Shown: positions 1-44,893 of the stretch, piece after piece | Numbering within the stretch: the first letter of the stretch is position 1 | How the letters are laid out: every line of letters begins with the position of its first letter | Assembly (NCBI GenBank): GCA_014879575.1 | Contig: JACSRU010000093.1 | Span: forward strand, 1 to 44,893 | DNA: 44,893 nt | Direction of reading: 5' to 3' | Origin: Chthoniobacterales bacterium | Lineage (GTDB): Bacteria > Verrucomicrobiota > Verrucomicrobiia > Chthoniobacterales > Terrimicrobiaceae | Notes under the pieces: generated by a model | Databases searched by the model: none | Seen by the model: the letters and a program-made list of their open reading frames with translations, nothing else | What the model was told of the DNA's origin: nothing | Program-made: the position numbers and the translations under genes

Positions 1-77
1 CTCTCCCTACCAATAACGAAATTGAACATCAAGGCCTTTTTGCAAGAAAATGCAGCCTGACCCCTAGTTGCCCCTAG

Positions 78-302
78 TTGCCCGCCCGAGGCCGTTTGGT
101 CACGCCGGACTTCGTGGAAGCGGCCCACAGGCGGGGCATGAAGACCTTTGTCTGGACCGTTGACGCGCCGGAGGTCGCCAGGTGCCTGGCCGACAGGGGT
201 GTTGACGGAATCATTACCAATCGCTCCGGTCTGCTCCGGCGGAACTTGCTGAAAAAATCGGGCTCAATCAGCGGCAGGAAGGTCGGTCAGGCGACATCTT
301 AA
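78..302 (+). pseudogene. Glycerophosphodiester phosphodiesterase C-terminal remnant
   Basis: The 74-residue frame carries the last part of a GDPD-type TIM barrel: a helix ending in RRGMKTFVWTVD, then a helix and the closing GVDGIITNRSG. In this family that strand-turn pattern (G-x-x-x-x-WTVD ... GVDGIITD) is the barrel's C-terminal end. The catalytic HxxxN and ExD residues, which lie near the N-terminus of a normal 230-300 residue enzyme, are absent. A TAG stop sits directly before the TTG at 78, inside a short tandem duplication (ccctagttgc twice, 61-83), so the gene is broken inside the window rather than merely cut by its edge. The stop codon lies inside a 38-bp repeat that recurs at 3213. 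It is probably a non-functional remnant. Confidence 0.65.
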
Positions 303-331
303 CAATTGTTCGACTTGCTTCTGGATTCGGC
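294..331 (+). repeat. 38-bp direct repeat, copy 1
   Basis: The stretch acatcttaacaattgttcga and the 18 bases after it match 3213-3250 in direct orientation with two mismatches. The core ttaacaattgttcgacttgc is identical in both. The two copies bracket about 2.9 kb holding the toxin-antitoxin pair and the alpha-galactosidase. Confidence 0.75.
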
Positions 332-400
332 GGCATCCGCTTTGACGCGGCAGTTCCTCACAAACCTTCAGAATCGTTCGACAACCGAACTGGGGGGGAA

Positions 401-871
401 TCATTTCGCCTTTCTGGTTTTCGGGGTCGGGCCGCTGGCCGGAATCACTTTCAAGCCGCAAAGTTTCGCCGCCTTGCGTTGCCGTTCATCGAAGGATGCA
501 AGGGCCGCGCAACCGGCTTCCATCGCCGCTGCAACGTGCCAAAGGTCCGCAGAACGCGCGAGGGTTGCCGCCGCGTGCTTTGCGGAAACGGATTCCGCCC
601 GGTGAAAGACGGCCTCAAGGTCATAATCGGGCCGGGCCAGGAGGCCTTTTGCAAAGTCGCTTTCCAGAGCGTGCAACGCGCCGCGCATGGTGCCCGCACT
701 GACGTCACCGCGCCCGTGCTTGACCCGGATCGCCGTCCGCAATTCCAATTCGAGCAAATGCGAAAAAGGAACGGGGGCCGTGGTGGAGTGGAGGATTTCC
801 AAGGCCTCATCCGTGCGCGGTTCCGGCAGGTAGGTGGCAAGCAAAAGCGATGTGTCAAAATAGGTTTTCAC
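401..871 (-). CDS. PIN-domain ribonuclease toxin (VapC-like)
   Basis: This 156-residue protein has the layout of a PIN-domain toxin, which as a family cuts RNA using a cluster of acidic residues holding Mg2+. Visible are the N-terminal strand with its first aspartate (MKTYFDTSLLLATY), a glutamate-bearing helix (LELELRTAI, around residue 41) and the C-terminal block SADLWHVAAAM...ALASFDERQRKAA (about residues 106-137) with the remaining acidic positions and the usual 'D..q..aA...GL' ending. Its start lies 11 bp downstream of the antitoxin-like gene at 883-1131, the normal antitoxin-first order. Length is slightly above the 125-145 residues typical of VapC. The RNA target cannot be read from sequence. 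Confidence 0.82.
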   Translation of the reverse strand: MKTYFDTSLLLATYLPEPRTDEALEILHSTTAPVPFSHLLELELRTAIRVKHGRGDVSAGTMRGALHALESDFAKGLLARPDYDLEAVFHRAESVSAKHAAATLARSADLWHVAAAMEAGCAALASFDERQRKAAKLCGLKVIPASGPTPKTRKAK

Positions 872-882
872 GGGACCGGGTG

Positions 883-1131
883 TCAGTAATCGCCGCGCAG
901 GTAGTCAACCAGTTCCGCCGCTGTTGCCCCTTTGAATCCCTCCGGGCAATAGCGTTTCATCCGGGCTTTATGGTCGGGCCATTCCAGGGGCTTCCTGCGT
1001 TTCTTTTCCGCCGGAGCGAGGATCGCAAAGGGCTTGCCGCGCTTCTGGATTGTCACCGGCTCGCCCTCGTAAATCCACCGTGACACGGTGGCGAAATTGT
1101 TTCGCAAATCGGCAACGGATGCGGTTTTCAT
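883..1131 (-). CDS. Phd/YefM-type antitoxin
   Basis: The 82-residue product opens with MKTASVADLRNNFATVSRWI and continues with EGEPVTIQKRGKPFAILAP. This is the typical Phd/YefM fold start: a short strand, a helix with A-x-x-R-x-x-F, then a strand with 'v.i.krgkp.a.l.p'. In the family this domain dimerises and binds the operon's own promoter, while the C-terminal tail wraps the toxin. Here the tail (about residues 46-82) is basic and ends in LVDYLRGDY. It directly precedes the PIN toxin gene and probably represses the pair by binding upstream of 1131. VapC partners are often VapB, but Phd-type partners are also common. Confidence 0.82.
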   Translation of the reverse strand: MKTASVADLRNNFATVSRWIYEGEPVTIQKRGKPFAILAPAEKKRRKPLEWPDHKARMKRYCPEGFKGATAAELVDYLRGDY

Positions 1132-1397
1132 GGTGATATTTCAATTATCATAAACCGCCGCGCCGTCAAGCGGTTTACCGACAGGGACCGGAACAGTGCC
1201 GTCGAAGTGGCCGGGATGGCAAGGAGTCACCATGACGAGCAGGGTTTCTTTTAATTGCAAATTCCAGATGGATTTCTTTCTTCGGGAAGAATTTTCCATA
1301 AATCCCGTCGGTTCCCTGTGGTTGATTGACCAAAGAGGTGGCGCGGAAAACGGAGCCAGGTTGAAACCTCGGCAACATCGTAAAGGGACTAAATCGC

Positions 1398-3047
1398 CTA
1401 TTCTCCGGAAATTTGCAAGGCGGCACGTCCGCCGGGACGCAGGACCTTTGTCGGATTCCCCAGACAATCCAGACACGCCGCTCCGGGACATTCGATGCTT
1501 TCCGGAGTCATGTTAAGCAGAATCAATTCGCCCTGAAAATCCGCAGAGGCACGTTGCACAGCATCCGCATGATTAAGAATGACAATACGACGTCCGTCGG
1601 TTGTGGAGCTGAGAAATTCCGTAATACCCCATTGATAAGACGCCTGCCAGCGCGCCGCTTGAAAATGCTCAAGATGGGTGGCATAAAATTTCAGCCAGTT
1701 GCCAATAATGAGGCGTTCCATCTCGCTGATTTTTGTCAAATCCATCGAGAGCATGGGCACACCCGCCATGGCGGCAATCATGTGACGGGAAATATTGTCC
1801 GGGCTCTCCTGCGGATGCCAATAAGCCGGGTCGGCATGCACCGGAATACAATCACCCATTCCCACGCGAATTTTTACGATCCGTTGAAAATTATCAAGGA
1901 AGTCGAAGGGCACATCCCCCGCACGAAACTGCGTACCAAACGGCAGCATCGCCACTGTGGCGTAGCTCTCGCGGAATTCAATCAGCGCATCACTTTTACA
2001 CTCGCGAATCGCGGCGGACAGTTCGGCAATAAATTGACTGGTTTCCCTTCCGCGCGGGGTGTCGCAATTCGGAGTGATTTGATCGAGAAAATCGATCTTC
2101 AGTCCGTCCAATCCGTGATCGTTCACGAGCGAACTCAAGCGTCTGATCATCTCCTTTTTGGCCGCTTCACAAGCGGGATCCAGTGTATAGCACCCTTCGT
2201 GGCAGATCGGGCCGCAGCACTCCTTGAACTCGCGATAAAACCGGCTTTTGGCACCGATCAAAAATGGCGTTGCCCAAAGCAAATACTTCAATCCCAGTGC
2301 CTGAACGCGGGCACGGTGGGTGTTGAAGTCGGGGAATTTCTTCGTGGAAAGAACCCAATCGCCGATCATCTCATACCACGTATCAATCGTTTGTGGTGAG
2401 ACCCGCTTCATCGCATCGAAGCACCAGCCATCATCCACGATCAGCGTTCCAAACCCCAGTTTGGCAGCAATTTCTGCGTTGCGTTCCACCCAATCCTGCT
2501 CCACCGCAGCGTGTGCAGCATACCAGGTGCAGTAAACCGGCTTCCAGGCGGCAGGCGGGAACTTCGGCGCGGGCACATGGACAAAATGGCGCCATTCCGC
2601 CAAAACTTCCGTCCAGATTTTCCGGTGCCGATTGATTTGCACACAAAAAGACCGGTCCTCGGACGGCATCACGACGCGGAGGGTAATCTCATAGTTGCAA
2701 GTTTCCTGATTTACCCGGGCACAGATCGCGACATCATTTTGCAGGCAGTCCAAACCAACGGCGCAGATGTTCTGCTGTGCGCTATTCAGGAAAATCAAAA
2801 ATGGAAAATCCCGCTGCCCGGCGCTTTGACTTTCGATAACCCACTTTACCCGTGGTTCCGGAGTTCGCAGTGAAGGGATCCAGTAACCTTGAATGTCAAG
2901 AATTGGCACAAAAAGCCGGAGAAAAACTTCCCGCTCCTCCGCTTCCGAGGTTATCTTGCGCACCTCGCAATCGCTTTCCCATTCAGCAACGCACCGCCAC
3001 TCTCCATTGACCTTGCGCTCCAACTTCATGACCTCACGACCAGCCAT
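1398..3047 (-). CDS. GH36-like alpha-galactosidase (melibiase family)
   Basis: A 549-residue enzyme without a visible signal peptide, so probably cytoplasmic. The central barrel (about residues 165-400) shows KPVYCTWYAAH, the LIVDDGW strand end, then LKIDFLD around residue 315, where the aspartate of K-x-D is the expected nucleophile of clan GH-D enzymes. FRAGDVPFD around residue 380 is a likely site for the acid/base aspartate. The N-terminal part is a beta-rich domain and the C-terminus a small beta domain, as in GH36. The family hydrolyses terminal alpha-galactosides; GH36 also contains galactosyltransferases. ATG at 3047 was preferred over the upstream starts because AAGGA lies eight bases before it. 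No transporter or regulator is adjacent. Confidence 0.78.
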   Translation of the reverse strand: MAGREVMKLERKVNGEWRCVAEWESDCEVRKITSEAEEREVFLRLFVPILDIQGYWIPSLRTPEPRVKWVIESQSAGQRDFPFLIFLNSAQQNICAVGLDCLQNDVAICARVNQETCNYEITLRVVMPSEDRSFCVQINRHRKIWTEVLAEWRHFVHVPAPKFPPAAWKPVYCTWYAAHAAVEQDWVERNAEIAAKLGFGTLIVDDGWCFDAMKRVSPQTIDTWYEMIGDWVLSTKKFPDFNTHRARVQALGLKYLLWATPFLIGAKSRFYREFKECCGPICHEGCYTLDPACEAAKKEMIRRLSSLVNDHGLDGLKIDFLDQITPNCDTPRGRETSQFIAELSAAIRECKSDALIEFRESYATVAMLPFGTQFRAGDVPFDFLDNFQRIVKIRVGMGDCIPVHADPAYWHPQESPDNISRHMIAAMAGVPMLSMDLTKISEMERLIIGNWLKFYATHLEHFQAARWQASYQWGITEFLSSTTDGRRIVILNHADAVQRASADFQGELILLNMTPESIECPGAACLDCLGNPTKVLRPGGRAALQISGE

Positions 3048-3418
3048 GAGAGTCATCCTTTTGGTGAACCAATCTGAACTTCTGATTCAAATCCACCATT
3101 TCAAATGAGAAGGAAAAGCCAGTATATGCAACGGATTGGGGTGGCGTCATAGCGGTGAGACTACGACGCGGGGGGGGCATGTTCAACACCGAAGGTTAAG
3201 GGCGCAGGCATGACATATTAACAATTGTTCGACTTGCTCCTGGATTCGGCACCGTCCGCACCATTGCGCAGTTTCCTCAGGCGGCGGCGGGACAGATCCA
3301 GGTCGTTCGTTTCCAAGGATCGCCGGATTTGCTTTCCGCCAAGCTTAAAAAGCGCGTAGCATGGTGCGCATTGGAAGGAGATTTCTGTTTGACCAACGGA
3401 TGTCCTCATCCGGTTTTT
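3048..3418. other. Intergenic region, 371 bp
   Basis: No credible gene. It contains a G run (ggggggg near 3171), the second copy of the 38-bp repeat, and presumably the promoters of the minus-strand alpha-galactosidase gene and the plus-strand tRNA. No clear promoter hexamers were picked out. Confidence 0.5.
3213..3250 (+). repeat. 38-bp direct repeat, copy 2
   Basis: This copy matches 294-331 with two substitutions. Similarity fades within a few bases to the right (partial match tccgc), and no gene spans it. Confidence 0.75.
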
Positions 3419-3491
3419 GGGGGTATAGCTCAACGGTCAGAGCAGGCGGCTCATAACTGCTTGGTTCACGGTTCGAATCCGTGTGCCCCCA
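3419..3491 (+). tRNA. tRNA with anticodon CAT (elongator Met, or Ile2)
   Basis: A full 73-nt cloverleaf can be drawn: acceptor GGGGGTA/TGCCCCC with one G-T pair, D stem GCTC/GAGC, anticodon stem GGCGG/CTGCT with loop CTCATAA, T stem CACGG/CCGTG with loop TTCGAAT, and discriminator A at 3491. The 3' CCA is not encoded. The anticodon stem lacks the three consecutive G-C pairs typical of initiator tRNA, so it is elongator methionine or, if C34 becomes lysidine, isoleucine-2. It converges with nuoA, whose stop is 6 bp away. Confidence 0.93.
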
Positions 3492-3497
3492 CGGTTT

Positions 3498-3866
3498 TTA
3501 CTTCCAGGCGAGGATTCCCTTGGCCCAGGCCCAAACCAGCCCCTCGACGAGGAGCAGGAGGAAAACCATGAGAGTGAGGAACGCGGAGAATTCGAGTTTG
3601 AGAAATGCGGCGGCAAAGGGCATGAGAAAAATCGTTTCCACGTCGAAGACCAGGAAGACCAGCGCGTAGAGATAGTAGTGGGACTGGAACTGGACCTGTG
3701 CGGGGCCGGTGGAATCAATGCCGCATTCGTAACTGGCCAGTTTTTCGTGTCCGGGTTTGGGCGGGGAAAACAGTCTGGCCCAGGCCCAGGCGATGGCGAG
3801 CGGGATCAACGGGAAGATGATCGCGACGGCGAGAAAAATTGTCAGAAACAAATAATTCGTGTTCAT
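3498..3866 (-). CDS. nuoA: NADH-quinone oxidoreductase subunit A
   Basis: A 122-residue membrane protein with three predicted helices, the normal size for NuoA/ND3. The diagnostic loop KLASYECGIDSTGPAQVQF (about residues 42-60) carries the conserved cysteine at the quinone-site loop. It is followed by YLYALVFLVFDVETIFLMPF, the second helix with conserved acidic residues. In complex I this subunit sits at the junction of peripheral and membrane arms. It is the last gene of the operon, three bases after nuoN, whereas nuoA is normally first. No terminator was found after its stop, and transcription would run into the antisense of the tRNA at 3419. Confidence 0.95.
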   Translation of the reverse strand: MNTNYLFLTIFLAVAIIFPLIPLAIAWAWARLFSPPKPGHEKLASYECGIDSTGPAQVQFQSHYYLYALVFLVFDVETIFLMPFAAAFLKLEFSAFLTLMVFLLLLVEGLVWAWAKGILAWK

Positions 3867-3869
3867 GGA

Positions 3870-5333
3870 TCACTTCTGAAGCGTGTTGATGATGATGTTT
3901 TTCACTGTTTGGCCGTTGCTCAGCGGGCCGATGAGCGCGTTCGGGGCAAGGCCCAACGCGAGCACGGCGAGGGCGAGGAGGACGACGAGAAATTTTGAGG
4001 CCGGGGCGGCTGTCGGGACGGTCTCCTTCGGGGCGGGCAGAACGAGAGCGTGCTTGAGGACGATGAGATAGTAGTAGAGCGACACCGCATTCATGGCGAC
4101 GGCCAGGATCACGAGCCAGAGGTGGCGGCCGTTCGCAAGCGCGGAGGTGAAGAGATAAAATTTTCCGAAGAATCCCGCGAGGGGAGGAATGCCGGCAAGC
4201 GAGATCAGGAAGACCAACAGGCAGAGTGCGAGGACCGGAGAGGATTTTCCCAATCCCTCGAAATCCTCGAGGTGGGATCCCCCGCGTTGCTTTTCCACAA
4301 TGACCACCACCCCGAAGGCACCGGCCGTGGTCAGGGCATAAATGATGACGTAAAAAAGGACGGCGGTCAGGCTGGGGGCATCGGCGGCGCACAGGCCAAT
4401 GAGGAGATAGCCGCCATGAGCGATTGCGGAGTAGGCCAGCAGGCGTTTGACGTTGGATTGCACCAGGGCGGCCACGTTGCCGAGGACCACCGAAGCGGCG
4501 GCCATCAGGGCCAGCACCGGCGCCCATCCGGGAGCGAATTGTCCCCATCCGGCAGTTCCCGTCCAGTGGCCGAGTCCCAGGGTGAGGATTTTTGTCAGGA
4601 TAAACACGCCCGCGACCTTCGAGCCCGAAGCGATGAGGGCCGCTGCCGCCGTGGGGGCGCCTTCATAGACATCCGGCGCCCAAAGTTGGAAGGGGACGAC
4701 GGCAATCTTGAAGGCAAAGCCGAGGAGGGTCAGGGCGATGCCTGCAATCAGAAGGGGATCGGGATCTCCGGAAAGTTTTGCGATGACTCGCAGGTTTGTG
4801 CTTCCGGCCACACCGTAGATCAGGCTCAACCCGTAGAGAAGGAAGGCGGCGGCAACGCTGCCGATGAGAAAATATTTGAGTCCGGCTTCGGCGGAGGCGC
4901 GGCTTTCCTTTGCAAAAGCGGCGAGGATGTAGAGCGGGAGGCTTGTGAGTTCGAGCGCGAGGAAAATCATCAGCAAATCCTCGGTGCCCGCCAGGAGCAT
5001 CATTCCGACCATGCTGAAGAGGAGCAGGGCAAGCGCCTCTGCAAAGTGAAGCTTTGGAAAGGACTCTGCGGCAAAGACGACGGAAACCAGGCCGAGGCCA
5101 AGGAGGACAAGTTTGAAGAGGCGGGCCAGGGGATTGAGGACAACCATCCCGTGGAGGAAATTTCCATCGACCGGGTGGAGGAGCAGGGCGGCGGCGGCGA
5201 CAAGCCCGCCCAGCAGGGTCGCGGCGGTTATTGCGCCCCTGGCCTTGGGTGCCGAGACACCGATGCCAAGGACAACCAGGGCAGTGATCACCAGGAAGGC
5301 TTCGGGCGCGAGGGCGATCAGAAGATTTGTCAT
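3870..5333 (-). CDS. nuoN: NADH-quinone oxidoreductase subunit N
   Basis: The 487-residue protein is an antiporter-like, proton-pumping subunit with about 14 membrane helices. The central region has LELTSLPLYILAAF, with the conserved glutamate of helix 5, and later FKIAVVPFQLWAPDVYEGAP (about residues 230-250), the typical 'H/Q-W-x-PDvYEGaP' motif of NuoN. ATG at 5333 is supported by AGGAGGTG just upstream on the coding strand and overlaps the nuoM stop as ATGA. The longer open frame upstream encodes no membrane-protein sequence. It functions next to NuoK in the membrane arm. Confidence 0.95.
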   Translation of the reverse strand: MTNLLIALAPEAFLVITALVVLGIGVSAPKARGAITAATLLGGLVAAAALLLHPVDGNFLHGMVVLNPLARLFKLVLLGLGLVSVVFAAESFPKLHFAEALALLLFSMVGMMLLAGTEDLLMIFLALELTSLPLYILAAFAKESRASAEAGLKYFLIGSVAAAFLLYGLSLIYGVAGSTNLRVIAKLSGDPDPLLIAGIALTLLGFAFKIAVVPFQLWAPDVYEGAPTAAAALIASGSKVAGVFILTKILTLGLGHWTGTAGWGQFAPGWAPVLALMAAASVVLGNVAALVQSNVKRLLAYSAIAHGGYLLIGLCAADAPSLTAVLFYVIIYALTTAGAFGVVVIVEKQRGGSHLEDFEGLGKSSPVLALCLLVFLISLAGIPPLAGFFGKFYLFTSALANGRHLWLVILAVAMNAVSLYYYLIVLKHALVLPAPKETVPTAAPASKFLVVLLALAVLALGLAPNALIGPLSNGQTVKNIIINTLQK

Positions 5334-6817
5334 TTTGTTGTCACCTCCTGGACGAGATGGTGCATGAGCGGTGCTTGGAAACTTCGCAGGATCGGATTCA
5401 GAAGCATCGAGGGAAAGACACCCAGACAAACTGTCACGGCCATGAGAAGGACGGCTCCGAGCTTTTCCGGAAATGTGATCGGATCAAAGGACTGCGGCAT
5501 GGGTTCTCCGGAGGGATAGAATGCCCGCTGGAGTGCGCGGAGCGTGAAGGCGACGGTGATCACGATCCCGACACCCGCTGGAACAAGCAGCCAGGGGAAC
5601 GCAATCCAGGAACCTTTCAAAATCGTCAACTCGGCGATGAACCCGCTGAATCCGGGGAGTCCCATCGAGGCGACGGAAGCGATCGTAAAGGTGAGCGTCG
5701 CAAAGGGCAGTGCCTTCAGAAGATCCATTTTTCCCAGATCCGCAATGTCGCGCGTGTGGGTGCGATCATAGATCATGCGTCCGACAACCGCGAAGAGGAG
5801 TCCGCCGATGATGCCGTGGGAAAACATCTGGAGCACGGCACCCCCCATGCCAGCCCGATTCAGGGTCATGAGGCCGAGCAGGACGAATCCCATGTGTGCG
5901 ATGCTCGAGTAGCCGACGGTGAATTTCAGATCCTTTTGAGCCAGTGCCACGAGGGCGCCGAGAACAATGCCGGCCGTGGCAAGAATCGCGAACGAAGTCC
6001 GCCACTGCCCGAGACCCTCGGGAAAGAGCGTCATAGCCACCCGCAGGGCGGAATATGAACCCAGCTTCATGACCACGCCGGCCAGGAGCATGGAGACCGC
6101 CGTTGGGGCGGCGACATGGCCGGTTGGCGCCCACGTGTGCAGTGGCCACAGACCGGCCAGCACGGCGAAACCAATGAACATCACAGGAAACGCCCAGGCT
6201 TGGAAGCCGGAGGAAAAGCCCCCCCTCGAAAGCACGAACAAATCGAAGGTCTGGGCGCCGGAAACCGCATAAGTCGCAATCAGGGCCAGGAGCACAAGCG
6301 CACTGCCGGCCACCGAATACATGGTCAGCTTCATCGCGCCGTATTCGCGGTTTGTGGAACCCCAGGCGGCGATGAGAAAATATTTCGGGATGATGACGAT
6401 CTCGTAAAAAACGAAGAGAAGGAAGAGGTCGAAGCTTTGGAAGACCCCGTAAACGCCTCCGATAATGATCAAATAGAATGCGAAGAATGCCCGCGGGCGA
6501 TGCGTGACATTCCAGGAAAAAAGCACGCCCGTCACCGCAATGATTCCCGTGAGCAGCAACAGGACAACGCTGATGCCGTCGGCTCCGGTAAAAAAGGAAA
6601 TGCCCAGTTGGGGGATCCACGGCAACCACGTGAGAAATTGGTAGTCTGGCGCGGCGGGGGAGTGGTCAAACGACAGAAACGCGAACTTCGCGCCTCCGAG
6701 ACCGGCGAGCACCGCAAGAAGGGCGATCCATTTGGCGAGCGAAGCCCGCCGCTCCGGCAGCAAAAGAATGAGGCCGGCTCCGAGAAATGCGGAGAGAAAT
6801 GTCGCGGTGAGGATCAT
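5330..6817 (-). CDS. nuoM: NADH-quinone oxidoreductase subunit M, first copy
   Basis: A 495-residue antiporter-like subunit. Visible are TGADGISVVLLLLTGII, FYEIVIIPKYFLIAAWG with the conserved helix-5 glutamate, and WPLHTWAPTGHVAAPTAVSMLLAGVVMKLG (about residues 220-250), the NuoM hallmark with the conserved lysine region. It starts at 6817, overlapping the previous gene by ATGA. It is one of two adjacent NuoM-type genes. It is clearly diverged from the copy at 6814-8280, so the duplication is not recent. Which of the two sits next to NuoN in the assembled membrane arm cannot be decided from sequence. Confidence 0.93.
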   Translation of the reverse strand: MILTATFLSAFLGAGLILLLPERRASLAKWIALLAVLAGLGGAKFAFLSFDHSPAAPDYQFLTWLPWIPQLGISFFTGADGISVVLLLLTGIIAVTGVLFSWNVTHRPRAFFAFYLIIIGGVYGVFQSFDLFLLFVFYEIVIIPKYFLIAAWGSTNREYGAMKLTMYSVAGSALVLLALIATYAVSGAQTFDLFVLSRGGFSSGFQAWAFPVMFIGFAVLAGLWPLHTWAPTGHVAAPTAVSMLLAGVVMKLGSYSALRVAMTLFPEGLGQWRTSFAILATAGIVLGALVALAQKDLKFTVGYSSIAHMGFVLLGLMTLNRAGMGGAVLQMFSHGIIGGLLFAVVGRMIYDRTHTRDIADLGKMDLLKALPFATLTFTIASVASMGLPGFSGFIAELTILKGSWIAFPWLLVPAGVGIVITVAFTLRALQRAFYPSGEPMPQSFDPITFPEKLGAVLLMAVTVCLGVFPSMLLNPILRSFQAPLMHHLVQEVTTK

Positions 6818-8280
6818 GGCTTGTTGAAAAGGGCGATGAGCAACTGTGGAAAGATGCCGAGCAGGAACATCAGGCCGATGGAGGGGACGACGGTGAGGAT
6901 TTCCGACGCGGTGAGATCGGGGAATTTCGACCAGTGTCCGGGCAGGGGACCGGCAAAGACCTTTTGCAGGATGTTGAGCAGGAAGACGGCCGTGACAAAG
7001 AGGCCGATCACGGCCAGTGCGGCCGCCCACCAGACCAAATGCAGGGTGCCACCAAAAATCAGAAACTCCCCGACAAAGCCATTCAGTCCGGGAAGTCCGA
7101 GCGAGGAAAAAATGGCGATGCCCATCAATCCGGTGAATACCGGAGCCACCGCCCGCAGCCCCCCGAAATCGGCCATCCCGCGAAGCCCCCCCGAGCGGCG
7201 TTCAAGAAATCCGACAAAGCAGAAGAGGGTGGCGGCGGTGAGGCCGTGGTTGAAAATCTGCAGAAGGACCCCATTGGTCGCCGCCGCCCGGGCGGCGGGT
7301 GCGCCCAGCGGAACAGACGCAACGGCAAAGATCCCGAGCAGGCAATATCCGAGATGATTGATCGAGGAATAGGCAAAGAGACGCTTGAGATCCGTCTGCG
7401 CCAGCGCGGCGAAGGCGGAGAAGAGAATGGTGGCAAGGGCCAGCCAGAGCAGCGGGGTTGAGAGTTCCTGCATGCGCTGCGGAAACAACGGCACAAGCAG
7501 CCGCAGAAATCCGTAAACCCCCATTTTCGACATCAATCCCGTGAGCAACATGGTGACGAAGGAGGGGGACTCCGAGTAGGCGTCGGGAAGCCAGGTATGG
7601 AACGGCACCACGGGCACCTTCACGGCGAGACCCAGGAAGATGCAGCAAAAAACCAGCAGGCCCGCCGGGGGCCAGCCGAATTGCGCGGCCAGGAGGGGGT
7701 CCACCTTGGGTCCGAGCATTGCGAGATGGATCAGATCCCATGTGCCGGTCGCCAGTTGGATTGCCAAAAATCCGATGAGGAGCGCGATGCCGCCGAGAAG
7801 AGTGTAGATGAAGAACCGGAGAGCGGCCGCCGTGGCGGCTTTTGTTCCAGGTGAGCGGATGAGGAGGAAGGCCGGCACGAGACTCAGTTCGTAGTAAACG
7901 AACCAGTGGATGAAATTCAGCGCGGTGAATGTCCCGAGGAGTGTGGTCTCGAGAAGCAGAATGAGCACGACATGCAGCTTCGAAAGACCGGGGCCGGCGG
8001 CCAGAAGTGCAAAGGGGGAGATGAGTGCTGTCAACAGAAGCAACATCAGGCTCATACCATCAGCTCCGACAAAATACTCGATTCCGAGGGAGGGGATCCA
8101 GGCGTGGCGCTCGAGAAATTGGATGCCTCCCGCCGCGCGGTCGTAGGTGATCGCCAGCGTGCCCGCAAAGGCGAGAACCCCCGCCATCACGGCGAGTCCC
8201 ACCGCGCGCGCAATCCGGCACGATGGCGCACAGGCGACGAGGAGGGCACCAAGAAAGGGAATCAGCGTAAGAAGAGTCAT
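6814..8280 (-). CDS. nuoM: NADH-quinone oxidoreductase subunit M, second copy
   Basis: A 488-residue NuoM-type protein with VGADGMSLMLLLLTALIS, VYYELSLVPAFLLI (helix-5 glutamate) and VPFHTWLPDAYSESPSFVTMLLTGLMSKMG (about residues 230-260). The HTWLPDA motif and overall length place it with NuoM rather than NuoL, as it lacks NuoL's long lateral helix. It starts at 8280 and overlaps nuoL's stop by ATGA, so it is translated with the operon. Complex I with a second NuoM ('2M') is known in several bacterial lineages and is thought to pump extra protons per electron pair; that role is inferred here from gene content only. Confidence 0.92.
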   Translation of the reverse strand: MTLLTLIPFLGALLVACAPSCRIARAVGLAVMAGVLAFAGTLAITYDRAAGGIQFLERHAWIPSLGIEYFVGADGMSLMLLLLTALISPFALLAAGPGLSKLHVVLILLLETTLLGTFTALNFIHWFVYYELSLVPAFLLIRSPGTKAATAAALRFFIYTLLGGIALLIGFLAIQLATGTWDLIHLAMLGPKVDPLLAAQFGWPPAGLLVFCCIFLGLAVKVPVVPFHTWLPDAYSESPSFVTMLLTGLMSKMGVYGFLRLLVPLFPQRMQELSTPLLWLALATILFSAFAALAQTDLKRLFAYSSINHLGYCLLGIFAVASVPLGAPAARAAATNGVLLQIFNHGLTAATLFCFVGFLERRSGGLRGMADFGGLRAVAPVFTGLMGIAIFSSLGLPGLNGFVGEFLIFGGTLHLVWWAAALAVIGLFVTAVFLLNILQKVFAGPLPGHWSKFPDLTASEILTVVPSIGLMFLLGIFPQLLIALFNKP

Positions 8281-10295
8281 GTGAGCAGCCAGCCGAGAAT
8301 GACAAGGAGGAGAAGTGCTCCGACGCCAAGGAACCGGAGATAGGCCTGCACGCGGCCGCTTTCCCATGAGGAAAAAAGGTGCCCGCCATCGCGGAGTCCG
8401 TCGCAAATGCTGTCGAAGCCGAGATTGATCGAGAAGCGGTCGAAAAGGTCACTCCCCGCCGAGGCCATGCGGGAAAGGGCCCCGACCAACCGGACGATCC
8501 CGGAAAAAATCCAGCGGTCGATCCAGACCGCGAGGTCCCCGAGCCAACCCAGCCACCGGACGACGGTTGCCTGGTAGAGCTCGTCCACATGAAAGCGCCG
8601 GGCAAGGATCGCGAACCCAAACGCCCAGAATCGCGCGAGGGGATCCTCTTTGCCGACGCGCCTGTAGAGCAGGTAGCCGAATCCGATACCGGTGGCCACA
8701 ATGAGCACCGAGAGCCCTGCGATGGTCAGGAAATCGTGTGTGACCAGCTTTGCCAGATTGAGCGTGATGGCGTGTCCCGTGTAATGCCCGTGGAACCACG
8801 GCCAGGCGGGCGTCGCGGGGATCGACATCAGGACGGCCGCCGCCGCCAGGAGGACGAGCGGAATGGTCATCACTGCCGGGCTCTCGTGCGGGTGGGCCTC
8901 TCCGCGATAAGAGCCCGCAAAGACGTAACACATCTGCCGAGTCATGTAGAATGCCGTCAGAAAAGCTGCAGCGGCCGCCAGGAAGAAAGGCCCTTGTGAG
9001 ACCGGCCACTGGTGGGCCACATGGAGGATTTCATCCTTGCTCCAGAAGCCCGAGAAAAAGAACGGGACGCCGCACAGGGCCATCATGCCGATGGCGTAGG
9101 TGACAAATGTCACCGGCAGAAATTTTCGCAGTCCGCCCATGTTTCGAATGTCCTGTTCCTCGTGGACTCCGTGGATGACGGATCCGGCGCCCAGGAAGAG
9201 GAGGGCCTTGAAAAAGGCGTGGGCGATCAGGTGGACCATGGCGGCCGTGACGCTTCCGACTCCGAGGGCAAGCATCATAAAGCCAAGTTGGGAAACCGTG
9301 GAATAGGCAAGGATCCGCTTGATGTCGGTCTGCGCCACCGCAATCAGCGCCGCGAAAAACGCCGTGAAGGCGCCGATCCAGGCCACGGTCGTGAGGGCCA
9401 CTGACACGATGCCGGTTGCGGAAAAGACCGGGAACATCCGGGCAACCAGAAAGACGCCCGCAGCCACCATCGTGGCGGCGTGAATGAGGGCACTGACCGG
9501 CGTCGGACCTTCCATGGCATCCGGGAGCCAGACATGCAGGGGGAACTGCCCGGACTTGCCCGCCGCACCACAAAAGATGAGAAGCGCGATGCCGTTCGAG
9601 ACCGCGAGCCCCAGGCACACGGTTTTCGTGGCCAGGGTCGTGAGCGCCGCCTGTTCGAGGCAGCCGTTGCCGTTATCGTAAAAAAGCAACGTGCCGGACG
9701 CGGAAAAAAGCCAGAGCATTCCCAGCAAGAATCCCATGTCCCCAATCCGCGTGGTGAGAAACGCCTTTTTCGCCGCCGCCGCCGCCTCGGGCTTGTGAAA
9801 CCAGAATCCGATCAGCAGATAGGAGGCAAGACCGACAAGTTCCCAGCAGATGAATGTGAGCAGGAGGCTGTTGGAAAGGACGACACCGAGCATCGCGGCG
9901 GAGAACAGGGACAAAAAGCAAAAGAACCGCGTGAAGTTGGGATCTTCCTTCATGTAGCCCACGCTGTAGATGAAGATCAGCAGGGAAACGAAAGAGACCA
10001 TCAAGGCCATGCCTGCACCGAGGGGATCCAGCAGGAGGCCGAGGCTCAGGGTCTGGTCGCCGAGACTCAGCCACGGGAAGTTCCAGATCTCGCTCACCGT
10101 TCCGTGGGGACTTCCCTCCTGGCCGAGCGTCCGCAGAAAGGCCAGCAGGCTGACAAGCGTCGCCGCCGCCTGGGCTGTAATGACCAGACCGGCTGCCACG
10201 GAGCGACGCCCGCGCTTCATCAGGGCTGTCCCGCCGGCGGCAAACAGCGGAAGCAACGGGATCAGGGCCAGCAGGGACAACGGGGAAGTCTTCAT
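8277..10295 (-). CDS. nuoL: NADH-quinone oxidoreductase subunit L
   Basis: A 672-residue antiporter-like subunit at the distal end of the membrane arm. It has DPLGAGMALMVSFVSLLIFIYSVGYM, CWELVGLASYLLIGFWFHKP with the helix-5 glutamate, FPLHVWLPDAMEGPTPVSAL (about residues 255-275) and SQLGFMMLALG. The C-terminal extension contains the amphipathic lateral-helix region and a final hydrophobic segment. It is about 60 residues longer than E. coli NuoL (613), which fits a stretched lateral helix able to span an extra antiporter subunit. The start at 10295 overlaps nuoK by ATGA; the upstream open frame is not protein-like. Confidence 0.95.
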   Translation of the reverse strand: MKTSPLSLLALIPLLPLFAAGGTALMKRGRRSVAAGLVITAQAAATLVSLLAFLRTLGQEGSPHGTVSEIWNFPWLSLGDQTLSLGLLLDPLGAGMALMVSFVSLLIFIYSVGYMKEDPNFTRFFCFLSLFSAAMLGVVLSNSLLLTFICWELVGLASYLLIGFWFHKPEAAAAAKKAFLTTRIGDMGFLLGMLWLFSASGTLLFYDNGNGCLEQAALTTLATKTVCLGLAVSNGIALLIFCGAAGKSGQFPLHVWLPDAMEGPTPVSALIHAATMVAAGVFLVARMFPVFSATGIVSVALTTVAWIGAFTAFFAALIAVAQTDIKRILAYSTVSQLGFMMLALGVGSVTAAMVHLIAHAFFKALLFLGAGSVIHGVHEEQDIRNMGGLRKFLPVTFVTYAIGMMALCGVPFFFSGFWSKDEILHVAHQWPVSQGPFFLAAAAAFLTAFYMTRQMCYVFAGSYRGEAHPHESPAVMTIPLVLLAAAAVLMSIPATPAWPWFHGHYTGHAITLNLAKLVTHDFLTIAGLSVLIVATGIGFGYLLYRRVGKEDPLARFWAFGFAILARRFHVDELYQATVVRWLGWLGDLAVWIDRWIFSGIVRLVGALSRMASAGSDLFDRFSINLGFDSICDGLRDGGHLFSSWESGRVQAYLRFLGVGALLLLVILGWLLT

Positions 10296-10600
10296 CCTTT
10301 TAAGTTCGAAGCGTCGTCCACCTCGACGCTTTGGATTCTGCGGTGGACAAGGATGATGATCGCCAGGCCGACGGCGGCCTCGGCGGCGGCTACGGCAATG
10401 GAAAAAATCGCGAACAAAACGCCGGTGAGGTCGGAGGGATTCCCGGAAAACCGCCAGAAGGCGATGAAGTTCAGGTTGGCCGCGCCGAGCATGAGCTCGA
10501 TCCCGATGAGGATCATAATGGCGTTCGAGCGGGAGAGAATGGCTGCCAGACCAAAGGCAAACAGGATGGCTGAGAGGGCGAGGAGAATCTGGAGCGTCAT
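10292..10600 (-). CDS. nuoK: NADH-quinone oxidoreductase subunit K
   Basis: A 102-residue protein with three membrane helices, exactly the family size. The motif SNAIMILIGIELMLGAANLNF (about residues 25-45) carries the conserved glutamate of helix 2. AAAEAAVGLAIIILVHRR holds the second conserved glutamate in helix 3. These acidic residues are part of the proton path between NuoJ and NuoN. ATGA overlaps link it to both nuoJ and nuoL. Confidence 0.96.
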   Translation of the reverse strand: MTLQILLALSAILFAFGLAAILSRSNAIMILIGIELMLGAANLNFIAFWRFSGNPSDLTGVLFAIFSIAVAAAEAAVGLAIIILVHRRIQSVEVDDASNLKG

Positions 10601-11148
10601 GAGTTTTTATCCTCCATGGCAAGAACAGCGGCTCCGACCAGCGCCGCCGTCAGCAGGACTCCGACAACGATCAGAGCCGCCTTGTAGTCGCCCATCAGGG
10701 CATGTCCGATCTCCGCGACGGGTGCCGATGCCGGACCAGGCAGGGATTTTTTGGCGATGGGGCTCGTGAAAAGGAAACCAAGGAGCACCCCCAGTGTCAC
10801 AAATCCGGCGAGTGCCCCGCCTGCGGGTCCGAGACCGGAGAGTGCGGTGTCGGATTTCGCGAGTCGTTCCGGTCTTGTGAGAAGGATCGCAAAGACAATC
10901 AGCATGGCCACGGCTCCGACATAGACGAGCAATTGGACGAAGCCGACAAACTCCGCTCCCAGCGCAATAAAGAGGATGCCGAGGGCGATGAAGCTCAGCG
11001 TGAGGCAGAGCGTCGCATGGATGAGATTCCGCAGCACGACAGCGGCCGCCGCCGCGAGAAGAAGGACGAGGGCCGGCAGAAGGACGAACCATTCTCCCAG
11101 GAACTTCCCGGGGTCATCGAAGCAGGTTTTGAGGGATTCGCAGATCAT
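10597..11148 (-). CDS. nuoJ: NADH-quinone oxidoreductase subunit J
   Basis: A 183-residue membrane protein. The signature ALGAEFVGFVQLLVYVGAVAMLIVF (about residues 57-82) contains the conserved helix-3 region that forms a pi-bulge in solved complex I structures. It is followed by the charged loop LTRPERLAK and two further hydrophobic helices. ATG at 11148 gives the normal family length and overlaps the nuoH stop as ATGA; the longer upstream frame is antisense-like. It sits between NuoH and NuoK in the membrane arm. Confidence 0.94.
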   Translation of the reverse strand: MICESLKTCFDDPGKFLGEWFVLLPALVLLLAAAAAVVLRNLIHATLCLTLSFIALGILFIALGAEFVGFVQLLVYVGAVAMLIVFAILLTRPERLAKSDTALSGLGPAGGALAGFVTLGVLLGFLFTSPIAKKSLPGPASAPVAEIGHALMGDYKAALIVVGVLLTAALVGAAVLAMEDKNS

Positions 11149-12335
11149 TCGGAGAAAAGGTAGGTGCGCCGGGAAACGGAGAAACGGCTTGTAAAGGAAA
11201 GGCCCAGGACCAGATAGGGGATCCCCACGACCACAAGGGAGAGGAACCAGGCCGCTGGCCCGCGTCCGGCATAATGCCAGCAGGCGGCGGAGAGAAAGGC
11301 GGCAAAGCTCATCGGAAGGAGAAATTTCCAGGCGAAGGCCAGCAGGTGGTCCACGCGAAGCCGGGGAAGTGTCGCCCGCACCCAGACCATCGTGAAGGCG
11401 ACAAAGCAGACTTTCCCAAAAAACCAAATCCACGAAGGCACGACCGTCAGAAAGGGAAGGGGAGCCTGCCATCCGCCGAGGAAGAGGGTGACAAACATCC
11501 CGCAGATCGCAAACATCCCGATGTATTCGGCCATGAAAAACGTGGCGTATTTGAAGCCGGAGTATTCGGTGAGGTGTCCGGCGACGAGTTCGGACTCCCC
11601 TTCCGGGAGATCAAAGGGGCTGCGGTTGGACTCCGCGAGGGCTCCTATGTAGAACAGGAGCGCCGCAGTGAAGCCCCAGGGCGTGGTCACAAACCAGTGG
11701 GGAAGGAATCCGGCCGCGAATCCCCCCTGGGCGGCGACGATCACCGATGGCGAGAGCGAGCCGGCGATCATGGCCGCAGTGACGGCGGAAATGACGAGTG
11801 GAATTTCGTAGCTGATCATCTGCGCGATTGCGCGCATCGCCCCGAGCACGGAATACTTGTTGTTGCTGGCCCAGCCCGCCATGAAAATCGCGACTTCGGT
11901 TCCGGCTCCCACCGCAAAAAAGAAGAGGATTCCGGACTCGAGTTCCACAGGCACCATGTCTCGTCCATACGGAAGGATGGCGAGCACCAGAAGGGCCGGG
12001 ACCATCATGACCACCGGAGCCAGAAAATGGACGACCTTGTCTGCGGCGCGGGGCACAAGATCCTCCTTGGTGAGCATCTTGATGCCATCCGCCACGGGCT
12101 GGAAGAGGCCGAACGGACCCGCGCGATTCGGGCCATAGCGGTTCTGGACGCGCGCAAGGATTTTGCGTTCCATCACGGACATCAACGCAAAGAGACCGAG
12201 AAAAACCCCGATCACCGTGCCGATGATGAGAACCGCCGAGAGGATGGCCAGCATTCCCTCCGGCACGCCGAGCGATCCGAGAACGCGCAGGAACGCATTT
12301 TTCAGTTCGACGGGAGCGCGTTCGAGAAGTTCCAT
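11145..12335 (-). CDS. nuoH: NADH-quinone oxidoreductase subunit H
   Basis: A 396-residue membrane subunit forming the quinone chamber. It shows MERKILARVQNRYGPNRAGP (about residues 55-75), GLFQPVADGIKMLTKED, then MAGWASNNKYSVLGAMRAIAQMISYEIP and the long acidic segment ESNRSPFDLPEGESELVAGHLTEYSG, all strong NuoH hallmarks. It is somewhat longer than the roughly 325-350 residues common in the family, mostly from terminal extensions. ATG at 12335 overlaps the nuoI stop by one base (TGATG); a GTG three bases upstream is a less likely start. Confidence 0.96.
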   Translation of the reverse strand: MELLERAPVELKNAFLRVLGSLGVPEGMLAILSAVLIIGTVIGVFLGLFALMSVMERKILARVQNRYGPNRAGPFGLFQPVADGIKMLTKEDLVPRAADKVVHFLAPVVMMVPALLVLAILPYGRDMVPVELESGILFFFAVGAGTEVAIFMAGWASNNKYSVLGAMRAIAQMISYEIPLVISAVTAAMIAGSLSPSVIVAAQGGFAAGFLPHWFVTTPWGFTAALLFYIGALAESNRSPFDLPEGESELVAGHLTEYSGFKYATFFMAEYIGMFAICGMFVTLFLGGWQAPLPFLTVVPSWIWFFGKVCFVAFTMVWVRATLPRLRVDHLLAFAWKFLLPMSFAAFLSAACWHYAGRGPAAWFLSLVVVGIPYLVLGLSFTSRFSVSRRTYLFSE

Positions 12336-12946
12336 CACTTGGTTTCCTCCGGTGGGTGAGCGGCCTTCGCCGCCTTTTCAGCGGTCGCCTTGCGTGCGGC
12401 CTCCGCCTTGGCGGCTGCGGCGGCTTCCTTCTTCTTCCGGTCGGCTTCGATGCGGGCATCCGTTTCGCTTGCCTCGGTGGGATGGATGCCGTGGTAGTAA
12501 GCGTTGGATTTTAACAATTTCGACTTGTCGAGAACGAGGGAGCCGAAGCGGTCGAACGAACTGAGTTCGTAGTCGGTATCCATCCGGATCGATTCAAACG
12601 GGCAAACCTCGACACAAATCTGGCAGCTCATGCAGACCGAGATGTCTATGTCGAAAATCCTCGGGCGTTTGAGTGGCTTGCCCGCCGCGTCGCGATCCTG
12701 GATGATATAAATGCACTGCGGGGGACATTCCTTCTCGCAGATTTTGCAGGCCACGCATCGCATGCCCGCTTCGGGATCCTCCCCGTCGAAGACCAGGAAG
12801 GGAAAGCTCCGCGAATTCTCCGGAAGTTTCGGACGTTCCTCCGGGTATTGTCTGGTCGTGAGGCGGTCCTTCTCGACGTAGCTTCCGAGAAAATTTCGCG
12901 CGGTGACCACGAATCCTTTGAGGAGGCCGATTCCGGGGAAGTTCAT
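12335..12946 (-). CDS. nuoI: NADH-quinone oxidoreductase subunit I (2 x 4Fe-4S)
   Basis: A 203-residue ferredoxin-like subunit carrying clusters N6a and N6b. The two motifs are [13 protein letters not shown] (about residues 62-74) and [13 protein letters not shown] (about 103-115), each CxxCxxCxxxCP. They pass electrons to the N2 cluster in NuoB. The N-terminal amphipathic segment fits membrane contact. The last 40 or so residues are a charged tail rich in Ala, Lys and Glu ([20 protein letters not shown]), which is not part of the core fold. The start at 12946 overlaps the nuoD stop by ATGA. Placement between nuoD and nuoH is unusual, but the gene is intact. Confidence 0.96.
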
Positions 12947-14067
12947 CGGTCCACTTCCCCCAAAACGATGTCGATGGACCCCAGGATGACCATGACGTCG
13001 GCGATTTTCGTGCCAAGGCAAAGTTCTTCGAGCAGGGTGAGATTGATCAGGCTGGGGGGGCGGACGCGAAACCGATAGGGTCGGTCGCTGCCGTCGCTGA
13101 TGAGATAAAAGCCGAGTTCGCCTTTTGGTCCTTCGATGCGTCCGTAGGCCTCCCCGGCCGGAGGACGAAATCCCCGCTGCTTGGCTTTTGGATTGACGAC
13201 GGGACCGTCGGGAATTCCGACGAGTGCCTGTTTCAGGATTTCCACCGATTCGCGGGCTTCGAGCACGCGGATCATAAACCGGTCGTAGCAATCCCCGACA
13301 CGGCCCCGCGGGACGCGAAACTTGAACCGGCTGTAGAGCCCGTAGTTGTCCACCTTCCGGATATCGTAATCCACGCCGGCGGCGCGAAGGATGGGGCCGG
13401 ACAGACCGCCGTTGATCGCGCGCTCCGGCGTCAGCGGAGCGACGCCCTGGAGCCGGGCGAGGAGGATTTCGTTGCCGGTGAGCAGGGCCTCCATTTCGTC
13501 GAGAAATGCCGGGAAACCCTCCACCAATTGGCCGGCGGACTCCAGCCAGCCGGAAGGGAGGTCGCAACGACAGCCGCCGAAACGCATGTAGTTGCACATC
13601 ATGCGGGCACCGGTGAGGGCTTCGAAGAGATCGAGAATTTTTTCGCGTTCGCGGAACGCATACATGAGGGCGCTCCCCCAGGCACCCATGTCGGCAAGGA
13701 TAAACCCCATGAACGCCACATGGTTTTGCAGGCGGGTCAACTCGGCGGTGATGATGCGGATGTATTCCGCACGCTCCGGGACCTCCAGGCCGGCAAGCGT
13801 CTCCACCGCGAGCGTATATGCCCAGTTGTTGGTGAGCGGGCAGATGTAGTCGAGCCGGTCCGTATAGGGGACGGCGGCGAGCCACGAGTTCCCCTCCGCG
13901 ATCTTTTCATGATTTCGGTGGAGATATCCGAAGACCGGTTGGAGCTTGACGACCGTTTCCCCGTCGAGGGTGACATTCATGCGGAAGACCCCGTGCGTCG
14001 AGGGATGCTGGGGTCCCAGCGAGACATCAATGGTTTTGGCGGGTGAGAAGGACGAAAGAACGCTCAA
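12943..14067 (-). CDS. nuoD: NADH-quinone oxidoreductase subunit D (49 kDa)
   Basis: A 374-residue peripheral-arm subunit that forms the quinone site with NuoB. It has [13 protein letters not shown] near residue 18, [25 protein letters not shown] with the conserved tyrosine/aspartate region, [32 protein letters not shown] and the C-terminal [12 protein letters not shown]. The nickel-binding cysteines of related NiFe hydrogenases are absent, as expected for a complex I subunit rather than a hydrogenase. It is separate from NuoC, not fused. ATGA overlaps occur at both ends. Confidence 0.96.
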
Positions 14068-14675
14068 GCGACCTCCTTCGGCGGACCCACCTTGGCAAGA
14101 ATTTCATCGTGCGGAGTCGGCTCGTATTCGTAATCGTCCGGAGCCACGTAATCCTTGCGCATCGGATAATCTGTGAATTCCTCCCACATGAGGAGGCGGC
14201 GCAAGTCGGGGTGTCCCTCAAAATGGATCCCGTAAAGATCGTAAATCTCGCGCTCCTGGAAGTCCGCGCTTTTCCAAACCGGCGTGAGGGAAGGCAGCGA
14301 AACCTCGTCGGAGCGGTTGCCTGTCCGCAGGCGAAGAATCACGGGGCCAAGCCTTTTGGCGATGGAAAAGAGATGATACACGACTTCCAAATAACCGGGC
14401 ACCTCGCGCTCGATCGTCTCTTTGACCTCGGACTCGACGCCATCCACCGTCTCCTTGCGCACCACCACCTCCCTAACCTTCTTTGGTGGCCAGTCCACGC
14501 CACTCACGTTCGAGCAAAAATCATACCCCAGCCCATCGCGCAAAAATTTTGCCACATCGAGAGCGTCCTTCCCGGCCACCAGGAGCGAATGCTGCGCGCA
14601 GGGACTTGGGTTTGTGAGAATTCCGACGTCCGCAGAGGGAAAAGCCGACTGAATGGCTTCGAGGATTTCCGTCAT
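14064..14675 (-). CDS. nuoC: NADH-quinone oxidoreductase subunit C (30 kDa)
   Basis: A 203-residue peripheral-arm subunit. The C-terminal half contains the family signature [34 protein letters not shown] (about residues 133-167) and then DYPMRKDY. The segment [20 protein letters not shown] (about residues 68-88) is a charged insertion between strands that lengthens this copy slightly. It bridges NuoD and NuoI in the peripheral arm. It overlaps nuoB and nuoD by ATGA. Confidence 0.95.
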
Positions 14676-15292
14676 TCCAGATCCTTTCTTGCAGGGGCGG
14701 GCTGAAAAACCTGCGGATTCAAGGGAGGCTCAAGATCGTGTGCCCCGTAAGTCGGGACCGGGTAATCCCCCGCCTCGCAGGTGTCCGTATGCCGCGCGCG
14801 ATTCGGCCCGAAAAGCCGCTGGGCCTGGATTTTTTCCTGAAGCTTCACGAGCCCTTCCAGGAGTGCTTCCGGGCGTGGAGGGCATCCGGGGATCGCTACG
14901 TCCACCGGAATATACCGGTCAATCCCCTTCAATACATTGTAGCCTTCCTTGAAGGGTCCGCCCGAGATCGCGCAGGCTCCCATGGCGATCACATACTTCG
15001 GCTCGGGCATCTGATTGTAGAGCCGAACGACCAAGGGTGCCATTTTCTTGGTCACCGTGCCGGCGATGATCATCAAATCCGCCTGACGCGGGGACGGACG
15101 GAAGACTTCGGCGCCAAACCGCGCGAGATCGAAACGGGCGGCGGCCGTGGCGATCATCTCGATCGCGCAACAGGCGAGACCGAACTGCAGGGGCCAGAGC
15201 GAACTTTTCCGGCCCCAGTTATAAAGATCCTCGAACGAGGCGACAAAAATGCCGCGCTTCTGCAAATCCGCCTTGAGTGCTTCGTCCACCAT
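14672..15292 (-). CDS. nuoB: NADH-quinone oxidoreductase subunit B (N2 cluster)
   Basis: A 206-residue subunit that holds the terminal 4Fe-4S cluster N2, which reduces quinone. [26 protein letters not shown] contains the unusual adjacent cysteine pair (about residues 41-42). The other ligands are in [11 protein letters not shown] and [16 protein letters not shown]. The C-terminal 45 residues are an extension with no recognised domain. It is the first gene of the nuo operon; its ATG at 15292 has no strong Shine-Dalgarno sequence. A NiFe-hydrogenase small subunit is a relative, but the neighbours settle the assignment. Confidence 0.96.
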
Positions 15293-15312
15293 GCTTGAGC
15301 GTATTAGTTTGT

Positions 15313-15340
15313 CTTATACATAATCCCTCTGGCGAAGCAA
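15313..15340 (-). promoter_or_regulatory. Possible promoter of the nuo operon
   Basis: On the minus strand TTGCTT (15340-15335) and TATAAG (15318-15313) are separated by 16 bases, ending about 20 bases before the nuoB ATG. The match to sigma-70 hexamers is only fair. The operon's first gene must be transcribed from somewhere in 15293-15403 or from the nfeD side. Confidence 0.3.
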
Positions 15341-15403
15341 AAGGATTCCGTTTCTGACTTGTGTCAAAAATCCTTCAATGAGAATTCCCGGGATTCGTCC
15401 GAC

Positions 15404-15871
15404 TCAGTCCGTTTGCCGGACAACGATTCGGATTCCTTCCTGGGCCACGACGGAAATTTTTTTTCCGGACTCAATGAGGCCGCTTTCCGCGACGACATCC
15501 ATGCGGCGTCCCTGGATGACCGCCGTGCCGGCCGGGCGAAGCGGGGTGACGGATTCTCCGCATGTGCCGATCAGATTTTTGGTGGGAAGCGCGTTTTGCG
15601 TATTCAGCGACTTGTTCAGCATCATTCTTTTTCCCAGTGGGGTCTGCGGAAACAGCTTGAGCCAGAGAAAAAATCCGAGGATTCCCAGAATGACAAGGGC
15701 GGCAAATGCGGCCGTTCCCCAGAATGCACCGTAAGCAAAATAGCAAAGGACCACCGACGCGAGGAGGCAGAGTCCCCCCAGCGTGCCAAGGATCAGGCCC
15801 GGCACAAAAACTTCCGCGGCGATCATCAAAAACCCGACGAGGACAAGAACAATGATCCCCTGCCCAATCAT
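15404..15871 (-). CDS. NfeD-like membrane protein
   Basis: A 155-residue protein with an N-terminal helix (GQGIIVLVLVGFLMIAAEVF), the loop FVPGLILGTLGG, two more helices, and a C-terminal OB-fold domain (about residues 92-155) with LIGTCGESVTPLRPAGTAVI...GKKISVVAQEGIRIVV. The 'G..G.a.t.LrPaG' strand is diagnostic of the NfeD C-terminal domain. NfeD proteins usually act in the membrane beside SPFH/stomatin or a ClpP-type protease. No such partner lies here; instead the gene overlaps a secreted unknown at 15868-16578 by ATGA. Confidence 0.85.
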   Translation of the reverse strand: MIGQGIIVLVLVGFLMIAAEVFVPGLILGTLGGLCLLASVVLCYFAYGAFWGTAAFAALVILGILGFFLWLKLFPQTPLGKRMMLNKSLNTQNALPTKNLIGTCGESVTPLRPAGTAVIQGRRMDVVAESGLIESGKKISVVAQEGIRIVVRQTD

Positions 15872-16578
15872 TCTTCCTTCTCCTTCGGTCCGATGGTGCG
15901 TTCGCCGACAATCTCCTCCTGCAAAGTTCCCAGGAAATAGAGGGCCGAGTCCGACGTGCTTTTAGCGGCGCGACCGGCCGCTCTGCCGACATTGTCGAGG
16001 ATTCCGGCACCGCGGCTGATCGGGGTGGCCTGCGCCCGGGCGCGGGCATCGGGATCCGGTTGGAGAGGGTCCACGACAGTTCCCTTCCGAGCGGAGAGCC
16101 GCATTGTCCCAACGGGTGCTCCCATGCGATCATAGAGCTTCACCGTCCAGAGGGGTTCCCTGCTGTCGGGGTCCGCACGGAGTGTGTAATCAATCCAATC
16201 AAATCCCAGTTCCGCCCTGGTGGCCTCCTTGTGGACAGTCTGAAAGATGGCGTCCGCATCGGTGGCCAGCGCACTGGCATCCAGCGGCGCGTGGCCAGCA
16301 AGTTCGGCCAGGCCGCGCAGGGGGGTCCGCTCGGAGGTGATTTTCCCATTTGTCATCACCACTTCCCGCACGCCGCCCCTCGCGGAGGAATCGCTCAGGA
16401 GATAAATCCATTCCTGCGGCTGGGGGGCTCCCCGCTCGCCGCGGATCTCCACCACTTTTGCCGTGGCGGCGTAGGGTTGGGACTCCAAAACCTTGATGCC
16501 CGAGAGGGCGGGGCCGGCCGTGGCGGCGCCAACTCCTGCCGCCAGGGCAAGCAGGATCCGGAAGGATTTTTGAAACAT
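15868..16578 (-). CDS. Exported protein of unknown function
   Basis: A 236-residue protein starting MFQKSFRILLALAAGVGAAT, a clear signal peptide with probable cleavage after ATA-GPA. The mature part has beta-rich stretches (YAATAKVVEIRGE, EWIYLLSDSS, LWTVKLYDRMGAPVGTMRLS) and no family I recognise. The C-terminal 50 residues are hydrophilic (IGPKEKEE end). Two in-frame ATGs at 16590/16587 are alternative starts. The ATGA overlap with the NfeD-like gene suggests the two products act together in the envelope. Confidence 0.7.
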   Translation of the reverse strand: MFQKSFRILLALAAGVGAATAGPALSGIKVLESQPYAATAKVVEIRGERGAPQPQEWIYLLSDSSARGGVREVVMTNGKITSERTPLRGLAELAGHAPLDASALATDADAIFQTVHKEATRAELGFDWIDYTLRADPDSREPLWTVKLYDRMGAPVGTMRLSARKGTVVDPLQPDPDARARAQATPISRGAGILDNVGRAAGRAAKSTSDSALYFLGTLQEEIVGERTIGPKEKEE

Positions 16579-16812
16579 GGGAGGCATCATCCCCCAGGGA
16601 GTCGTTTTTTTCCAATGAAAATCGGCGTCGCCGATCAATGCCACAGAGGGAGTTCTTCCAGGACCACGGGCAGCCCGCGTCTTCTGAACGGCAATTGTTT
16701 CATCCCCGCCACTATGACGGCGAAAAAACACGCCCCTGTTCCGGGGCGGGAACAACTTTATCCCGGAAGATGGCGGGGAATAGTGTAGCCGCTGACAACC
16801 TTCAGCGCGTTA

Positions 16813-17174
16813 TCAAGCGACATATCTCCCCGGCATTCTTTTGACATGGTAAGAAACGGTGTGCGCCAAGATTCGGGAGGGTCTGGCAGCGATGCCGGCA
16901 AAACCAAGCCAGTCGCGGCCTTCGATCAACTCCGTTGGCGGAACGACCGCATCACCGATTCCAACGTCCAGATGAAACTTGGTGAATACCCGCCCTTCAA
17001 GAGCCACGGCGCGTTGCGCTCCGCAAACAATCGGGCAAGCAGTCGGTCAAAGGAAACCTGCCTCCGCAATCGCTGCAAGTCCGCTCCTTCGGCGGTCGAG
17101 GTCGTTTTGAGCCGTGTTTCCAGCGCCACGCGAAAAGCAGCGGCGGTAGCGTATTTGCGGGGCTGGTTGGTCAC
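16813..17174 (-). pseudogene. AbiEii-type nucleotidyltransferase toxin, broken by deletion and frameshift
   Basis: Two overlapping frames carry the two ends of one AbiEii-like protein. From 17174 the first frame reads LQRLRRQVSFDRLLARLF and APWLLKGGY, the N-terminal part up to the 'LKGG' strand. The second frame, from 17007, reads ALEGRVFTKFHLDVGIGDAVV and TELIEGRDWLGFAGI, the later part of the fold. The roughly 100 residues between, with the D-x-D metal site, are missing. The join lies in a short stretch that encodes LLKGGY in one frame and ALEGRVF in the other, as expected from deletion at microhomology. The 3' end is also degraded. It cannot encode an active toxin. Confidence 0.72.
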
Positions 17175-17503
17175 GCTGCTTTGAGACGTTTCCGCCCGGA
17201 GCGAAGAAACTCCGGCAGCCTGTCGCGGTAGCGTTCAATATCCGTATCCGTGACAAGGCCGCGTGCCTTGGCTTCCGTAAAGGCTTGGGAAAGGATGTCA
17301 GCCGGAATGTCCTGCCCGACATCGACAATGGCGCGAATCGGACGAGTCACCCGATAGCCTTCCCGTTCCTCGATCTCATCGCGGGAAAGATCGCTATAAT
17401 GCAGCACCAGAATAGGCGGAATCTCCGCGCTGCGGCGAAAATGGAGGGGAACGGTCATGTGCAGCTTGGACGGCATGAGGTCGGAAAGATCGTAAAGACT
17501 CAC
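17171..17503 (-). CDS. AbiEi-like antitoxin, N-terminally truncated
   Basis: The 110 residues correspond to the C-terminal domain of AbiEi antitoxins: SLYDLSDLMPSKLHMTVP near the start, ILVLHYSDLSRDEI, GYRVTRPIRAIVDV and AFTEAKARGLV. The N-terminal winged helix that represses the abiE promoter in full-length proteins (about 200 residues) is missing. The open frame begins 22 bp after the tRNA-Val gene on the same strand, so tRNA-directed insertion or deletion may have removed the front. The ATGA overlap with the toxin remnant preserves the original operon layout. It may be a relic. Confidence 0.7.
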   Translation of the reverse strand: MSLYDLSDLMPSKLHMTVPLHFRRSAEIPPILVLHYSDLSRDEIEEREGYRVTRPIRAIVDVGQDIPADILSQAFTEAKARGLVTDTDIERYRDRLPEFLRSGRKRLKAA

Positions 17504-17525
17504 GCGGGAGCCTTTTCCGCATCAC

Positions 17526-17600
17526 TGGTGCTCGCTGTAGGGATCGAACCTACGACTCCCGCCGTGTGAAGGCGGTGCTCTACCGCTGAGCTAAGCGAGC
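17526..17600 (-). tRNA. tRNA-Val (anticodon CAC)
   Basis: On the minus strand: acceptor GCTCGCT/AGCGAGC, D stem GCTC/GAGC, anticodon stem CCGCC/GGCGG with loop TTCACAC, T stem GTAGG/CCTAC with loop TTCGATC, discriminator A, and an encoded CCA at 17528-17526. All stems pair. It flanks the AbiE remnant on one side and the integrase region on the other. Confidence 0.95.
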
Positions 17601-17745
17601 CGGAAATTCGCAGTATCATGCAACAGGCAAGGAGCCGATTCAAGTTTGATTCCCGTCATACACCCCGAAAAAGTGGTGATTTCGAGTGACAAATTTTTGA
17701 GCTTTTTCGGTCATTTTCGCCCCTGTCGATTTTGACAACAAAAAG

Positions 17746-17829
17746 CCCGCAAAGCCTGTATTTATCATGGTTTGCGGGAGATTTCTGGGTCGGGAAAAAT
17801 GGTGCGCGATGCAGGGTTCGAATACGTGT
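17746..17829. other. Possible recombination-site region upstream of the integrase
   Basis: An imperfect inverted repeat (CCCGCAAAGCC at 17746-17756 and GGTTTGCGGG at 17769-17778) is followed at 17815-17829 by ggttcgaatacgtgt. The latter matches the 3' part of the CAT tRNA (3470-3484) at 14 of 15 positions, including bases beyond the generic T-loop. Tyrosine integrases often use tRNA 3' ends as attachment sites, so this may be a divergent att core. It is not part of a complete tRNA here. Confidence 0.35.
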
Positions 17830-17844
17830 ATTTTACAGAGTAAC

Positions 17845-17873
17845 TTGACATTTTTTGCGTTTGGGTGTCAAAT
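17845..17873 (+). promoter_or_regulatory. Probable promoter of the integrase gene
   Basis: TTGACA (17845-17850) is a perfect -35 hexamer, followed by a 17-base spacer and TCAAAT (17868-17873) as -10. The integrase ATG at 17892 would then lie close to the transcription start. Three copies of the 7-mer GGGTGTC (17863 and 17874 direct, 17900-17906 inverted) overlap the promoter and start codon and could be binding sites. Confidence 0.45.
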
Positions 17874-17891
17874 GGGTGTCTGAAACGCTAA

Positions 17892-19187
17892 ATGACCATG
17901 ACACCCACCCCGAAACCCATGAGCGAACGAGGCCCGGTTGAAGTCATCGAGAGCCGGGGCGTCCGCATTCCGATCTACCTCAATCCCCGTCGCGGCAAGG
18001 AAAGCTATCTGGTGACCTACTTCGCCAAGGGCGAACGGAAAAGGGAACGGGTGGCCAATCTGGCGGAAGCCCGGAAGCGGGCCAAGGCGCTGGTTCCCGA
18101 GCTTCTGGAAGGCAAGGTGCATGTCTCCTCGTTCACCCTCAAGCAAACCACGGCGATTACGGATGCCGTGGAAATGCTCCAGCCGTTGCGCGTCAGCATC
18201 ACGGAAGTTGCCCGGCAATACGTCGAGGCGCACAAGATTCTGGATGGCGTGTCGATTCTTCAAGCGGCGGAATTCTACGCCAAACACCGGGAACAAGAAA
18301 AGCGCCGTGGCGCGTTGCAGCCGATCACCCTCCCCGATTTGGTGACGAAATACCTGGAATCCATTGAGGGCCAGAAATCGAGGCGTTATGTGGAGGACCT
18401 GACATCGAAGCTCCAGCGGGCAGCCAAAGCCTTTAACGGCGAAATCCGGGAAATCCGGGCGGACGATCTTGACCAATGGATCAGGGGGATGGCAGGCGCG
18501 GGAAAACGCACAAAAAACAACTACCGCATGGCAATGGTCACGCTGTTTTCCTACGCCCGCGACAAGAACCATCTGCCGCGCGGCGAACAGACTGAAGCGG
18601 AATTCGTCACCCGGTATGACGACAAAAAGGGCGGCGTGATTGGCATTTACACCCCGAAAGAATTCGCAACCCTGCTCAATTACGTGGATGAGCGGTTTTT
18701 GCCTTTCGTCGCCTTGGGCGGTTTTGCCGGTCTGCGGAGCATTGAAATTCTCCGGCTGGAATGGAAGGACATTTGGTTCGAGAAAGGATACGTCGAGGTT
18801 GGCCGGGACAAATCCAAGACCGCGACGCGGCGGCTGGCTCCGATCTGCCCGGCCTTGGCGGAATGGCTCAAGCCCTATGCCAAGAAAGACGGCCCGGTTT
18901 TGCCGGACATCCGCAATGAAGTGCATTTCGGACGGCTGTTCAGGGCGGCCAAGCACACCCTCAATAACGAAAAGGGCAAACCGAGGGTGGAACTGGTCCA
19001 CAACGGGCTGCGGCATTCGTTCTGCTCCTACCGCATGGCGGAAGCAAAAAGCGCCGCCCAGGTCGCGCTAGAGGCGGGAAACAGCCCAAAAATGCTGTTT
19101 GAGCACTACCGGGAGCTTGTAACGGAAGCGGAAGCCAAGGAATGGTTTTCGCTCACGCCGAAAAAGGTGCGGAGCCTTTTCAAATGA
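17892..19187 (+). CDS. Tyrosine recombinase / integrase
   Basis: A 431-residue site-specific recombinase of an integrative element. The N-terminal third is an arm-binding-like region. Residues about 150-235 form the SAM-like core-binding domain (LVTKYLESIEG ... RTKNNYRMAMVTLFSYA). The catalytic domain carries FAGLRSIEILRLEW with the first arginine (about residue 280), a lysine in the beta-hairpin VGRDKSKTATRR, HNGLRHSFCSYR (H-x-x-R, about residue 375), and EHYRELV with the nucleophilic tyrosine (about residue 410). It is complete, and faces away from tRNA-Val. The adjoining T4SS genes suggest it once moved the 17.6-25.4 kb region. Confidence 0.93.
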   Translation: MTMTPTPKPMSERGPVEVIESRGVRIPIYLNPRRGKESYLVTYFAKGERKRERVANLAEARKRAKALVPELLEGKVHVSSFTLKQTTAITDAVEMLQPLRVSITEVARQYVEAHKILDGVSILQAAEFYAKHREQEKRRGALQPITLPDLVTKYLESIEGQKSRRYVEDLTSKLQRAAKAFNGEIREIRADDLDQWIRGMAGAGKRTKNNYRMAMVTLFSYARDKNHLPRGEQTEAEFVTRYDDKKGGVIGIYTPKEFATLLNYVDERFLPFVALGGFAGLRSIEILRLEWKDIWFEKGYVEVGRDKSKTATRRLAPICPALAEWLKPYAKKDGPVLPDIRNEVHFGRLFRAAKHTLNNEKGKPRVELVHNGLRHSFCSYRMAEAKSAAQVALEAGNSPKMLFEHYRELVTEAEAKEWFSLTPKKVRSLFK

Positions 19188-19277
19188 GCCAATGATTTCA
19201 GGAATTGCCAATTCGTCCGGCCGATTTTAGCCTACTGACGTTCATCCAAGCGAATCCCTCCCAGTCCAGAGCGAACT

Positions 19278-19739
19278 ATGATGACAGTCACATCAGACAG
19301 ACGAGAACGCAGAGGATCGGTTTTTCTCGCCTTGGCGCTTCTTGTGGTGGGATTCCTGTTCATAAAATCCCCTCTGGAGGAAGCCCTGAAAGCGGGAAAA
19401 GTGGCGATGGATTCGGTCATTGGAACCGCATGCGTCCTGTTTGTGCTGTGGAGGGTTTTTCGTGGGGGCAGGATTTCCCTCAAACTGGCAAAAGGCGTCA
19501 CGATTCTTTTCGCCATATTGACCGTCATCGTGGCTGCGGTCGCGGTGGGCACGCTGTGCATGGGCAAACCATTGCCTGTGGCTCCGAACATTGGAAACAG
19601 CCTCACCTTCTTGTCCTGCGCCGCCGCAGTCGGCTTTGCTACGTGGGCCTTGTTCTTTTCGGCGGATGTGAAGGCGTTCGTGGCCGCGCGGCAAAGTGAG
19701 ACAGAACGCCGGAAATTGAAACTTCCCGCCAAGGTCTGA
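19278..19739 (+). CDS. Small integral membrane protein, unknown
   Basis: A 153-residue protein with four hydrophobic segments (about residues 15-30, 45-60, 73-95 and 108-127), a basic N-terminus (SDRRERRGSV) and a hydrophilic C-terminal tail rich in Lys and Arg. This topology places both ends in the cytoplasm. I do not recognise a family. It follows the integrase on the same strand after 90 bp and may be element cargo; the start could instead be the second ATG at 19281. Confidence 0.6.
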   Translation: MMTVTSDRRERRGSVFLALALLVVGFLFIKSPLEEALKAGKVAMDSVIGTACVLFVLWRVFRGGRISLKLAKGVTILFAILTVIVAAVAVGTLCMGKPLPVAPNIGNSLTFLSCAAAVGFATWALFFSADVKAFVAARQSETERRKLKLPAKV

Positions 19740-19795
19740 CCCACACGCTCTTTTTTTCCTACCCGGCAGGGCTGCTCCGGTTCGGAAAGAACCGG

Positions 19796-20020
19796 CTACC
19801 TCAAAATTTCGTCGAGAGTGGCTTTGGTGGATTGCCGGAGGGCGTCAAGGACTTCGCGTTTTCGGAAAAGCCGATGCCTGCCGAGTTTGTATGAAGGCAG
19901 CAATCCTCGGGAGACATACTCACGCAGAGAGGAAAACGGCACGCCCAACCATTCCGCGGCTTCCCGGATTGCGATAAATTCGGCATTCTCAGATACGGTT
20001 TTTTTCCTTTTCGACTGCAT
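19796..20020 (-). CDS. Excisionase/MerR-like helix-turn-helix protein
   Basis: 74 residues with the HTH_17-type layout: FIAIREAAEWLGVPFSSLREYVSRGLLPSYKLGRHRLFRKREVLDAL (about residues 15-61). The 'eaAe.LgV....v...v..G.Lp..k.G...rf...el..al' pattern is typical of excisionases and small MerR-fold regulators. It lies near the integrase and at the 3' end of the conjugation gene run, so control of excision is a plausible role but is not shown. Confidence 0.8.
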   Translation of the reverse strand: MQSKRKKTVSENAEFIAIREAAEWLGVPFSSLREYVSRGLLPSYKLGRHRLFRKREVLDALRQSTKATLDEILR

Positions 20021-20106
20021 GGGTGAGGCATGGGGAAAGATGGTTGGATGAAATCTGAAACGGGCCGGATGCCGTGCGGAACGCTACGGCATCCGGCGGC
20101 GGTGTT

Positions 20107-20466
20107 TCAGCCAAGTTTGATCTTGTTGTTGCGAACGTAGTTTTTGGCCTGGGTGAGAATGGCCTGTTCCTGACGTTCCGGTTTCATGTTCGGGCTGATG
20201 GTGGCCCGCAGGCTTTTCGCTAAGTCGGCTTGTTCCGGCTTTTCCAGCCACGCCTTGACCTTGGCGGAATACCCTTCCTTCTGCTCCTGATCCCTCATTT
20301 TGCGGAGAAGAAACTTTCGCTCCAACTGCTCGCGAGGGAGGTCCTTGACGTATTGCACCAAGTCGGGTTCCGCCTTCATGAAAGCGTTCAACTTGCTGTC
20401 GATTTCCGGGTTGATTTTGAACTGTTTGGCCAGTTCTTCTTTTTTCTTCGGGGATGCGATTGCCAT
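20107..20466 (-). CDS. Small charged protein, unknown
   Basis: 119 residues, highly charged, with no membrane segment. It begins MAIASPKKKEELAKQFKINPE and contains YVKDLPREQLERKFLLRKMRDQEQKEG, which should form a long helix, and ends NYVRNNKIKLG. No family recognised. It sits in the same direction as the SSB and T4SS genes and is probably part of the same element. Confidence 0.6.
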   Translation of the reverse strand: MAIASPKKKEELAKQFKINPEIDSKLNAFMKAEPDLVQYVKDLPREQLERKFLLRKMRDQEQKEGYSAKVKAWLEKPEQADLAKSLRATISPNMKPERQEQAILTQAKNYVRNNKIKLG

Positions 20467-20534
20467 ATTGGGATGGTGGTTGATGCGCGGCGTTTTGGTT
20501 TCCGTAGCCGTGCGGGTTGACGGGTTTTTGGATT

Positions 20535-20819
20535 TTACGCCTTAGAGGTGGCGGGTTTGAGATTGGGGGTCGTGTCGTCGTCCTCGTCGTCGAACACGCT
20601 GCCGCGCCCGCCGCCGATTTGCTGCATGACGGATTTCAGGAAGCGTTGGGCGACCTTGCGAGGATGCAGCCGGGTCATCTCGGCGTTGATCATGGTCTGC
20701 ACGAGCTGGCTGGTCGGAACACGGATTCCGGCGTTGTTGACGATTTCCGACGCCTCCTTGAAGGTGGCGAAGGTGTCTTCGTCGAGGGTGACAGTGACGT
20801 TGGCGGGTTTGTTATTCAT
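20535..20819 (-). CDS. Probable ribbon-helix-helix DNA-binding protein
   Basis: 94 residues. The segment ANVTVTLDEDTFATFKEASEIV followed by VPTSQLVQTMINAEMTRL (about residues 5-45) has the strand-helix-helix spacing of ribbon-helix-helix proteins, and the C-terminus is acidic (DDEDDDT). ATG at 20819 overlaps the SSB stop by eight bases (ATGAATAA), which decides the start against the long upstream frame. Such proteins serve as accessory factors at transfer origins or as partition/regulatory proteins. Confidence 0.6.
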   Translation of the reverse strand: MNNKPANVTVTLDEDTFATFKEASEIVNNAGIRVPTSQLVQTMINAEMTRLHPRKVAQRFLKSVMQQIGGGRGSVFDDEDDDTTPNLKPATSKA

Positions 20820-21150
20820 GGGCGATGGCGGGTTGCGAGGTTTGGGATTTGGGCGGTGTGATTTCGGAGAAATTTTCCGCCCGGATGGAATAAAGCTCCC
20901 GGTTGGTGTCGGGGTGCTTGTAGAAAGACAACCGGCCTTCCACGACAAAGGCCGTGCCCTTGGGGAGCGCGTCCGCCAGTACGGGGGCAAGCTCCCCCGA
21001 GGCTTTCACGGTGATGGGGATGGCCTCGTTGCGGGCGGCGTTGTGGATGGCGAAAACGGAGGCGAATGTCGCCGTGCCGCTGTCGGTTTTGAGGATGCGG
21101 GGTTCGTCCGCAGAGCGGAGACTGATTTTGATGTGGTTCATGGGATTCAT
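20812..21150 (-). CDS. Single-stranded DNA-binding protein (SSB-like)
   Basis: 112 residues with an OB-fold resembling SSB: MNHIKISLRSADEPRIL, TATFASVFAIHNAAR, ITVKASGELAPVLADAL and KGTAFVVEGRLSFYKHPDTNRELYSIRAENF. The 'kG..v.veGrL....y.d..g..r....i.ae.i' ending is characteristic. The chromosomal SSB acidic tip is missing. The start at 21150 overlaps the lipoprotein stop by ATGA. Conjugative elements often carry their own SSB to protect incoming single strands; here it is co-translated with T4SS genes. Confidence 0.75.
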   Translation of the reverse strand: MNPMNHIKISLRSADEPRILKTDSGTATFASVFAIHNAARNEAIPITVKASGELAPVLADALPKGTAFVVEGRLSFYKHPDTNRELYSIRAENFSEITPPKSQTSQPAIAHE

Positions 21151-21923
21151 TGGGTGAGAAGGGCGAGGTCCTCGCGGCGAGCGAACGGAACGTGGAAAAG
21201 CGCGGTCAGCCTGCGCCGCTCCAGGGCGTCCAGTTCGGCGGCAAATTCATCGTTGAGCCGCATCTGAGAAATCAGGAACGCTTGGCTCTGGTCGGGCGAA
21301 TCGGCGAACAGGACGATTTCGCACGGATCGGAAATTTCTTCCTCCCATTCGGGCAGAGTCGGTTCCACGCTCGAAAAAATATCGTCGTCTTCGACCCTGG
21401 CCGGTTCCGGCTGCTCGGGAGCGGGAGGCGGCTTCGGGGTTTCGTCGATCTGCTTTTTCAGCCGGTCGATTTCCTGTTCAAGCCCCTGCACCTTTCCGGC
21501 CTCCCGCTGTAAGGACTCGATGCGCTTTTTCATGGCGCGGTTCTGTTCCTGCAAGGCTTCGGCATAGGCGCGTTGCTGCGCGTTCATCATTTCGTTGTCG
21601 GCCTTCACGTAATAGGACGGCGAGGGATTGGAGGTTGCCACGGCGGGGCCAAGCGGCAGCGCGTAGGGCGGATCGGGCAAATAATTCCAATCCGGGGATT
21701 GCTCGCGGCGATAGACCGTATGGCGTTCGTGCATTTCCTCCGGGTAATTCGGATCGGTGTAGCGTCCGACCGGATAGGCTTTCACCGTCTCCGGGGTGCG
21801 GACGGCGGCGAGCCGCTTCCCGGAAACATTCGTTCCGGGCACGACGGCCACGGATTGGGCTTCCTTGCGGGTGGCGCAGCCCGCGCACACCGACAGGGCA
21901 AGAATGGGAATGAGGTATTTCAT
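21147..21923 (-). CDS. T4SS-associated lipoprotein-like protein
   Basis: 258 residues. The N-terminus MKYLIPILALSVCAGCATRK is a lipoprotein-type signal, with the second cysteine as the probable lipidated residue. A proline-rich region follows, then a coiled coil (about residues 110-160; ALQEQNRAMKKRIESLQREAG) and an acidic stretch. The C-terminal part (DPCEIVLFADSPDQSQAFLI) is probably globular. It lies between the VirB10-like gene and SSB with ATGA overlaps on both sides, which suggests a VirB7-like or outer-membrane role in the secretion channel. It is far longer than VirB7. Confidence 0.65.
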   Translation of the reverse strand: MKYLIPILALSVCAGCATRKEAQSVAVVPGTNVSGKRLAAVRTPETVKAYPVGRYTDPNYPEEMHERHTVYRREQSPDWNYLPDPPYALPLGPAVATSNPSPSYYVKADNEMMNAQQRAYAEALQEQNRAMKKRIESLQREAGKVQGLEQEIDRLKKQIDETPKPPPAPEQPEPARVEDDDIFSSVEPTLPEWEEEISDPCEIVLFADSPDQSQAFLISQMRLNDEFAAELDALERRRLTALFHVPFARREDLALLTQ

Positions 21924-22915
21924 GGTTTGGGTTGGGTGGAGTTGGCGGCGGAAAGGCCGGTAGTGGCTTTGGCGATGTCCACGGTCTGCGTGACGTAGAG
22001 GTAAAAGAGCGTTCCGGCGCTCACCCGAACGTAATACGGGTCTTTTTGCAGGCCCTCCAAAAGACGCTGGGCGTAGATTTGCCCGCCCGCCTGAATGCCT
22101 GCGGAAATGGCGTCCGTCCACCCTCCGTTCTGAATCACCGTGGCCCCGCCCGTCAGCGGGGAAATCAGGTTGGTCGTTTCCGGGAATGCCCCCGCCCCCG
22201 CCGAAATCATCGAGGCAAGAATCGCCTTGGCCTCGGCGTATTTGTCGGAGGCGATCATATATCCGCGCAAACCGGCGGAGCCGTCCGTTTCACCCCATTG
22301 GTCGCCGCTCGTGCCATCCGGCGCGTAATCGAGGACCGTGCCGGAAAGCGGCAATTCGCGTCCGTCCTGAAACACGAGAACCCACTGGCGTTCGGAGCCG
22401 ATGCGTTCGCGGGCGGCCGATTTTTGCGCGATGCCGTGAACCTCGGTTCCCGCCGGAAGGACGAGCCGCCCATCGTGCCAGACATCCTCCGTAATCAACC
22501 CGATGATCGGCGTCGCAATGTTGGTGGATTCGACGGTATTGACCAATTCACACCGCAAGAGGCGTCCGAAGGGCAAATACAATTCGCTGCGGGATTCCTC
22601 TTTGGTGGCAAAGATCGTTTGCGGGATGGGCGGCGGCGCTTTGGGCGTGGGCGCGGGCCGGGCGGCGGTGCGTTCTACCGGCATGGGAGGCTGCGCCTGA
22701 GAGCGTGCCGGTGCCGTGGGCGGAATGTCCTCGGTGAACGTGTATCCCTTGGCGGCGGTCGCCTGCGCGGGAACGGCCACGTTGAGCGGCTCCTGGGAGC
22801 GGTGGCCTCTCCCGGAAAGGATGAAGGCGAGGATCACCGCAGCGGCCAGCAGAAATAGAATCAGCCTGCCGGTGGGTTTTTGGAAGAATTCTGTCCAGAG
22901 TTTGCGAAGGTTCAT
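21920..22915 (-). CDS. TrbI/VirB10-like type IV secretion protein
   Basis: 331 residues: a short cytoplasmic N-terminus, one membrane helix (RLILFLLAAAVILAFILSG, about residues 16-34), a proline-rich linker (about 70-105), then the periplasmic beta-barrel domain with YLPFGRLLRCELVNTVES, PIIGLITEDVWHDGRLVLPAGTEVHG and WVLVFQDGRELPLSGTVLDY. The 'l..Gt.i...l...i.s......v..v....G.v.lp.Gs...G' pattern is the TrbI/VirB10 signature. It bridges inner and outer membrane in the conjugation channel. ATG at 22915 overlaps the VirB9-like stop by ATGA. Confidence 0.82.
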   Translation of the reverse strand: MNLRKLWTEFFQKPTGRLILFLLAAAVILAFILSGRGHRSQEPLNVAVPAQATAAKGYTFTEDIPPTAPARSQAQPPMPVERTAARPAPTPKAPPPIPQTIFATKEESRSELYLPFGRLLRCELVNTVESTNIATPIIGLITEDVWHDGRLVLPAGTEVHGIAQKSAARERIGSERQWVLVFQDGRELPLSGTVLDYAPDGTSGDQWGETDGSAGLRGYMIASDKYAEAKAILASMISAGAGAFPETTNLISPLTGGATVIQNGGWTDAISAGIQAGGQIYAQRLLEGLQKDPYYVRVSAGTLFYLYVTQTVDIAKATTGLSAANSTQPKP

Positions 22916-23745
22916 TTGAAGTCTCCTGTCAGGGGTTGGGATTCGGCGCGGACAACGAGGACGTTCCATTTGTTATTAGGATCGAGGTTGTTCCGGCCTC
23001 CCTGCCCGTTGCCGGTGATGGCGAAAAATGCCGGGGTCACGGACTTGGGCGGCATGACGCCGGACGCATCGGCCAGGGATTGCGTGTAAATCCGTTCGTC
23101 GAGGCGAACGGCCAAGTCCTGCGGCTTGTAGTAAACGGCGCTATCCGATGTGTTTTCCAGTTCCAGGCGGAAAATCAGGGTGTCGTCCTGCTCGAACCGC
23201 CACACGTCCCGGACCCGCACGGTGAAGTTGTCGTAATAATTCATGCTGCCGGGGGCCGCGTGCATCACTCCGGCCAGCGCGTCGGGATGATTCTTTGTGA
23301 ACAGCGGATACGCCTTGGCTTTATCCATGAGGGAAAGCAGGCGTTCCGGCACGATGGCAACCCGGCTGCCATCCTTCCCCTTCCGGTCGTCCTGATAGAA
23401 CGTGACGTTGTAGAAGGGGTTTTCGGACGCCTTCAAATGCAGGACGTAAGCCTTGCGGTTAAAGATCACCGTCAGATGATCCTCGGCGTCCTTCTTCAGC
23501 GCCCGGATGGTGAAATAGAAATTCCCCGGCGTGAACGAAATCAGGAAATTGGCATTGGGCTGATCCTGAACGGCAATCGACTTGGCGTAGAGCCCCGAGA
23601 CTTCCGACGGAAACATGATGGTTGTGGTTCCCGACTTTTCGGCCACCGAAATGTCATAGATGACAAATTCATCGAGCGGTTTTTGCACGATTGGCCCGGC
23701 GTGTGCCGTGACAACGATCAGCAAGGAGAGGGCGAGGTATTTCAT
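22912..23745 (-). CDS. VirB9/TrbG-like type IV secretion protein
   Basis: 277 residues with a signal peptide (MKYLALSLLIVVTAHA). The following beta-rich domain has GTTTIMFPSEVSGLYAKSI, NFYFTIRALKKDAEDHLTVIF and RKAYVLHLKAS, similar to the VirB9 N-terminal domain, and a C-terminal beta domain (YYDNFTVRVRDVWRFEQDDTLIFRLELEN). It lies between VirB8- and VirB10-like genes, the canonical position. Assignment relies partly on this order. In the family it forms part of the outer-membrane core complex. Confidence 0.65.
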   Translation of the reverse strand: MKYLALSLLIVVTAHAGPIVQKPLDEFVIYDISVAEKSGTTTIMFPSEVSGLYAKSIAVQDQPNANFLISFTPGNFYFTIRALKKDAEDHLTVIFNRKAYVLHLKASENPFYNVTFYQDDRKGKDGSRVAIVPERLLSLMDKAKAYPLFTKNHPDALAGVMHAAPGSMNYYDNFTVRVRDVWRFEQDDTLIFRLELENTSDSAVYYKPQDLAVRLDERIYTQSLADASGVMPPKSVTPAFFAITGNGQGGRNNLDPNNKWNVLVVRAESQPLTGDFK

Positions 23746-24374
23746 AGGGGCTTTTCGGTATAGGTGAAGTCCTGCACAACGAGCGGGAGGCGCCCGTTGC
23801 CCAGGAGGTCGGGATTGCGGATGAACAGAAATTCGATCTGGAATTTGACCGGCTCGCGGAATTCCAGATTCTTGAGCGTGCCGGTGCGAACAAGGTTACC
23901 CTCGGCGCGGACGCTGACGGCCTCGAAGGATTGGCCCGCGCCGTCCTTGATCTTGCGCGTGTTGAGAATGTCGATCTTCGTGACTTCGACTTTTTGATGA
24001 ATCTGCTTCTCCTTGAATTCCGGGTTCTGCGCCTTGTAGAGCGCGGCGGCTTTTTTCCGGGCGGGATCTTCGAGGTAAATCCGCTTCAACAAGTCCGACA
24101 AATCCGGCCCCACGGGATTGCGTTGCAGAAGAGCCAGGCACGCGAGCCGGACATGGTAGGCATGAAGGTTTCCGGCTTCCTCGAAACCGAGCAGGGGCGC
24201 ATAGATGAGCGTCCCGCCCGGATCGAGGATGACCACCTTTTCCTTTTGTTTCATGGCCTGCACGGTGAGATACGGCGATGCCACGGCAAACCCGACGGCG
24301 ATAATGGCAAGTGCCATCCAAAAGCGGGCGGCAATGGCGTTATTGGTGATGGAAGTAACGGCGGATAATTTCAT
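23742..24374 (-). CDS. VirB8/TrbF-like type IV secretion protein
   Basis: 210 residues: a short N-terminus, one membrane helix (FWMALAIIAVGFAVASPYL, about residues 18-37), and a periplasmic domain of mixed alpha/beta structure (AYHVRLACLALLQRNP, then QIHQKVEVTKIDILNTRKIKD and GNLVRTGTLKNLEF). This bitopic plan and the central position match the VirB8 role as inner-membrane assembly factor. The ATG at 24374 lies four bases after the TrbL-like stop. Sequence-level similarity to named families is modest. Confidence 0.58.
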   Translation of the reverse strand: MKLSAVTSITNNAIAARFWMALAIIAVGFAVASPYLTVQAMKQKEKVVILDPGGTLIYAPLLGFEEAGNLHAYHVRLACLALLQRNPVGPDLSDLLKRIYLEDPARKKAAALYKAQNPEFKEKQIHQKVEVTKIDILNTRKIKDGAGQSFEAVSVRAEGNLVRTGTLKNLEFREPVKFQIEFLFIRNPDLLGNGRLPLVVQDFTYTEKPL

Positions 24375-24378
24375 GGGA

Positions 24379-25422
24379 TCAGGTGTTGCGGGTGGCGAGC
24401 GGGGAATCCGAAGGCAAGGATTGGGCTTTTCTGGCGTGGGAATTGAAGGCGGCCTGCGCCGCGTAAGGGGTGGCAATGCTGCCGGGATGGTGGGATACGG
24501 TGCCCCGGTCGTTGTCCACGACGGCGAAGGCATTCGGGGCGGTCTGGTGCGCCACCATTCCCGGATTATCGGGATTGCTGACGGTGCCCGATGAAGCGGG
24601 AGGAACGGGCGGCGGTGGTGGAACCTCCACGGCAGAGGCCGTGGAACCGCCCATCGTTCCGGCAAGGTCATTGGCGATGCGTCCCGCCGCGTTCGCGGCC
24701 CCGGCTGCGGCCTGGGTTCCGGCCAATGCGCCCTGCACGGCGGTGGAACCTCCAAAGGTGGCGACTGCGCCCGCCGCCGTGAGTCCCGCGCCCACGGCCA
24801 GCCCTGCGGCCTGCATGGAGCCTTGCACTCCAGCTTGAAGGGAGGCGGTCGTGCCGCTGACTCCCTTCATCACGGCTCCGGCCACGAACGGCACGCAAAG
24901 ATAAAAGAACACCGTGATAATGGCGGCGAATGCCATGATGAACGGGAAGAGCAGCCAGTTCTGAACGACGATCATGTTTTGCGCCACCTGCACCAGTCCG
25001 CCCGTGGTGATCGGGGCAAAGAGCAAATCGCTGATTGCGACAATCACTATGTCCACGAGACAAATCGCCACATGCCACAGCAGGACGGTCAGCGAAGTGA
25101 CGCAGAACTGGATGCCGAGGGATTGCGTATAGGAGAAGAACAGGAAGCCCAACAGGAGCGGCGAAACCGCGATCAGGCCCGCGATGGCAAAGTTCTGAAA
25201 GAACGTGAGCACCACGAGCATGAAGCGGCCCACGCCCTGAAAGAACATGCCAATGGCGGCGGGAACCACCTTTCCCAAATCCGTCCAGGAGTCGGACGGC
25301 TGGTTTTCGATGCGGGAACGAAGCAATTGAACAAACTTCGCGTCCCGCGCGTTGGTGAATTTGTTGCGCATTTCCACGAACGCCTTCTGGCCGCCCTCCA
25401 TCATATAGATGGAAAAAAACAA
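24379..25422 (-). pseudogene. VirB6/TrbL-like membrane protein, 5' end lost
   Basis: The surviving C-terminal part has about five hydrophobic segments (e.g. VGRFMLVVLTFFQNFAIAGLIAVSPLLLGFLFF, LTVLLWHVAICLVDIVIVAI, MAFAAIITVFFYLCVPFVAG), followed by a low-complexity Gly/Ala tail and ending HARKAQSLPSDSPLATRNT. This is the TrbL/VirB6 layout. The in-frame stop TAG at 25434-25432 lies just before the TTG 'start', and the N-terminal membrane region usual in the family is missing. The serine recombinase gene begins 22 bp away on the other strand, so the gene was probably cut when that element inserted. It is unlikely to work alone. Confidence 0.68.
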
Positions 25423-25444
25423 AGCGTTCTGCTAACCTGCCTAC

Positions 25445-27178
25445 ATGAAGACAAGGCAGGCGCGAAAACGACGCATGAAAGCCTATTCTTATATTCGGTT
25501 CTCCACGCCCCAACAAGCCGAAGGAGACAGCCTGAGGCGGCAACTGGAAATCAGCGAAAAATACGCCGCCAAACACAATCTCGAAATCGACGATTCGCTG
25601 CGAATCACCGACCTTGGGAAATCAGCCTATACCGGGAAGCATCTGTCCGAAGGAGCCCTGGGGGCTTTTTTGAGGGCGGTTGAAGGCGGGAAGGTCGAGG
25701 CCGGAAGTTTCCTGCTTGTCGAATCCCTTGACCGGCTGAGCCGGGCGGCAGTGCCCAAGGCGCTGCGCCTGTTCCTGACCCTGCTGGAACACGGCATCCA
25801 GATTGTGACCCTTGCCGACGAACGGTGTTATTCGGAGGAATCCGCCAGCAAGGACATGACGGAGATGATCATCAGCATCGCCATCATGTCGCGGGCACAT
25901 GAGGAAAGTCAGAGAAAAGCCGAACGACTGGCGGCAGCCTGGGCCGAAAAGCGCCGGAATATCGCGGACGAGAAACTGACCAGCGTCTGCCCCCGGTGGC
26001 TGAAACTCAGTGAAGACCGCAAGAGCTACGAACTGATTCCCGAGAGAGCCAAGATCGTGCGAGAAATCTTTGACCTGACTATGCAAGGTGTGGGGAGAAG
26101 TGCCCTGGCCAAACGTCTCAATGCCCGGAACGAACCCGCCTGGACCAAAGGCAAGCGCCTCAAAGCTGGCTGGCATCATTCCTACATCGCCAAGATTCTC
26201 AGCAACCCCGCCGTCATAGGGCGATACCAATCCCACACCCACGACAAAAACGGGAAAAAGATCCCGGCAGGTGAAGTGATTGTGGATTATTTTCCTGCGG
26301 TCGTTGACGAGGCCTCGTATTACGCTCTGCTGGGACGATACCAGCCCCGCGGCCGATATGGCACTTCCCACCGGATAAACAACCTGTTCACCAACCTGAT
26401 CTTCGATGGCAAAACCGGCGATCCGGTCCGCTATGTGTGCGTAACCGACAAGAGGCGGGGCAAACCGTGGCGCACTCTCATGAGCGATGCCAAGAGGCTC
26501 AATCCCAAGGCAAAGGTCGTGGGGTGGTCCTACCCCCATTTCGAAGCAGCCTTTTTGAAGTTCATCACGGAGCTGGACTGGAAGCAGGTGGCCCAACAGG
26601 AGCAGAACACACTCCTACTTGAAAAACAGCGTGAGGCGATCATTCTTCAGGGCAGACTGGAGGAAATGGAGCAGCGACTGGAAAAGTTCGCGGAAGCCAT
26701 CGCCAGTTCCGAGGAAAAGCCCACTTTCCTGATTAAGAAAATCACCGAGACGGAAACCGAACAGAAAGCCCTTGGGGCTCGGCTTGTGGAGGTGAGCAAG
26801 GCGATTCGCAAATTGGATCGCGACGAACAAAGCCTTCGCGAGGACCAGCACAAAATCCGGCAACTGGTGGCCGAAAATGGAGAACACGAGGATCGGGATG
26901 TGCGCCTGCGGCTTCGGGAGGAAATCCGGCGCAAGGTCAAGAGCATCACGATCCACCCGGAACCAGCGGGAAGCAAAAGGCGTCCGTCTTTCGTGGTGAC
27001 CTTCGTAAATGGCTGCACGACCTGGGTTCGCACCAGTCCCGTGGCGATTGGCACCAAGGCCACCCTCCTCAATCGTGATCCTGACGTCCTCGGGATTCGC
27101 TTCCAGCCACCGGGTGACGCGCCGAGTCCGCTGGATGGGATGGTTACCGACCCCGACGATTGGGGAGACCAGGACTGA
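25445..27178 (+). CDS. Large serine recombinase
   Basis: 577 residues (567 if ATG at 25475 is used, which gives the family-typical start MKAYSYIRFSTPQQ). The resolvase domain (about residues 11-155) contains the nucleophile serine in RFSTPQQAEGDSLRRQ and LLVESLDRLSRAAV. A recombinase domain follows (about 175-300; YELIPERAKIVREIFDLT ... SYIAKILSNPAVIGRY). A long coiled coil spans about 385-485, as in large serine integrases, where it controls integration versus excision. The zinc-ribbon cysteines are not obvious. It probably moves the element that disrupted the TrbL-like gene. Confidence 0.92.
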   Translation: MKTRQARKRRMKAYSYIRFSTPQQAEGDSLRRQLEISEKYAAKHNLEIDDSLRITDLGKSAYTGKHLSEGALGAFLRAVEGGKVEAGSFLLVESLDRLSRAAVPKALRLFLTLLEHGIQIVTLADERCYSEESASKDMTEMIISIAIMSRAHEESQRKAERLAAAWAEKRRNIADEKLTSVCPRWLKLSEDRKSYELIPERAKIVREIFDLTMQGVGRSALAKRLNARNEPAWTKGKRLKAGWHHSYIAKILSNPAVIGRYQSHTHDKNGKKIPAGEVIVDYFPAVVDEASYYALLGRYQPRGRYGTSHRINNLFTNLIFDGKTGDPVRYVCVTDKRRGKPWRTLMSDAKRLNPKAKVVGWSYPHFEAAFLKFITELDWKQVAQQEQNTLLLEKQREAIILQGRLEEMEQRLEKFAEAIASSEEKPTFLIKKITETETEQKALGARLVEVSKAIRKLDRDEQSLREDQHKIRQLVAENGEHEDRDVRLRLREEIRRKVKSITIHPEPAGSKRRPSFVVTFVNGCTTWVRTSPVAIGTKATLLNRDPDVLGIRFQPPGDAPSPLDGMVTDPDDWGDQD

Positions 27179-27314
27179 TTTTCAAAGCATTGACCTTGCC
27201 TGGACAGGATGAGTCCCGGGGAAAGGGATATTTTGTGAAGGAAGCAGCTTACAACTTCGGTGACCCTTGACATCGGGATTGGCGAAACCCAATCGCCCTA
27301 CTACTATTCCGGCC

Positions 27315-27815
27315 ATGGACGAAAACGAATTTTGGCAATTGATGGAGGGATTGGATCCCGCAGATCGGAACGGCGACTTGAAGCGCCGTCTCTCCAGCTT
27401 GGAACCGGAAAATATCGTGGAGTTCGGTCGGGCCTTTCAATTGGCGGCGGCCAGGGCCTACGACTGGGCGCTTTTCGGCGCTTTTAAACTCATCCACGGG
27501 GGCACCTGCTCCGAGGAGCTTTTCGACGCCTCATGCTTCGGGTTGGTCTCGCGGGGCAGGAAGGCCTACGAGGATGCTCTGGGCAATCCGGACACCATCG
27601 CCGAGTGGCTGAAAGTCGAAGACCAAATCGAGGGACAGGATGGAACCGACACGGCTTTGGAGATCTACGAGGCGAAGACAGGGTTGGAATTCCCCGTCTT
27701 GGAATATCCCCACATGAATCCCACCGGCGACGAGGATCTGGTGGAGTTCGACGACGGATGGCCCAAGGCATTTCCTCGACTCTATGCGAGGTTTGGAGCG
27801 GTGGCGAAAGCCTAG
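27315..27815 (+). CDS. DUF4240-like protein
   Basis: 166 residues beginning MDENEFWQLMEGLDPADR, which matches the start of DUF4240 proteins ('m.e..FW.lIe......'). Then comes AAARAYDWALFGAFKLIHGGTCSEELFDASCFGLVSRGRKAYEDAL (about residues 43-88), also typical. No enzymatic motif is known for the family; it is often found beside immunity or toxin genes. ATG at 27315 is preferred over earlier starts because of this match. It is isolated between the recombinase and a non-coding block, so it is probably cargo. Confidence 0.68.
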   Translation: MDENEFWQLMEGLDPADRNGDLKRRLSSLEPENIVEFGRAFQLAAARAYDWALFGAFKLIHGGTCSEELFDASCFGLVSRGRKAYEDALGNPDTIAEWLKVEDQIEGQDGTDTALEIYEAKTGLEFPVLEYPHMNPTGDEDLVEFDDGWPKAFPRLYARFGAVAKA

Positions 27816-28011
27816 TCGCGAACATTTCATCGCGGATTTCTCCGGCGACTCCACCCACAGTTCTGGAACGTCACCGCGCCTCGACAAAATTTGGCACCGG
27901 GGTTTGGAGCACTGCGCGAACGATTTTCGTCCACATGGCAAACAGCACGATCATAACACCAATGCGGAATTATTTATTGTCTCCAACATGTTTTCATCAT
28001 AGACTTCTATT
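27816..28011. other. Intergenic region before the candidate RNA
   Basis: No gene is seen in 27816-28159 as a whole. The first 140 bases show no feature. A possible promoter lies at 27977-28005 (TTGTCT, 17 bases, TAGACT, each 4/6 to consensus) and would start transcription near 28012. Confidence 0.4.
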
Positions 28012-28128
28012 AATTCGAGAGCGCGGCTAGAACAGCCGGTAAGCCTCCGATAAGTCAGTCGTTCAAGCGCGAAGGTGTTCCTGATCCTTCGAGGACGCGA
28101 GCCGACCCACGTCCGGGTCGGCTTTTTT
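28012..28128 (+). ncRNA. Candidate structured small RNA
   Basis: Three hairpins follow one another: CGGCT-agaac-AGCCG (28024-28038), CGAAGG-10 nt-CCTTCG (28070-28091), and the terminator stem GCCGACCC/GGGTCGGC (28101-28122) with six T residues. The nearest upstream gene on this strand ended nearly 200 bases before the first hairpin, so the structures are unlikely to be just its 3' end. A promoter-like pair precedes it. Size would be about 117 nt. No homology to a named RNA is claimed; a leader for the gene at 28160 is an alternative. Confidence 0.4.
28101..28128 (+). terminator. Rho-independent terminator
   Basis: An 8-bp perfect GC-rich stem (GCCGACCC with GGGTCGGC, loop acgtcc) is followed by TTTTTT. 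Confidence 0.85.
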
Positions 28129-28159
28129 GTTGGCTCGGTTAACCGCAGAAAAACCAACT

Positions 28160-28477
28160 ATGAGCGCACAGCCAAACCCTAGCGATAGCCTGCCACTCGG
28201 CGAAACCGATGCAGGGAAACCAGCCACCGGCACCAAACCCGCCGCAAAGCACTCCACCAAACCAACAGCGAAGCCCGAGCTCATCACGAAGGCAAGTCCG
28301 ATCAATCCCCAGTGGACGCAAGAAGCGTTGAACGTAGCCGGATACCCCGACGTCATCGCTGAAGCTCTCGCTCCTGCAGTGAGCAAGGTCATCGCGGATG
28401 AAATCCAACGGAAATTCTCCGCTGCCAAAATCGGTCGTTTTGCAGCAAAGGCTTTCGTCTCGCTTCGCAAAAAATGA
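28160..28477 (+). CDS. Small protein of unknown function near oriT
   Basis: 105 residues. The first 45 are a low-complexity stretch of Lys, Pro, Thr and Ala; the rest (QWTQEALNVAGYPDVIAEALAPAVSKVI...IGRFAAKAFVSLRKK) should be helical with a basic end. No Shine-Dalgarno is evident before the ATG. It lies between a terminator and the transfer-origin region and could be an accessory mobilisation protein, but no family is recognised. Confidence 0.5.
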   Translation: MSAQPNPSDSLPLGETDAGKPATGTKPAAKHSTKPTAKPELITKASPINPQWTQEALNVAGYPDVIAEALAPAVSKVIADEIQRKFSAAKIGRFAAKAFVSLRKK

Positions 28478-28507
28478 ACTCGCCGACAGCTACAGTAACG
28501 CAGGGCA

Positions 28508-28530
28508 GGGGGCGGCAGAACGCCGCCCCC
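28508..28530. other. Hairpin GGGGGCGGC/GCCGCCCCC
   Basis: A 9-bp perfect inverted repeat with loop agaac, not followed by a T run on either strand, so not a typical terminator. It is the first of four hairpins in the non-coding stretch 28478-28937. Confidence 0.7.
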
Positions 28531-28557
28531 TATCCGGGCTCTGAGGAAGAACTATAT

Positions 28558-28604
28558 GCCCAATGGGTGAAAACCGCCATTTTTGCGGTCTTTACTCATT
28601 GGGC
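28558..28604. other. 20-bp imperfect hairpin
   Basis: Arms at 28558-28577 and 28585-28604 pair over 20 bases with two G-T pairs and one A-C mismatch around a 7-base loop (cattttt). It lies about 50 bp from the predicted nick site and may act in transfer or in second-strand priming. Confidence 0.65.
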
Positions 28605-28649
28605 TCAGAAAAAGCGGGACGCTTCAGATCGTATTTCAAAAGAAATACG

Positions 28650-28724
28650 GTATAACACACTAAACCAGATTTTCGGCCATGCCCGGCGTCCCGCCGCCCT
28701 TCGGGGAAAATCTGGTTCAGTGTG
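28650..28724 (-). other. oriT: Predicted origin of transfer (oriT) of MobV type
   Basis: Two 19-nt arms, 28656-28674 and 28706-28724, form an inverted repeat with a single mismatch. On the minus strand the edge of this repeat reads TAGTGTG/TTATAC (28662-28650), identical to the nick region known for pMV158 and its relaxase MobM, with the cut expected between 28656 and 28655. The MobV-type relaxase gene starts 214 bp away. The cut strand would carry the recombinase side first and the relaxase gene last, as is usual. The combination of repeat, exact nick sequence and adjacent matching relaxase makes the call strong without any experiment. Confidence 0.82.
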
Positions 28725-28759
28725 CGTGGGGGCGAGACCCCCTCGGACCCCCAAAATAT

Positions 28760-28783
28760 GCCTCTCCAAGACTCTGGAGAGGC
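28760..28783. other. Hairpin GCCTCTCCA/TGGAGAGGC
   Basis: A 9-bp perfect inverted repeat with loop agactc between the transfer origin and the relaxase start, with no T run. It may regulate the relaxase gene or form a single-strand signal. Confidence 0.65.
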
Positions 28784-28937
28784 GGCCTGACGGCCCCATA
28801 TCGACTCATGTATTTTGTGAAAATCGACACGATTTCGATAAAAAACCGAGACGGTTTTCCATCACTAACGCTTCATTTTCGGAAAAATCCGAAAATGATT
28901 TTCTCAATGCCTTTGCGCCAATAGCGGGCAAAATCCC

Positions 28938-31118
28938 ATGAAGAAATACGTCACCATCCGTGTTCAAAAGCTCCGCGATTGGGGCAACGGTTATGAGAAA
29001 ATGGAACGAAGAATCCGCAGAAAGAAGGGATTCAGTGAGTTCGTCACGAGAAAAATTCGAGGCGTTGAGGCTTCAATTGCTCACGTATTACGCAGAATCA
29101 TTACGCTCAACTCCGATCCAGAGCGCAGGAAAAGAATCACTATTTGTTGCAAAAAATCTGAGTGGAAACCGGTTCAACTGACGGCGAAAACAGCCAAAGA
29201 AATAGGAGCCGACAGTGCAGATTATGTGGTGAAGCTTGCCAAAGAAAGAATCTCCAAACTTGGTATCATCGATTCGAAAAAGGAGAGTTGCAAAGTGGTT
29301 GAGATGATTCTCACAGTCTCTCCGGAGTGGTTGCGCGATGGGGATGAGGAAAATCCAATTAATCCCGAAAAAGAAGCTGCATTCGTGAAATGCGCATTCA
29401 ATTTTCTGAGAGAAACGTACAAAGACAATTGTCTTTTTGCATGTGAACACCCCGACGAATTGAACACCCACGTTCACGCATATATTCTCCCTGCTGTTCT
29501 CAAAGTTCGGAAAAATGCGGGCAGGCCAAGAAAAAGGTCCATCGTTGTTCCGAAATCCAAACCTGTCGAAATCTGGGGGCTGAATTCAAAATCAATGTTC
29601 ACTCCGGACCATCGAATACAGGATCCATCGAAGGAAGGTGACTCAGCCGTTATTCGCTTGGCGCACTCAGGCACATGTTCACAGCTTCAACGGGATTTTG
29701 CACTCTACTGCCAGCAACATGGACTCGACGTAGAGCGCGGAATTGTGGGAAGCAGGGCTAAATACCAGGAAGTCTCCAAATACACACGCTTACTCCGCCA
29801 TGCTGCCATGCAGGAGGATGAGCTTGAAGAAATCATCGATATTGATCAACTGCGCACAGTCGCGCTGCAGAATTATCTCAAGGCAAAAGACCATGACCGG
29901 ATTGCATATGAGTTGAAGTTGCTACAAGAACAGGTGCTAGCGGAACAAAGACCCTTGCTGAAGGAACTTAACCAGTCTGCACTGAAGGTTATAAAGTTGC
30001 AGCATGATAACGATCAGCTAACCATTCAAATTGCGGCCAAAGCTCGTGCCGTTCCCGTCGGCGAATTGATTGAAAAACTTACAGGAGTTGAATCAAGGCC
30101 GGGAGCAAATCCGGGGAAATGTCTTTACGTCCTTCACTCCGGAATGCAGTTGGAAGTCGATGTGGCGACAAATAAATTTAAAAATCTGACTCCGGAAATT
30201 CCAGGACAGGGAAATATGTCGTCGAAGTCAGCAGGAAGGGGAGGAATCGACGCAGCGATATTTTTAACTGGCTGCAGCCCTGAGGCTGCACAAATCCTCA
30301 TTGTCGACCTGTTTTCAATTGATACTGCGGTGGCAACTATTTCCGAAGCTCTTCATTCAGCACCTAACACGCCTGAGCGGAAAATGCTTTCCGAGCATGC
30401 AATATCGGTTGCAAGCGAAGTCAGAAAACCCGACCCATCGAAGTGGCCGACCCTTCGCAATTACCTCGTCGGAACACTCGGATTGACCGAAAACATAATT
30501 GACAAGTTAAAACAGGACGGCTGGATACGTGCAAATAGGTATGGCCATTTGGTTGCAGAACGAAAAATTATCGATTCCAATGGAAAAATCCGGCCGTCAG
30601 GAAATTTCGTGCAGGATGTCACCCAGCCCATTACTGGCTATTATGCCGAGAACGGAATAGGATGCACAACAATTTCCGAGGCGAATGGGACGGAACCAAT
30701 TGTCATTGTTGATGATCCTCTCGAAGCTCTCTCCCTAGAGGCTCATTTTTCGAAATCGAATATGTCCAGAACCGTCTTCGCTATCGGGCGAAAACGCAAA
30801 CCCAAAACCGAAGAATTCCTTCGAATGCTTGGGAAAAAAACAAAAATATATTTCACAGAAATTCCAAGCGAAATTGGCAGAAAATTCGCGGAATGGGTGA
30901 GAAGGATTCTTCCGACCGCAAAAGAAATCGCACCGCCCAACGATCGACTTTCCTGGAGAGAATACCTCAGTGGCCTGAGCGACCGAAAGCCAGAGCACAC
31001 ACGAAAACTCCCTGTTGTCAATGAGCCTGCATTGGAGAACGAACGGGGCAAAAAAGCAGATGGAGCGCCAAAATGTCCCAGCATAAAAGAAATTGCGCCA
31101 GAAGACACCCAATCGTAA
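28938..31118 (+). CDS. MobV-type relaxase fused to DUF3991/TOPRIM-like domains
   Basis: 726 residues. The N-terminal relaxase region (about 1-290) has the MobV motifs in order: IRVQKLRDWGNGYEKMERRIRR near the start, VVEMILTVSPEWL around residue 120, and CEHPDELNTHVHAYILP around 167 (H-x-D-E-x3-H-x-H, metal-binding histidines). It is followed by LQRDFALYCQQHGLDVERGI. A helical linker spans about 290-390. Around residues 435-575 come GRGGIDAAIFL and PSKWPTLRNYLVGTLGLTENIIDKLKQDGWI, matching DUF3991, and then EPIVIVDDPLEALSLEAHF (about 585), a TOPRIM-like strand. It should nick at the oriT at 28650 and pilot the strand. Confidence 0.82.
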   Translation: MKKYVTIRVQKLRDWGNGYEKMERRIRRKKGFSEFVTRKIRGVEASIAHVLRRIITLNSDPERRKRITICCKKSEWKPVQLTAKTAKEIGADSADYVVKLAKERISKLGIIDSKKESCKVVEMILTVSPEWLRDGDEENPINPEKEAAFVKCAFNFLRETYKDNCLFACEHPDELNTHVHAYILPAVLKVRKNAGRPRKRSIVVPKSKPVEIWGLNSKSMFTPDHRIQDPSKEGDSAVIRLAHSGTCSQLQRDFALYCQQHGLDVERGIVGSRAKYQEVSKYTRLLRHAAMQEDELEEIIDIDQLRTVALQNYLKAKDHDRIAYELKLLQEQVLAEQRPLLKELNQSALKVIKLQHDNDQLTIQIAAKARAVPVGELIEKLTGVESRPGANPGKCLYVLHSGMQLEVDVATNKFKNLTPEIPGQGNMSSKSAGRGGIDAAIFLTGCSPEAAQILIVDLFSIDTAVATISEALHSAPNTPERKMLSEHAISVASEVRKPDPSKWPTLRNYLVGTLGLTENIIDKLKQDGWIRANRYGHLVAERKIIDSNGKIRPSGNFVQDVTQPITGYYAENGIGCTTISEANGTEPIVIVDDPLEALSLEAHFSKSNMSRTVFAIGRKRKPKTEEFLRMLGKKTKIYFTEIPSEIGRKFAEWVRRILPTAKEIAPPNDRLSWREYLSGLSDRKPEHTRKLPVVNEPALENERGKKADGAPKCPSIKEIAPEDTQS

Positions 31119-31146
31119 TTCCTTTCGCCCGCATCAGCGCCAAGAA

Positions 31147-31455
31147 CTATTTCGAGGTTTTCCGGATGCGAGACCGCGGTCTTTTCCCAAGTTGCAACAG
31201 GGTAGTTTTGCCCATCAGGGCAGTCAAATCTGCCCGAAGCACACGCAGGATCAGCATGAGTTCGCAATCGGAGATGATGCGTCGTCCGGCTTCGAGGTGG
31301 GCATACGCTGATTCTGAAATTGCCCATCCTCTCGCTCCAAGCCGAGCGACCATGTCACGGAGGCCTATTTTCTTGACATGGCGCAACTCGCGGAGCCTCT
31401 CTCCAAAAATATTCTTTTTTCCTCCTGATTCTCCCCCTGAGATCCTTGACGACAC
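31147..31455 (-). CDS. Xre-family helix-turn-helix regulator
   Basis: 102 residues. FGERLRELRHVKKIGLRDMVARL...WAISESAYAHLEAGRRIISDCELMLILRVLRADLTALMG (about residues 17-81) is a standard HTH_3/Xre fold with the recognition helix in ISESAYAHLEAGRR. The only good start is GTG at 31455. It converges with the relaxase gene (28 bp) and is transcribed away from the exported-protein operon at 31668, whose control is a plausible role. Confidence 0.8.
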   Translation of the reverse strand: MSSRISGGESGGKKNIFGERLRELRHVKKIGLRDMVARLGARGWAISESAYAHLEAGRRIISDCELMLILRVLRADLTALMGKTTLLQLGKRPRSRIRKTSK

Positions 31456-31667
31456 AAAATTGAGGCTACACTTTTTTCGTGCATCGCGGTTGAGGCTAGG
31501 CTAGTGATAGGAAAGTCAGATCCATGGCATTGAAATACGCACCGAGTGCTCTGATTTGCAGCGCAGTGTGGGATCTGCAATCGGAGCATGAAATTCAAAA
31601 AAAGCGCAAACCGGCAGGCTTTCGCCAGCCAGTTCTCATGCCCTGAGAGTGAATGAGGGAAATCGAA

Positions 31668-31916
31668 ATGAACACAGGCATCACAAGCATCATCGTTTTT
31701 ATCGTCCTCGGCATCGGATTTGCGCTCGCAATCACGGTCCTCTGGAATGCACTTGAAATCGCATATCGCAGCGTCATGGTGGTCATCTATTCCGTCGCGT
31801 ATGTAGCGATTTCCATCTGGGATATCGGCGTCTGGTTCCTCTTGCTGCCCGTTCGAATTGTCCGCTGGTTTCTGGGAGCGCAAAAATCCTCTGGGGAAGG
31901 AGCAATCAATGCGTAA
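31668..31916 (+). CDS. Small membrane protein, unknown
   Basis: 82 residues with two or three hydrophobic segments (GITSIIVFIVLGIGFALAITVLW, VMVVIYSVAYVAISIWDIGVWFLLLPV). ATG at 31668 is chosen because GAGGGA lies seven bases before it; an in-frame ATG at 31653 has no such site. It overlaps the next gene by eight bases and opens the operon of exported proteins. No family recognised. Confidence 0.6.
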   Translation: MNTGITSIIVFIVLGIGFALAITVLWNALEIAYRSVMVVIYSVAYVAISIWDIGVWFLLLPVRIVRWFLGAQKSSGEGAINA

Positions 31917-32508
31917 ATACCGAATAGCATTCACCGTCACTTTCCTGGCCCTCGCCTTTCGCATGGGAGCAATCGCCGGGGTGAATGAGGATTGGGAACA
32001 ATTTTACAAATGGGCAGGGCCATCGGTTACACCGGGACAAGCAAAACTGGCATGGAAATATAAAGTTAAGCTGATTTTCGACATTTTTGGAAAACTTGAA
32101 AATCAACACATGCCAGTCCGAACGACGGCTGATGGCAAAGCTTTTTGTGCAGTAGCTTGGTCTCATCTGGGCAAGGGCACACATTCTTGGACTGTCACCG
32201 ACCCCCCGACTCCGCTCTGGTATGTCCAACAGCAGGGAATTCGCCGGATCATCGAATCTTATCTTCGTAAAGCCAATTTGAAAATGACCAGACTGTATAT
32301 CGACGCGCTTGGGATCAAGTCCCACGGAAGTTATACATACGAATGGCGCGAAGGCGACTGCATTGTGAGATTGACAGAAGCGCCGGGAGTCCAAACCACC
32401 CTGAGCTTCTTTGACGTAACGGACATAAAAACGACCGACTTCAAACACCTGGAACACCCGATGACAGATACTAATATAAAAGATCCCGTGGCAGCCTACA
32501 GTAAATAA
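31909..32508 (+). CDS. Exported protein of unknown function
   Basis: 199 residues; MRKYRIAFTVTFLALAFRMGAIAG is a signal peptide. The mature part has an N-terminal helical region with several aromatic residues (NEDWEQFYKWAGPSVTPGQAKLAWKYKV) and a C-terminal beta-rich half (RLYIDALGIKSHGSYTYEWREGDCIVRLTE). AAGGAG precedes ATG 31909 at good distance, which decides the start over the longer frame. It is the second gene of the operon. No family recognised. Confidence 0.62.
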   Translation: MRKYRIAFTVTFLALAFRMGAIAGVNEDWEQFYKWAGPSVTPGQAKLAWKYKVKLIFDIFGKLENQHMPVRTTADGKAFCAVAWSHLGKGTHSWTVTDPPTPLWYVQQQGIRRIIESYLRKANLKMTRLYIDALGIKSHGSYTYEWREGDCIVRLTEAPGVQTTLSFFDVTDIKTTDFKHLEHPMTDTNIKDPVAAYSK

Positions 32509-32510
32509 CT

Positions 32511-33053
32511 ATGAAACTTCGTTTCCTTGTCCTGAGTGCGTTCTTAGGCGCTGTTTTGACGCTTCCTGTCTTTGGAGAGGATTATTATTCAAAAATTAAT
32601 CCAACTTGGCACGCCCTGATTGGCAAATGCGATTACACGCTCGCCGTGAACTCAATCGCCTCTGTGCTGCTGCAACAATATGTCCTCCAAGAAGACGACA
32701 AGCAGTTCGATGTCGTAGAACTCAACATCGAGACTGTTGCAGGGAGCAACACTAGAATATTCTATTCAAAAGAAAAAGGCCCGCAGGAAACCTCAAAATC
32801 CAGCGCCCCGGTAGAAGTTGGCGGTCTTAAGCTTTCTGTCGAGGAAATACAAAAGCAAGCGAAGGCAATGGCTGAATCGGGAAAGATTCCCGGTGAACCA
32901 AGTTCCACTGACCAGAAACAACCAAAAGACATTCTGCTTAAGAAAGGATCTGCAGGGACCTACGCAAAGCTCCTTGAACTTCAAGCCTCCTCCGAGGCTG
33001 AAGTTCGCAATCTCCACCAGTCGCTTCTCGAAAAATGGCTCCATCAAGATTGA
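32511..33053 (+). CDS. Exported protein of unknown function
   Basis: 180 residues with signal peptide MKLRFLVLSAFLGAVLTLPVFG. The mature protein starts EDYYSKINPTWHALIGKCDYTLAVNSIASVLLQQY and ends in a helical, charged part (YAKLLELQASSEAEVRNLHQSLLEKWLHQD) after a flexible Lys/Pro-rich linker. It starts two bases after the previous stop and overlaps the next gene by 19 bases, so it is co-translated. No family recognised; there is no counterpart visible in the second cassette at 41907. Confidence 0.6.
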   Translation: MKLRFLVLSAFLGAVLTLPVFGEDYYSKINPTWHALIGKCDYTLAVNSIASVLLQQYVLQEDDKQFDVVELNIETVAGSNTRIFYSKEKGPQETSKSSAPVEVGGLKLSVEEIQKQAKAMAESGKIPGEPSSTDQKQPKDILLKKGSAGTYAKLLELQASSEAEVRNLHQSLLEKWLHQD

Positions 33054-34882
33054 TCCTAATTACTTTGTTGTCAGGCACCGTTGTTTTTGGTCAACAGGCA
33101 GTGCCGCAAACCTCGGCTGCTCCGGCAGCGAGTGTCCCTGAAGGGACAACGCAGAAAGGCGTTGCCAATCCCGCATCAAAAGTTACCGGTGTTGATGAGG
33201 TTCCATTGCTTGATCCGGGATCGGAGACGATTTTTTGGGACGGAAAGACCTGGAGCATGGGGGATCAACGTGGACTTCAGGCGAGGTGGGAAAAGTTTCT
33301 TAACGAGCCGGAGGATGAAGTCGAGACTTATAGAGCATACAACGATCAGCTGACGGAAATCATCAATGTGCTTTCGGCAAGCTCCAACGCTCAAAGTTCC
33401 AGCGAAGCGACCGCACGGGCTTTTGCATTATTGCAGCAGGCCTCTCAATACCGTCCTGATGCGGGCCTTTGCCAGACTATTTCCAATCAGGTTGTGGCTG
33501 CTTGGCGGGGCTCAAAAAACGGAGCCGCCCTTGCCGCAGCAAACCGGGCATTGGAGAACGAGCGCAAGCGCGTCGAATGGAACAAACAAGTCACACTTCA
33601 GGCCAATTCGCTGGCGCAGTTTGGCAGGAATAGTTCGGATGGCTTGGCTGGCGAAAACAAAAAGGCCAAGCAGTTTCTCGAATCCACCGGATATGATAAA
33701 CGCCTGACTGAGATTGAAACGCAGCTCAAAGGCAATGACCTCAAAGGAGAACTGGTTATTGCCAAGAGAAAACTCGAATTTCAGGCGCTTATTGTTCAAT
33801 TGTTTTTCCAGCGACGGTTTCAGCACGCCATCATTGGCGTTCGCTTTTATAATTCTGTTTATGGCGACGGGGACAATGAATTGCAGTTGGGAGAAGATAC
33901 CAAGAATCTCTTTTCTCGAACTGCGGGAATGTCTCCTTCTTTATTCACGCTGGAATCCTTGGCACGTGAAACCATGGGTGATGTGCAAAAGGGCACGGAT
34001 GCTGCCATTTTCCTAATTCGACACAATGAAATGGCATCAGGCGCGAGACGCCTGATGGAATCATTCCTGCCGGGAGAATATGCGCCCGCAATTCGCACCT
34101 TGGAACGTGACACCAAACGGGAGGTGCTGTCATATGAGCGGAACCGCCTCAAACTTCTGGCAGCGGTTGAGACCAAAGACTACACGCTCATAGGTGAATT
34201 GCTTCCAGAAATTGCAAAAACAGCCAAGGATTTTGACGATACTAAATATCGTGGTCTCATCGAAACTGCAAAAGCTCAGGCCAATTTCCACATTGCCAAA
34301 GCGCAGGATGCTGCCGTGAATGGTGAACGGGCCAATGCGCAGGCGGAACTGCAGGCGGCCGGAGAAATATGGCCGCGCAATCCGGCTCTGGAAGAAGCAA
34401 GCAAGGCGTTGCTGTCTATTTCTTCTGGGCAAGGTAAGGCTCTCAAGGAACTCGATGATTTGCTCAAACAGCGAAACGACCGGGCTATTTATGATCAAAA
34501 GGAAAAGTTTATATCGGCTGTTGCATTTGCTCCTGACAGACAGGAGCCCACGAAGGCAGCGATTGAACGAATCGCTAAGGTAGAGGCCGTACTGGCGATG
34601 GCGCAAGAGATTGCCCGCACAGGCAATGCCGCTCTTGCATGGGAAAAGCTGGACAAGCTTCATCAGAAGTCCAAGGACGCGAAGGTATCGGAGCAGTTAG
34701 CCGATCTGTCCGCGAAGGCTTCAGAATACGTTTCAGCCTTGCGGGCGGCCGAGGCCGCAGCAACACAACAAAATATTGGCTCGGCTTTGGCACTTTACTT
34801 GCGAGCACAGGCTCTTGCCCCAGGTGCCGAAGTCCCGGTAGAGCAACTCGCGCAATTGAGCAAGCAGGCATTGGAGAAATAG
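33035..34882 (+). CDS. Secreted helical-repeat protein (cassette A, long component)
   Basis: 615 residues with signal peptide MAPSRLILITLLSGTVVFGQ, a flexible linker rich in Ala and Pro, then almost entirely helical sequence. Repeats of 30-40 residues resembling TPR units occur in the C-terminal half (KAQDAAVNGERANAQAELQAAGEIWPRNPALEEASKALL; LRAAEAAATQQNIGSALALYLRAQALAPGAEVPVEQLAQL). The protein is paralogous to 42352-44307: both share, in order, the 'KTAKDFDDTK / KTATDFDTTK', 'AAGEIWPRNPALEEA / AAAEAWPGNPDLQDK' and 'SAKASEYVSALRAAEA / SGRSAEFVSAINKARD' blocks. It is likely a periplasmic scaffold or adaptor; no enzyme motif is visible. Confidence 0.62.
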   Translation: MAPSRLILITLLSGTVVFGQQAVPQTSAAPAASVPEGTTQKGVANPASKVTGVDEVPLLDPGSETIFWDGKTWSMGDQRGLQARWEKFLNEPEDEVETYRAYNDQLTEIINVLSASSNAQSSSEATARAFALLQQASQYRPDAGLCQTISNQVVAAWRGSKNGAALAAANRALENERKRVEWNKQVTLQANSLAQFGRNSSDGLAGENKKAKQFLESTGYDKRLTEIETQLKGNDLKGELVIAKRKLEFQALIVQLFFQRRFQHAIIGVRFYNSVYGDGDNELQLGEDTKNLFSRTAGMSPSLFTLESLARETMGDVQKGTDAAIFLIRHNEMASGARRLMESFLPGEYAPAIRTLERDTKREVLSYERNRLKLLAAVETKDYTLIGELLPEIAKTAKDFDDTKYRGLIETAKAQANFHIAKAQDAAVNGERANAQAELQAAGEIWPRNPALEEASKALLSISSGQGKALKELDDLLKQRNDRAIYDQKEKFISAVAFAPDRQEPTKAAIERIAKVEAVLAMAQEIARTGNAALAWEKLDKLHQKSKDAKVSEQLADLSAKASEYVSALRAAEAAATQQNIGSALALYLRAQALAPGAEVPVEQLAQLSKQALEK

Positions 34883-34883
34883 T

Positions 34884-35270
34884 ATGTCACGTCGTTCAAA
34901 AAAGACCTCGAAAAGTTGGATTCTGCTCCTGGCGGGAGCCCTGTTTACCTCTGTCGCAGCCTATTTTGTGCTTGCGCATCTCGGAGCCCCCTACCGCACA
35001 CTGCAACCGCTGCCGGTCGCTGCATATGTGCAAAACTCGCTCTCTCTGCAAGGGAACACGTATCGACTGAGCGGACAGATTGAGAACCAAATGCTTTGGG
35101 ATAAGGGTTTCGGTCGTGTTGTGTCCATATTGACCAGCGAGGGGCTTGTGGCTGTTGTTTTCCCAAATACTGTGCGGGCAGACAATCTTCAGCGGGGGCA
35201 AAAGATTATTGCCCGTGCAGAAGTGGGCGATAAGGGAATCCTAAAAATAGAAGAATTCTCGAAAGAATAA
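34884..35270 (+). CDS. Membrane-anchored OB-fold-like protein (cassette A, short component)
   Basis: 128 residues: basic start MSRRSKKTSK, one membrane helix (SWILLLAGALFTSVAAYFVLA, about residues 11-31), then PYRTLQPLPVAAYVQ and a beta-rich domain (TYRLSGQIENQ ... AVVFPNTVRADNLQRGQKIIARAEVGDKGILKIEEFSKE). The strand pattern and the 'l..Gq.i.a...V...G.l.' end resemble small OB-folds. Nearly every block aligns with 41907-42377 (P[YL]RTLE/Q..PV..Y, the strand with 'ieN', and the 'kGq.....eV..gG.l' end). GGAGAAA supports the start. It follows the long component by one base. Confidence 0.62.
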   Translation: MSRRSKKTSKSWILLLAGALFTSVAAYFVLAHLGAPYRTLQPLPVAAYVQNSLSLQGNTYRLSGQIENQMLWDKGFGRVVSILTSEGLVAVVFPNTVRADNLQRGQKIIARAEVGDKGILKIEEFSKE

Positions 35271-35318
35271 TATCTGGAACTGTTGATTTGCGTATGCGAT
35301 ATGGTTCAGCAGTCCAAA

Positions 35319-35348
35319 GGGCGGCAGACAATAATCTGCCGCCCTTTT
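35319..35348 (+). terminator. Rho-independent terminator after cassette A
   Basis: Perfect 10-bp stem GGGCGGCAGA/TCTGCCGCCC (plus A-T pairs outside), loop caataa, followed by TTTT. It lies between the OB-fold-like gene and the AAA+ gene, whose ATG is only ten bases beyond it. Confidence 0.88.
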
Positions 35349-35358
35349 GTCATGTGCC

Positions 35359-36267
35359 ATGCACAGTCAGACAGATCCACTTATTTATAGTTACCAACGA
35401 CAGGTGTTCCACGAGTTGCATGAAACTCTCGCTGACTTTCGCTCCAAAGGCTGGGACGAATTGCCAATCCGTCCAAGGTGGCATCGCCTGGTCATCGGCG
35501 CGACCGGAACAGGAAAATCCCACCTTGCCAGGCTTGTTTCCAAGTCGGCCAATTTGCCTTTTTTGAGTCTCTCGGTAACGAGCTGGATTCTCATGGGGTG
35601 CAGCGACAGAGCCGGCGAACCAACATGGCAAACTATTCGATCATTTCTTGCGTCCAACAAGCGTGGCGTCATTTTTTTGGATGAAATAGACAAACTCGAT
35701 TCCAACCTAGCTTGGTTTCGATCTCTTAAGGTTGAAATATATGATCTTTTGGACGGGCGTATCCCGGAGGGTCTCCGCCATGAGGAAATCACCATGGATG
35801 ACTATGTTGTGGAGGAAAAATACGCAGGCATTTTCCTAACAGCTAGATTGCGAACGCAGTTCTGGATAGTCGCGGGTGGTGCCTTTCAAGATTTATGGGA
35901 TATGGGCGGAAATAGCATTGGTTTTGGCACACAGACAGCGCCGATTCCAACTTTTTCGATTTTGTCCCGACAACTGGACACGGAACTGGTGAATCGGTTT
36001 GGCGAAATCTTGGTTCTTCCGATGCCGCAGAGATCCGATTACGAGTGCATGCTTCAATCTGCCTGCGATATCCTCCCGCCACCAATGCGCCAGAATTTCC
36101 TTTCTGTCGGCACAAACATGCTCGACGAGGCAACAATCCAGCGCAAAGGTGCCCGCTTCGTTGAGGAAGTGCTCGCCAAAACAATCCGATCTTTGAGAAA
36201 AAGGCACTGCAAAAATCAGCCCATGCCTCTGGAGGAAATGTCCCGGCAGCGGTGCATCAGTCCGTGA
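35359..36267 (+). CDS. AAA+ ATPase (ClpX/Hsp100-like core)
   Basis: 302 residues. RLVIGATGTGKSHLARLVS (about residues 42-60) is Walker A, KRGVIFLDEIDKLDSN (about 98-113) is Walker B with sensor region, and LVNRFGEILVLPMPQ (about 207-221) supplies the arginine that in this group contacts ATP of the neighbouring subunit. An insertion around residues 120-190 separates Walker B from that arginine. The C-terminal helical lid is short and no partner-binding domain is seen. There is no Shine-Dalgarno at ATG 35359; TTG at 35347 is an alternative. It follows cassette A but beyond a terminator. Its role there (remodelling or secretion) is inference. Confidence 0.75.
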   Translation: MHSQTDPLIYSYQRQVFHELHETLADFRSKGWDELPIRPRWHRLVIGATGTGKSHLARLVSKSANLPFLSLSVTSWILMGCSDRAGEPTWQTIRSFLASNKRGVIFLDEIDKLDSNLAWFRSLKVEIYDLLDGRIPEGLRHEEITMDDYVVEEKYAGIFLTARLRTQFWIVAGGAFQDLWDMGGNSIGFGTQTAPIPTFSILSRQLDTELVNRFGEILVLPMPQRSDYECMLQSACDILPPPMRQNFLSVGTNMLDEATIQRKGARFVEEVLAKTIRSLRKRHCKNQPMPLEEMSRQRCISP

Positions 36268-36624
36268 AAATCGCCCCGGTACCAATGTCGTAGAGAATCC
36301 GGGGATATTTTGGAAATATTCCAATGAACCACGCCAGAGAAGAAGCATGCTCCACAGAAGGATTGTCAGGCGGACATGAAATCGTCTATCGCGCCGTATT
36401 CTCGTCTCTGCATTGATCAGGCCATGTCGAACGCATCCTGAATTGGGTCGAGGGATCGCCTCACTTCCTGATTTTCTCAGGCGAGTTCTGCACCTCTATG
36501 TGGTCAAATATTTTTCCGAATAAAGAAAATAAATGACCCCACTTGCATTTCGAGACATTTCGTTGCAAAGACAAAGAATCATGCAAGCGGTGACAATGAA
36601 GCAGTCAATTTGGAAAAGAATCTC
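36268..36624. other. Intergenic region, 357 bp
   Basis: No credible gene. It has a 15-base palindrome TTGGAAATATTCCAA (36310-36324), an operator-like shape, and an AT-rich stretch (36505-36535) likely to hold the promoter of the gene at 36625. Confidence 0.5.
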
Positions 36625-37323
36625 ATGAATATACAAACGACATTGAACGCGGGTATTTCGAATATGGCAACCCGTGCTTACTCCGAAGTTGTGCAAGCAG
36701 GCGCGATGGCCGGCTTAGGCTCTCGCCTCTCTGAGCGAGCTTTGAACATAATCCCGCTCGATCTGTCAGCCAAGGCGTGTCGGCACATGGGGAGCGATTT
36801 TGCAGACAATCCAGGGCATTATCAGATTTCACATATTCTGGCGGGAACCTGCGTAAAGGCAATGAGCATCGAGGAGGCGCGCAATTGGTTCTGTCGGCTC
36901 GCGGAAACCAAGCCCGACAGCAAGGAAGAAGACACCCTCGGGCGCGAATTGTTTGCCATCGCGTATTTCGAAAATGGATTTCCGAGGAAACCCACTACGC
37001 CGCCAACGCATGTCATGAAAACGAGCATTCGAGCGGGCGAAGGACCCGCATTGCTCCAAGAATTCGCGACCCAGGCCGGGTACGAACGTATAACATGGTT
37101 TACGCCATATTCTGCTGTTCGCGACAGCGTTGAGGAAATTGCCCTCCATAACCCATATGAACTCAACGAGGCGCTGATCGCTGCCGAATGCATGACACGA
37201 ATGACCCCCGCGCAACGACAAGACTGGTTTGCACGCGTCAATCCGATATTGAGCAACCCGAATCGGGAAAAGCGGTTGAGGCCTTTTGGCCACGAACTCC
37301 TCCAATTCCTTCGGGTCGAATAA
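36625..37323 (+). CDS. Protein of unknown function
   Basis: 232 residues, soluble, mostly helical. Two similar halves are hinted at: CRHMGSDFADNPGHYQISHILAGTCVKAMSIEEARNWFCRLAETKP and VEEIALHNPYELNEALIAAECMTRMTPAQRQDWFARVNPI both run helix, '(I/L).A..C...M....r.WF.r....', so an internal repeat of about 60 residues is likely. No family recognised. A strong terminator 20 bases after the stop supports this strand over the long antisense frame. ATG 36625 follows GGAAAAG; TTG 36610 is an alternative. Confidence 0.6.
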   Translation: MNIQTTLNAGISNMATRAYSEVVQAGAMAGLGSRLSERALNIIPLDLSAKACRHMGSDFADNPGHYQISHILAGTCVKAMSIEEARNWFCRLAETKPDSKEEDTLGRELFAIAYFENGFPRKPTTPPTHVMKTSIRAGEGPALLQEFATQAGYERITWFTPYSAVRDSVEEIALHNPYELNEALIAAECMTRMTPAQRQDWFARVNPILSNPNREKRLRPFGHELLQFLRVE

Positions 37324-37342
37324 GCAAAAATCGGTTTCCCCA

Positions 37343-37380
37343 GGGCCCCGTTGCATGAATGTGCAGCAGGAGCCTTTTTT
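37343..37380 (+). terminator. Rho-independent terminator
   Basis: Stem GGGCCCCGTTGCA with TGCAGC-A-GGAGCC (one bulged A, one C-A mismatch), followed by TTTTTT, directly after the gene ending at 37323. Confidence 0.7.
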
Positions 37381-37663
37381 CGTTGTGGCATGATGTTGAC
37401 ACAACGACTCGATATCTCGGCAAAACGGTGAAGGGGCATAGGCGGAGGCAAGGAACAAGCCCTCCGACCAGTGCATGATATCGACTCGGGCACCCGCTTC
37501 TTCAAGAAGAGCAAGGATAAGCTCTTTCAAGCCACCCAACTTGGGGATTGCTGGATTTGCGACACCAGAGGGAATACGAATCCGGGGTTGGAACTCTCGC
37601 CCGTTCCGATTCCTCCGAGCACCATCGGCATTGCCATAACCAGATTCCAGAACGGCCAGAAAA
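37381..37663. other. Gene-poor stretch between two terminators
   Basis: Non-coding as far as can be seen. An open frame from 37471 runs through the terminator at 37664 and into the antisense of the next gene, so it is not called. Confidence 0.5.
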
Positions 37664-37693
37664 GCGCCGACCAAAAAATGGTCGGCGCCTTTT
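37664..37693. terminator. Bidirectional terminator
   Basis: Perfect 10-bp stem GCGCCGACCA/TGGTCGGCGC with loop aaaaa. It has a T run on the plus strand (TTTT after the stem) and a T run on the minus strand (TTTTCT). It would end the minus-strand gene at 37721 and any plus-strand transcript from the left. Confidence 0.85.
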
Positions 37694-37720
37694 GTGTTCC
37701 TTACCCGCGAGGCGCAAAGC

Positions 37721-38131
37721 TCACGCTTGAAGCGCCCATCTGCCAGTCCCGACTTTCTTGAGTTCCTTCATTGCTTTGCCGGTGCTGCTAAACCACACGT
37801 GAACATTTTTGTTTTTCACACCCAGTTTTGCGGAGAGATCCTTCACTGCCATCCCTTCGGAACCAGCCGTCTTGAGCGCGGCAAGGATGGATTCCTTGAG
37901 CGTCTCACGCTTGCCTTTCTTTCCGGGAGTCTTCGCTTCAACGATGCCTCGCCTTGTGGGGATTCGGCGACCGTGCTTGACTTTCAAGGGCTTCGATTGA
38001 GGAACCTCCGCCGAATAGGCATGCAAAATCTCATCTTCAAGCTTCTTCAGCTCTTCGAGTAATTTTTCACGCTTTTCTGTCAGAGAAAGAAGACCGCGGA
38101 GAGTCTGGCTTGTAAGATCGGCGAAGGACAT
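37721..38131 (-). CDS. Coiled-coil plus winged-helix protein
   Basis: 136 residues. The N-terminal helix LRGLLSLTEKREKLLEELKKLEDEIL (about residues 11-36) is a short coiled coil, followed by a basic linker. The C-terminus (about 78-136) is a small winged helix (ETLKESILAALKTAGSEGMAVKDLSAKLGVKNKNVHVWFSSTGKAMKELKKVGTGRWAL). Similar small proteins recur in Verrucomicrobiota genomes, probably as nucleoid-type or regulatory DNA-binding proteins; that is memory, not a search result. ATG 38131 (MSFADLTS) is preferred over the longer frame. Confidence 0.7.
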   Translation of the reverse strand: MSFADLTSQTLRGLLSLTEKREKLLEELKKLEDEILHAYSAEVPQSKPLKVKHGRRIPTRRGIVEAKTPGKKGKRETLKESILAALKTAGSEGMAVKDLSAKLGVKNKNVHVWFSSTGKAMKELKKVGTGRWALQA

Positions 38132-38252
38132 AAGACCAGTATATTTGGCCTGCCTGACGATTGCCCGCAAGTCATTATTTGCCTTCCAACACGGGAGGGG
38201 ATCATCGCTTCAACGGAGAATACGGCATGTTTTTAAGGTGCCAGGAACCGGG

Positions 38253-38260
38253 CAATTTCA
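38253..38260 (+). repeat. Target-site duplication, left copy
   Basis: caatttca, identical to 39527-39534 on the other side of the insertion sequence. Eight bases is the duplication length typical of ISL3 elements. Confidence 0.9.
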
Positions 38261-39526
38261 GGTTCATCCGCAACGGGTGTGCATAGGGGTTGCATGGGAG
38301 GGTAGAGTATGAGGGATGGAAGCCACATTTTTGAAGCGGGCCTTCGGGATTGGAGAAGGCTGGGAGTATGGAAGCACGAAGTATGTCGGAGCCACGGTGG
38401 AGTTCCACATCAAGGCGAAGCGGGAGGGCATTCGGTGTCCGAAATGCGAAGCCGACCACATCGCCCTGCGCGGGACGCGAGAGCGACGGATTCGAACCGT
38501 GCCAATCGGCTTCAAGCCGGTGACCATCGTGGCGCATGTGCCGCGATGCCAGTGCCGCAAGTGCGGGGAGTTTTTCGACTCCTCCCCCCTTTTGCCGCCC
38601 GAGGGCGATCCTGCACTCATAGCCTTGAACGATTCGTTGCAGGACTCTGCCGAATGATGAGCCTGAAGGATGCGGCGAGCCTGGCGGGAGTGGGATGGGA
38701 CACGGTCAAACGCATCTTCAAAAGCGACATGGCCAAGGAAGCCGCCCGAGCCAACCTCAAGGAGGTGAAGTTCCTGGCAATCGACGAGTTGTATCTGGGG
38801 CGCTTGCACAAGTTCATCACCATCGTCATCGACTGGCAGAGCGGACGGGTGCTCTATGTCGCCAAGGGACGGGGAGAGAATGCCCTGCGGCCCTTTTTCC
38901 GTAAGCTGCGGCGGGCCAAAGCCGACATCAAGGCGGTTGCCACCGACTTGAGCGCCGCGTATGCGGCAGCCGTGATCAAGAACCTTCCCGGAGCCCTGCC
39001 AGTAGCCGACCGCTTTCACATCATCAAGCTCATGAACGAGAAGATCGACGAATTGCGCCGGGCGATTCAGCGCGAGGCCGGAATCATGGGGCGCAGCGCC
39101 ATCAAGGGCACCCGCTACCTCCTGCTACGCGGACGGGAAAACCTCGCGCCCGAGCGGCTGCCGGATCTGGAGGAGGCTCTGAAGCTCAACAAGCCGCTTT
39201 CCATCGCCTACTACCTCAAGGAGGAACTGCGAACGCTCTGGAGTTTTCATGACATCGGCCATATGACCGCCTTCTTTGACGACTGGTGCCGTCGGGCCGC
39301 AGAGGCTGGAATCCCGCTGCTGGCTTCCTTCGCCAAAACCCTGCGTGGATTTCGCTCCGCGATTCTCAACGGATGGGTCTACGGCATCTCCAACGGGAAA
39401 CTCGAAGGCATCAACAACAAGATCGGTGCCATGCAGCGCATGCACTATGGTCTTCGTGACTTTCATTTCCTATCCCTCCGAATCCTCACACTTCACCGGG
39501 CTAAACACATTTTTTGCGGATGAACC
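38261..39526 (+). mobile_element. ISL3-family insertion sequence, 1266 bp
   Basis: The ends are inverted repeats: 38261 onward reads GGTTCATCCGCAA then, after four unmatched bases, TGTG; the complement of 39506-39526 reads the same 13-mer, four unmatched bases, TGTG (17 of 21 match). The element is flanked by perfect 8-bp duplications and holds one transposase gene that almost fills it. Perfect duplications indicate a recent insertion. It landed on the stop codon of the helicase-associated-domain gene, which the duplication restores. Confidence 0.92.
38316..39523 (+). pseudogene. ISL3-family transposase with a -1 frameshift
   Basis: Frame 1 from ATG 38316 encodes the zinc-binding N-terminus (IRCPKCEADHIALRG ... 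CQCRKCGEFFDSS), and a second frame from about 38590 to 39523 encodes SLERFVAGLCRMMSLKDAASLAGVGWDTVK and the DDE domain: FLAIDELYLG, AVATDLSAAY and GKLEGINNKIGAMQRM. The frames join without loss at a run of six C bases (38584-38589): one extra C, or a -1 slip, gives a continuous DSSPPFAARGRSCTHS. It may be a decayed gene, an assembly error, or programmed frameshifting. Otherwise it has full family length (about 400 residues). Confidence 0.88.
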
Positions 39527-39534
39527 CAATTTCA
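39527..39534 (+). repeat. Target-site duplication, right copy
   Basis: caatttca, identical to 38253-38260; its last three bases are the stop codon (TGA on the minus strand) of the gene ending at 39532. Confidence 0.9.
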
Positions 39535-41682
39535 CCGCACTCTCCAGACAAATCCGATGGCATCAAGCTTTGCCTTGCGGTCAGAATCGATTTTCCCAAC
39601 CCGGAGCTGCCTCCGCTGGCTGAATACCCACATGCCAAGATGCTTGAGGGGTGGCGCATGAACGGGAACCGCGCAGTGGCCATGAAGGGCTTTGTACCGT
39701 TTCAATTCCTCGTAGCGGATGTCCCAAAGCTTGTTCCGCGACAGCCAGCGGAAGCCGATCTGGTCGAGCCAATTCGCCCGGTAAGGTGCGAGGACTCCAC
39801 GATCCTGCCTGTGGCGTTGCGTGATGCACCATCTCGCCAACGCTTCGGGATCGTCTGCCGGCAGGCGGCCTCTCGAATTCCGGTGCTCCTCCAGTTTGGC
39901 AAAATGGCCGATCCAGTCGTTGTCGCGCTTGTCCCCAAAATCGAAACCCAAGGCGGCAAGACGGATGATCTGTTCCGCGTGCAGGTAATCTCTGGAACGG
40001 TTGATCGCACCGCAGGCGGCCACAGGGACCGCGTTTTCCTCAAGATCATCCAATTCCGGACAGCGACCGTGCTGGGCGTGGAACTCTGCCACGCACTCGA
40101 TGGCGGCGGAAAGCTCTTCGACGGGTTCGGATGTTCGCGGTTCATAACTCCACTCGAAGCCAAGGCCGTCCAAGCGGCTTGTCCGTTCGGACGACAGCAC
40201 CCCGTCAAGCTTGGCCCGGCGCTGGCGCGTGGTCCATTTGAAGAGCTTGGGTTCGGACCAGTCCTCGGGAACCCGGCAATGGCCGTAGAGGAGCCGGAAC
40301 CGGGCGAGCTTTCCAAGCATGGTTTCCCAGACTTCATCTTTGTAATTCCACGGAAAATTGAGGGCATTGAGCCGGGCTTTGCGCTCCGGGGACAGCTCGC
40401 CACGATGGCGCAGGCGTTTTTGAAACGAATACCAGGCGTGGAGTTGCGGATTCCCTTTCAAGCTCTTCGGAATATGGCAATGCCCATGCTGTTGCCGGTA
40501 GGCAACCATCTCGGCATAGTGTTTCTCCCAATGGTCGTTGCGGGGCTCCCAAAGGAATCCGGTTTCCTCGAGACGCTGGATATACTCAGTCGAAAGTTCT
40601 CCCCTTCGCTTTCGTATCCGCTGGGCAGTGGCCCAAGAGCCAAGGCTGGCAAAGTTTCCATTCGAGGAGATTTCCGGTGATCCATGCTCCCTGACGTATT
40701 TTTTCCATTCTTCAAACCTCTCTTCCCACTCCAGGTGTTCGCGACCGGTGAAACACCCCAATTCCTCCAGGCGTCTTTTTCTTTCCGGTGTCAATCGTTC
40801 AGTTCGATTGCGCTGTTTGGCCAGCCACCGGCCCAATTCTGGATTTTCCGCCCAACCGTAGGGCACCAGGGCGTTTCCGAAACGGGCATGGTAAGCGAGC
40901 AGTCCGGAAAAATGCCTCTCCCACGAAGCGTCCCTCACGTCCCAAATGAACCCAATTTCCTGCAACAGGCGCACCCGGCGCCGAACAAGCCTTCCCTTGT
41001 TGTGCCACGAGCGTTGGATGCCCACCCAATTTCTCAAGGGTGTGTTATTGTCCCAGATCGTCACATCGTTGGCATCTCCCAACCGCTCCTTGCCTTCCAA
41101 AAGTTTGAAGAAATTAAAGAACCAGCGGTTTTCCGAACCGGCGAATCGGACGCCGAGATCCCACAGGCGGCGGATTTGAGAGAGCGTCAGTTTTTCAAAC
41201 TTGGTTTTCTGAACAGAAAGCCAGCCCGGAAGCTTGGGGGAAGGCGGATAGGGACGGGAAACCCGCAGATGCCCGTGCCGGTCCCGAAAGCGGGCCAGTT
41301 CGTCAAAATGAAATTCCCATTCCGGGCCTTCGGAAATGAAATCCACCGTCTGATCGGAATGAGCCTCAAGCGCGGTCACGCCCCAATTAAAAAGGACTTT
41401 GTCGAGCAGCGCCTTTTGCCCGCTGTCCATAAGTCCCATTTCGAGCCTCTTCCGTTGGTAGCGCAGCCAGTCGAAAAGGGGGTTCTCCTGCGGAAACTTC
41501 AGGTGCCCGTGTCCGGCGCGAAAACGAACGACCTCCTCGTAGCGGGCCATCCATCTGCGATTTCGAACATCGTTCACAGGGGTTTCAATGCCACGCCAAT
41601 GCCGAGATTTCCAGATTTCCTTGCCTGCGCGTTGGACTCCCCTCTTCTTCACCTTGAAATTCAGCGGCGTTTTGGCCTCCAT
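39532..41682 (-). CDS. Protein of about ten tandem helicase-associated domains
   Basis: 716 residues consisting almost wholly of repeats of 60-70 residues. Each has a leading W, a 'L..+...hG...vP' core, 'L..W...QR......L...r...L..LGF.W'. Clear examples are YAEMVAYRQQHGHCHIPKSL with HAWYSFQKRLRHRGELSPER, and KLARFRLLYGHCRVP with FKWTTRQR. Ten units can be counted; the third and eighth are the most diverged. This is the helicase-associated domain (PF03457), normally C-terminal to a DEAD/SNF2-type helicase, but no Walker motif is present here, so it is a stand-alone repeat protein. ATG 41682, preceded by GGAGAAG, is preferred to TTG 41925. Likely role: nucleic-acid binding. Confidence 0.82.
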   Translation of the reverse strand: MEAKTPLNFKVKKRGVQRAGKEIWKSRHWRGIETPVNDVRNRRWMARYEEVVRFRAGHGHLKFPQENPLFDWLRYQRKRLEMGLMDSGQKALLDKVLFNWGVTALEAHSDQTVDFISEGPEWEFHFDELARFRDRHGHLRVSRPYPPSPKLPGWLSVQKTKFEKLTLSQIRRLWDLGVRFAGSENRWFFNFFKLLEGKERLGDANDVTIWDNNTPLRNWVGIQRSWHNKGRLVRRRVRLLQEIGFIWDVRDASWERHFSGLLAYHARFGNALVPYGWAENPELGRWLAKQRNRTERLTPERKRRLEELGCFTGREHLEWEERFEEWKKYVREHGSPEISSNGNFASLGSWATAQRIRKRRGELSTEYIQRLEETGFLWEPRNDHWEKHYAEMVAYRQQHGHCHIPKSLKGNPQLHAWYSFQKRLRHRGELSPERKARLNALNFPWNYKDEVWETMLGKLARFRLLYGHCRVPEDWSEPKLFKWTTRQRRAKLDGVLSSERTSRLDGLGFEWSYEPRTSEPVEELSAAIECVAEFHAQHGRCPELDDLEENAVPVAACGAINRSRDYLHAEQIIRLAALGFDFGDKRDNDWIGHFAKLEEHRNSRGRLPADDPEALARWCITQRHRQDRGVLAPYRANWLDQIGFRWLSRNKLWDIRYEELKRYKALHGHCAVPVHAPPLKHLGMWVFSQRRQLRVGKIDSDRKAKLDAIGFVWRVR

Positions 41683-41906
41683 CTTCTCCGATGCAGGCCA
41701 GCCAATCCAGGGAGACCGCACGCCGCAAAAATCCCGAGATCCGTCTCTTCCCTTCACACTTCCCTTCAACAATTGCCAGCCGCCGGGCCTGCCTTTAGCG
41801 TTCCATACCGTGACGGGATTTTCCCGGAATGAAAATCCACTTTTGAGCGTTCGTTCGTGTGCTCTTTTCTTGAAGTTGCCCCGAATCCCATCCAGTATTT
41901 CCCGCA

Positions 41907-42377
41907 ATGCAGGCACACCAACCAAATGACCCCGGAGAAAATCCGATCATATCTCCATTTTCAGATGCGGAGAGCCCTGTTTTACAGAAGCGGCGCAAGA
42001 GCCATGTTGCGCTGTGGGTTTCTCTCGGCGTTGTTCTCTGTCTGGTTTTGGCAGTCGGAGGTTTTTTCCTCACCCGCTATCTGAACGATCCGCTTCGCAC
42101 ACTGGAGGCATTCCCCGTCGGGAAATATCTGGAGAGCTACAAGGCGCTGGCCGGTTCGAAATTCCGGGGCACACTCCGGGTGGAAAATGATCTTGGCTGG
42201 AAAGAGGGCTCAGGCCGCCTCATGGTTTTTTCACTCCGAGACAATCCCCATCCCATCGTGGTGATGATTCCGCCGAGTCTCGCACAGATTTATTTCACCA
42301 AGGGTCAGACTTACGAGGGAGAACTTGAAGTCAAAGAAGGAGGATTGATTTATGCGAATTCCATTCGGAAAAACTAG
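41907..42377 (+). CDS. Membrane-anchored OB-fold-like protein (cassette B, short component)
   Basis: 156 residues: a hydrophilic N-terminus of about 30 residues, one membrane helix (HVALWVSLGVVLCLVLAVGGFFLT, about residues 33-56), then DPLRTLEAFPVGKYLES and a beta-rich domain ending KGQTYEGELEVKEGGLIYANSI. It is the paralogue of 34884-35270 with the same topology and ordered sequence blocks; its N-terminal part is longer. It is divergent from the helicase-associated-domain gene and overlaps the next gene by 26 bases. Confidence 0.62.
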   Translation: MQAHQPNDPGENPIISPFSDAESPVLQKRRKSHVALWVSLGVVLCLVLAVGGFFLTRYLNDPLRTLEAFPVGKYLESYKALAGSKFRGTLRVENDLGWKEGSGRLMVFSLRDNPHPIVVMIPPSLAQIYFTKGQTYEGELEVKEGGLIYANSIRKN

Positions 42378-44307
42378 CGCGGCAATCGTCGTCGCCGGTT
42401 CCATTGCCTTGGCGCAGGAACCACCCCAACAGCCCCAAGGCGGGACAACAGAAACTCCCACTGTTCCCACAAAACCCGAGAACGCTGCCAATCCTGCGAA
42501 CTCCCCCACTCCCGCGAAAGGGAATGGAAGCGACATGTCTTCTGCTCTGGACTACCTCATGAATCGCAAGCCGCAGGATGGTTCAATGGGCAAGCAGGCC
42601 TTTGATTCTGGAAAGCGGGGCGAAACCAAGGCTATCGCCGATGACGCCGTAGGCAGTCATCGGAACGAGGATCAGGAAATGCGTGCCCGCTTTGAACGCT
42701 ATCTCAGCATGGCTCCAGTTCCCCAGGAAACGCTCAATGAGTATTTCACGAAGATGAAGCAGGTTTCCACCCTGCTTCGTGACAAACAGATTTTCCCGGC
42801 ATGGAAGCAGCTCCATGAATTGGCCGACTATACCATGATTGATGCGGGAATCAGCAGGGAGCTTGCCAATCGGGTTGAGTCCATTTGGAACACCGACAAG
42901 GCATCGGCTGGCATTGATCGCAAAAATGAGGCCATCCGCAAGGACGTAAAAACTTCCAACCGGAATGCTGACATGATGTCCGAGCAGATCATGGATGACG
43001 AGATTGAGTATCAGCGGAAACTCAATCAGGGGAACAGGCAGAAGCAGCAGGGCCAACAAACCAATCAAACAAATGGGGGAGTCCCCCAGATGCCGCAGGA
43101 TGGAGGGAATGCGCCCCAACCCAGCGTGGCCGGACTGGAAGGCAAGCTTCAACTCACGGAGGAATATCTTCGCTCGTTGGAACTCAAAGCCAGGATCAAG
43201 CTCAATGAGTTGAAACAGGAAAAGTTGCTGGAACAGGCGAAGACAAATTTTTCCGAATACATTTCCGCCTTATACAACAGCGGTCGGTTGAACCATGTCG
43301 TCCTTGCCGCTGATTTTTACCGCAAGATTTTTGAGGAAGCGGAATATCCGGTTGATATGGCAAAGCAGGTGAATGCCTCCTTGGAAATCCAACGGGATGT
43401 TCAAAGTGCCATTGAGGTATTCCGCTACAAGGCGGATCGCGGACAGCTTTCCGGAGCGAGCGACAGCCTGCAAACGGCGTTCATGACAAACGAACTCAGT
43501 GCTGCCGTTCTTGGCTTGGAACGCCCGTTGAAAGAGAAAGTGGCGGACTTCAACGCCAGTCTCGACCAGATGCGGAACCTCATTGAGGCACGTGACTTTG
43601 GCAACCTGGAGATCCTGCTTCAAAACGTCAAAAAGACCGCCACAGACTTCGACACCACAAAACCGATGGCCATTGTCAACGGTGTGAAGCTGGAAAGCAA
43701 AATGCGCTTGGGCAAGGCGAAACTCGCTGCCCAGCAAGGCGACTTGAAACTTGCGATGGAGGAATTTCAGGCGGCGGCGGAAGCGTGGCCAGGCAATCCT
43801 GATTTACAGGACAAGGCGCTGACATTCTTCGATACCCAGGACATGAAGTCTCAGGCACTGGTGGAATTTGACAGGTTGGTGGAAGAGCAAAACTACCGTG
43901 CAATTTTTGACAAGCAGCTTGGGTTTGCCCCCGCCATCAAAGGAGATGCCAAGCGCGAGGAGGCCCTGAGAACGGCGTTGCTGTCCATCAAGGATGCGGA
44001 GATGGCTTCGGAAAAAGCCAATGTCCTGATGCTGAACGGGGACTTTTTTGGCGCATGGGAAACCATCGAACTCGCCAGCACCAAACTCCCCGACGACAAA
44101 AAACTGAACAAACTCAGGGCCGATCTTTCCGGTCGCAGTGCGGAATTCGTTTCTGCCATCAACAAGGCAAGAGATGCCGAGGGACGGAATGAGATTGGTT
44201 TCAGCATCACTTGGTTTGTCAATGCCCAGCGGCAATATCCCGCCAGCCAGATTGCGAACGAGGGCATTGAGCGTCTGAGCAAGAAATTGCTGGAAGCCAA
44301 AATGTAA
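42352..44307 (+). CDS. Secreted helical-repeat protein (cassette B, long component)
   Basis: 651 residues with an N-terminal signal (IPFGKTSAAIVVAGSIALAQ), a Pro/Thr/Asn-rich linker to about residue 60, and a helical body with a glutamine-rich loop around 230-255 (NRQKQQGQQTNQTNGG). The C-terminal 300 residues align in order with 33035-34882 (LERPLKEKVADFNASLDQMRNLIEARDFGNLEILLQNVKKTATDFDTTK is the best block). AGGAGG seven bases before ATG 42352 fixes the start. It lies between the short component and an ABC ATPase, so an envelope transport role is plausible. Confidence 0.65.
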   Translation: MRIPFGKTSAAIVVAGSIALAQEPPQQPQGGTTETPTVPTKPENAANPANSPTPAKGNGSDMSSALDYLMNRKPQDGSMGKQAFDSGKRGETKAIADDAVGSHRNEDQEMRARFERYLSMAPVPQETLNEYFTKMKQVSTLLRDKQIFPAWKQLHELADYTMIDAGISRELANRVESIWNTDKASAGIDRKNEAIRKDVKTSNRNADMMSEQIMDDEIEYQRKLNQGNRQKQQGQQTNQTNGGVPQMPQDGGNAPQPSVAGLEGKLQLTEEYLRSLELKARIKLNELKQEKLLEQAKTNFSEYISALYNSGRLNHVVLAADFYRKIFEEAEYPVDMAKQVNASLEIQRDVQSAIEVFRYKADRGQLSGASDSLQTAFMTNELSAAVLGLERPLKEKVADFNASLDQMRNLIEARDFGNLEILLQNVKKTATDFDTTKPMAIVNGVKLESKMRLGKAKLAAQQGDLKLAMEEFQAAAEAWPGNPDLQDKALTFFDTQDMKSQALVEFDRLVEEQNYRAIFDKQLGFAPAIKGDAKREEALRTALLSIKDAEMASEKANVLMLNGDFFGAWETIELASTKLPDDKKLNKLRADLSGRSAEFVSAINKARDAEGRNEIGFSITWFVNAQRQYPASQIANEGIERLSKKLLEAKM

Positions 44308-44327
44308 CTGGGAATGAGTCTGACCAC

Positions 44328-44893
44328 ATGGCCAGCGCGATCAGTGTTCACAATCTTTCGGTGACTGTCAGGGAGAAGCGTCAAATCAAGACGCTTCTCG
44401 CCAATGTCAATTTTTGGATTGAGAGAGGGCGGTTTGTCGCGGTCATTGGGGCATCGGGCTGCGGGAAGAGCACCCTGATCAAATCAATGGCGGGATTGAT
44501 TCAGCCATCAGCCGGCCAAATTCTTTTTGCGGGACAGTCCGTGCAAGATTTGAATGACCATCTCCCGCTCGCCGTTGGCTACCTCCCTCAGTTTGGGGCG
44601 TTTCATGAGAAACTGACCGTGGGGGAAAATCTTTCCACGGCATCTGCATTGCGTCTCCCGCGAAAAGTCACAGGGGAACGGCGGCAGGCATGGATGCACC
44701 ACATTACAGAATTGGCCCGTATTGATCCCCTGCTTCCCCAGGAATACCGGACCCTTTCCGGTGGACAAATGCGTCGGATGGCCCTTGCAGAGGAATTGAT
44801 TGGAGATCCCGCATTCCTCCTGCTCGACGAGTTGACCAGTGGGCTCGATCCGTTTTCCGAACTGGAAATGATGGCATGGTTGCGGGATCTGGC
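44328..44893 (+). CDS. ABC transporter ATP-binding protein (partial, runs off the window)
   Basis: The first 188 residues are present and the gene is cut by the window end. Walker A is VIGASGCGKSTLI (about residues 40-52), Q-loop YLPQFGAF (about 85-92), signature YRTLSGGQMRRMALAEELI (about 144-162), Walker B FLLLDELTSGLD (about 168-179). The order and spacing are canonical, and the signature/Walker B sequence resembles ATPases of ABCG/ABC-2-type exporters. No membrane domain has begun by the edge. It starts 20 bases after cassette B's long component, so it is probably in the same operon. Confidence 0.9.
   Translation, partial: MASAISVHNLSVTVREKRQIKTLLANVNFWIERGRFVAVIGASGCGKSTLIKSMAGLIQPSAGQILFAGQSVQDLNDHLPLAVGYLPQFGAFHEKLTVGENLSTASALRLPRKVTGERRQAWMHHITELARIDPLLPQEYRTLSGGQMRRMALAEELIGDPAFLLLDELTSGLDPFSELEMMAWLRDL

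Follow-up and report, generated by a model that had tools for sequence, protein, structure and literature searches.

A predicted oriT with a pMV158-type nick sequence and a branched single-strand fold beside a MOBV relaxase in a probable IME of a Chthoniobacterales bacterium

The segment at 28630–28724 of the analysed stretch of DNA (44,893 nt, hereafter the window) is very probably the oriT of an IME, at which the MOBV relaxase encoded downstream at 28938–31118 would act. This assignment is based on a nick sequence that is unique in the genome, on the similarity of the relaxase to MobM, and on a branched fold whose pairing is kept in a relative from another family of the same order.

Nick sequence and relaxase

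The sequence TAGTGTGTTATAC (TAGTGTG/TTATAC) was found without mismatch on the minus strand at 28662–28650, and the cut is expected, as predicted from this motif, between 28656 and 28655 of that strand. A pMV158-type nick had been noticed at this place in a sequence-only reading, and the present analysis confirmed that it is exact and that the 3.6 Mb genome contains no second exact copy. In the window, it is the sole site with two or fewer mismatches (0.04 expected from dinucleotide shuffles), and, from the base composition, the probability of meeting the full motif by chance on one or the other strand within 400 bp is about 6e-6. The relaxase ATG (28938) is separated by 282 bp from the predicted nick and by 213 bp from the edge of the repeat arm. 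The arms described earlier, 19 nt each at 28656–28674 and 28706–28724 with one mismatch, were also recovered, the mismatch being a G·T wobble on the nick strand. The claim that both arms carry near-copies of the cut site holds only in part: the far arm ends in CAGTGTG on the plus strand (28718–28724), but CGTGGG follows instead of TTATAC, and thus a single nick site is expected.

The 726-residue relaxase (28938–31118, plus strand) is the only Mob_Pre (MOBV) relaxase of the genome. Its match to PF01076 (E = 1.8e-11) exceeded the curated cut-off (44.7 versus 25.5 bits), in agreement with the MobV-like relaxase that had been seen to adjoin the nick. The score against the NCBIfam MobV equivalog was 52 of 100 bits, below the cut-off, indicating that the protein is a divergent MobV member. 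MobM was matched by sequence (phmmer E = 4e-6; E = 4e-30 with a profile of nine relatives) and by fold. The predicted structure, which is of moderate quality overall (pLDDT 65) and good in the nuclease core, resembled MobM bound to pMV158 oriT DNA with a target-normalized TM of 0.74–0.77 for the four top-ranking entries. The conserved His, Asp, and Glu residues are shared as well: H49, R52, H171, D173, E174, and H178 are invariant in 35 relatives and aligned with MobM (the motif I His and HxDE...H). The C-terminal part appears to be a degenerate Toprim/primase-like domain. Its modelled fold matched T7 primase, which agrees with the presence of DUF3991/Toprim in the relatives of the relaxase.

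The oriT of pMV158, recognized by MobM (MOBV1), has the identical cut core over 13 nt, and its nick likewise lies at the 3′ base of a hairpin, IR3 (PMC5863519). The earlier suggestion that the window relaxase keeps the pMV158 recognition is therefore upheld for the cut core, but not for its surroundings. In pMV158, three short overlapping repeats (IR1–IR3) are present and IR2 spans the nick, whereas the window has a branched 19-bp stem in which the IR2 palindrome is missing and the IR3-like pairing is branched. The polarity is also reversed: the predicted nick of the window is 282 bp from the relaxase gene and on its non-coding strand, whereas that of pYSI8, the plasmid standing in for pMV158 in our comparisons, is on the coding strand at 43 bp. 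In addition, the window relaxase is fused to the primase-like domain, unlike that of pMV158. Because relatives carry TAGTGAG, the exact match is one instance of the family consensus AGTGNG/(T)TA and not a sign of a particular tie to pMV158.

Branched fold and its relatives

As single-stranded DNA, the minus strand is predicted to form a cloverleaf at 28656–28724, in which the 19-bp stem (28706–28724 with 28656–28674) closes a junction of three mini-hairpins (28697–28705, 28684–28696, and 28675–28683). The predicted energy of the nick strand was −32.4 kcal/mol (z = −7.7), equalled by none of 200 shuffles. The predicted nick is at the 3′ end of the stem and TTATAC is unpaired in this fold. A second hairpin of 8 bp (28630–28649, minus strand) directly follows TTATAC, with two compensatory changes compared to G051, a genome of the same order and another family. 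No palindrome spanning the nick was found in the window or in G051.

The sequence-only reading had pointed to other copies of the element as the place where the repeat and the nick motif might be missing; in G051, the motif, hairpin, strand, and spacing are all kept. The G051 relaxase is 46–47% identical to that of the window, and TAGTGAG/TTATAC lies at the corresponding position, on the same side and strand, with the predicted nick again at exactly 282 nt upstream of the start of the relaxase gene. Of the 37–38 pairs in each fold, 36 are common to both, and seven pairs are altered on both sides with the pairing kept. One such two-sided change is in the nick-side arm, where GTGTG in the window is GTGAG in G051, matched by CACAC to CTCAC in the opposite arm. 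We also considered an ORF across the oriT (28474–28941) as the cause of the conservation, but this was rejected on account of indels of one or two bases relative to G051 together with the compensatory changes.

G482, a genome of the same class with a more distant relaxase, has the arrangement CTCAC, hairpin, hairpin, A-GTGAG/TATAC on the non-coding strand. MOBV relaxases are rare in this phylum, judged to be Verrucomicrobiota from its gene content; they were found in 7 of 388 sampled genomes. Single-query scans of genome contigs and viral contigs revealed no further close relatives, and the close copies known are the window and G051 only. Apart from these, two loci (L026 and L027) in two genomes of the same phylum encode short MOBV relaxases that are near-identical to each other and are accompanied by a coding-strand oriT resembling that of pMV158 (TAGTGGG/TTAT), suggesting a recent, separate transfer.

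Carrier element, host ICE, and alternative explanations

The large serine recombinase is encoded at the end of the element (25445–27178, plus strand; PF00239 and PF07508) and is 37% identical to its G051 homolog. Before the oriT lies a small ORF of 116 residues (28127–28477, plus strand), 52% identical to the ORF in the same place in G051, which is a candidate accessory protein. Sequence comparison further identified an HTH regulator (31147–31455, minus strand) and an AAA ATPase (35347–36267, plus strand) in both. Only these genes and the relaxase are common to the window and the G051 contig region; T4SS genes are not. The virB6 gene of the host ICE (24379–25422, minus strand) lacks its N-terminal part, removed by the insertion, whereas relatives (84–86% identity) are intact. 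Residues 1–66 are encoded at the end of the ICE segment on another contig, C142 (34520–34717), and residues 66 onward from 25401 downward in the window. The junction between the element and virB6 (25393–25412, about 25402/25403) was placed where homology to three ICE copies ends, at 25402–25404, and by the inverted-repeat ends; read inward, CATCTATAT and ATATAGATG form a perfect inverted repeat. When aligned with a paralogous ICE module, the window reaches position 8313 with its far end and C142 reaches 8315 with its own, so the two contigs most likely abut. If so, the IME is about 33.4 kb long (19.5 kb in the window and 13.9 kb on C142), a join and ends that depend on a draft assembly in 178 contigs. 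By its gene content, the element has the make-up of a serine-recombinase IME, that is, an integrase at the end, its own relaxase and predicted oriT, no T4SS of its own, and defined ends.

The positions 41868–44893 of the window are 75% identical to C142 5281–8313 (TPR protein and ABC transporter start). The IME and the ICE carry cargo modules that are paralogous by sequence comparison. Two gene pairs within the IME (33035–35270 and 41907–44307), each consisting of a TPR-like protein of 615–651 residues and a small membrane-anchored protein, also look paralogous. In G051, a type I restriction-modification-like gene set lies downstream of the relaxase core (L009, 1319–12848) and may be cargo of the G051 element.

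The host ICE has a tyrosine integrase adjoining tRNA-Val. It also encodes a 940-residue VirB4-like protein, for which the VirB4 profiles PF03135 and PF19044 gave no match. A second copy of the ICE in the genome (C37) has an intact virB6 and is a candidate helper. This ICE family (virB6 identity 70–86%) occurs over several families of the order (L131–L134; G012, G051, G075, G080, and G095), with at least five copies in G012 alone. In the second ICE copy, a free-standing Toprim/DUF3991-like protein (L131, 853–1842, minus strand) resembles the C-terminus of the relaxase.

A serine recombinase and a MobV relaxase occur together in Tn4451 (PMC5704250), and streptococcal serine-integrase IMEs disrupt conserved ICE genes (PMC5357655). 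The window element resembles Tn4451 and the streptococcal IMEs in Tn5252-type ICEs in having a large serine recombinase at its end, its own relaxase, and no T4SS, and it resembles the latter in that the insertion breaks a conserved conjugation gene of the ICE (PMC5357655). Unlike them, it resides in a Gram-negative host of another phylum, targets virB6, is about 33 kb long, and carries a relaxase–primase fusion with an AAA ATPase and an HTH protein in its core.

Three other explanations of the site were weighed. The conserved structure might act as RNA, as a regulatory element or as the terminator of an upstream transcript, with the nick motif being incidental; compensatory changes alone cannot separate DNA from RNA, and both strands of the oriT region fold. 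However, no Rfam family matched the structure, no T run follows the 28656–28724 stem, and MOBV relaxases of other phyla are also preceded by the AGTGNG core and an unpaired TTATAC, so that a role as RNA is highly improbable. The site might instead be a rolling-circle or single-strand replication origin of the excised circle, with the relaxase–primase serving maintenance more than transfer. MOBV relaxases belong, as replication initiators do, to the HUH enzymes, branched hairpins are found at origins of single-strand replication, and the relaxase has a primase-like domain. Nevertheless, the motif is the cut site of MobM, the nuclease matches MobM, and the acidic metal-binding Toprim residues are not conserved in the lineage of the window relaxase; we consider such an origin very unlikely as the main role, and the site could serve both replication and transfer.

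The remaining explanation concerns the carrier, namely that the relaxase and oriT belong to the neighbouring ICE as one conjugative element with two recombinases and no nested IME. The T4SS genes (20107–25422) and the tyrosine integrase do adjoin directly, but virB6 is cut exactly at the boundary with its other part on C142, and the ICE has its own relaxase of another family (PF03432) beside VirD4. Moreover, the recombinase–oriT–relaxase core of G051 is present without T4SS genes, its ICE being on a different contig. A single conjugative element is thus very unlikely.

With 28630–28724 taken as the oriT of the IME, we propose the following course of transfer. The large serine recombinase would excise the element from virB6, and supercoiling would then extrude the minus-strand cloverleaf. 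The MobM-like domain would bind the cloverleaf and cut between G28656 and T28655, probably by means of H49, to judge from MobM. Headed by T28655, the cut strand would pass into the recipient via the T4SS of a resident ICE, here presumably the copy with intact virB6. Because transfer would proceed from T28655 towards lower coordinates, the putative accessory gene and the recombinase would reach the recipient first and the relaxase last; the order foreseen in the sequence-only reading is thus supported by the polarity of the predicted nick strand. The regenerated hairpin would direct the rejoining of the strand.

Strand polarity and fold across MOBV elements

In pMV158, nicking takes place on the coding strand of the relaxase gene, and it is this strand that is transferred (PMC5863519). 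The nick motif was found on the coding strand in pYSI8, Planococcus, Klebsiella, Vibrio, Psychrobacter, and G207, and on the non-coding strand in the window, G051, G482, Zymomonas, and cyanobacterial plasmids. Eighty loci with Toprim-fused MOBV relaxases were collected, and 77 were scored for an AGTGNG/TA motif upstream: the motif was on the non-coding strand only in 32, on the coding strand only in two, on both in one, and on neither in 42. A covariance model built from 22 cyanobacterial sites gave 35 matches in sources that had not been used to train it, and 32 of these lay on the non-coding strand. The predicted nick polarity clusters on the relaxase tree, with 3 changes versus 8.5 after shuffling, a contrast that near-copies inflate on a tree whose deep branches are poorly resolved. 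A strict rule that a Toprim fusion entails a non-coding nick was rejected, as G323 (fusion shown), L070, and L084 look coding.

The cyanobacterial sites have a stem with three arms in which 97% of cells are paired, and 76 cells are double-changed versus 22 in shuffles, far above every slid control. The Toprim-fused MOBV plasmids of cyanobacteria and Zymomonas resemble the window in the nick motif on the non-coding strand, and the oriTs of the cyanobacterial plasmids also in a stem bearing three mini-hairpins, whose pairing is maintained by covariation. They differ from it in hairpin sequences, arm order, and spacing (most often 115–131 nt), and their nick lies about 8–10 nt beyond the stem, inside a small palindrome. 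The cyanobacterial model failed to recognize the window oriT and hence gave no support to homology of the cloverleafs; the likeness is one of form. In the literature searched, which excluded most subscription journals and preprints, we found no description of a cloverleaf oriT and no report joining MobV relaxases with Toprim or DUF3991.

We tentatively propose that Toprim-fused MOBV elements of at least two phyla have a distinct oriT, a single-stranded cloverleaf opposite the relaxase strand, so that the relaxase–primase would enter last, and that the enzyme would recognize it more by its branched shape than by the sequence of the hairpin; we hold this to be possible, somewhat short of probable. 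Few oriTs have been mapped outside Proteobacteria and Firmicutes, and the predicted window oriT joins the 13-nt cut core of a Gram-positive plasmid with a branched DNA fold and reversed polarity. Fold and strand together would provide a testable rule for locating the oriTs of Toprim-fused MOBV elements. The putative IME lies within an ICE secretion gene, an arrangement that is also known from streptococci and is here extended to a distant phylum, and the genome contains an ICE that might act as its helper.

Follow-up and report, generated by a model that had tools for sequence, protein, structure and literature searches.

An ABCG-type half-transporter gene and its co-inheritance with two uncharacterised envelope proteins across sampled Verrucomicrobiota

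In this study we analysed a 44,893-nucleotide stretch of a Chthoniobacterales genome (the window), at the right end of which lies the 5΄ part of an ABC transporter gene. Our results show that, in the Verrucomicrobiota genomes sampled, this ABCG gene is co-inherited with the genes of two envelope proteins that have not been characterised, one of them a membrane-anchored OB-fold protein and the other a secreted, probably TPR-like protein. We consider it likely that the ABCG-type half-transporter (a presumed homodimer), the anchored periplasmic OB protein and the secreted protein form a functional unit.

Because the window is an entire contig (G000:C157, 1–44893), its right edge is the end of that contig. 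An ATG at 44328 on the plus strand opens a frame of 188 codons that runs without a stop to the last base (44328–44893), as the initial annotation had stated; the start given there, 44308, directly follows the stop of the upstream gene and precedes this ATG by 20 nt. The fragment encodes the ATPase through the D-loop and matches Pfam ABC_tran with an E-value of 6.9e-30 and 104.9 bits (cut-off 25), so the reading frame is not due to chance. Walker A (GASGCGKS, residues 41–48), the signature (LSGGQ, 143), Walker B (FLLLDE, 163) and the D-loop (172) lie in the window, and for these the claim that all ATPase motifs are intact holds; the H-loop is absent from the window because the contig stops before it, and is found intact (TH, residues 200–201) on the side of contig C142, the motif set being complete in the joined gene described below. 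Among the NCBIfam models, TIGR00955 comes first by E-value for the window fragment (108.0 bits), practically tied with CydD (108.3 bits), and ranks second for the full-length paralog on contig C62 (125 bits). Since both scores stay below the family cut-off of 736, the label ABCG-type is used here for the architecture, and the gene is not filed under TIGR00955. No Pfam match to an FHA domain was obtained with the fragment or with the C62 paralog. A role as a defence gene was rejected, since the PADLOC matches (the best being mad3, with E 1.5e-19 in the fragment and 2.9e-24 in C62) are attributed to the shared ATPase domain; the OB and TPR proteins gave no PADLOC match.

A permease had been predicted past position 44893, and extension to the right leads to one, fused to the ATPase. 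When the 3΄ part of the C62 paralog was searched against its own genome, it matched the terminal part of contig C142 in minus orientation (L021:18807–19934), where the ABC gene continues. In the alignment to the C62 gene the window corresponds to positions 1–566 and the C142 end to positions 568–1698, with one base missing between them. The junction flanks are identical to C62 over 41 and 44 bases, and the contig break would be explained by the position of the junction in an 86-bp stretch, missing base included, that is otherwise identical to C62. For the same reason the pairing of the C157 and C142 ends is formally ambiguous, as the ends could pair otherwise; whichever way they pair, a fused permease results. 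The joined gene encodes a single chain of 564 residues, an N-terminal ATPase followed by a permease with six transmembrane helices predicted from hydropathy (303–321, 356–374, 404–422, 440–458, 469–487 and 535–553), which is the arrangement of an ABC-2/ABCG half-transporter and agrees with the type proposed initially for the ATPase. In the C62 paralog both ABC_tran and ABC2_membrane score above the Pfam cut-offs, the value for PF01061 (54.5 bits, cut-off 26.9) being that of this paralog. A stand-alone ATPase with a separate permease was rejected, since the continuation and the paralogs are fused. Mean column identity is 74% in a permease alignment of 20 sequences, and the permease profile had no match at E 0.1 among solved structures (PDB).

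The genome holds four other full-length paralogs, three of 564 residues (C62, C142 and C171) and one of 584 (C54). A tree built from 39 ABCG proteins unites C62, C142a and the joined window gene with L026 and L036 (LR76) at full support, while C171 is placed further out and C54 falls in the other clade. The comparison of the window gene with C62 gave a dN/dS of 0.05 (dS 0.70, dN 0.036), and the window gene is under purifying selection; on this value, a decaying copy was rejected.

Upstream of the ABC gene and on the same strand lie the genes of the OB protein (41907–42377, 156 aa) and of the TPR-like protein (42352–44307, 651 aa). These two share 26 nt and the ABC gene begins 20 nt past the TPR stop, so that the three genes form an apparent operon. 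A scan of 41500–44893 found no promoter, and eight terminator-like sites against 4.9 expected. Neither partner reaches the cut-off of any Pfam or NCBIfam model, and sequence searches gave no relative of solved structure for either (best E-values 0.011 and 0.9). In its AlphaFold model (pLDDT 78.7) the OB protein consists of a disordered N-terminal tail, which contains an SPF motif in most members of an 18-sequence alignment, a transmembrane helix at 34–59 and a five-stranded OB barrel at 85–155. When the model was compared with the PDB, the top 50 matches listed were OB folds, with Z 9.4–10.7 and rmsd 1.9–3.2 over 80–96 residues. This layout of one transmembrane helix and a periplasmic OB barrel is shared by CcmE, which in the CcmABCDE complex (8ce8) is the best Foldseek match of the model (E 1.3e-3), and the unit could be imagined as a similar complex, in which ATP would not serve the export of a solute but the release or loading of the OB protein in its membrane-anchored state. 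However, this match has a TM-score of 0.36 and an rmsd of 7.9, the next six Foldseek matches, which are other OB-containing proteins, have E-values within a factor of two of it, and CcmE is absent from the 50 PDB matches listed. Furthermore, CcmE binds haem through a conserved His, and no invariant or nearly invariant His occurs in the 18 aligned OB sequences. We regard such a complex as very unlikely.

The TPR-like protein has, by eye, a signal-peptide-like N-terminus, and it matches TPR_16 and TPR_14 below the Pfam cut-offs. Its AlphaFold model is all-alpha (pLDDT 75.9, pTM 0.48), with long helices predicted at 167–227 and 259–310 and a disordered loop between them. The best Foldseek matches of this model are TPR proteins, with an E-value of 1.8e-4 but a TM-score of 0.11, and the predicted alpha-helical fold is probably TPR-like, a weak fold call. 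The family alignment comprises 21 sequences. A three-component unit with a periplasmic OB barrel recalls a tripartite efflux pump or a type 1-like secretion pump, in which the OB or the repeat protein would be the adaptor and the outer-membrane channel would be encoded elsewhere, and the two long helices of the TPR-like model might form the hairpin of such an adaptor. HlyD-type adaptors carry lipoyl domains, but these were not recognised in the partners, neither of which has a Pfam or NCBIfam match to membrane-fusion proteins or outer-membrane factors, and the OB model lacks a coiled-coil hairpin. A pump of this kind seems to us unlikely. The tripartite-like export unit of the initial annotation is supported as to the OB and repeat genes, which do belong with the transporter, and not supported as to a tripartite character in the usual sense; one partner is modelled as a short anchored barrel and the other as an all-alpha protein.

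The linkage of the OB-fold and secreted-repeat genes to the ABC gene, noted initially from their position, is also seen as co-occurrence across the sampled genomes. When a collection of 84,980 species was scanned with the ABCG protein, 203 relatives were obtained, and the best 80 of these 203 were analysed: 77 are labelled Verrucomicrobiota and three (L035, L040 and L041) are labelled as other phyla. These three group within the verrucomicrobial proteins in the tree and their genomes carry the TPR gene; they may be mislabelled as to phylum. The TPR gene is present at 20 and the OB gene at 16 of 23 cassette-type loci (L026–L047 and L096). At four of the seven without OB the contig begins inside or just before the TPR gene, and L028, L030 and L031 lack both partners. 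Fifty-seven more distant loci (L048–L105 without L096) were chosen by the ABCG protein alone; in the stretches covered, some of them short, both partners are present at 31, OB only at two and neither at 24. The loci L108–L120, picked by a TPR match, were left out of this count, and L116–L118 were dropped for having no permease, which was present at 67 of the 70 loci given. The order ABCG-OB-TPR on one strand is found at 29 of the 31 loci with both partners (exceptions L048 and L061); in the cassettes it is mostly OB-TPR-ABCG, except at L043, where the TPR gene lies downstream, past other genes.

The same association was seen in a sample of 387 genomes of the phylum, where the TPR profile was found in 66 genomes (E 1e-10) and the permease profile in 67 (E 1e-30), with at most three candidates per genome scored in one of the scans, so that copies may be missed. 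All 66 TPR-positive genomes have the permease as well, and a single genome, G125, has the permease alone (Fisher p 2e-74, uncorrected for shared descent). The two genes lie no more than 5 kb apart in 56 of the 66; in the remaining ten they are 11–14 kb apart on one contig (three genomes) or on different contigs (seven). The two profiles mark the same lineages, as they would if the ABCG protein were a stand-alone exporter that travels with the OB and TPR genes through descent and linkage only. Unlinked or missing partners do occur: in the genome of the window there are six OB-TPR pairs and five permeases, incompletely paired, the C171 ABCG gene has neither OB nor TPR beside it, and the ABCG gene of C54 does not share a contig with the OB-TPR pair of C77. 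Against this explanation, the ten genomes in which the genes lie beyond 5 kb still keep both, the set is retained despite rearranged gene order, and a distant plasmid copy (see below) retains all three genes; we find it quite unlikely. The results support instead that the OB and TPR-like genes belong to the same unit as the ABCG gene.

The window copy belongs to a kind of cassette present in several copies. Gene families were clustered by single linkage over 28 loci or stretches, and the locus counts include the four that come from the same genome besides the window; one cluster (EST/ABH) mixes families and spurious frames. The families shared by the cassettes were O-antigen-ligase (11), YD/RHS-like secreted (10), rhodanese (9) and MauE proteins (9), and hydrolase-like proteins were also recurrent. 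Pfam supports the O-antigen-ligase family (Wzy_C), MauE and rhodanese; the two hydrolase-like proteins have no Pfam match, and one of them has a weak NCBIfam match to PHA depolymerase. Small cysteine-rich secreted proteins lie beside some cassettes, and in one relative a 1857-residue RHS-repeat protein (E 2.2e-85) adjoins a short YD-like protein. An AsmA-like gene cluster neighbours five cassette-type loci (L033, L037, L039, L040 and L042), one of the five AsmA-like proteins scoring above the TamB cut-off, three matching DUF748 below cut-off and one having no match. The window copy is a specialised version, and its cassette neighbours suggest that it may help to mature or display secreted proteins encoded nearby.

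A plasmid, CP007054 of Opitutaceae bacterium TAV5, typed as mobilizable, carries the unit in the order OB, TPR, ABCG. The rhodanese, O-antigen-ligase, hydrolase-like, MauE, YD-like and DUF1573 proteins all have relatives within the same 37.6 kb of this plasmid. CP007054 is the sole match of the TPR protein among 72,556 plasmid records, and the unit is annotated there only as 'ABC transporter' and 'hypothetical protein'. A phage origin was rejected, the TPR protein having no match in 50,697 phage records.

Several other features were observed near the cassettes. One hydrolase-like protein (L007:9621–11954, L021:15706–17973) has an N-terminal GYF_2-like stretch, scoring 20.3 bits in the C62 copy (cut-off 25.8), and we speculate that it could bind proline-rich tails in the transporter set. 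CC motifs occur in two proteins that look secreted (L009:5448–6185 and L022:529–1416), the former with a sub-threshold match to galaxin repeats (E 0.0054). The stretch upstream of the C142 cassette (L008:2316–4747) encodes a VirD4/TraG-like coupling protein together with an AAA protein that is ClpB-like, and relatives are found about 9–11 kb from the C171 ABCG gene.

In the window itself, the unit described above (cassette B) is preceded by a second cassette (A, 31858–36267, plus strand), which has no ABCG gene and carries diverged homologs of the two partners: a TPR-like protein at 33035–34882 (24% identity to that of cassette B, E 8e-45) and an OB protein at 34884–35270 (27% identity, E 7e-16), both on the plus strand. 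These are related to the cassette B unit and not part of it. Cassette A also encodes two proteins that look secreted by eye and have no family match, as well as an AAA ATPase; a 38% relative of the latter lies close to a cassette of LR76 (L043). Upstream of it, on the plus strand, are a serine recombinase (25445–27178) and a MobV-type relaxase (28938–31118; Mob_Pre, E 1.8e-11, with MobV plasmid relatives), and the G+C content is 0.50 in cassette A versus 0.59 in the first 25 kb; the region of relaxase, recombinase and cassette A may be an integrated mobilisable element. An ISL3-family transposase (38309–39523, plus strand) lies between cassettes A and B. The protein encoded at 39532–41925 on the minus strand, divergent from the OB gene, matches the helicase-associated (HA) domain nine times (E 1.7e-115).

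What could the unit do in the cell? We propose that the ABCG protein, presumably as a dimer of identical subunits in the inner membrane, would use ATP hydrolysis to drive an envelope-destined molecule outward, and that the OB and TPR-like proteins would receive this molecule, pass it onward or gate the transporter from the periplasmic side. It is from the architecture that we infer export and not some other ABC-2 activity. As to the substrate, a lipid or lipid-linked glycan is a tentative first guess, because of the ABCG architecture and of the AsmA-like neighbours, the latter being the main, weak hint. Going further, it is conceivable, if somewhat doubtful, that ABCG, OB and TPR-like proteins constitute a machine for envelope transport in Verrucomicrobiota that has not been described before, with a low-copy form and a mobile, multi-copy one, and that the mobile cassette, with its two hydrolase-like proteins, O-antigen-ligase-family, rhodanese, MauE and DUF1573 proteins, matures and displays surface proteins encoded locally, RHS-like and cysteine-rich ones. 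Should the unit prove real, a conserved transporter of the phylum gains two partner families and a testable composition, and the cassette version ties it to secreted and envelope-modifying proteins that recur as a set, in several copies in one genome.

No description of the ABCG-OB-TPR set or of its cassette was found in the open-licence literature searched. In PMC3482391 the single mention of ABC transporters concerns bacteriocin leader peptidases. With the ABCG/White type (TIGR00955, PF01061) our protein shares a single chain in which the ATPase precedes an ABC-2 permease of six helices; here, in contrast, two periplasmic partners accompany it and the permease profile has no match to a solved structure at E 0.1. 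According to PMC3908365 and PMC5549992, Rv1747 of Mycobacterium tuberculosis is a bacterial ABC transporter thought to be an exporter, with FHA domains and a link to a kinase; our protein differs in that FHA matches are absent from the window fragment and C62. The CcmABCDE system likewise combines an ABC module with a membrane-anchored periplasmic OB protein, the fold match being weak, whereas here ATPase and permease are fused, a TPR-like secreted partner is present and the OB protein has no conserved His. With ABC tripartite efflux and type 1 secretion systems, as outlined in PMC8277102, it has in common an ABC motor with one or more periplasmic partners, but no membrane-fusion protein or outer-membrane channel is recognised among those partners. 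The motor is of a known kind, and what did not turn up in the literature searched is the combination of this motor with two partner families and with the cassette that surrounds them.
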